From Bacteroidales bacterium (lineage in GTDB: Bacteria > Bacteroidota > Bacteroidia > Bacteroidales > UBA7960): a stretch of DNA of 35,590 bases. The stretch is from NCBI GenBank assembly GCA_003559475.1, contig PWLF01000124.1:1-35590 (forward strand), written 5' to 3'. Shown here piece after piece: positions 1-35,590 of this stretch. How positions within the stretch are numbered: the stretch's first letter is position 1; each line of letters starts with the position of its first letter. The position numbers were made by a program, and so were the translations under genes. Under the pieces are notes generated by a model. That model saw nothing but the letters and a program-made list of their open reading frames with translations, had not been told where the DNA came from and did not search any database.

Positions 1-418
1 TGTTGTCTTAGGTATCATCAGTACTACGAGCATCTCCGCCACCCTCAGCTATGACTTGGTCTTGTCATACTGTTAGGGCTTCCCATGTTCACCCCGTTGG
101 AAATTCTTCCTACGGGGTTCATGCGCAACCCTTACTATACACGCCATCCCATCCTACTCCGTGCAGCCATACCGGTGCATATTGTCGTTGCTTCCCGGTT
201 TGTTTCAGGTTTCATCCTCTTTGGGAGACTGACCACTGCAAAATAGCGTAACGAAGCCTAACTGGGTTCACTGCTGTTACGGCTTATATAGTCGCTTATC
301 ATGAACTTAGCACGCTTTGTTTCCTCCACGCACCTCATGACTGCTTCAAGGTGAACGACAAATTGCCTTGTATAGTCCTTTCATACTACAGGGTTTTTAA
401 TTATATAAATAAACGCAC
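1..418 (-). mobile_element. Group II intron, 5' part (partial, cut by window edge)
   Basis: Read on the minus strand, this stretch resembles the 5' ribozyme half of a bacterial group II intron. It begins with the 5' consensus GTGCG at 418-414, passes through densely paired, relatively GC-rich sequence, and contains at about 21-48 a segment (GGCGGAGATGCTCGTAGTA) very like the CGGAGTACTCGTAGTAG segment just before the reverse-transcriptase ORF of the lactococcal Ll.LtrB intron. The intron-encoded protein, domains V-VI and the 3' splice site would lie left of position 1. A second GTGCG at 333-329 could be the 5' end, but it sits inside a CACCT/AGGTG stem, so 418 is preferred. Base composition is clearly richer in GC than the neighbouring DNA. 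No protein is encoded in the visible part. The family call rests on remembered sequence resemblance, without a covariance-model search. Confidence 0.62.
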
Positions 419-557
419 GCCTCATGGCGTACCAAAGATCGCGAAATGATTAAATGCTAAAGTTCGCAAAGGGTTTAGTTTGCTAATTGCTCTTATAAAA
501 CTTAACCACAGAATATTTATGCCAAAAGTGGAAATTCTATAATAGTTGTTTGTTTTT

Positions 558-630
558 TTCTTTTGCGAGCTTCCCGTATGCTTTTCTTTTGCGGGCTTTG
601 CGTGTATTTTCTTTGCGGGTTTCGCGTGGG
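558..630. repeat. Three tandem degenerate copies of a ~25-nt TTTGCG-rich unit
   Basis: Three neighbouring copies start near 558, 583 and 607. Each has the form TTTCTTTTGCGRGCTTYSCG followed by GTRT or a variant; the third is one T shorter. The same CTTTGCG/CGCAAAG word occurs near 464-475 and 4701-4743, so this may be a dispersed intergenic repeat family in this genome. No function can be assigned. Confidence 0.6.
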
Positions 631-924
631 ACTATAAGTAGAAAGGAACTAAGTCATCTTATATGGTAAACATTTTTATTTAACATTATTCGTGCATTCG
701 TGGCAACAAAAAATAATTAGTATATGAAAATTTAAAAGTGGGTGGGTGACCCAATGCAAAAAACAGGAATATGCATAAATTTCATTAAATTTATTCACTA
801 AAGTGTATAAATTTGCAAAAATTAAACATATTTAGAATTGTTGAGATTTTTAATTTTGTCAAAACTTTGAAAAAAATAATTACACTTATTGTTAATTTGT
901 TGAGAACCTTGCCTCAGACACACT

Positions 925-945
925 AAATTGGATGCTACCCAATTT
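925..945 (-). terminator. Weak hairpin after aroF, possible end of trp operon
   Basis: AAATTGG and CCAATTT form a perfect 7-bp stem around a 7-nt loop, starting five bases beyond the aroF stop codon. The stem is AT-rich and no real U-tract follows on the minus strand, so termination here is uncertain. Confidence 0.3.
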
Positions 946-949
946 TTAT

Positions 950-1948
950 TTATACTGCCGGTAATTTTTTGATTTTATTCATAAGAATATCAAATTCTTC
1001 AAAATTAAGAGATTGTTGTCCGTCAGAAAGAGCTGTTTCCGGCTCATTATGAATTTCAACAATTGCTCCATCTGCTCCTGCGACAAGTGCTGCGAGTGTT
1101 ATTTTATCCACATGTTGACGAATTCCAATTCCGTGAGATGGGTCTGCAATTACAGGCAAATGGCTTTTTTCTTTCAAAACCGGAATTGCGTTAATATCAA
1201 AAGTGTTTCTGTATGCTTTTTCAAAAGTTCTCATTCCTCTTTCACACAATATAATTTTTTCATTTCCTGCATAAAACACATACTCTGCCGACTGCAACAA
1301 TTCACTAATTGACCCGGAAATACCTCTTTTTAACATAACCGGTTTATCAACTTTGCCAAGTGCATCAAGCAAATTAAAATTTTGCGTATTTCTTGCCCCA
1401 ACCTGAAAAATATCCACATAATCAACCATTTGCTCAATTTGGGAAACCTGCATAACCTCTGTTATTATCTTAATATTATTTGCTTTACAAACAGAGTAAA
1501 ACATTTTTAAACCTTCTATTCCTAAACCTCTAAAAGCATACGGCGAACTTCTGGGCTTAAACACCCCTCCTCTCATAATTTTAATATTATGCTTTAATAG
1601 TTGTTTGACGGTTTTTTCAACCTGCTCTTCGCTTTCAATTGAGCAAGGCCCCGCCATTAAGGTAAAGCCGTTTGAGCCAACAGTAACTCCATCTCCAATA
1701 TCTATGACAGTTGGATTAACCTTCCATTTCTTCGACACAAACTTGTAAGGGTCAGTTACTCTATGAACATCTTTTACTCCCTCAATATTACCTATCAGCC
1801 GGATATCAACATCTTTTGATACTATACCAACTATATAGTCATTAAACTGAGTTGAAATTTCAGAAGTTTTAACATTGTTTTCAGTTAAAATATCATTTAA
1901 CTTTTCCCTGTCTTTTTTAGAGATTTTACTATCTAATTGTATAATCAT
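950..1948 (-). CDS. aroF: 3-deoxy-7-phosphoheptulonate (DAHP) synthase
   Basis: First enzyme of the shikimate pathway; it condenses phosphoenolpyruvate and erythrose 4-phosphate. The 332-residue protein has an N-terminal ferredoxin-like regulatory domain (about 1-72) followed by a KDO8P-synthase-like TIM barrel. Visible motifs are GPCSIES at 100-106 and KPRSSPYAFRG at 131-141, which bind phosphoenolpyruvate and metal. This is the short Thermotoga/Bacillus type of DAHP synthase; in characterised relatives the N-terminal domain mediates feedback inhibition by aromatic amino acids. Its start overlaps the trpA stop by 4 nt, so it is the last gene of the trp operon and should be translationally coupled to trpA. 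Placing the pathway's entry enzyme under trp control lets chorismate supply rise when tryptophan is short. There is no chorismate mutase domain. Confidence 0.93.
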   Translation of the reverse strand: MIIQLDSKISKKDREKLNDILTENNVKTSEISTQFNDYIVGIVSKDVDIRLIGNIEGVKDVHRVTDPYKFVSKKWKVNPTVIDIGDGVTVGSNGFTLMAGPCSIESEEQVEKTVKQLLKHNIKIMRGGVFKPRSSPYAFRGLGIEGLKMFYSVCKANNIKIITEVMQVSQIEQMVDYVDIFQVGARNTQNFNLLDALGKVDKPVMLKRGISGSISELLQSAEYVFYAGNEKIILCERGMRTFEKAYRNTFDINAIPVLKEKSHLPVIADPSHGIGIRQHVDKITLAALVAGADGAIVEIHNEPETALSDGQQSLNFEEFDILMNKIKKLPAV

Positions 1949-2718
1949 GGTTTAATACTTTTTATAAATTTTTGAACATTTTCAAATGATAGACTGTTTT
2001 CTGCTAAATTTTTAATAAAAGCACTTCCAATAATTGCTCCGCTGCTGTACTTGCAAGCACTATCAAATGTCTCTTTATTATAAATGCCAAATCCTGTTAA
2101 CCTTGGGTTTTGTAAATTCAAATCATTAATTCTTTTAAAATATGAAGTTCTGTCACTTATACTTTTGTTTGCCCCTGTGACGCTATCAGAAGAGACCATA
2201 TACAAGAAGCCATTGCTTTGCTTATCAATCAATTCAGCTCTTTTATCAGAAGTTTGAGGAGTTATCAGAAATATTTTAGAAAGATTTGATTTTAAAAAAT
2301 ATTTTTTAACTCTATCATTGTAATACTCTATTGGCATATCAGGAATAATTGCACCATCAATTCCTATTTGGCTACAGATTTCAGCAAATTCTTGCTCTCC
2401 GTATTGCAAAACGACATTATGATAACCCATTAACACAAGAGGGACTTCGGTTATTTTTCTTATATCTTTTAATTGTTCAAAAAGCACTTTTAGTGTCATC
2501 CCATTCTCAATAGCTTTTTTGCTACTTTCTTGAATAACCGGGCCATCAGCTAAAGGATCTGAAAAAGGGAACCCGACTTCTATGATATCAACTCCGGCTT
2601 TTGATAAATAATCAATAATATCAACCGTATCATTAAGCGATGGATAACCTGCTGTAAAATATACAGAAAGTATATCCTTATTTTTTCTTTTAAAAAGTTT
2701 TGTTATTCTATTTTCCAT
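1945..2718 (-). CDS. trpA: Tryptophan synthase alpha chain
   Basis: Cleaves indole-3-glycerol phosphate to indole and glyceraldehyde 3-phosphate and passes indole to the beta subunit. The 257-residue length is normal. The catalytic acids are present in family context: Glu47 in the IEVGFPFSDP segment and Asp58 in DPLADGP. A phosphate-binding GFGI segment appears near the C-terminal third. It lies 4 nt after the trpF/trpB fusion gene and overlaps aroF by 4 nt, so the three are almost certainly co-transcribed. Nothing unusual is seen. Confidence 0.96.
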   Translation of the reverse strand: MENRITKLFKRKNKDILSVYFTAGYPSLNDTVDIIDYLSKAGVDIIEVGFPFSDPLADGPVIQESSKKAIENGMTLKVLFEQLKDIRKITEVPLVLMGYHNVVLQYGEQEFAEICSQIGIDGAIIPDMPIEYYNDRVKKYFLKSNLSKIFLITPQTSDKRAELIDKQSNGFLYMVSSDSVTGANKSISDRTSYFKRINDLNLQNPRLTGFGIYNKETFDSACKYSSGAIIGSAFIKNLAENSLSFENVQKFIKSIKP

Positions 2719-2722
2719 AATT

Positions 2723-4537
2723 TTAATTTTTACAATTATTATCCTTCAAATACTCCTGATAAATTTCCATATCTTTTTCACCTCTACCCGAAAGATTAAC
2801 TACTACCACATCATTTTTTTTAAACTTCATTTTATTTAAATATGCTAAAGCATGAGCTGATTCGAGAGCAGGGATAATCCCTTCTTTTTTAGAAAAGTCA
2901 AAAGCTGCATCTAATGCTTCTTTATCAACAACACTAGTAACCTCTATACTATTTGTATCATAGAGGTATGCGTGAGCCGGTCCTATTCCGGGATAATCTA
3001 AGCCGGCAGAAACAGAGTGAGGCTCAACTATTTGTCCATCTTCAGTTTGCATAAGATAAGTTTTGCTTCCATGAATAATCCCTTTTTTGCCAAGAGTGAT
3101 ACTAGCAGCTGTTTTTCCGGAATTTACTCCCTTTCCTCCTGCTTCGACAGCAATTAACTTCGTTTTTTCATTGTTAATAAAATGATAAAATGCCCCAATA
3201 GCGTTGCTTCCTCCTCCAATGCAGGCAATAACATAATCCGGATCTTCACTGCCTGTTTTTGTTTTAAGTTGCTGCTTGATTTCTCTGCTGATAACAGACT
3301 GAAAACGAGTGACCATATCTGGGTAAGGATGAGGACCAACTATAGAACCTAATAAATAATAGGTATCAACAGGATTGTTTATCCATTCTCTGATAGCATG
3401 GTTAATAGCATCTTTTAATGATTTACTGCCACCATCTGCAGCTACAATTTCAGCTCCAAGTAACTTCATACGATCAACATTGTTAGCTTGTCTTTTAATA
3501 TCCTTTTCACCCATATAAATAGTGCAAGAAATTTCAGCTAAAGCACATGCAGTAGCAGTTGCAACACCATGTTGTCCTGCTCCGGTTTCTGCAATAACTC
3601 TTTTTTTGTTAAGTTTCTTTGCAAGCAATACCTGCCCCAGTGTATTATTTAGCTTATGAGAACCTGTATGATTAAGGTCTTCTCTTTTTATAAAAATATT
3701 TGCAGAATATTTTTTTGACAAACTTTCAGAATAAAACAAAGGAGTTGGTCTTCCTGCATAATCATTTAACAAAGAGGCATATTCACTAACAAAGTTTTCT
3801 GAATTAATAATTTCCAAATAATTATCCTGCAGTTCTTTAACGTTGGGATAAAGCATTTCAGGAATAAATGCGCCTCCATATTCACCATAATATCCGTTGT
3901 TGTCCGGTTCAATATATTTCATATGTATAATTTTAATTATTTTATTTGTTTTCTCTTTTGATTTGTATCCATAAGACGTTTCCAGTTTGCTGTTTAAATC
4001 AATACCCGAAAGCATAGGATGTTTAAATTTTAATACTTTATCAATGTTATCTAATCCAATTCCTCCGCTTAAGAAAAAGGGTTTTTGAATATTATATTTG
4101 TTTAAAATTTCCCAATTGAAGGTTTTCCCTGAGCCTCCATAATTAATATCTTTCGTATCAAACAGAAAAAATTCGCAAAAATCTTTATATTCATTTAACT
4201 TATAAAAGTCAAATGATTCATCAATACCAAAAGCTTTAATAATTTTGATATTTTCTAAAAAAAGACTCTTACAGTATTCAGGACTTTCGTTTCCATGAAT
4301 TTGAGCATAATCAAATCCATAATAATTCATTATTTCTGTAACTTCTTCCAAATCTTGATTTACAAAAACAGCAACCGTTTTGATGCTATCAGGCAAATAT
4401 TTTAATATTGATTTATCGAGTTTTTTTACAACTCTTTTTGATTTTTCATAAAAAATAAAACCTAAAAAGTCTGGTTTTAATGCAGCAATTTGTTTAATAT
4501 TTTTACTCTCTCTTAATCCGCAAATTTTAATGTTCAT
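2723..4537 (-). CDS. trpF/trpB: TrpF-TrpB fusion: phosphoribosylanthranilate isomerase / tryptophan synthase beta chain
   Basis: One open frame of 604 codons encodes two enzymes that are usually separate. Residues 1-205 are TrpF (phosphoribosylanthranilate to CdRP), with KICGL at 4-8, catalytic Cys6 and Asp127, GGSGKTFNW at 134-142 and SGGI at 157-160. Residues 206-604 are TrpB (indole plus serine to tryptophan), with the PLP lysine Lys295 in HTGSHKLNN, the ETGAGQHG loop and a C-terminal GGGSNAIG phosphate cup. There is no stop between the halves and almost no linker. Met206 lies exactly where a free TrpB would begin, so a second product from an internal start is possible; I see no Shine-Dalgarno before it. 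A 226-nt gap separates it from trpC upstream, and trpA follows after 4 nt. Confidence 0.95.
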   Translation of the reverse strand: MNIKICGLRESKNIKQIAALKPDFLGFIFYEKSKRVVKKLDKSILKYLPDSIKTVAVFVNQDLEEVTEIMNYYGFDYAQIHGNESPEYCKSLFLENIKIIKAFGIDESFDFYKLNEYKDFCEFFLFDTKDINYGGSGKTFNWEILNKYNIQKPFFLSGGIGLDNIDKVLKFKHPMLSGIDLNSKLETSYGYKSKEKTNKIIKIIHMKYIEPDNNGYYGEYGGAFIPEMLYPNVKELQDNYLEIINSENFVSEYASLLNDYAGRPTPLFYSESLSKKYSANIFIKREDLNHTGSHKLNNTLGQVLLAKKLNKKRVIAETGAGQHGVATATACALAEISCTIYMGEKDIKRQANNVDRMKLLGAEIVAADGGSKSLKDAINHAIREWINNPVDTYYLLGSIVGPHPYPDMVTRFQSVISREIKQQLKTKTGSEDPDYVIACIGGGSNAIGAFYHFINNEKTKLIAVEAGGKGVNSGKTAASITLGKKGIIHGSKTYLMQTEDGQIVEPHSVSAGLDYPGIGPAHAYLYDTNSIEVTSVVDKEALDAAFDFSKKEGIIPALESAHALAYLNKMKFKKNDVVVVNLSGRGEKDMEIYQEYLKDNNCKN

Positions 4538-4763
4538 ATAAATTGGTTTTTTGCAATCTTTTTAAATAACTTACATTTTAGATTTTTTTATTGTTTCCAC
4601 TAATCACGCAAAATATAATTTATGGGAAAACCACAAAGCGACTATAAAATCGTCTATCATAAAATTCATACTATATAATTTGCTAATTTAGAATTACAAA
4701 CTTTGCGAACTTTTGTAATCAAATATTTAGCGCACTTTGCGTGAAACTTTTTTCTTGACAGAT
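4538..4763. repeat. Intergenic CTTTGCG-type hairpin repeat inside the trp operon
   Basis: This is the only sizeable gap within the operon. ATTACAAA at 4693-4700 and TTTGTAAT at 4712-4719 form an 8-bp stem around CTTTGCGAAC. A further CGCACTTTGCGTG follows at about 4731-4743. The motif resembles those at 464-475 and 558-630. It may be a dispersed element or an RNA-processing or stability site; the sequence does not decide. Confidence 0.45.
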
Positions 4764-5573
4764 TCATATTTTATACTCTGTTGATAATTTTGAAATCTGC
4801 TTCACCAGTTCCTTGCATTTTTCAGCAGGATCACTATGCTTCATAAAGTACTCTCCTATCAAAAATCCATCAAAGCCGTTTTCTTTAAGCAGTTTTATAT
4901 TTTCTGCCGATTCTATACCACTTTCAGCTATTTTTATAATATTTTCCGGCATAAAACTGCTCAACTCAATACTTTTTTGAATATCAACATCGAAAGTATT
5001 TAAGCTGCGATTATTAACTCCCACAATATCAACATCTTCTATGCAAATATCATCCAATTCTTCTTTCTCATGAATTTCTAATAATATTTCCATTCCCAAG
5101 TTTTTTGCAAGTTTCGCCAAGCCTTTTATTTCAGTAGGTTTTAACATTTTAGCTATTAACAAAATTGTGTCAGCACCTTTTGATTTTGCTTCAATTACCT
5201 GATAATCATCAATTATAAAGTCTTTTCGTAATATCGGGCAATAGTTAAATTTTCTAGCTATTTCAATATCACTTTTTTTAGCTCCAAAAAAATACTCATC
5301 AGTGATTATAGACAATGCTGAAGCGCCTGCCTGCATATATCCAATACTTATACTTTCAACATCAGCATATTTATTAATAAACCCTTTTGAAGGCGATTTA
5401 CGTTTGAATTCCGCAATAATACCACTTCGTTCAGGGTCTTTTATATATTTTTTTAGAGAAACACACTCAGTGTTAAAATAAACTGATCTTTCAAGTAGTT
5501 TTACAGGATAAAGCTCCTTTTTCTCAATTATTTCCTTGATTTTATGCTCTTTAATCTTTTCTAATATTGTCAT
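4764..5573 (-). CDS. trpC: Indole-3-glycerol phosphate synthase
   Basis: Closes the indole ring by converting CdRP to indole-3-glycerol phosphate. The 269-residue single-domain protein matches the usual family length and is not fused to TrpF. The hallmark IAEFKRKSPSKG lies at 53-64 and includes catalytic Glu55 and Lys57; LRKDFI near 117 holds a second conserved lysine, and GVNNRSL and ESGI segments complete the barrel. Its start overlaps trpD by 4 nt, indicating translational coupling. Downstream comes a 226-nt repeat-bearing gap before the trpF/trpB fusion gene. Confidence 0.95.
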   Translation of the reverse strand: MTILEKIKEHKIKEIIEKKELYPVKLLERSVYFNTECVSLKKYIKDPERSGIIAEFKRKSPSKGFINKYADVESISIGYMQAGASALSIITDEYFFGAKKSDIEIARKFNYCPILRKDFIIDDYQVIEAKSKGADTILLIAKMLKPTEIKGLAKLAKNLGMEILLEIHEKEELDDICIEDVDIVGVNNRSLNTFDVDIQKSIELSSFMPENIIKIAESGIESAENIKLLKENGFDGFLIGEYFMKHSDPAEKCKELVKQISKLSTEYKI

Positions 5574-6562
5574 GATAAATTTTTTAATGTGTTAAACGAA
5601 TTTAATGCTTTAAGTCCATATAGTGAATCTTTTGCCATTTCCAAACAATTACCGATGTCAAGTTTATTATTATAAGTTTTTATTGCAATAGCTGCGTTAG
5701 CTATTACAACATTATTTTGACTTTGATTTCCTTTACCTTTAATAATTTTATCAAATATTTCAGCACTTTGTTCCTTTGTACTGCCTCCATGTATATCTTC
5801 ATAGTTAACTTTTTCAAAGCCGAAATAATCAGGAGAAACAACAATTTCTTTATCTCGGGAAAATATTTTAGAATTGCCGGTTAATGATATTTCATCAAAA
5901 CCATCTAGTGCATACACAATTGAGTAATCAGTATCCGTATCCTGGAACAAATAATTATATATTCTTCCCAGCTCAAGATTAAAAACACCTGTCAGTTGTT
6001 TTTTAGGGTTAGCTGGGTTTACAAGTGGTCCCAGCATATTAAAAAACGTTTTAACGCCCAATTGTTTTCTAACCGGAGCGACTTCTTTCAAAGCCGGATG
6101 AAAAAACGGGGCATGCATAAAGCAAATATTTGCTTCATCCATTTGTTGTTTCAGTTTTTTTTCTTCTGTTTGAAATTTTACTCCCAGGTGCTCCAATACA
6201 TTTGAAGATCCGGATACTGATGACACCCCGTAATTTCCGTGCTTTGCGACAGGTATGCCGGCACCGGCAGTAACGAAAGAAGCTAATGTAGAAATATTAA
6301 ACGTGTTTTTACCATCACCTCCCGAACCGCATAAATCAATGGCTTCATAAGGAGAAAGATCTATGCCGGCAGATAATTCCAACAGAGCTTCACGAAAACC
6401 TTTTAGCTCTTCCAGAGAAATACTGCGCATTATAAAAGCAGTTAAAAATGAAGCAATTTGATAGTGATTATATTTTCCGGAAGCTATATCAGTTAAAATT
6501 ACTTTTGCTTCATCTTTGCTAAATGATTTGTACTGATACAAATGTTCAAGAATTTCTTTCAT
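5570..6562 (-). CDS. trpD: Anthranilate phosphoribosyltransferase
   Basis: Transfers the phosphoribosyl group of PRPP to anthranilate. The 330-residue protein has the glycine-rich PRPP loop CGSGGD at 78-83 followed by KNTFNIST, and KHGN at 107-110. It begins directly with the helical N-terminal domain of TrpD, so no glutamine amidotransferase (TrpG) domain is fused to it. It starts 2 nt after trpE and overlaps trpC by 4 nt. The absence of trpG between trpE and trpD is notable, because that is a common position for it. Confidence 0.95.
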   Translation of the reverse strand: MKEILEHLYQYKSFSKDEAKVILTDIASGKYNHYQIASFLTAFIMRSISLEELKGFREALLELSAGIDLSPYEAIDLCGSGGDGKNTFNISTLASFVTAGAGIPVAKHGNYGVSSVSGSSNVLEHLGVKFQTEEKKLKQQMDEANICFMHAPFFHPALKEVAPVRKQLGVKTFFNMLGPLVNPANPKKQLTGVFNLELGRIYNYLFQDTDTDYSIVYALDGFDEISLTGNSKIFSRDKEIVVSPDYFGFEKVNYEDIHGGSTKEQSAEIFDKIIKGKGNQSQNNVVIANAAIAIKTYNNKLDIGNCLEMAKDSLYGLKALNSFNTLKNLS

Positions 6563-6564
6563 AA

Positions 6565-7956
6565 TTAAATTGTTTTTGCCAATTCAACAGCTTTTCTTAA
6601 AGCCGATAATTTATTATTTACTTCATTTAATTCATTTTCAGGTATTGATTTAGAAACAATTCCGCAACCTGCTTGGTATTTTAACTCATTATTTTTACTA
6701 ATGAATGACCTTATAAAAATTGCGTGATTCAGTTCCCCGTTAAAACCGATAAATCCTATTGCCCCACCATATATCCCTCTGTTATCAGGCTCATTTTCAT
6801 CAATTATTTCCATAGCTTTGTATTTTGGTGCTCCGGAAAGAGTCCCGGCAGGATATGTCTCAGCAAGTATCTTTATCGGATTATAACCTTTCTTAAGATT
6901 AGCCTTTACTTTTGATACCAAATGAATAACATGCGAATAATATTCAACTTGCTTAAACTTATCAACAACTACATTTTTCCCCGACTTACTAAGGTCATTT
7001 CTTGCCAGATCAACAAGCATAATATGCTCTGCAATTTCTTTAGGGTCTTTCAAAAGCTTTTCGGCAAGTTGCTTATCTTTTTCAATATCTCCTGTTCGCT
7101 TGAATGTTCCGGCTATAGGATTAATAACTGCTTCATTTTCGGCAATTTTCAGCTGAGCTTCAGGGGAAGAGCCAAAAAGCTTAAAATTTCCATAATCATA
7201 AAAAAATAAATAAGATGAAGGGTTTATTGATCGCAAAGCACGATAAACATTAAATTCATCCCCTTTAAATCGTCTTTTAAAAGACCTTGACATAACTACT
7301 TGTATCAAATTTCCTAAATTACAATGCTCAATCCCTTTTTTTATAATTGATAAAAACTTTGTATCACTTAAGTTTGATGTCTCTTCTCCTTCTGTTCTAA
7401 ACTTAAAAGTTGGAAAAGAACGATTGGCAATTATATCCTTTATAAAATCTAATTCCGAGTCCTCATCATTAAAAAGGTTTTCAATAATATATAATTCATT
7501 ATTAAAATGATTAATAGCAATTATATATTTAAAAACATGATACTGAACCAGTGGTATATCAGTATTAGTTTGCTTAAATTTTATATTTTCAAACAAAGGT
7601 ATTGCATCGTAAGACACATATCCGAATATTCCATTTGCGACAAACCCAAGGTTTAAATCTTTTGTCTTAAAGCTATTACAAAAATTATATAGCTTATCGG
7701 AAACGTCAATTTCATTGGTATTTAACACTTGTTCTTTACTGTCCGGATAAGTAATTTTTGTTTTATTATTTTCAACTAAAAATGAAGCTATCGGGTTAAA
7801 GCATAAGTATGAATAGCTATTCTCTTTACTCTTATGGTCGGAGCTTTCAAGTAAAAAGCTTTCCGGAAACTTATCACGAATCTTTAAATAAAGTTCCACC
7901 GGTGTATAAGTATCACTAAGCGTTTTTTCGTAATTTGTTTTAATGTTATATTCCAT
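6565..7956 (-). CDS. trpE: Anthranilate synthase component I
   Basis: Makes anthranilate from chorismate, the committed step to tryptophan. The 463-residue protein has the chorismate-binding fold: VVMSRSFKRRF in the middle, then PAGTLSGAPK and GIYGGAIGF, ending with the QAGCGIV segment. The N-terminal LLES motif at 35-38 corresponds to the tryptophan feedback site known in enteric TrpE, so the enzyme is probably inhibited by Trp. TrpE normally takes ammonia from a glutaminase partner (TrpG/PabA); none is encoded in this window. It is the first structural gene after the attenuator, with 44 nt between the terminator stem and the start codon. PabB and isochorismate synthase are relatives, but the operon context and LLES motif favour TrpE. 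Confidence 0.95.
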   Translation of the reverse strand: MEYNIKTNYEKTLSDTYTPVELYLKIRDKFPESFLLESSDHKSKENSYSYLCFNPIASFLVENNKTKITYPDSKEQVLNTNEIDVSDKLYNFCNSFKTKDLNLGFVANGIFGYVSYDAIPLFENIKFKQTNTDIPLVQYHVFKYIIAINHFNNELYIIENLFNDEDSELDFIKDIIANRSFPTFKFRTEGEETSNLSDTKFLSIIKKGIEHCNLGNLIQVVMSRSFKRRFKGDEFNVYRALRSINPSSYLFFYDYGNFKLFGSSPEAQLKIAENEAVINPIAGTFKRTGDIEKDKQLAEKLLKDPKEIAEHIMLVDLARNDLSKSGKNVVVDKFKQVEYYSHVIHLVSKVKANLKKGYNPIKILAETYPAGTLSGAPKYKAMEIIDENEPDNRGIYGGAIGFIGFNGELNHAIFIRSFISKNNELKYQAGCGIVSKSIPENELNEVNNKLSALRKAVELAKTI

Positions 7957-8000
7957 TTTAATAAAGTTGTTTTATAATTATTTGTAATTACTTTTAAATA

Positions 8001-8052
8001 AATTATAAAAGGGGAAGCCTGCTGGATTCAGCAGGCTTCCCCTTTTATAATT
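8001..8052 (-). terminator. trp attenuator terminator hairpin
   Basis: A perfect 24-bp inverted repeat around a 4-nt loop lies between the leader peptide and trpE. On the minus strand its GC-rich core is GGGGAAGCCTGCTG / CAGCAGGCTTCCCC, followed by TTTTATAATTTATTT, a good intrinsic-terminator shape. No plus-strand gene ends nearby that would need it, and it sits directly in front of trpE. Its loop and flanks contain CTGAATCC (8031-8024 on the minus strand), the exact complement of GGATTCAG at the end of the leader ORF. This supports an antiterminated attenuator. Confidence 0.88.
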
Positions 8053-8101
8053 TTTTATTAAAAATACACTACAGGCGACCTCTATCTGAATCCTTTCAGA
8101 T
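8024..8101 (-). promoter_or_regulatory. Competing RNA structures of the trp attenuator
   Basis: Three exclusive pairings can be read on the minus strand. (1) ATCTGAA at 8101-8095 pairs with TTCAGAT at 8090-8084, a 7-bp stem with AGGA loop at the end of the leader ORF. (2) GGATTCAG at 8093-8086 pairs perfectly over 8 bp with CTGAATCC at 8031-8024, disrupting both arms of the terminator top. (3) The terminator itself. A ribosome stalled on the Trp codons, whose last base is 10 nt before the first arm, would cover that arm, freeing GGATTCAG to act as antiterminator. A ribosome reaching the stop codon would mask it and allow termination. A further GGTGGCTT/AGGTCGCC pairing (8116-8109 with 8081-8074, including wobbles) is also possible. 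Confidence 0.72.
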
Positions 8102-8147
8102 TAAACTTAAGCCACCACCAAATGTTATTTTTAATATTATAGCTCAT
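8082..8147 (-). CDS. trpL: Trp leader peptide with three consecutive Trp codons
   Basis: A 21-codon ORF starts with ATG at 8147 and stops with TAG at 8084-8082. It begins MSYNIKNN, and codons 10-12 are TGG TGG TGG (8120-8112) after Ile9. Tryptophan is otherwise rare in proteins, so three in a row in a tiny ORF directly before a trp terminator fits a ribosome-stalling leader peptide. The stop codon overlaps the second arm of the leader hairpin at 8084-8101, as attenuation requires. As with most genes here, no Shine-Dalgarno is obvious before the ATG. A candidate promoter lies about 90 nt upstream. Confidence 0.85.
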   Translation of the reverse strand: MSYNIKNNIWWWLKFNLKGFR

Positions 8148-8235
8148 TATATAAAAATATGATTTCTTATGTTTTTATTTAATAAAACCCCATACTCTAA
8201 GTCCTTTAAGCATGAATATTTCATTTTTCAGGGTA

Positions 8236-8243
8236 CAAATATA
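8236..8243 (-). promoter_or_regulatory. Candidate trp operon promoter (-7 box)
   Basis: TATATTTG on the minus strand is a perfect match to the Bacteroidota -7 consensus TAnnTTTG. No TTTG is seen at the -33 position. Transcription would start near 8229, about 80 nt before the leader peptide. It lies back to back with the candidate plus-strand box at 8278-8285. Confidence 0.5.
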
Positions 8244-8277
8244 ATACTTTTCTAAAATGAAAATAAAAAATATTTTA

Positions 8278-8285
8278 TAAATTTG
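8278..8285 (+). promoter_or_regulatory. Candidate promoter of the small secreted protein gene (-7 box)
   Basis: TAAATTTG matches the TAnnTTTG consensus and lies 43 nt before the ATG at 8329. There is no clear -33 box. Confidence 0.45.
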
Positions 8286-8328
8286 CATAAGCTTTACTGC
8301 TAACTAAAAATTAATTGAGATAACTACA

Positions 8329-8595
8329 ATGACAAAATATATTATTTCCGCATTGCTGATTTTTTCTTTTTTTATAGAATTAGACAGCCAAAATGCCTTA
8401 AATAACAATGTAGAAGGCTTAAAAAAGCAACTGTTAGAAAAAAGTATTAATGAGCATATCAATACCACTAACCAACCTGTCAGAGATGACTTTTTGTTTC
8501 CTTTTGAAAAGAATCAAGATAGTGATTTTTTTAATTCTTATTTGAACAGAATTACTAATAAAGCATCAAAAACACAAAATTCTAAAAACACATAA
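8329..8595 (+). CDS. Small putative secreted protein of unknown function
   Basis: An 88-residue protein that I do not recognise. Residues 1-20 form a hydrophobic signal-peptide-like segment after MTKY, with plausible cleavage near Ser20-Gln21. The mature part is polar, rich in Asn, Lys and Ser, probably partly helical (around 25-45), and has no cysteine. It has its own candidate promoter and sits between the divergent trp leader and ruvB. The leader-like N-terminus and promoter spacing favour a real gene, but there is no family support. Confidence 0.5.
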   Translation: MTKYIISALLIFSFFIELDSQNALNNNVEGLKKQLLEKSINEHINTTNQPVRDDFLFPFEKNQDSDFFNSYLNRITNKASKTQNSKNT

Positions 8596-8639
8596 GACAC
8601 TTTAAAATCAAAAAAAACGTAATTCTATTTGTTTTTTAG

Positions 8640-8647
8640 TAACTTTG
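8640..8647 (+). promoter_or_regulatory. Candidate ruvB promoter (-7 box)
   Basis: TAACTTTG matches TAnnTTTG, 40 nt before the ruvB start; no TTTG at -33 spacing is seen. Confidence 0.4.
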
Positions 8648-8687
8648 CTAAGATTTGCGATATATTTTTTTGAAATGGCTTTTATAA

Positions 8688-9713
8688 ATGAACGATAATC
8701 TTGATCCAACAGCAAATAATTTAACACCGGAAGAAAAAGAGTTTGAAGTAACTCTTCGTCCGGATAATTTTGGTGATTTTACCGGTCAGAAGCAAGTTGT
8801 AGAAAATCTTAACGTTTTTGTTAAAGCTGCCAATCAGCGAAATGAAGCACTTGACCATGTATTGTTGCACGGACCACCCGGACTTGGGAAAACAACATTA
8901 GCACATATCATAGCTAATGAAATGAATGTTGGAATTAAACTAACCTCCGGGCCTGTTTTGGACAAACCGGGCGACCTGGCAGGGTTGCTAACCAACCTCG
9001 AAGACAACGATGTGCTGTTTATTGATGAAATACATCGCCTCAGTCCCGTAATAGAAGAATATCTTTATTCAGCCATGGAAGACTACCGAATAGATATTAT
9101 GATTGAAAGTGGTCCAAATGCCAGAAGTGTTCAAATCAAACTAAATCCTTTTACTCTTATCGGTGCAACCACAAGGTCAGGATTACTGACTTCCCCTCTT
9201 AGAGCAAGATTTGGAATAACATCCAGGCTAAATTATTACGACTCTAAATTGCTTAAAAAAATTATCTTACGCTCAGCTTCTATTCTTAAGGTTGATATAA
9301 GCAATGATGCAGCAGAAGAAATATCAAGACGCAGCCGTGGAACACCGAGAATTGCAAATGCACTGCTTAGAAGAGTCCGAGACTTTGCTCAGGTCAAAAG
9401 CGATGGAAATATTGATCTTGAAATATCTCTCTACGCTTTAAATGCACTTAACGTTGACAAACACGGATTGGATGAGATGGATAACAAAATTCTTAATACA
9501 ATTATTGAAAAGTTTAAAGGCGGACCGGTAGGACTTAACACCATTGCTACTGCTGTCGGTGAAGATCCGGGCACAATAGAAGAAGTTTATGAACCTTTCC
9601 TCATTCAGGAAGGATATCTGCAAAGAACCCCCAGAGGCAGAGAGGTAACTGAAAATGCCTTTTTGCACCTCGGAAAAATTAAATCATCATCACAAAGATC
9701 AATTTTTGATTAG
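8688..9713 (+). CDS. ruvB: Holliday junction branch-migration DNA helicase RuvB
   Basis: The AAA+ motor of the RuvAB complex, which drives branch migration of Holliday junctions during recombinational repair. The 341-residue length is normal. The Walker A motif GPPGLGKTT is at 62-70, the Walker B DEIH at 113-116, followed by GATTRSGLL (sensor 1 region), the PLRARFG arginine-finger segment and a C-terminal winged helix containing RTPRGREVT. The polar N-terminus up to [12 protein letters not shown] is typical of Bacteroidota homologues. queG follows 50 nt later on the same strand and may be co-transcribed. Confidence 0.97.
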
Positions 9714-9763
9714 TAATTTTTGACAACTCTCAAAAAGGGATTTTTACATTTTTTAGCTAAACA

Positions 9764-10708
9764 ATGAATAACCTGAAATCAAATAACCTCTCAAACATTT
9801 CTGAAAAAATAAAGAAAACAGCTAAAGATGTTGGGTTTGATTTTTGCGGAATAGCACCGGCTGAGCAACTCCGCGAAAAAAAAAAACATTTTGAAACATG
9901 GCTTGCTAATGATTGTCACGGAAAAATGAGCTACCTCGAAAATAACAAGGAACTTAGGTTTAACCCTTCCCTTTTTTTTGAAAATGCACAATCAATTATC
10001 GTATTGGCAAAGAATTATTTCCCCGAAAAACAACAAAGTCAAAAGAATAAATACAAAGTATCAAAATATGCTTTGGGGAAGGATTACCATATTGTCATTA
10101 AGGAGAAATTACACGAGTTGCTTGACAAAATAAAAAAAGATATTGACCCCGGAATAAACGGCAGGGGGTTTGTTGATTCGGCTCCGATTATGGAAAAAGT
10201 ATGGGCACAAAAAGCAGGACTCGGTATAATCGGGAAAAACGGCTGCCTTATAATACCCGAGAACGGCAGTTTCTTTTTTCTAGCCGAACTTATAATTGAC
10301 AAAAAACTAAACTATGATAAGCCTATTAGCGAGAATTATTGTGAAAATTGCAACAAATGTGTCGAAAATTGTCCCGGGGGAGCTATTAGCGAAGAAGTTT
10401 ATGTGAATGCAAAAAAGTGTATTTCATACTTAACCATCGAACTTAAAGACCATGCTGATACTAAAAATTATAAGAATTGGATTTTTGGTTGCGATACTTG
10501 TCAAGATGTTTGCCCATATAATAAATTTGCTAAACCCGATAAAAAAAATTGGTTTGAGCTAAATAACAGAATAATTGAGCTTAGTGGCAGCCAATGGGAA
10601 GACCTTTCTAAAGAGGATTTTTTAAAATTTATAAAAAAGCAAAAATCCCCGATTGCAAGAATAAAATTTGAAAAATTAAAAAGAAATATTTTTAATGTTA
10701 AAAATTGA
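9764..10708 (+). CDS. queG: Epoxyqueuosine reductase
   Basis: Catalyses the last step of queuosine synthesis, reducing epoxyqueuosine to queuosine in the wobble position of GUN-anticodon tRNAs, using cobalamin and two [4Fe-4S] clusters. The 314-residue protein shows the ferredoxin-like motif CxxCxxCxxxC at Cys193, 196, 199 and 203, then Cys219, and the CDTCQDVCP set at Cys243, 246 and 250. Asp138 in FVDSAP corresponds to the catalytic acid region. It contains no fused HEAT-repeat extension. It follows ruvB by 50 nt and precedes tRNA-Phe, whose GAA anticodon is not a queuosine substrate, so that adjacency is probably coincidental. Confidence 0.94.
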   Translation: MNNLKSNNLSNISEKIKKTAKDVGFDFCGIAPAEQLREKKKHFETWLANDCHGKMSYLENNKELRFNPSLFFENAQSIIVLAKNYFPEKQQSQKNKYKVSKYALGKDYHIVIKEKLHELLDKIKKDIDPGINGRGFVDSAPIMEKVWAQKAGLGIIGKNGCLIIPENGSFFFLAELIIDKKLNYDKPISENYCENCNKCVENCPGGAISEEVYVNAKKCISYLTIELKDHADTKNYKNWIFGCDTCQDVCPYNKFAKPDKKNWFELNNRIIELSGSQWEDLSKEDFLKFIKKQKSPIARIKFEKLKRNIFNVKN

Positions 10709-10833
10709 ACTTTCCAGCAACTGATGCTTTATGTTTACTAAAAAAACTGAAAGTTGGAAAGCTTATAAATATGATATTTGAATGTTGCCCATTAAAAAAA
10801 TATAAAACAATTTTTTAATTTAAAAAGTTTTTG

Positions 10834-10841
10834 TATTTTTG
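10834..10841 (+). promoter_or_regulatory. Candidate tRNA-Phe promoter (-7 box)
   Basis: TATTTTTG fits TAnnTTTG and ends 16 nt before the mature tRNA 5' end, a plausible spacing for a short 5' leader. Confidence 0.5.
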
Positions 10842-10857
10842 TGCACCCAAAACAAAA

Positions 10858-10920
<63 letters not shown>

Positions 10921-10930
<10 letters not shown>

Positions 10931-10954
10931 CTTTAAGCCCTGAAAGATTGAAAA
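10921..10954 (+). repeat. Left attachment-like repeat (tRNA 3' end plus start of terminator)
   Basis: This 34-nt segment matches 13497-13530 without gaps at 30 of 34 positions. The first 11 nt, GGTGGTACCAC (the last 10 nt of tRNA-Phe plus one base), are identical, as are the last 15, CTGAAAGATTGAAAA. Such duplication of a tRNA 3' end is typical of attL/attR of elements integrated by tyrosine recombinases. Confidence 0.7.
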
Positions 10955-10990
10955 CTTTAATTGTAAAGTTCAGACTTTCAGGGCTTTTTA
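10936..10990 (+). terminator. Terminator after tRNA-Phe
   Basis: AGCCCTGAAAG at 10936-10946 and CTTTCAGGGCT at 10975-10985 form a perfect 11-bp stem followed by TTTTTA. It lies six bases after the tRNA. Confidence 0.8.
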
Positions 10991-11191
10991 TTTGCATGCA
11001 ATTAAATAATTTTATTCCATATTTATATTTTTTTATTAATCAAAAATTGATACCCGTCCATATTAGTGTGTCTAATGGAAGTAATTGTTAAAACTATACC
11101 ACTAACATTCATCAAAAGTTTACCACTTATTAACAAAACTTTTTAAAACTAATCACACCAAACAAATATTTTTCTAACTAAAATTATATCA

Positions 11192-11222
11192 AATTTTCGA
11201 CAACAAATCCATTTTGCTGTCG
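11192..11222. promoter_or_regulatory. Operator-like inverted repeat A before abiEi
   Basis: CGACAACAAA at 11198-11207 and TTTGCTGTCG at 11213-11222 form an inverted repeat matching at 9 of 10 positions around 5 nt. The right arm contains the TTTG that fits the -33 box, so a bound repressor would block RNA polymerase. AbiEi antitoxins are known to bind inverted repeats in their own promoters. A related sequence precedes abiEii at 11980-12010. Confidence 0.6.
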
Positions 11223-11241
11223 TAATATAGTTGTATATTTG
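11213..11241 (+). promoter_or_regulatory. Bacteroidota-type promoter of the abiE operon
   Basis: TTTG at 11213-11216, a 17-nt spacer and TATATTTG at 11234-11241 match the phylum's -33/-7 consensus on both sides. Transcription should start near 11248. This places the only canonical-type start codon of the following ORF (TTG at 11231) upstream of the RNA start. Confidence 0.65.
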
Positions 11242-11974
11242 TAAAAAAATTGTTATCGCAAAAGACAAATTACATATCAAAAAATTAAAAGCACACTTTA
11301 AGGGTGAAAAATCCTTTGATACTGCTCAAATATCTGCTTTTTACAGACAATTTGATAGGAATATAAAGCAGACAACTATCAATTGGAGGATTTACCAGTT
11401 GGTGAAAAAAGGTGTGCTTAAAAGAATTAGCAGGGGGAAATTTGCCTTCGGAGAGGGTAGGAGATATATTCCTGAAGTTTCTGCGAAAATGACATCAATT
11501 AATAAAAAACTGAAAGCAAAATTTCCTTACATTAACATTTGTATTTGGAATACTTCAGCTTTGAATGAATTTATGACTCATCAGCCCGGATATTTTTATA
11601 CTTTAGTTGAAGTAGATAGAGAAGCAATTGAACCTGTCTTTTATTATTTGAAAGATTTAAAATATCAAGTTTTTATTAACCCCACACAGGATATTCTTGA
11701 AAAATATATGCCGAAAGATAAAGAAGTAATTATTTTGAAACCATTGATTTCACAAGCTCCACTATTAAATATAAAAGGAGTAAAAACAACTACACTTGAA
11801 AAGATGTTAGTTGATGTGTTTTCAGATAAAATTTTATTTTCAGCACAACAAGGCTCTGAAATGCGTACAATTTTCAAAAATGCCTTTGATAAATATACCG
11901 TTAATAGAAGCTCTATGTTGCGATACTCAGATAGAAGACGCAAAAAGGAACAATTAAAAAAATACCTTTATTAA
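11231..11974 (+). CDS. abiEi: AbiEi-like antitoxin / transcriptional regulator of a type IV toxin-antitoxin pair
   Basis: Probable antitoxin and autorepressor of the abortive-infection system with the next gene. The open frame spans 247 codons. Residues about 14-76 form a winged helix-turn-helix (TAQISAFYRQ, then NWRIYQLVKKGVLKRIS, then GKFAF), as in AbiEi proteins; the rest is the antitoxin-type alpha/beta region of the family often annotated DUF6577 in Bacteroidota. The start is uncertain. A stop codon directly precedes TTG at 11231, which overlaps the -7 box, and no in-frame ATG or GTG occurs before the helix-turn-helix. Initiation at ATT 11249, next to the predicted RNA start, is conceivable. 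abiEii follows after 47 nt. The assignment rests on fold pattern plus partner gene. Confidence 0.72.
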   Translation: MYICKKIVIAKDKLHIKKLKAHFKGEKSFDTAQISAFYRQFDRNIKQTTINWRIYQLVKKGVLKRISRGKFAFGEGRRYIPEVSAKMTSINKKLKAKFPYINICIWNTSALNEFMTHQPGYFYTLVEVDREAIEPVFYYLKDLKYQVFINPTQDILEKYMPKDKEVIILKPLISQAPLLNIKGVKTTTLEKMLVDVFSDKILFSAQQGSEMRTIFKNAFDKYTVNRSSMLRYSDRRRKKEQLKKYLY

Positions 11975-11979
11975 AAACT

Positions 11980-12010
11980 AATTTTCGGCAGCAAATATTA
12001 AATTCTGTCA
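11980..12010. promoter_or_regulatory. Operator-like repeat B between abiEi and abiEii
   Basis: Aligned without gaps to 11192-11222, this segment shares AATTTTCG, CA, CAAAT and CTGTC at the same offsets, with changes mostly in the centre. It sits between the abiEi stop and the abiEii start. It may be a second binding site for the antitoxin, or a relic of duplicated regulatory DNA. Confidence 0.45.
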
Positions 12011-12021
12011 ATTTATAGATT

Positions 12022-13113
12022 ATGATAACCCAAAAAAACCTTACAAAAGAGTGGCTTGAAAAAGTATCCAAGAGCCATAAAAACATCGATAGAAATATAA
12101 ATGCTGATAAAATTCTTATAGAAAAGACAATTAGAGCATTTCTTTTACTGGAGGGGTTGGTAAAACATAACTTTTCGTTTGTTTTTAAAGGCGGCACAGC
12201 ACTAATGTTGCATTTCAATTCAGCAAAACGTTTATCAATTGACATTGATATTATATTACCTCAAGAACCTTCAGATTTAGATAAAATACTTGACAGTGTT
12301 GCCAAAGAGCAAGGTTTTATAAGGAAAGAGCTACAGTATAGGTCAACACAACTAAATATTAAAAAGGAGCATTATAAGTTTTTTTATAATCCTTTACATA
12401 AAACTCAAGAAGATGAAGATTTTATATTGTTGGATATTTTGTTTGAAGATGTGATTTATCATGAATTAATTTCCAAACCAATTAAATCTTCTTTTCTTCC
12501 GGTAGAAAGTGAGTCAATGAATGTTGATATTCCAAGTCATGAAGATTTTATGGGCGATAAACTAACAGCTTTTGCTCCTAATACTACCGGAATTCCATAC
12601 TTTAAAAATGAAGATAGTATGAGTATGGAAATTATAAAGCAATTATTTGATATTGGTAACCTTTTTGATGTTGTAAATAATGTTGAGAAAATTGTAAAAA
12701 CATTCAATCTTTTTGCTGAAACAGAATTAAACTATCGTGAGCATAAAGGTTTGAAGCCTGAAGATGTGTTAGAAGATATATATAAAACATCTCTTTGTAT
12801 AGCAACAAGAGGAAGTGACGGCAAGGGTAATTTTTATGAGCTGCAAACCGGAATACAGCGACTGCAAAACTTTATTTTTTCGGAAAATTATCATATTGAA
12901 AAAGCAATTTTACATGCTTCAAAAGCAGCATACTTAGCCACGGTTATAAAGCATAGGTTCCCTGAAATTGAAAAATACGAAAACCCTGAACAGATAAAAC
13001 ACTGGTCTATTGATCATCCAATAAACACAAAATTAAATAAGCTTAAAAAAACTAATCCTGAAGCATTTTTTTATTGGTACAAAATTTATGAATTAAAACT
13101 GCAAGGTAGTTAG
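12022..13113 (+). CDS. abiEii: AbiEii-family nucleotidyltransferase toxin
   Basis: Toxin half of a type IV abortive-infection pair; relatives inhibit growth by nucleotidyl transfer, and characterised members modify tRNA acceptor ends. The 363-residue protein has the family's KGGTALMLH at 56-64, the DID metal-binding acids at Asp74 and Asp76 (RLSIDIDIILP), LLDILFED around 137-143 with a possible third catalytic Asp, and the HEDFMGDKLTAF block at 173-184. The motifs look intact, so the toxin may be active. It starts 47 nt after abiEi with repeat B in the gap. Its position beside a tRNA gene reflects the island's integration site and does not identify its target. Confidence 0.88.
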   Translation: MITQKNLTKEWLEKVSKSHKNIDRNINADKILIEKTIRAFLLLEGLVKHNFSFVFKGGTALMLHFNSAKRLSIDIDIILPQEPSDLDKILDSVAKEQGFIRKELQYRSTQLNIKKEHYKFFYNPLHKTQEDEDFILLDILFEDVIYHELISKPIKSSFLPVESESMNVDIPSHEDFMGDKLTAFAPNTTGIPYFKNEDSMSMEIIKQLFDIGNLFDVVNNVEKIVKTFNLFAETELNYREHKGLKPEDVLEDIYKTSLCIATRGSDGKGNFYELQTGIQRLQNFIFSENYHIEKAILHASKAAYLATVIKHRFPEIEKYENPEQIKHWSIDHPINTKLNKLKKTNPEAFFYWYKIYELKLQGS

Positions 13114-13496
13114 TATATTTTCTAAAGAATTTGCCAACGTATTACTTATCAATACTAAAACTTTCTACTCTTATTAACAAAACATTGCAAATAATATCTT
13201 ATTTCAGCATTTATAAAGCCCCTTTTTATAAATAAATACTAATTCCTGTAAATAAAAGGTGTTATTAGCATTTATTTTTTGTTTTTTTTTATCTTGTAGA
13301 GATAAATTATGTTTTTTGCAAATATTCGCTCCTATTTTTTTATTTCTTAACCCACATTGCAGCTACCCAGGCGGAAACCCTTTAAAATGAAGATTTTTAT
13401 TTTTTTTGAGTTTAGATTTGTGTACTACAGATTTTCGTTTTACAAATGGATGCGTTTTAAAATTTAAGGCATTGTATATTTTTTTTTAATGGTGTG
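13114..13496. other. AT-rich non-coding flank of the island
   Basis: No ORF, RNA gene or transposon end is recognised here. It contains long T-runs and one GC-richer patch near 13359-13380. It separates abiEii from the right repeat and may be decayed element DNA. Confidence 0.5.
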
Positions 13497-13530
13497 GGTG
13501 GTACCACAAAAAGCTCTGAAAGATTGAAAA
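13497..13530 (+). repeat. Right attachment-like repeat (tRNA-Phe 3' end copy)
   Basis: Second copy of the repeat at 10921-10954: GGTGGTACCAC identical, AAA in place of TTT, then AAGC, one mismatch, and CTGAAAGATTGAAAA identical. No tRNA body precedes it, so it is not a second tRNA gene. Confidence 0.68.
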
Positions 13531-13552
13531 TTATAACTCTTTCAGGGTTTTT
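13512..13552. terminator. Bidirectional terminator at the island's right end
   Basis: AGCTCTGAAAG and CTTTCAGGGTT pair with two G-T wobbles. GTTTTTC follows on the plus strand and GCTTTTTG on the minus strand. It is a diverged copy of the tRNA-Phe terminator and can also end transcription of the TonB receptor gene coming from the right. Confidence 0.6.
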
Positions 13553-13622
13553 CTTTTCAGAAGTTAAAAATTTTTAATTTATATCCCTTCTATCATAATA
13601 TATATTAGCAGATTTTGGAAGT

Positions 13623-15872
13623 TTAAAAGAAATACCTGTAAGACAGGTTAAAGTTTCTTCCTGGCATTGGGATATCCCGGCTTTCTATTCTTGAAAGGTG
13701 ATCTCTATAAACATCATCCATTAAATTTTCAACTCTAAGTATTATCACATGCCTTCCTGCGTAGTCTATTCTGTATCCTGCCTGAGCACCGATTATAGTA
13801 TATCCGTCTGTTTTCATCTCATTTTCGGCTACATTTTTCTTCTTTGCAGCATTTTTTACAGATGCACCTATCCATCCCTGACCATATTCATATTGCAAAC
13901 CGCTTCTTAATCTGAAAGGAGGTATATAAGGCAGATACCCATCAGAATCGCCGGTCACTCTACCATTTACATAATCTAACCCGGCACTCCAAATAAAACC
14001 GTTAAATATTGTCCAGTCAAATGATATTTCCCCACCTGATAAAATTGCTTCATCATCTTGATAATAAAATTTTTCATACCCTGAATCCTCATCAATCTCG
14101 CCTGATGGTACGAACATTATAAAATTATCAAAACTATTAATAAATCCTGCTATCTCAGCATTAAAATTATCAGCTTTCCATCTAAAAAATAAATCTCCTC
14201 CATGTCCAATTTCATCATTAATATTTGGGCAACCAACTTCATATACTCCGGCACCAACATGAGGACCATCCGCATAAAGTTCTTCTGTTACCGGGTTTCT
14301 GTGAGACCTTGCAAATTGAGCTCCAATTTCTATTTGACTAATGGGTCTAATATTAAGTCCAACAGACCCTGAATAATTAAAACTATTGCGAGTACTGTTA
14401 ATATCGGGGAATAATTCGTTAGGCAGAGCCGATATTTTATTAAAGTCAAATCTCACTCCAAACTGTAATCTTAGCATTCCTGAAAGCGGCACTTCCTTAA
14501 AAGTGAATAATCCGGCATTAATTCTATCTTCTCCCGGAGTAAATGCCTCATCGCCGCCGACATCCATAGTATGTCCGCGAAAATTTACACCCAAAGCACC
14601 TCTGTCAAATATACCTATTGCTCTGTGTTGAAGGGTTAAAGTAGAGCTTAAAGAATATTTATCAAATTCAAATTCAATATCTTCATCAATTTCTCCATCA
14701 ATATTTTCAATTTCAACTTCTTGCTGAAAAAAATGAGAGCCGTTTAATCTTAGTTCCGCATTATCAAAGAAGTCATTCAGTTTAAAGTTGAGTCTTCCTT
14801 GTAAAAGTTGTCTATCCGCTCTGATTTCGACTGTTTCATTGGGGTCTTCTATTGCTCCATCTTCCGGCAATTCAAAAACTTGGTTTGCCAGAGATACGGA
14901 AAATCCTCCGCTTACATTTTCATTATTAAAGCCAAACCCTACTGCACCATCATAGTTTTCGAGTGAGGTGCTAGGGATTTCTCCTTCAGGGGTATTAATA
15001 TTTCCTGCTTTTCTATATGAAAATCTTGCTGTTGCTGCCAGAGATTCATATCCGTGAGTATATCTTGCAAACCCTGCTCCCATATTGTTGACAGTAGCTG
15101 CTTGCCCTGATAAAACTCCTGAGCCTCCGAGCGACCAATCAGTTGGAATATCGGTTGTCATAATATTAACCACCCCTCCTAGTGCACTTGATCCATATAA
15201 CAAGCTAGCAGGACCTCTAACCACTTCTACTCTGTTTGCGGCAAGGGGGTCCAGTGATATAGCGTGATCTGCTGCTGTTTCAGAAACATCTCCCATCCTT
15301 TCTCCATCTTGTAAAACTAAAATCCGGTCTCCATCCAGTCCTCTTATTACAGGTCTTGCGGGCATTGAACCCATTGACCTCATGGATATTCCGGGTTCTC
15401 CATCAAGCATCTCACCAAAAGATACTTCACTTCGCCTTTGGAGGTTTTCTCCTATAAAAACCTGATTTGACTGATAACTATATCCGCTACGTACAGGGGA
15501 AGCCGTTAAAACAACTTCATCTAACTGCAGACCAATATATTCAACTTTAACATTAACTTCCTTTGTTTGTTTTTCTTCAATTTCAAAATTCACTTGTTTT
15601 TCTTCATATCCCATACCTTTAACAACAATCGTATGCTCTCCTGTTGGCAGGTTAGTTAACAAAAAATGTCCTGATGCATCTGTTGTTGTGCCTATACGAG
15701 TATCTTTAATCAATACATTTATAAAAGGTATATGATCTCCTGTTTTAGCATCTATAACATGTCCGATAATATTTGCATCCGTTCCTCTAGGTTGCTTGCT
15801 TTCTTTGCTGTTTACTGAGTTAATAAAAACTAACTGGAACACTATAAAAAGTGCTATATAATTTAATTTCAT
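13623..15872 (-). CDS. TonB-dependent outer-membrane receptor, probably for metal uptake
   Basis: A 749-residue outer-membrane transporter energised by TonB. It has a signal peptide (about 1-22), a carboxypeptidase-regulatory-like domain (about 34-112, GHVIDAKTGDHIPF), a TonB-box-like LDEVVLTASP near 117-126, a plug domain up to about 245 (VIRGLDGDRILVLQDG, then RVEVVRGPASLLYGSSALGG) and a beta barrel ending in an aromatic residue (RYFF). It is shorter than SusC-type receptors, and no susD gene accompanies it. The gene immediately upstream, 110 nt away on the same strand, encodes a His-rich small protein. That pairing suggests zinc or another transition metal as substrate, in the style of ZnuD. 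The substrate is inferred, not seen in the barrel. Confidence 0.9.
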   Translation of the reverse strand: MKLNYIALFIVFQLVFINSVNSKESKQPRGTDANIIGHVIDAKTGDHIPFINVLIKDTRIGTTTDASGHFLLTNLPTGEHTIVVKGMGYEEKQVNFEIEEKQTKEVNVKVEYIGLQLDEVVLTASPVRSGYSYQSNQVFIGENLQRRSEVSFGEMLDGEPGISMRSMGSMPARPVIRGLDGDRILVLQDGERMGDVSETAADHAISLDPLAANRVEVVRGPASLLYGSSALGGVVNIMTTDIPTDWSLGGSGVLSGQAATVNNMGAGFARYTHGYESLAATARFSYRKAGNINTPEGEIPSTSLENYDGAVGFGFNNENVSGGFSVSLANQVFELPEDGAIEDPNETVEIRADRQLLQGRLNFKLNDFFDNAELRLNGSHFFQQEVEIENIDGEIDEDIEFEFDKYSLSSTLTLQHRAIGIFDRGALGVNFRGHTMDVGGDEAFTPGEDRINAGLFTFKEVPLSGMLRLQFGVRFDFNKISALPNELFPDINSTRNSFNYSGSVGLNIRPISQIEIGAQFARSHRNPVTEELYADGPHVGAGVYEVGCPNINDEIGHGGDLFFRWKADNFNAEIAGFINSFDNFIMFVPSGEIDEDSGYEKFYYQDDEAILSGGEISFDWTIFNGFIWSAGLDYVNGRVTGDSDGYLPYIPPFRLRSGLQYEYGQGWIGASVKNAAKKKNVAENEMKTDGYTIIGAQAGYRIDYAGRHVIILRVENLMDDVYRDHLSRIESRDIPMPGRNFNLSYRYFF

Positions 15873-15982
15873 ATTTAAATATTTTAATTAATTAAAACAC
15901 ACTTTAACTTACAACATTATTTAAATAATATTATCTATACTTGTTCAAGCTAATTGTATGTAAAATGATATAATTAGATGTG

Positions 15983-16345
15983 CTAAATTATGGGAGGCGC
16001 TCTTAAAAGAGGTAAGTTAAAATTATCCCTATTTATTAAATCAAAAGTATTTTCATATAATAACTCATTACCTGTAAACTCAATAAAAGAGAACTCCGGA
16101 GAAAAAGTATCTTCCACACTACTATTTGAGGATATTTGAGCTAAGATAGAATAGTCAAAGTCGCAGTGATCATGATCTTGAAAGGGAGTGTCGTTTGAAC
16201 TCTGATACGGGTGTGCATGAGAAACAACTTCGCCATTATCTAAAACATGATAATGCTTGTTAATATAATGATTTGAAATAAGCCATAAAGTGGCGGGTAA
16301 TGATAAGAGCAATACAACCCTGCTTATTTCAAATAATTTTCTCAT
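15983..16345 (-). CDS. Small membrane-anchored or periplasmic His-rich protein
   Basis: A 120-residue protein with an N-terminal hydrophobic segment (about 9-25) that acts as membrane anchor or signal. It then has a histidine-rich stretch with His26, 31, 33, 43, 45, 58 and 60 and Cys61, including VSHAHPY and FQDHDHCD. The C-terminal half is acidic and polar. It directly precedes the TonB-receptor gene with 110 nt between, so the two are probably one operon. The His pattern suggests metal binding, perhaps passing zinc or copper in the periplasm or sensing it. I recall comparable small proteins beside TonB receptors in Bacteroidota but cannot name a characterised one. No Zur-type box was recognised upstream. 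Confidence 0.7.
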   Translation of the reverse strand: MRKLFEISRVVLLLSLPATLWLISNHYINKHYHVLDNGEVVSHAHPYQSSNDTPFQDHDHCDFDYSILAQISSNSSVEDTFSPEFSFIEFTGNELLYENTFDLINRDNFNLPLLRAPPII

Positions 16346-16495
16346 TATAAATTAAACAATAAAACTAATTACTTTATTTTGTAAAAATAATAAAAAAGTA
16401 AAATAATGAGACTTTAGAAACTATAAAAAATGCAATTTTTGTTTATTCTGCTCTTAATTCAAATTAAATTTACTCCTAAAAATGCTGTAACTATC

Positions 16496-18085
16496 TTATA
16501 GTATATAATCTGTTCTTAAAAAATTTGATGACTTAGCATCTAATATTTCTTTTAATATTTTTTTATTTATATCAGTTTCTTTAAGCGCAACCATTGTTCT
16601 AATAGAAAATACTTTTAGGGCATCCGAGACGGATAAAGTCCCTTCTGCAGAATCTTTTCTGCCAGTAAATGGGAAAATATCGGGTCCTCTTTGGCATTGA
16701 GAGTTAATATTAACCCTACATACCTGATTGACCAGGGCATCTGTTATTTGAGATAACATTTTATAATCTTTTCCAAAAACACTTGCCTGTTGACCAAAGT
16801 TGGACTTAACTATATAGTCTAACGGTTCATTTATATTTTTAAACTTTATAACCGGGATAATTGGGCCAAACTGCTCCTCATGATATATCCTCATTTTATC
16901 ATTTACATTAGTAAGCACAACCGGGAAAAAAGATGTTTCATTTACTATTCCACCATTTTTATTACAAATAACTGCCCCATTTTTAACGGCATCTTCAACC
17001 ATTTCGTTTAACCATAAAGGTTTATCTTTTTCCGGAAGCGGTGTTAAACTTACATTATCAGCCCAAGGCATTCCAAGTTTTAGTTTATCAACTTCTTTAA
17101 CAAAATTCTCCAAAAAATCATCATAAATATTTTCATGAACAAAAAGAATTTTAAGAGCAGTACAACGTTGTCCATTATATGATAATGTTCCTGTAATACA
17201 TTCCTTTATAGCATTATCCATTTCCGCATCACTCAGCACAATTCCCGGGTTTTTGGCTTCTAACCCTAAAACAGATTTTAATAAATGCGGATACGGATGT
17301 TGTTTTTTGAGAATGTCTGCAACTTTACAAGAGCCAATAAATGCTAAAACATTAATTTTCCCTGATGTCATAATTGGTTCAATAACCTCTTGGCCGTCAC
17401 CATAAACAATATTTATAACTCCTTTTGGGAAAGCATCTTTAAAGGCTTTTAAAAGAGGCGAAAGCAACAAAACTCCCAGTTTTGGTGGTTTAAACACAAC
17501 CGTATTACCCATTATAAGAGCAGGAATCAGTGTTGTAAAAGTTTCATTTAGCGGATAATTAAAAGGGCCCATGCATAAAACAACTCCCAAAGGGGCTCTT
17601 TTTATTTGAGCAATTATACCTTGTTTAATTGAAATTCTTGATGCCTCTCTATCCAAATCTTTTAATGCTTCAATAGTGTCATTTATATAATCAACAGTTC
17701 TATCAAACTCCTTACAGGAATCTTTTAAAGTTTTGCCAATTTCCCACATTAAAAGATTAACCACAACCTTTCTCTGTTCTTTCATTAAAGCAACAAACTT
17801 TTTCAAGCAATCTATTCTTTGTTCAATTGTCATTGCCGGCCATTCCCCTTTACCATTACTATATGCTTTCACTGCACTTTCCAAAGCTGCAAGGGCGGTT
17901 TCTTTATTCATTAGAGGATATGAACCAATAAGATTTGATTGCCCTTTTTCTGACTGAATATGAATTGGGGAATATACATTTTCAAAATCCCCTTTCCAAT
18001 CATGCATGGCACCATCTAAGAGATATTTACTTTGTTTATAAGGAAAATCTACTATATAGTCTTTCGGGATATCTTTTGTTTTCAT
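16496..18085 (-). CDS. gapN: GapN-like aldehyde dehydrogenase (non-phosphorylating NADP-dependent glyceraldehyde-3-phosphate dehydrogenase)
   Basis: Aldehyde dehydrogenase superfamily, most like GapN, which oxidises glyceraldehyde 3-phosphate directly to 3-phosphoglycerate while making NADPH. The 529-residue protein has Asn176 in GPFNYP, Glu276 in LGLEAKNP and the catalytic Cys308 in NGQRCTALK. The FKPPKLGVLLLSP cofactor-binding segment lies near 198-210. It is longer than classical GapN proteins (about 475-500 residues) because of extensions at both ends. It is flanked by cysS (89 nt upstream, same strand) and the His-rich gene. Substrate specificity within the superfamily cannot be proved by reading; another aldehyde is possible. 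Confidence 0.78.
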   Translation of the reverse strand: MKTKDIPKDYIVDFPYKQSKYLLDGAMHDWKGDFENVYSPIHIQSEKGQSNLIGSYPLMNKETALAALESAVKAYSNGKGEWPAMTIEQRIDCLKKFVALMKEQRKVVVNLLMWEIGKTLKDSCKEFDRTVDYINDTIEALKDLDREASRISIKQGIIAQIKRAPLGVVLCMGPFNYPLNETFTTLIPALIMGNTVVFKPPKLGVLLLSPLLKAFKDAFPKGVINIVYGDGQEVIEPIMTSGKINVLAFIGSCKVADILKKQHPYPHLLKSVLGLEAKNPGIVLSDAEMDNAIKECITGTLSYNGQRCTALKILFVHENIYDDFLENFVKEVDKLKLGMPWADNVSLTPLPEKDKPLWLNEMVEDAVKNGAVICNKNGGIVNETSFFPVVLTNVNDKMRIYHEEQFGPIIPVIKFKNINEPLDYIVKSNFGQQASVFGKDYKMLSQITDALVNQVCRVNINSQCQRGPDIFPFTGRKDSAEGTLSVSDALKVFSIRTMVALKETDINKKILKEILDAKSSNFLRTDYIL

Positions 18086-18174
18086 AAATAATTAATTTTA
18101 TAATGCCTATATATACTGTCAAATAACAACTATTTCTCACAGTAGTTAATTTGCGACTTGCTAAATTAGTAAGA

Positions 18175-19659
18175 CTAAGATTTTTTAATACTCCAGGATG
18201 CTCCTTCTTTAGTGTCTTTTATTTCGATATTTAGCTCATTCAATTTATCTCTAATATAATCGGATATTTGAAAATCTTTTTTTTCTCTTGCATTTTTTCT
18301 AACTTCCAAAATCACATCCATTAACTCCTCCACTTTGTTATCATCAGAACTGTCGGCTTGTTGAGAAGATTCAATTCCAAAGATATCATTTAAAAAAATG
18401 TTAAACAAGTTACTAAGTTCATCTATTTGTGACTTATCAAGAGATGTTTTTTTATCGAAAGCGGAGTTTATAATTTTAACAGCATCAAACAGATGAGAGA
18501 TAGCTATAGGAGTATTTAAATCATCATTTAATGCGTCATAGCATTTGTTTTTTATCTGATCAATGCTCACATTTCCTTTTTTGCCCGGCTCAATTTTTTC
18601 TATTTTATTTTTTGCTTCCATAAGTCTTTCGAGGCCTTTTTCTGCAGCAATAAGGGCTTCATTGGAAAAATCGAGAGTGCTTCTATAATGTGCTTGCAGG
18701 ATAAAAAATCTAAGGGTCATGGGGCTATATTCTTTTTTCAGAGCTTTATGATTTCCGTTAAAAAATTCTCTGAGGGTAATAAAATTATCCAATGATTTCC
18801 CCATTTTTTGGCCGTTAATTGTAATCATGTTATTGTGTACCCAATAGTTGACGGCTTCATTTCCTGTGGCGGCGACTGACTGTGCAATTTCACATTCGTG
18901 GTGTGGGAAAAGTAAATCCATTCCTCCACCGTGAATATCAAATTTTTCGCCGAGATATTTTTTACTCATTGCTGAGCATTCTATGTGCCATCCGGGAAAA
19001 CCTTCACCCCAAGGAGACTTCCATCTCATAATATGATTCGGAGATGCTTTTTTCCAAAGCGCGAAATCAGCATTATTCTTTTTTTCATCTTGCCCTTCAA
19101 GGTCGCGTGTATTACAAATTAAGTCATCAAGTTTTCTTCCACTTAATTTCCCGTAATTATATTTTTTATTATACTCTACTACATCAAAATAAACTGATCC
19201 ATTAACTTCATAAGCAAAACCTTTATCCAAAATGCTTTCAATCATTTCAATTTGTTCAATTATATGACCTGATGCATGAGGTTCAATACTTGGTCTGATA
19301 ACCTTCAAAGCATCCATATCCTGATGGTATCTTGTAGTATAATGCTGAACCACTTCCATAGGTTCAAGTTTTTCGAGGCGTGCTTTTTTGGCTATCTTAT
19401 CTTCTCCGTCATCACAATCATTTTCAAGATGACCGACATCAGTAATATTTCTAACATATCTGACTTTATATCCTATATGCTTTAAATATCTAAAAAGCAG
19501 GTCGAAAGTTATAGCCGGTCTTGCATGACCGAGGTGAGCATCTCCATATACAGTTGGACCACAAACATATAATCCAACATAAGGAGGGTGCAATGGTTCA
19601 AACAATTCCTTTTTACGGGTTAATGTGTTGTATATGTTTAAATTTTTTTCAGTCATCAT
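18175..19659 (-). CDS. cysS: Cysteine-tRNA ligase
   Basis: Charges tRNA-Cys with cysteine. The 494-residue class I synthetase has the HIGH-like HLGH at 42-45 within [16 protein letters not shown], the KMSKS-like KMGKS at 285-289, and zinc ligands Cys33, Cys228, His253 and Cys256. The C-terminal helical tRNA-binding region is present. Two Met codons open the frame (MMTEK), and either could be the start. A candidate promoter lies just upstream, so it is probably the first gene of a unit that may include the aldehyde dehydrogenase. Confidence 0.97.
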
Positions 19660-19682
19660 TTATATAATTTTCATACTTTTTA

Positions 19683-19712
19683 CAAAATTACAAAATAAAG
19701 CAATTCATTCAA
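19683..19712 (-). promoter_or_regulatory. Candidate cysS promoter
   Basis: On the minus strand, TAATTTTG (19690-19683) matches the -7 consensus. TTG at 19712-19710, with a 19-nt spacer, fits a partial -33 box. The RNA would begin near 19676, giving a leader of under 20 nt. Confidence 0.5.
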
Positions 19713-19862
19713 TTGATTAACGTAATTTATTAAGGAATTATTTACAGATGGAAAAGACAGCTATATTAAATACTTACAGCAACCTGAATAGATTTTTACC
19801 AAAAACCCTATATAAGTGTTATATGATAACTTTCAAACTTTTTACTTTAAAAACTTTAAACT

Positions 19863-22800
19863 CTATTGTACTATCATTCTTATATTAATTTTCCCATGTT
19901 TGCAACTAGTACAAGAAAGCACATAAACTCCTCTTTCCAGAGTTTGCTGCGGAAAAATTTCGAATACTCCTGAGCCACTACTTCTAACCTGAATAGTTTC
20001 ACTATGAAGAACATTTCCTATAACATCTGTTATTACAAAGCTTAATTCTTCATGTGCTTCAAAACCTCTAAGTCTAAGATAAAACATCCTTCCTCTGTTG
20101 GGATTTGGATACAAATCAACAGAAAGTTCACGTTTCAGGGTAGTATCCACATTAACTACTATAATATCACTATATTCATATTTGCCATCAAAATCTGTTT
20201 GTTTAAGTCTGTAATAAGATATTCCTTGATATGGATTCTCATCCCATTCTTCGTAAAACAGCACTGAATTGCTGTATCCATATTCAGCTTTACTGGGCAC
20301 TTCATTAACTTTCTCAAAGTTTTCGCCGTCTTTGGACCTTTGTATAGTAAAAAAGTCGTTATTTATTTCTGTAGCTGTTATCCACTGCAGGTTAACTTTT
20401 CCATTAACAACTTCGGCTTGGAAAGTCAAAAGACACACAGGCAAGGGGCTTTCTTCATCACTTGATGCTAAAGTAAAAAAGTTTTCGCTGAAAAATGATA
20501 CCTCTGTAGAAATTACTCTTCCTTCAGTTGGTTCGTCAGTAAATTCTGCAATACCTCCTTTAGATATCCACTGTGTATCATCCCATTTTGCAACTACTAG
20601 GTCATCAATATAATCGCCTACGTTGCTTTCTTCACCCCAATTAAGTTGTACATTTACATTTTCTCCTCCAGGGCCTTCGACGCTCCAGTATTCAGAATGA
20701 GATACCATCTCTATAGGGTCTTCAAAAGATTCCTGGTCCATTCCTCCTGCTATCGGTGGCTGAGCAAAATACTCTACTGTCCAATCCTGATTGTGTACTG
20801 ATACGTTATTAAGTCTTACAAATCTTTGTCTTCCTATTTTTCCAACCGGAAACAAGTTATTCCAATCATCTGCATTATAACTTCCGGAGCTTAATCTACG
20901 AGTAAGAGCTCCCTCTATCCTACTACTATCAAAATCAGAAGATACATTAAAAGGGCTGTTATTCTTAAGATGAAATTTGCTATTATTAAGAACAGTAATT
21001 ATTCCATCTTCTAAATAAATCATATCATCAATTTCCACATCACCATCAATTATAACGTGGAAATCATCCTTGTTGACATGGAATCTTTCAATTGCGGCAT
21101 CATCAACAAAATCTCCTGTTATAGTTTGGTTTTGAGAATTTCCTGTAAAGTATGTCCAGTTTGAAACATCATAAGATGCATCAGAATTGTCAATTGTTAA
21201 ATTTCCTCTTAACTCAAGTCTTCCATCAACTTCAAAGCTTGCATCATTTTCAATACTTAGATCACCATTAATAATATTCCATGGAGATGCTGTAGACGGC
21301 AATTCCTTTCTTCCACTATCTCTGACAATTAGATTTTGGAATTCGGTATATCTTTCAGATATCGTATAATTCAAATCTCCATAATAAACCATTGTACTAC
21401 CGGGAGTTCCATAAAAATCATCGAATCTTCCTGCGGGCAGGACGTTAGATTTAATCATTAAGGTTCCTCCGCCATAAACTTCTCTAAAGTTGTGTCCGTA
21501 TGTATCATCAAGGTCAAGCGAGCCCTCTAGTCCAAGTTCATAAACTATTCTTCTGTTCTCTTCGACTATAATATCATGTTCTTCCAGAATAAGTGCTCTA
21601 ACTCCGGAGGGCCCTCCTTCAGGTGCCGGGGTATCATCTTCTGAGTGTCTCCAGTTTGTGCCAACTTCCCAATCACCCGAATTAGTAGAAATATATAATG
21701 GAACCTCATCAGGTATATCCTCATCGGTTCCGGCTGTATATTCACCATCCAAATTACTTCTATTTTCGAAGTAAAAATAATCTTCATCATCAACAACAAA
21801 ATCTTCCGGGTATTTATGCCACTCAGCATTATAAAGTCTGGCGGCAATATATTCAGAAGCATCACCATTAACATCATTCGGGTGGTAATGGAAAAATAAG
21901 TCGCCATTAAAATCGCTTAACCCTTCCGTTTCAACATACCAATAATAATCTAAAATGTCCAGGTCATGTTCAGGATCAACAGTTATAGTCATGTGAGGAG
22001 AATTAACAGGCGTTACAGCTACTAATCCACTGCTGTTATTTTGAGAGTAATCAAGTTCAACGGGAGTAAATTTTCCTTCAACCCCAATAGGGAAAAAGAA
22101 ATCACCGCTACCTGTTCCAATTCTTTTAGCTAAACCCCGACTTTCATAAACCCCGTCAGTGATTATCATACGATTTGTTCCAAAATCTCCATTGTTTTCT
22201 ATTTCGCTATCAAGTCCGAGAGTAAGTCGGAATCCTCTCAAATCTAAAATACCGTTTGTAAGCACCAAATTATTTTCGAGTTCCATAGGTCCTTGAAGTA
22301 TAACTCTACTACCCGGATTATCAATTTCAAGCCTTCCAAAAGTACCATTTCCGTAAATTCTTTGATTAGATGAGCCAGCCATTTCTAATCCGCCTTCCAG
22401 TGGGTTATCACTATTAAAAGTAGCATAGTTATGAACATCTTTTAAGACTGTTACAGTATTTCCGCCATCATTAAAAGTACCCTGATTAAGATAAAAATAC
22501 TCTGCTACTTCAATATCCGTATCATTTTCAAGAGTAAGTTGTGATGAGGTATTTATAACGAAATTATTAAGTTCAAGGTCTCCTTCAATTGTTTGATTAA
22601 CTCCGTTCATTATGAGTGAATCTGTGTTAAAAGAAGAGTTGCCGTTATTAATAATATTTCCATTAATCGTAAGATTATAATCTTCATCTCCATCAAAAGC
22701 ATTAGAGCTATCTATGAAAAGATTGCCATTAAGTATGATATTATTATGTCTTAATTTAGCTATAACATCCGTTCCCATAATGTTAAGAGATGGCAATATT

Positions 22801-25800
22801 ATTCCTGAAGCGACATCAATTTCAATTATATCATTATTTGTTGATGCATTTCCTATGTTAATAACGGCATCATTACTAACATTAGAAGAAGTGGGTCTGA
22901 GATACAGAGGAGCTCTTTGTGGGTTTACACCTTGTGAGCTTGCTATTGTTAATTCTCCACCTGTCATATTAAATTCACTTCCCGGGTTGAATATTTCAAA
23001 TACTCCACGGCTATCTAAATTTGGGAGACCAGTTCCAACACTAACAGCACCCCCACTTTGCCTATATTTTAAAACTCCTATATTATCAGGACCTGATGTT
23101 CTCCCTCTTATTTGTTCTCCAACCTCTAAAATACCAGAATCTGCTATTTCAAATGTTGCATATCCTGTTGATGAATATGCAAGAGAGTTGTTGATTGACA
23201 TTTCTCCTGAATTATCAATTCGCAAAAATCCTTCTAAATCGACATTAGATCCTTCAGCATTGACTCTACCTTGAGAGATTGTCAGACCCGCCGTAGATTT
23301 AATCACATAAGGATCTCCTCCACTTGTAATTATGATATCAATATCCTCATGATTAAGAATCAACATCCCATTTATAAGCTGAATTGATTTTTCATCGGCA
23401 TCACCTCCAACAGGTCCACCAATATTGAAGTTAGAGTTGATAGTAAAGGAGGTGTTTACAGAGTTCCCTTTATTAATAGTTATATTATACAAATCGGCTG
23501 TTTCACCGGAATAGTAAATCCATGATTTGCTTTCTTCTCCAAGAATGTTTAATAATATTCTATCATGATTTGGCTCTGTAAAAAACCTCAATCCATTGGG
23601 GCTACCTCCCCCTCCTGTATTTTGTATTATGTTACCGTATAGATTGATGTTATGTTCCATTGTATTCGCAGAATTAGGGCTTCCTACGCGGATTAAAGCT
23701 CCTCTGTTATCAAGATTAAGGTTTTGATTAATAGTTATATTACGTTGATAGCCATCATTTGGAAAAACCAGTTCAGCTCCTCCTCCACTAGGGCTTCCTT
23801 CAATTGGATCTGTAATTTCAAACATTATAAAATCATTCCCTACATTAATATCTCCGGTTTCTTCATTGTTAAGGACAAGGTTTAAATTACCCAAAATCTT
23901 AAAGTTCCCTAATGCTGTAATATCTTTTGCTATTGTAACGTTGTGATTGTTTGATCCCCATCCATTGTTGGCAAAAATTATATTTGAAACAATATCAGGA
24001 GTATTTAAATAAGTTCGGTTAGCATCAAAATTCTCATAAACAATATATGTTGAGTCATTTGTCACAAAATCGCCCATATCCATTGATGTCAAGTCGGGGT
24101 CCCCTATTCTAATCCAAAACATACCTTCCCCTTCAACCCAGCCTGCTTCAAGCTCTCCTCCATTATCATTAATACACAAGGTCGGTCTAAATTGGAAGTT
24201 GGAACGGTATCTGCGAGGAACAGGGTTCCCATCCTCATCGGTCATTTGAGTAAATTGAATTTGTGCTACTTCTTCTTGAGTATTATTAATCCAAACACCA
24301 TGAGGAAGTCCACGTAAATCTTCTTTGGGATCATCCCAAGGGACCCATCCGATTACTGCTATATCACCGATTCGTGGATAATTGCCATTTCCGGCGTGAG
24401 GATTAGAACTAGAGTGAGGGTTATCCGGATCGAAGTCATTATGGTCTGAGCGAGTCCATGTATTATGATCTCTCCAATTGGGTTCTCTAGCTGCAACTCC
24501 TGTTGAAGAACCATGGTCTCTCGTATAATAAACACGGATATCTCCATTAAACATGGTTGTACGAGCTGCAGTAAATTCTCCTATTTCCAGTTCATTTATA
24601 TCATATGACAAATAATGTATAGGGCTATTGTCTATTAATTCACCAATTTGATTAGGATGCTCAGGAGAACGTATATTATTGACTATTTTGCCAACCACCT
24701 GGTTATGGTTATTCCAGTTATTAACACCCTCAAAATCATCCTCATAAGATCTAAACAAATTTAAAACATCAGGTGTTGATGAAAAACCGGAATGTCGAAC
24801 TCTCCAATAATATTGCAAGTATCTTTCCGGGCTTGCTGTTCCCAATGTAGGCAATCTGCTCGGCACTCCGTTTATTTGCAGATACCCGCCTCCTTCAGGC
24901 ACTCCTGAAAGGGTTGGCTCTGCATAAGCATAGCGTATGTGTTCACCATCAAAGTTCCATGTGCCTATGGGAAAATGATATGTTCCATTACCCTCACTTG
25001 GTATTTTCAAAGTTACACCTCTGTCAGAATGATTTCCTGCTGTAAGAATCAATTTATTATTAGAAAACTCTTCAGCTCCGGGGATATCATCAATATTTAG
25101 CACCTCTTCTTCTATTGTAATTCCCTGGTTTCCAATATCAAATATGCCTCTTCGTAAAGCAAGATTCCCTATGGAAATATCTGCAACACCTGTAAGAGAG
25201 ACACCGTTTGGATCATCAATAACAAGATTTCCAAACTCCGGCTGAGTTCCTGCCGGTGCTATAATTTGGTCTAAATCATTTAGTATAAGGAATCCATTTT
25301 GCTCTCCAATTATACCAATGGTTGATCTATTAATAACCGTTGCATCTTCCTGATCAATTATTATTGCAAAATCACCATAATCAAGAACGCCTCTATTTAC
25401 GATTAAATCATTTTCAATCAAAACGGGACTAACATCGAAAGGACCACCGTCATTAAGGTCAACATGCGGTCTTCCATCACTAACAATAGAAACTTTTCTT
25501 TCATGGACAGACTTATCAACAGTCAGGTCATAGAACTCTAACAGAAAATTGTCAACATTATTTGCAATATCAATAATTGCATCTTGATTGCCAAAAAATG
25601 TTGTTGTGTTTCCGTCATCATCATATATGCTATTATAATGTGCATTAGAGCCGGCTGTTTGTCCAAAATAGAAATTTCTTCCGACAAGCAAGTCATAATT
25701 GGTGCTTCCGTCAGACCTTCTGGGGTGAAAAATCACATTGTCTCCAATAAGCAGATCATTGCTAATTGTTAATTCACGTGTAAATCTAACATCAATATTT

Positions 25801-28796
25801 CCTCCGCCACCAATTCTTTCCATTTCAAGATTCCAGAGGTTTGCTGTTGATTCGATAAAAAACTCATCTCCGCCTTGTAGTAATAGACGTATAGTTCCGC
25901 CGGTAACATTGTAGTCATTAGCTATTATATATAGCCCATTATTCCCAAAATCGTTATCCAGGTCATTACCGACACCTATCATTAATATTTCACCGCCGGA
26001 CATATTAAAAACTCCTTCGGTTTCAGTAATTCCAAATAACGGATAATTATGATTAACTTGCCCTCCCGATTCACCGTCATAATCACGTGTACCTCTCACT
26101 CTAACTTCTCCTCCTGATTGATAATAGAATGTTTTCCCGACATTTGATTCCCATGTGCTTCTGAAGGTTGCGGCATCTACTATTCCTCCGTTGACTTTTA
26201 TAGTGGCTTCATCTTCAGGTCTGTAGATAAAGCCGGCGCTATGCCTTGTTCCGAAGAACCCTGCGTCAATGCGAAAAGTACCAAAAAGAGTTATTCCGGT
26301 ATGCCCTTGTGATGTATTATGCCAATTGGTGTTTTCCGGTCTTTGAGAATTAAACCGAATAGTTGTATAAACTGTAACGCTTGCACCATCTATCCATAAT
26401 TTTCCATTTGAAGGTATTACAAAATCGCCTCTGTCTCCATGTTCATTTCCTTCGGTAAGTGATGGAATATGCATTTCACCACTTAACTTTAATATTCCGT
26501 TTTTAATCCATAAAGCTTTTCTTACTTCAGGGTTTTCTTCGGTGTAATCACCTCCGGTATTATTGGCTAAATTATTGGGACCGTAAAGTGCAAAGTAATC
26601 CTCATTATCGGAATTAATCTCAACGGTATGTGTTTGACCGGATCCTTTATCAACTATAAGATTATAAAAATCTGTTGTTCCCGATAATTGCACATTTTGA
26701 TCTCGTGTTCCTGTGAAATTAAACACAACTGCTCCATTTTGTGTCAATTCTCTAAAATTAGGTCCCTCCTGATTAGTAAATCTAACTGACCCATTATTAT
26801 TAAAATTTCCATAAAGCATTATTTGATGAAAGATTGAATGATAATCTCCTAATGCGGGTAAAGATCCACCTATTTGATATCCGCTTCGCGTATCTCCTTC
26901 TCCAACGGTTATTTGTGCGCCATTACTAACACTCAAGTCTCTATTAATTGTAAGATTTAATATATCTGTCTCAACATCATCATTAATTCTAAAAATGCCG
27001 TTTTCAACATCAAGATTTCCGTTAAGGGTGTAATCCGCAAGCAATGTAAGCACCTGATTGCTGTTATCCATATTAACAATCATGTTGTTAAAAACTTGTT
27101 CTTCCTCAAGTTCAAAGCTATTGCCATAAAATTCGACTGTTCCTCCATTACTGCTTCTAAAATGTTCTGATTGCCCTTCGGGGAAATTATCTCCCATAAG
27201 TTTAATTTTTCCGCTACCTGTAATAAAATTGAAAAAATGTCCTTCTGTCAATCCCAAGTCTAAAGTGCCGTTTCTGACTTCCATGGAATAGACTGTAATA
27301 TTGTCTGTATTAACAGTAACTTCGTTTCCATCAATAATAACAACGTTATCTATTGGTCCCGGTATCATATCTTCAGGGCCTGTATATGTAGTTCCTGACG
27401 GGTCGGTTGTCCAAGTGTCCGGATTTTCCCAATCTCCGTTAATGTACGAGTACCATGTTCTCTTTTCCCCAAACCATTTAACAAAGAGATAATTTTCTAC
27501 TTCATTACGCTCGGCAGGGGTTAGAGATCTGTTAAATATTAATATTTCACCTATATCAGCATTTATTCTTCTGCCATCAGGGTCTTCTCCACCTATAAGT
27601 AGTGGATTAGCATTGGGAATAATATCACCGGCAACTTCAGCGTCATCACCAATTTGATCAGCATCAACGAAATGCCTTAAATCATTGCCATCCCATGTAA
27701 AACCATATATATGTGCATTTTGTTCTTCCCAATCAAAATCTTCATCATTATCAATAACCCAACCGCTTACATCATCAGTATTTATCAAGTTTCTAATTAT
27801 TCCGTCATCCGGGAATAATCCGAGTTGAAACTGGTTATCTTTTCTTATCATAGGGCGTTCTTCATCTTGCAATGACAGAGGCTGAAAAACGGTCATTATT
27901 GTTAATCCGGGATCGGTAAAATTCAAAGATTCTGATGATGGTATTTCGAGTATATCATTACCGTCGAATCTAACGACAGGTAACCCATTAAGTATATTTG
28001 TTTTATATACCGGTTGTTCGGGAGCGTTAGTTTGAGAGGCGTGATTCTCTTCGCCTGAACGATCAAGCCATTCTTCGACATTATCATCATCAGACAGACC
28101 ATTAATTGTATTTGCATCCAAGTGGAGAATTAAGCCATCGGTAACAGGTGGTGGTAAATTTTCAACGGCAACAGAAATATCATCAACATAAAAATGATGT
28201 CCGCCATGAATCACTATACGGTCAAAAGTGTTATAGTCGGTATCTGCATCTGAAGTAACGGTTGCTTGTTGTGTTCCGCCTTCATCATATACACTAAAGG
28301 TAAAAGTGTTATCATCATTAGAAACAAATACAAAACGATACCATTCATTGTCTGGTCTTGTATAAGCAACGTTAGTAGCGATATTGCCATCGTGGGCACC
28401 TCCTACGCGTTTTTCTATGTTTATATTCGTACCGGTTACTCTTATTCCGTATCCGTTAAAGTTACTATCAGCAATTGAAATTCGATCTTGCGCCCCACCA
28501 CCTGCATCAGATGGTCTGTAAATCCATCCTTCAAACGTAAAGTCACGACCTATTGTATGCCCAAGAGCTTTCCATCCACCGTTGGGATCGTTATTTGTAA
28601 TCTTTTTTAAAGAATAACCATGGCTACGGGATTGCTCATCGCTATGTTCAACATTCCCCGAATTAAACGGACTCCATCCCTGCCAAATCTCAAAGTCTTC
28701 TTCAAAAATTAACGTTTGTGATTTAATTTCTTCATTAAAAAATAATCCAAAAAGAAAGATAAAGGGTAATAAAAGTATTGGTTTTTTCATAGACAT
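19863..28796 (-). CDS. Giant T9SS-exported surface protein with LamG-like domains and repeated beta-rich supermodules
   Basis: A 2977-residue secreted protein, probably a cell-surface adhesin or matrix component. It has a signal peptide (about 1-26; the start may be Met1 or Met3), a concanavalin/LamG-like domain (about 28-212) and a second LamG-like domain (about 220-445, from GLILHLDANTING). Long beta-strand-rich filament sequence follows, with repeated asparagine- and glycine-rich turns. About three supermodules occur, starting near 450, 1420 and 2368. Each opens with a GDWxxxxTW-like segment and closes with FPIG or FPVG (about 1275, 2235, 2649) before a Tyr-Trp-rich closing segment. A fibronectin-like PLPVCLLTF domain starts near 2784, and a type A sorting domain (YPNP near 2897) ends the chain. 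No catalytic motif is recognised. The tail contains CTSC, unusual for this domain. A canonical promoter lies 290 nt upstream. Confidence 0.88.
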   Translation of the reverse strand: MSMKKPILLLPFIFLFGLFFNEEIKSQTLIFEEDFEIWQGWSPFNSGNVEHSDEQSRSHGYSLKKITNNDPNGGWKALGHTIGRDFTFEGWIYRPSDAGGGAQDRISIADSNFNGYGIRVTGTNINIEKRVGGAHDGNIATNVAYTRPDNEWYRFVFVSNDDNTFTFSVYDEGGTQQATVTSDADTDYNTFDRIVIHGGHHFYVDDISVAVENLPPPVTDGLILHLDANTINGLSDDDNVEEWLDRSGEENHASQTNAPEQPVYKTNILNGLPVVRFDGNDILEIPSSESLNFTDPGLTIMTVFQPLSLQDEERPMIRKDNQFQLGLFPDDGIIRNLINTDDVSGWVIDNDEDFDWEEQNAHIYGFTWDGNDLRHFVDADQIGDDAEVAGDIIPNANPLLIGGEDPDGRRINADIGEILIFNRSLTPAERNEVENYLFVKWFGEKRTWYSYINGDWENPDTWTTDPSGTTYTGPEDMIPGPIDNVVIIDGNEVTVNTDNITVYSMEVRNGTLDLGLTEGHFFNFITGSGKIKLMGDNFPEGQSEHFRSSNGGTVEFYGNSFELEEEQVFNNMIVNMDNSNQVLTLLADYTLNGNLDVENGIFRINDDVETDILNLTINRDLSVSNGAQITVGEGDTRSGYQIGGSLPALGDYHSIFHQIMLYGNFNNNGSVRFTNQEGPNFRELTQNGAVVFNFTGTRDQNVQLSGTTDFYNLIVDKGSGQTHTVEINSDNEDYFALYGPNNLANNTGGDYTEENPEVRKALWIKNGILKLSGEMHIPSLTEGNEHGDRGDFVIPSNGKLWIDGASVTVYTTIRFNSQRPENTNWHNTSQGHTGITLFGTFRIDAGFFGTRHSAGFIYRPEDEATIKVNGGIVDAATFRSTWESNVGKTFYYQSGGEVRVRGTRDYDGESGGQVNHNYPLFGITETEGVFNMSGGEILMIGVGNDLDNDFGNNGLYIIANDYNVTGGTIRLLLQGGDEFFIESTANLWNLEMERIGGGGNIDVRFTRELTISNDLLIGDNVIFHPRRSDGSTNYDLLVGRNFYFGQTAGSNAHYNSIYDDDGNTTTFFGNQDAIIDIANNVDNFLLEFYDLTVDKSVHERKVSIVSDGRPHVDLNDGGPFDVSPVLIENDLIVNRGVLDYGDFAIIIDQEDATVINRSTIGIIGEQNGFLILNDLDQIIAPAGTQPEFGNLVIDDPNGVSLTGVADISIGNLALRRGIFDIGNQGITIEEEVLNIDDIPGAEEFSNNKLILTAGNHSDRGVTLKIPSEGNGTYHFPIGTWNFDGEHIRYAYAEPTLSGVPEGGGYLQINGVPSRLPTLGTASPERYLQYYWRVRHSGFSSTPDVLNLFRSYEDDFEGVNNWNNHNQVVGKIVNNIRSPEHPNQIGELIDNSPIHYLSYDINELEIGEFTAARTTMFNGDIRVYYTRDHGSSTGVAAREPNWRDHNTWTRSDHNDFDPDNPHSSSNPHAGNGNYPRIGDIAVIGWVPWDDPKEDLRGLPHGVWINNTQEEVAQIQFTQMTDEDGNPVPRRYRSNFQFRPTLCINDNGGELEAGWVEGEGMFWIRIGDPDLTSMDMGDFVTNDSTYIVYENFDANRTYLNTPDIVSNIIFANNGWGSNNHNVTIAKDITALGNFKILGNLNLVLNNEETGDINVGNDFIMFEITDPIEGSPSGGGAELVFPNDGYQRNITINQNLNLDNRGALIRVGSPNSANTMEHNINLYGNIIQNTGGGGSPNGLRFFTEPNHDRILLNILGEESKSWIYYSGETADLYNITINKGNSVNTSFTINSNFNIGGPVGGDADEKSIQLINGMLILNHEDIDIIITSGGDPYVIKSTAGLTISQGRVNAEGSNVDLEGFLRIDNSGEMSINNSLAYSSTGYATFEIADSGILEVGEQIRGRTSGPDNIGVLKYRQSGGAVSVGTGLPNLDSRGVFEIFNPGSEFNMTGGELTIASSQGVNPQRAPLYLRPTSSNVSNDAVINIGNASTNNDIIEIDVASGIILPSLNIMGTDVIAKLRHNNIILNGNLFIDSSNAFDGDEDYNLTINGNIINNGNSSFNTDSLIMNGVNQTIEGDLELNNFVINTSSQLTLENDTDIEVAEYFYLNQGTFNDGGNTVTVLKDVHNYATFNSDNPLEGGLEMAGSSNQRIYGNGTFGRLEIDNPGSRVILQGPMELENNLVLTNGILDLRGFRLTLGLDSEIENNGDFGTNRMIITDGVYESRGLAKRIGTGSGDFFFPIGVEGKFTPVELDYSQNNSSGLVAVTPVNSPHMTITVDPEHDLDILDYYWYVETEGLSDFNGDLFFHYHPNDVNGDASEYIAARLYNAEWHKYPEDFVVDDEDYFYFENRSNLDGEYTAGTDEDIPDEVPLYISTNSGDWEVGTNWRHSEDDTPAPEGGPSGVRALILEEHDIIVEENRRIVYELGLEGSLDLDDTYGHNFREVYGGGTLMIKSNVLPAGRFDDFYGTPGSTMVYYGDLNYTISERYTEFQNLIVRDSGRKELPSTASPWNIINGDLSIENDASFEVDGRLELRGNLTIDNSDASYDVSNWTYFTGNSQNQTITGDFVDDAAIERFHVNKDDFHVIIDGDVEIDDMIYLEDGIITVLNNSKFHLKNNSPFNVSSDFDSSRIEGALTRRLSSGSYNADDWNNLFPVGKIGRQRFVRLNNVSVHNQDWTVEYFAQPPIAGGMDQESFEDPIEMVSHSEYWSVEGPGGENVNVQLNWGEESNVGDYIDDLVVAKWDDTQWISKGGIAEFTDEPTEGRVISTEVSFFSENFFTLASSDEESPLPVCLLTFQAEVVNGKVNLQWITATEINNDFFTIQRSKDGENFEKVNEVPSKAEYGYSNSVLFYEEWDENPYQGISYYRLKQTDFDGKYEYSDIIVVNVDTTLKRELSVDLYPNPNRGRMFYLRLRGFEAHEELSFVITDVIGNVLHSETIQVRSSGSGVFEIFPQQTLERGVYVLSCTSCKHGKINIRMIVQ

Positions 28797-28862
28797 TAAG
28801 TTTTATTTTTAAAAAAGACTTTAAAAAACAATACAATTTTTATCTGACATATTAAACATATT

Positions 28863-28885
28863 TATACGCCAAAAACATGTTTTTG
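28863..28885. promoter_or_regulatory. Palindrome with TATACGCCAAA box in giant-gene leader
   Basis: TATACGCCAAA at 28863-28873 overlaps a perfect 16-bp palindrome, CAAAAACATGTTTTTG, at 28870-28885. The same 11-mer recurs at 29111-29121 over the promoter's -33 box. It could be an operator or an RNA hairpin in the 5' untranslated region; no known regulator is recognised. Confidence 0.35.
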
Positions 28886-29092
28886 TTGCAAAAAATAATT
28901 GCAATTACTGTTATTTTTTTTAAAGCAATATATTATTCTAATTATGAAATTCATATTTGCCAAATACCATGGCTGTTTTCTTAAGGTTCAATTAAGCTAG
29001 TTTTATTATTAAATCTAAAAAACATATTTAACTTGTTTATATATAAAGCATGTTTATCGTCATTAAAATATAATTTAGCGATTATTTCAATA

Positions 29093-29121
29093 CAAATATA
29101 AGCATATAAATATACGCCAAA
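29093..29121 (-). promoter_or_regulatory. Bacteroidota-type promoter of the giant surface protein gene
   Basis: On the minus strand, TTTG (29121-29118), a 17-nt spacer and TATATTTG (29100-29093) match the -33/-7 consensus exactly. The RNA would begin near 29086, leaving an untranslated leader of about 290 nt, long enough to hold regulatory structure. Confidence 0.62.
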
Positions 29122-29270
29122 CATAAGTGTTTTACGTATTTTTTATTATGCGAATTGTTTAAACCTCTGAGCTTACAGGGGTTATCAAATATTATACCCT
29201 CTTTTTTCCGTCATTTACAGTAAAAAAAAATCTTATTCGCAAAAAAAATAAAACTTTATAAAATTTTTAT

Positions 29271-29278
29271 TACTTTTG
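29271..29278 (+). promoter_or_regulatory. Candidate rpsF operon promoter (-7 box)
   Basis: TACTTTTG fits TAnnTTTG 42 nt before rpsF. No TTTG is seen at -33. Confidence 0.5.
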
Positions 29279-29320
29279 CAAATTCAAAAAAATAGTATTA
29301 ATTAAATAAAATTTGATACA

Positions 29321-29695
29321 ATGCAAAAACAGTATGAAACCGTTTTCATTTTAACTCCCGTTTTATCTGAAGATCAGGTAAAGGAAGCGGTAAGTAAATT
29401 TAGAGATTATTTAAAAAACAATGGGGCTGAGATCGTATATGAGAATAACTGGGGTCTTCGCAAGCTTGAATATCCGATTCAAAAGAAGTCAACCGGATTT
29501 TATTATCTGATTGAGTTCAAATCCGACCCGCAACTTATAAAAAAGTTAGAAATTGAGTATAAGCGGGACGAGAGAGTAATCAGGTTTTTAACCACTTTAT
29601 TAGATAAGCACGCTATTGCTTACAACGAGAAAAAGCGTACAGAGAAGAAAGACACAAGCGAAAAAGAAGTTGAACCCACTAAAAAAGAAAATTAA
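29321..29695 (+). CDS. rpsF: 30S ribosomal protein S6
   Basis: Small-subunit ribosomal protein that binds S18 in the platform. The 124-residue protein starts [11 protein letters not shown] and contains the family's GLRKLEYPI and GFYYLIEF strands and the DERVIRFL helix segment. It carries a lysine/glutamate-rich C-terminal tail, common in the phylum. It opens the conserved rpsF-rpsR-rplI operon, with rpsR 30 nt downstream. Confidence 0.97.
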
Positions 29696-29725
29696 AATTT
29701 TTGAACATTAAAAAATAATCTAATT

Positions 29726-30004
29726 ATGGCACAGCAGCAACAACAAGGCGGAGAAATCAGATACTTAGCACCAATAGCCGTTGACGTTAAAAAAAAGAAA
29801 TATTGCCGATTTAAAAAATCAGGCATAAAATATATTGATTATAAAGATGCTAACTTTTTAATGAAATTTGTAAATGAGCAGGGTAAGATTCTTCCAAGAA
29901 GAGTTACCGGGACATCTGTAAAATATCAGAAAAAAGTTGCACAAGCAGTAAAAAGGGCAAGACATTTAGCATTATTGCCTTATGTAACAGACTTATTAAA
30001 ATAA
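29726..30004 (+). CDS. rpsR: 30S ribosomal protein S18
   Basis: Small-subunit protein forming a heterodimer with S6. The 92-residue chain has [17 protein letters not shown] near 25-41, LPRRVTGT and the basic [10 protein letters not shown] block near the end. Only Cys27 is present, so a zinc-binding form is unlikely. The Gln-rich N-terminus is a typical poorly conserved tail. Its stop codon adjoins the Shine-Dalgarno of rplI. Confidence 0.97.
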
Positions 30005-30017
30005 GGAGGAAATTATC

Positions 30018-30467
30018 ATGGAAATTATATTAAAAAAAGATATTCCGAATCTTGGATTTAAAGATGATATTGTCTCAGTTAAAGACGGATATGCCAGAAA
30101 TTATCTTATTCCAAAAGGACTTGCAGTAATGGCAATCGGAGCTGAGAAAAAAATGCTGGCAGAAACTCTAAAGCAAAGAGCATACAAAGAAGAGAAGATT
30201 AAAAAGGAAGCAGAGGAAATTGCTGAGAAATTGAAGGATGTAAAAGTCAGAGTAGCTGCAAAAGCAGGAAAAACCGGAAAAATATTTGGTTCTGTTAATG
30301 CACTTCAAATAGCTGATGCCATAAAGGAACAGTGTGAAGTAGAGATTGACAGGAAAAAGATATTAATTGATGGAGATAATGTCAAAGAAATTGGGGAGTA
30401 TAAGGCAAAAATAAATCTTCATAAAGACATTAGAATAGATGTTAAATTTGAAGTTTTTTCTGAATAA
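30018..30467 (+). CDS. rplI: 50S ribosomal protein L9
   Basis: Large-subunit protein with the two-globule, long-helix shape typical of L9. The N-terminal domain has KKDIPNLGFKDDIVSVKDGY and ARNYLIPKGLA, then comes a long charged helix, and the C-terminal domain includes GKIFGSVN. The 149-residue length is normal. An unusually strong Shine-Dalgarno (AAGGAGGA at 30003-30010) overlaps the rpsR stop and fixes the start at ATG 30018. Most other genes in this window lack such a site. Confidence 0.97.
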   Translation: MEIILKKDIPNLGFKDDIVSVKDGYARNYLIPKGLAVMAIGAEKKMLAETLKQRAYKEEKIKKEAEEIAEKLKDVKVRVAAKAGKTGKIFGSVNALQIADAIKEQCEVEIDRKKILIDGDNVKEIGEYKAKINLHKDIRIDVKFEVFSE

Positions 30468-30490
30468 AAACGTTTAATAATATTTTATCA

Positions 30491-30546
30491 AAAACGGAGT
30501 ATGTTTTTAATTATCTTCCGGGATATTTTAATGTACTCCGTTTTTT
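30491..30546 (+). terminator. Terminator of the rpsF-rpsR-rplI operon
   Basis: AAAACGGAGTA at 30491-30501 and TACTCCGTTTT at 30534-30544 form an 11-bp stem that runs into a T-tract ending at 30546. The loop is 32 nt and can hold a small inner hairpin. It ends 3 nt before the ATG of the next gene. Confidence 0.78.
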
Positions 30547-30549
30547 AAT

Positions 30550-31320
30550 ATGCTTACCAAAAACAACATAAAAAATATAAACTCCCTTTCTAAGAAAAAA
30601 TACAGGGATGAGTTTCGGCAATTTATTGCAGAAGGCGATAAAATTGTCAAAGAACTGCTTGAGAGTAATTACAATATTATTTCCTTATATGCAACTAATG
30701 AGTGGATTGAAGCCAACGAAAAATTAATTTCTCCGGATTGCACTACCGTAATCATCAAACAAAATCAATTAAAATCCATAAGTCAATTAACAACGCCAAA
30801 TCAAGTTCTTGCTATAGTAGAAATAAAAATCAATAAAACTCTGCCTGACCCATGCGAAGATTTTATTTTGCTGGCAGACAGGATTCAGGACCCCGGCAAT
30901 TTGGGAAGTATAATAAGATCAGCAGATTGGTTTGGTTTTAAAGATATAGTTTGTTCAGAAGATTGTGTTGATTTATATAATCCTAAAGTAATACAAGCTT
31001 CTATGGGCTCTTTTTGTCGCTTAAATGTTAATTATACTGACATTCATGCATATTTATCAGAATACAAAGATAAAGCTGTAGTATATGGAGCTTTTACCGA
31101 AGGTCAAAACGTTTTCAAATGCAATTTTCGGAAATCCGGCATATTGGTAATTGGAAATGAATCACAGGGGATTTCTTCATTAACAGAAAATTATATTACC
31201 AAAAAAGTATTTATTCCAAAATATAATGAGTCCGAATCTTTTACGCCTGATTCATTAAACGCATCAGTAGCTGCGGCGCTGTTGATGGGGGTTATAAGGA
31301 TGGGGATGGTTAATAGCTAA
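30550..31320 (+). CDS. TrmH/SpoU-family RNA 2'-O-methyltransferase
   Basis: Probable rRNA or tRNA 2'-O-ribose methyltransferase using S-adenosylmethionine. The 256-residue protein has an N-terminal substrate-binding domain (KKKYRDEFRQFIAEGDKIV, about 16-34) and a C-terminal SPOUT domain with the three family motifs: DRIQDPGNLGSIIRSADWFG near 112-131, LVIGNESQGIS near 198-208 and SLNASVAAALLMG near the end, which form the trefoil knot. The N-terminus fits family starts, so ATG 30550 is likely correct. A terminator ends three bases before it, so expression must come from read-through or from a promoter inside the hairpin region. The exact RNA target is not determined. Confidence 0.9.
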   Translation: MLTKNNIKNINSLSKKKYRDEFRQFIAEGDKIVKELLESNYNIISLYATNEWIEANEKLISPDCTTVIIKQNQLKSISQLTTPNQVLAIVEIKINKTLPDPCEDFILLADRIQDPGNLGSIIRSADWFGFKDIVCSEDCVDLYNPKVIQASMGSFCRLNVNYTDIHAYLSEYKDKAVVYGAFTEGQNVFKCNFRKSGILVIGNESQGISSLTENYITKKVFIPKYNESESFTPDSLNASVAAALLMGVIRMGMVNS

Positions 31321-31331
31321 TACAGCTTGCA

Positions 31332-32513
31332 TTATATTTTACTTAATGCATTATTCAAGTCACTAATTATATCCTCTTTACTTTCTATCCCAACGGACAA
31401 CCTAACCATTCCATCAGTTATTCCAGCTTTTTCTCTGGTTTCTTTACTTAGTTTAGAATGAGTCATAGATGCAGGATGTTGAATTAGAGTTTCCACACCA
31501 CCAACAGAAACTGCTAACATAGATAGTTTAACATTGTTCATCAGCACTTTTGCAGCGTTAAATCCATCTTTAAGTTCAAAAACCATAATAGCTCCGGAAC
31601 CTTTCATTTGTTTTTTTGCCAGCTCCTTTTGGTTATATGATTTTAAACCGGGGAATTTAACCCACTTAACTTTAGGGTGTTGTTCAAGAAACTCAGCAAC
31701 TGCCAGGGCATTTTTTTGAGCTCTTTCCATTCTTAAAGAAAGTGTTTTTAATCCTCTAATAACCAGGTAGGCTTGGTGAGGGTCCATATTACATCCTAAA
31801 TTTACCATTGTTTCCCGTAATGTTTTATATAGCTCTTTTTCTCTTGTAACAATAACGCCTCCAATAATATCTGCGTGACCGTTAATAAATTTTGAAACTG
31901 AATGAAATACCACATCAACTCCAAAATCTATAGGTTTTTGTAAATATGGACTACAAAATGTATTATCAACGATTGTAATCAAGTTATTTTGCTTAGCAAT
32001 TTCAACAACTTTTTTTAAGTCGGTAATATCAATAGTCGGATTTGAGGGTGTTTCTATATATATTGCTTTAGTATTTGGCTTTATAGCATTGATTATATTT
32101 TCATAATTTGTTGTATTAACGTAGTCCGCCTGAATTCCGAAACCTGCATAATATTTTTCCATAACCAGTCGTGATGGACCATAAACGGCATCTGTACTTA
32201 TTAAATGGTCACCATTTTTTAACAATCCTATATAAATGGTATTGACAGCACCCATGCCTGAACTAAGAGCTATAGCATTATAACCATTTTCCAAATCAGC
32301 TACAAGTTCTTCCAATGAGCATATTGTAGGGTTTCCCATTCTACTATAAAAGTATCCATCGCAATTACCAGCAAACATGTCAGCCCCTTGCTGAAGATCT
32401 TTACACTTAAAAGTTGAAGTTTGATAAATGGGAACAGTAGCACTTCCATACTTGTCATCTATCATTCCCGAATGAATTAATTTGCTGTCAAAGCCTAAAT
32501 TTTTAGTTTTCAT
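31332..32513 (-). CDS. Cys/Met-metabolism PLP-dependent enzyme (cystathionine gamma-lyase / gamma-synthase type)
   Basis: A 393-residue transsulfuration-family enzyme acting on sulfur amino acids such as cystathionine, O-acylhomoserine or methionine. The PLP lysine is Lys208 in SVSKFINGHAD; Asp183 in VDNTFCSPYLQ binds the pyridine nitrogen, and YSRMGNPT near 56-63 supplies phosphate and neighbouring-subunit contacts. The active-site tyrosine segment reads Tyr111-Gly-Pro-Ser. Classical methionine gamma-lyases have Tyr-Gly-Cys-Thr there, so I do not call it that enzyme. It stands alone on the minus strand, converging with the methyltransferase gene 11 nt away. No SAM riboswitch or clear promoter was seen upstream. 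Confidence 0.85.
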   Translation of the reverse strand: MKTKNLGFDSKLIHSGMIDDKYGSATVPIYQTSTFKCKDLQQGADMFAGNCDGYFYSRMGNPTICSLEELVADLENGYNAIALSSGMGAVNTIYIGLLKNGDHLISTDAVYGPSRLVMEKYYAGFGIQADYVNTTNYENIINAIKPNTKAIYIETPSNPTIDITDLKKVVEIAKQNNLITIVDNTFCSPYLQKPIDFGVDVVFHSVSKFINGHADIIGGVIVTREKELYKTLRETMVNLGCNMDPHQAYLVIRGLKTLSLRMERAQKNALAVAEFLEQHPKVKWVKFPGLKSYNQKELAKKQMKGSGAIMVFELKDGFNAAKVLMNNVKLSMLAVSVGGVETLIQHPASMTHSKLSKETREKAGITDGMVRLSVGIESKEDIISDLNNALSKI

Positions 32514-32730
32514 TTAAATCAATTATATTTTTTAAAAATAATTTTACAATACTTTAATTTTACTTAAAACACAATATACTTTACTTATTTTTTAACTTTT
32601 ATCAGGATTTATTAAGTTTTATATAATGCTTTTATTTATGAATTTACATTAAAAGTTACATTAAGAATTCTAAAACTAATTAATGTTTGTAATATTTTTA
32701 TCACTAAGCTATTATGCTAAAAGCATTTAA

Positions 32731-32768
32731 GAAAAAAGACCTTGAAGCAATCAAAATGCTTCAAGGTC
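32731..32768 (-). terminator. Terminator of the S8 protease gene
   Basis: GACCTTGAAGCA at 32738-32749 and TGCTTCAAGGTC at 32757-32768 form a perfect 12-bp stem with a 7-nt loop. On the minus strand it is followed by TTTTTTC, an intrinsic terminator 30 nt after the protease stop. Confidence 0.88.
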
Positions 32769-32797
32769 AAAGATTTCACACAATCCACAAACAAACA

Positions 32798-35431
32798 TTA
32801 ATTTATAATTTGAATTCTTTTATTAACAATATTTCCGGAGGAGTGTTCTATTTGAAGAATAAATACTCCATTACTATAATTATAAAATTCAAGAGTTTTA
32901 TTATAATCGTAAACTTCAAAATAATCTGTAGTTACTCCGGTAATATTTAACACTTTAATTTTGTCAATTTTTTCAGATGAATTAACTGTAATTTTATCAC
33001 TTGCCGGATTAGGGTAAACAGACAGTTCTATTTCATCCTCCACATTATTAATATAGCTATCTTCGGCAATCAAAATAATTTCAATAGTTTCATCTTGTTC
33101 AGCTCTAACTGTTCTTGTAAAAGTAATATATCCTTCTTTTTCAACCTTAACTCCATATAAGCCAGTATCAAAAACTTGTATATCATATTCTCCCGGGTCA
33201 TATTCAGTATTGTCGAATGTAACTATAGCATCAGTTATTTCTTCGCCAAATTCGTCTTTAATATCAAACGTTATAATAATAGGATCTTCCATTACAATAT
33301 TTATAACCGTATCTTGCTGAATGTCAGCTTCTCCTCTATATGTCAAATATCGTCCATGGTTTCTAATTTCGAAATTATATAATCCAAGTTCCTGGGGTCT
33401 TATTTCATATATACCTTGAGGTATAACTTCATCACCAAAAACAATAATAGAATTTCTTATTTCTTCTCCTTGATTGTTTTCTATTTCAAATAATACAACC
33501 GGTGCATTTTGTAATATTATTTCGATTATTGTATCACCTTCAACATCAATTTCATCATTTAATATAAGGTAATCCTCTCTTTCAATACTAAAGTTATAGG
33601 TTCGTTGCTCAGAGGCCTTAACATTATATTCCCCTTGTTGATATTCTTTATCATTAAATGTTATAGTGGCATCTTCAATCTCATTGCTCTCTTCATCGAA
33701 AATTTGAAAAGTAAGGTTATATGCGTCTTCCATAACAATATTTAACGTTGTATCGCTATCAACAGTAACCACATCTTCATAAGTTAAGAATCCGTATTTT
33801 TGTATTTTTATGTTAATATCTTTATTTCCTTTATCTTTAAGCAAAAACTCGTATTTGCCGGGTTGTTTATTATACCCATCAATAGTGATTAGTGCATTCT
33901 TAATACTATCTCCGTTTACATCCTCTAATACAAAATCTACTAAAATATGATTACCAGCCATTTCAAAAGCGGCTAAAATATCAAGGGCTCCATAACCTAG
34001 TTTCCCGATATAATCCGGATTATGGTCATATAAGTCTGTTCTGGCACTTCTAAGTAAAATATCTCTTAAATGGCTATTATTAAACTCTCCATAGAAGTGA
34101 GAAACAAGGAGTGCTGCTGCACCGGAAACTTGTGGGGTAGCTAAAGAAGTACCAGTATAAGCTGAATAAGTATTATTAATATCAGCAGATGTTATATTAG
34201 AGCCTGGCGCTGTAATATCTACCCAATTTCCATAAGTAGATATTCCACTCTTTTCTCCTCTATTATTATGTGCAGCGACAGCTATTCCGGTTTCGTATGC
34301 AGCGGGATATCTTAATCTTTCTTGACTATCATTTCCTGCTCCAAAAATGGATATTCCACCATTTAACGCATCACCTCCACCTTCTTTTTGAAAATATTCA
34401 ATAGCATTTGTTAACATTTGAGGTAATGTAGTTTGATCAATAATCCAACTATTTGAAGTAATTGCCACACCGTTATCAGCTGCATAAAGAAATGCTGCTA
34501 ATATATCAAACGCCCCTCCTGAAATATCAAGCGCCATTAATCTAACACCATCATTTTCTCCACTTCCTCCGGCTATTCCGGCTACTCCAAGATCGTTATT
34601 AGATACTGCAGATATGATTCCTCCGACATGTGTACCATGAAAATGTTTTGTTGTTTCAAGACTATCCATACCGATATATTCCCACATATTCCCTTCCAGG
34701 TCAGCATGATCAAATTGCATTCCGACATCAATAACAGCAACAATTACATCCGGATTTCCTTTTTCTATTTCCCAAGCAGCCTCAACGTTAATATCCCATC
34801 CTTCAATACCGGGATTAGCACCTATTGTTTGTCCTGTATTATTAAGATGCCATTGTTGATTATATAAAGGATCATTAGGACTCCATTTTGAATTATTATC
34901 ATTTTTATTATTATCAAAAACTTTTGATTTTTCCGGTTTATTTAGATGTATTTTAAATGAAGGCTCTGCTATTTCTATTACTCGCAGTTTCTCGTATTCA
35001 GAAACTGCTTGTTCAATAGAGACATTATCATCTATTTTAATCTCGTACCACAAATGCAGGCCATATTCTCTATGAAGATTTTTATTATTGACAGAAGCTT
35101 CTGATTTATCATATAAAGAGGCTATTATTTTATTATACTTATTTGCTTTGTATTTTTTATTTAGCTTATCAAGTTCAACAACTCCAGTTTTTATGTAATT
35201 ATTATTTTGATGCTTGAAAAAATCACATTCAAGAGCCTTCTCCATTGAACGATCAAACTTTACAATAATTTTTCCTTTATAATAAGAACCTTCTGACAAT
35301 ATAGAATTGCTTGAATCATCAATAATATTACTACTATTTAAAGAATTCAAAGACAAAAAGGCTATAAAGAAAAAAAATATTATAAAATTTAAATTTTTAA
35401 TAACCAATTTTTTTAATTCAGTATTTATCAT
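32798..35431 (-). CDS. Subtilisin-like (S8) protease with four C-terminal beta-sandwich repeats and T9SS sorting domain
   Basis: A secreted serine protease of 877 residues. It has an N-terminal hydrophobic export segment (about 15-32), a propeptide (about 50-165, from GKIIVKF), and a catalytic domain (about 185-490) with the intact triad Asp235 (VAVIDVG), His268 (HGTHVGG) and Ser429 (GTSLATP), plus Asn367 for the oxyanion hole. Four tandem repeats of about 73 residues (498-570, 572-643, 645-716, 718-790) follow. Each resembles a carboxypeptidase-regulatory-like fold, with an xATITFxxxEYxxGEY-like core and an ending Ile-Val-Met-Glu-Asp or Ile-Ile-Leu. The YPNP motif at 807-810 opens a type A sorting domain. 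Export through T9SS to the cell surface is expected. Confidence 0.93.
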   Translation of the reverse strand: MINTELKKLVIKNLNFIIFFFFIAFLSLNSLNSSNIIDDSSNSILSEGSYYKGKIIVKFDRSMEKALECDFFKHQNNNYIKTGVVELDKLNKKYKANKYNKIIASLYDKSEASVNNKNLHREYGLHLWYEIKIDDNVSIEQAVSEYEKLRVIEIAEPSFKIHLNKPEKSKVFDNNKNDNNSKWSPNDPLYNQQWHLNNTGQTIGANPGIEGWDINVEAAWEIEKGNPDVIVAVIDVGMQFDHADLEGNMWEYIGMDSLETTKHFHGTHVGGIISAVSNNDLGVAGIAGGSGENDGVRLMALDISGGAFDILAAFLYAADNGVAITSNSWIIDQTTLPQMLTNAIEYFQKEGGGDALNGGISIFGAGNDSQERLRYPAAYETGIAVAAHNNRGEKSGISTYGNWVDITAPGSNITSADINNTYSAYTGTSLATPQVSGAAALLVSHFYGEFNNSHLRDILLRSARTDLYDHNPDYIGKLGYGALDILAAFEMAGNHILVDFVLEDVNGDSIKNALITIDGYNKQPGKYEFLLKDKGNKDINIKIQKYGFLTYEDVVTVDSDTTLNIVMEDAYNLTFQIFDEESNEIEDATITFNDKEYQQGEYNVKASEQRTYNFSIEREDYLILNDEIDVEGDTIIEIILQNAPVVLFEIENNQGEEIRNSIIVFGDEVIPQGIYEIRPQELGLYNFEIRNHGRYLTYRGEADIQQDTVINIVMEDPIIITFDIKDEFGEEITDAIVTFDNTEYDPGEYDIQVFDTGLYGVKVEKEGYITFTRTVRAEQDETIEIILIAEDSYINNVEDEIELSVYPNPASDKITVNSSEKIDKIKVLNITGVTTDYFEVYDYNKTLEFYNYSNGVFILQIEHSSGNIVNKRIQIIN

Positions 35432-35590
35432 AATTGAATATTTTTGATTTTTAGATAAATAATGTTAATAAAAAACCGACTCCCACTATAGTTTAACAAT
35501 TAAAATATAATTATGCAAACAAATATTACTACTAAACTAAAAATTATATAAAGAACGATTTTAGGGTTAAGTGTATAGCTACACTTAAAA

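Follow-up and report, generated by a model that had tools for sequence, protein, structure and literature searches.

An attenuation study by Vitreschak et al. in 2004 is said to have included Bacteroidetes. The closest described system to the leader reported here is the Bacteroid-trp motif (Rfam RF01692), listed as cis-regulatory in Bacteroidetes by Weinberg et al. 2010 (PMC2864571). According to a 2019 study, the trp operon of Flavobacterium psychrophilum is preceded by a conserved Bacteroid-Trp RNA that resembles the E. coli leader (PMC6414381), and another paper reports strong hints of attenuation by leader peptides upstream of operons for amino-acid biosynthesis in this organism (PMC9723704). 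For Bacteroides thetaiotaomicron, short ORFs reminiscent of leader peptides have been described in 5' UTRs, in passages that do not mention trp (PMC7366714).

Here we analyse a leader found in the window, that is, the whole stretch of 35,590 nucleotides from a Bacteroidales genome. It stands before trpE on the minus strand and is highly likely to be a ribosome-mediated transcription attenuator, which would sense charged tRNA-Trp and control the trp operon. By its layout, it would very probably switch the trp genes off when tryptophan is plentiful. A sequence-only reading of this DNA had known of no characterised example in the phylum. Precedent does exist, in RF01692 and in F. psychrophilum (PMC6414381), while the statement stands for experimental demonstration: we found no measured Trp-dependent attenuation in the phylum in the open-licence literature searched.

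Results

The operon behind the leader

Directly downstream of the leader the genes run in the order trpE-trpD-trpC-trpFB-trpA-aroF.

6565..7956, minus strand: trpE, anthranilate synthase component I (TIGR00564 is the best NCBIfam match, below its cut-off with 407 bits against 518; PF00425 and PF04715 above theirs)
5570..6562, minus strand: trpD (TIGR01245 above cut-off)
4764..5573, minus strand: trpC (NF001377 above cut-off)
2723..4537, minus strand: trpF-trpB fusion in a single 604-codon frame (TIGR00263 and PF00697 above cut-off; one bit below the cut-off of the bifunctional model NF010376)
1945..2718, minus strand: trpA (TIGR00262 above cut-off)
950..1948, minus strand: DAHP synthase (3-deoxy-7-phosphoheptulonate synthase; aroF; NF006421 above cut-off)

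trpG is absent between trpE and trpD (6562-6565), where genome G034, the nearest relative, has a glutamine amidotransferase. trpF and trpB are separate in G034 and fused in the window. Five GATase-family matches occur in the genome, one of them stand-alone and of TrpG-like size (G000:C270, 41247-41801). A second trpE-trpG-trpD set of a different type (L126, G000:C250, 1177-4382; TrpE 40% identical) lies on a 4.4-kb contig that is possibly a contaminant; from its sequence, we read the gene beside this set as Hsp20-like. Elsewhere in the window, a 2977-residue ORF (19863-28796, minus) looks like a large secreted repeat protein, as far as its sequence suggests.

The elements of the leader, in the direction of transcription, are the following.

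8236..8243, minus strand: putative promoter -7 element TATATTTG of the TAnnTTTG type, inferred from the motif
8082..8147, minus strand: leader peptide ORF MSYNIKNNIWWWLKFNLKGFR, 21 codons from ATG at 8147 to TAG at 8084-8082, with start and Trp codons in register with RF01692
8112..8120, minus strand: three consecutive Trp (TGG) codons, the proposed sensing codons
8109..8116, minus strand: 5' side of the Trp-codon helix, GGTGGCTT, in the minimum-energy fold, opened by a modelled stalled ribosome
8095..8101, minus strand: arm 1, ATCTGAA, the apical part of the anti-antiterminator hairpin
8082..8093, minus strand: arm 2, consisting of GGATTCAG (8093-8086) and, past a bulged A, TAG (8084-8082), with arm 1 or the terminator top as partner
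8074..8081, minus strand: 3' side of the Trp-codon helix, AGGTCGCC, partner of 8116-8109 in the minimum-energy fold
8000..8053, minus strand: predicted intrinsic terminator, a 25-bp perfect stem with loop AATC and a 3' side ending in TTTTATAATTT
8024..8034, minus strand: arm 3, CTG followed by CTGAATCC, covering the top of the terminator 5' arm, the entire loop and the first 3'-arm base

The TAnnTTTG motif, Bacteroidetes-specific according to PMC6414381, has a single minus-strand match within 7950-8600, namely TATATTTG. If this is the promoter -7 element, transcription would start at about 8229. Near this supposed start lies a 25-aa ORF (8224-8147, minus), whose stop overlaps the leader start codon as TAATG; translational coupling to the leader is possible, as is chance. 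The leader ORF itself is as first read, with 21 codons and three successive TGG codons at 8120-8112, and it offers tandem codons for the regulated amino acid. In dinucleotide shuffles of the 245-nt stretch preceding trpE, a short ORF with three consecutive Trp codons (WWW) was obtained in 0/2000 cases, and one with two (WW) in 11/2000.

Terminator and alternative pairing

Between the leader ORF and the biosynthetic genes, the sequence predicts an intrinsic terminator. The hairpin is perfect, as had been read, and its size exceeds the 24 bp first given: 25 pairs enclose the loop AATC at 8053-8000, with a core of 14 bp, mostly G-C pairs, at 8042-8011. Folding of the 201-nt region gave z = -8.8, and none of 200 shuffles was equally good. 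On both strands of 7900-8700 we found 6 terminator-like sites against 0.2 expected, all of them registers of this one hairpin.

Such a hairpin could be a plain intrinsic terminator next to a chance Trp-rich ORF, merely insulating the trp operon or lowering its expression, and it does score as a terminator on both strands. We consider this explanation highly improbable. Neither strand has a listed gene terminating at the hairpin (ORF list; ORFs of at least 20 codons between 7960 and 8700), no plus-strand ORF of at least 100 codons precedes it, and ruvB, upstream of the leader at 8688, points away. Moreover, WWW was absent from all 2000 shuffles, and most of the relatives examined show this arrangement upstream of their trpE (see below).

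An attenuator needs the hairpin to have a competitor, and the leader contains one. Arm 1 (8101-8095) pairs perfectly with TTCAGAT (8090-8084), and all arms lie where the sequence-only reading had placed them. GGATTCAG (8093-8086) is the exact reverse complement of CTGAATCC (8031-8024). These 8 perfect base pairs had been recognised before, but the antiterminator extends beyond them: GGATTCAG and, past the bulged A, TAG pair with CTG-CTGAATCC, and shorter helices further down the 5' arm continue the pairing. The energy of this arm-2/terminator pairing, -22.8 kcal/mol, was equalled in 15/5000 shuffles. When the segment following the Trp codons was shuffled, GGATTCAG itself arose by chance in 17/20000 cases. 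Since an 8-mer with full complementarity to some part of the terminator 5' arm or loop appeared in 604/20000, the 8-mer complementarity alone is only moderately unlikely.

Position of the ribosome and order of folding

Folding was modelled with a masked ribosome footprint on RNAs of growing length, using two footprint sizes and two assumed transcript starts. A usual footprint has its edge 15 nt beyond the point where the P-site codon begins. The spacing of 10 nt between the third Trp codon and arm 1 is as had been measured. The related claim that a stalled ribosome masks arm 1 needs correction: if W1, W2 or W3 occupies the A site, this edge lies at 8108, 8105 or 8102, short of arm 1 (8101-8095); three arm 1 bases become covered, with the edge at 8099, only once W3 has passed to the P site. 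What is broken instead is the helix 8116-8109/8081-8074, which contains Trp-codon bases and is blocked at every modelled Trp-codon stall.

With the RNA free to 8024, the modelled probability (P) of the antiterminator was 0.98-1.00 for a ribosome positioned on the Trp codons, 0.68-0.71 without a ribosome, when it can form briefly, and 0.00 with the stop codon in the A site. The corresponding values for RNA free to 8020 were 0.53-1.00, 0.03 and 0.00. Footprint masking, the form in which we ran the suggested folding with a blocked region, hence favours the antiterminator with a ribosome on the Trp codons at 8024-8020, and the value of 0.00 agrees with the earlier claim that a ribosome at the leader stop masks arm 2. 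In silico, and for RNA free to 8024-8020 only, the antiterminator arm would be masked at the leader stop and free on an earlier stall. At 8020, A-site occupancy by W1-W3 leaves the 7-bp apical hairpin as a competitor (modelled P 0.24-0.44).

With a ribosome on the Trp codons, the modelled P of the antiterminator was 0.00-0.58 at 8017 and at most 0.01 at 8014. With the free RNA extending past about 8017, equilibrium goes to the terminator in nearly all modelled states, so the switch would work only if the order of folding decides, that is, by a kinetic decision. In our modelling, this equilibrium win is a limit of the model and also a point against certainty.

We propose that, when Trp is ample, the ribosome would run to the leader stop and cover arm 2, and the terminator would form. 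When Trp is scarce, the ribosome would stall on one of the three Trp codons, opening the helix with 8081-8074. Arm 2 could then capture the emerging top and loop of the terminator and delay its folding, and the polymerase would enter trpE. If the leader were not translated, the entire leader hairpin would form, resulting in termination. The analysis establishes the sequences, their alternative pairings, the preservation of these pairings with altered letters in relatives and the predicted response to footprint masking; translation, stalling, termination and the Trp dependence of termination are what we infer from this architecture.

Trp-rich leaders in relatives

The comparison set consisted of the best 80 of 592 trpE-like loci from named Bacteroidota genomes. 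Leader ORFs were accepted with 5-60 codons and an ATG, GTG or TTG start within 500 nt upstream (L043 and L055 have less than 500 nt of upstream sequence available). A short ORF with WW was present upstream in 74/80 of these loci, compared with 3/80 on the reverse strand and with a mean of 2.2 and a maximum of 7/80 in 20 rounds of shuffling. WWW was found in 62/80, with 0 on the reverse strand and a mean of 0.05 in 20 rounds of shuffles. Six of the 80 had no WW ORF (L063, L067, L080, L083, L100 and L113). The Trp-rich short ORFs that the sequence-only reading proposed to look for upstream of trpE are conserved, and, judged by these ORFs, such leaders stand before trpE in most sampled Bacteroidota.

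In the window's own and related genomes, 27 of 30 loci were used (L030, L034 and L035 were excluded: split match, contig end, distant paralogue). A WW ORF was present in 19/27, the window and the doubtful L014 included. Among the other eight, four have less than 130 nt upstream, L013 and L015 have an RF01692 match above the cut-off about 1.3 kb further upstream, and L017 and L025 have neither a WW ORF nor an RF01692 match. L014 has an RF01692 match just below the cut-off about 1.4 kb upstream.

Conservation of the pairing was assessed at each locus between the segment after the Trp codons and the terminator 5' arm plus loop. A WW ORF followed by an accepted hairpin was present in 92/107 upstream regions. 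Seven of the 92 were dropped after the ranking was seen, their hairpin pick being judged wrong: L059, L069 and L071 had ranked badly, L099, L102 and L109 well, and L014 was mixed. The 85 remaining loci were thinned by similarity to 53 representatives. Own pairs were stronger than mismatched ones at every level, with -15.2 against -10.5 kcal/mol for cross pairs (all 92 loci), a mean of -15.4 against -10.7 kcal/mol for derangements (85 loci), and -15.6 against -10.4 kcal/mol with others' terminators (53 thinned loci), where 0/5000 derangements were as good and shuffled arm-2 segments averaged -9.9 kcal/mol. In the thinned set, the own pairing ranked in the best tenth in 31/53 loci, was the very best in 10/53 and fell in the worse half in 2/53. 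Against shuffled arm-2 segments, p was at most 0.05 in 34/53 and at most 0.2 in 47/53; in the other 6/53, more than one fifth of the shuffles paired as well as the real segment. The window leader (-22.8 kcal/mol) prefers its own terminator to all 91 others, and no other leader segment matches the window's terminator as strongly.

The letters of the pairing vary: the window has GGATTCAG/CTGAATCC, several other genomes in its family have GTGTTGA with TTGACAC or TTAACAC, and arms of a GTGA type occur in many Flavobacteriaceae. As own pairing is strong although the sequences differ widely, complementarity is kept despite the change of letters. The sequence-only reading had staked its case on complementarity of the GGATTCAG/CTGAATCC type in relatives, and this was found with changed sequence; Trp codons and alternative pairing are both conserved, the latter as pairing strength and not as column-by-column compensation. 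At least 3 loop bases were paired in 69/85 loci (a count with no control of its own). The other 16, mostly Chitinophagaceae and some Sphingobacteriaceae, pair best with the 5' arm alone or nearly so, and the loop-directed layout is therefore not universal. Trp-codon bases were predicted to pair downstream with a mean P of 0.72, reaching at least 0.5 in 76/85 loci, values that stand without a shuffled control.

The leader peptide could also act by translational or Rho-type control, like B. subtilis rtpA or E. coli tna, with the hairpin being secondary. The 25-aa ORF at 8224-8147, ending in TAATG over the leader start, makes such coupling possible. Nevertheless, leader and trpE are separated by a strong predicted intrinsic terminator that has an alternative pairing, and such pairings are kept in relatives; we give this explanation a very small chance. 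Binding of a protein or tRNA to the leader RNA, TRAP-like or T-box-like, is scarcely credible: its only support is that there is a leader and that it has a terminator, what recurs is a run of Trp codons in frame, TrpR (PF01371) and TRAP (PF02081) have no match in the genome (93.8% complete, so that their absence is not certain), and the window has no T-box match, either at Rfam cut-offs, where a tRNA is what it yields, or among the permissive matches.

The leader and the Rfam family

RF01692 matches the window leader with 26.4 bits, below the gathering cut-off of 49. The match is full-length (model positions 1-131), with start and Trp codons in register, and lies before trp genes. Its E-value was 0.28 in a 151-nt search (8025-8175), 0.56 in a 301-nt stretch and 1.4 in the genome. 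This leader is the best RF01692 match in the whole genome, which is weak by itself because an equally loose search gives weak matches in 7/14 control genomes. The 301-nt region has 57 permissive Rfam matches, all under their cut-offs; nine have higher bit scores than Bacteroid-trp, and many have lower E-values. Those to microRNA, sRNA and other families were set aside as hairpin-driven chance matches. Without the 3' side of the terminator (8025-8175), Bacteroid-trp is the sole match at E <= 0.3. No trp leader family other than RF01692 matched, even at permissive Rfam thresholds.

Across the order, RF01692 scores above the cut-off in 15/295 genomes. Among 20 WW-leader loci hand-chosen from the best 80 of 592 it does so in 3 (L047, L089 and L095), where the matches sit on the WWW leader preceding trpE, and among 14 further WW-leader loci in none.

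History of the operon

The ruvB gene beside the leader is 87-91% identical to that of three same-genus genomes. Searches of these three genomes, which are 89-96% complete, gave no trpE of this kind, the best matches being about 30% identical, and the sequence inspected around their ruvB contains none of the window's trp genes. The nearest TrpE is that of G034 (74%, partial), whose contig ends before the leader. The window TrpE is 65% identical to that of a MAG named Flavobacteriaceae, closer than to ten others of its own family. In the FastTree tree it is placed beside G034 (partial) and L036, with support of 0.74 and 0.31, and beside L049, with 0.96, and falls outside a clade of ten TrpE of its own family; with midpoint rooting, a wider node (0.95) joins both TrpE groups with L019 and L082. 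A trp operon not found in three same-genus genomes, together with a TrpE that is not closest to the ten others of its family, suggests transfer or differential loss. From these comparisons, operon and attenuator may have been transferred together; loss of the trp operon in the other same-genus species is a possible alternative.

Discussion

Ribosome-mediated trp attenuation, as first proposed for this locus, is well supported by the anatomy of the leader and its conservation in relatives, with a WW ORF in 74 of the best 80 of 592 loci and own pairings that beat derangements. The work supports leader-peptide attenuation of Trp synthesis from raw sequence in a divergent Bacteroidota genome.

We see about an even chance that most Bacteroidota trp attenuators share a layout beyond the Rfam model, in which the antiterminator starts on the terminator loop and the top of the 5' arm, often continues on the lower arm, and keeps its pairing across lineages with changed sequence. 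Chitinophagaceae and part of Sphingobacteriaceae, which use the 5' arm alone, would be exceptions. If this is true, the published RF01692 family recognises just a small part of a very widespread class of trpE leaders.

The window leader is best taken as a divergent trp attenuator of known type, and formal membership of RF01692 fails on score. Like Bacteroid-trp, it is a leader RNA before trp genes with Trp codons in the 5' side of a long helix. Unlike the window, the RF01692 model ends inside the terminator 5' arm (consensus ...AAAAAGGCUUGUC), without the terminator hairpin or the loop-directed antiterminator. The model catches few (3/20 and 0/14) of the leaders that stand before trpE in most sampled Bacteroidota, a result that would help annotation. 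The F. psychrophilum trp leader belongs to the same phylum and has the same proposed logic. The passages on it and on amino-acid operons report leaders from sequence and transcript structure, and contain no Trp-dependent termination assay.

E. coli trpL shares with the window tandem Trp codons, an anti-antiterminator, an antiterminator and a terminator, with the ribosome choosing among them. The window has three Trp codons against two in trpL, and its antiterminator, unlike that of trpL, spans the whole terminator loop. Many natural variants are available for testing how such an antiterminator acts.
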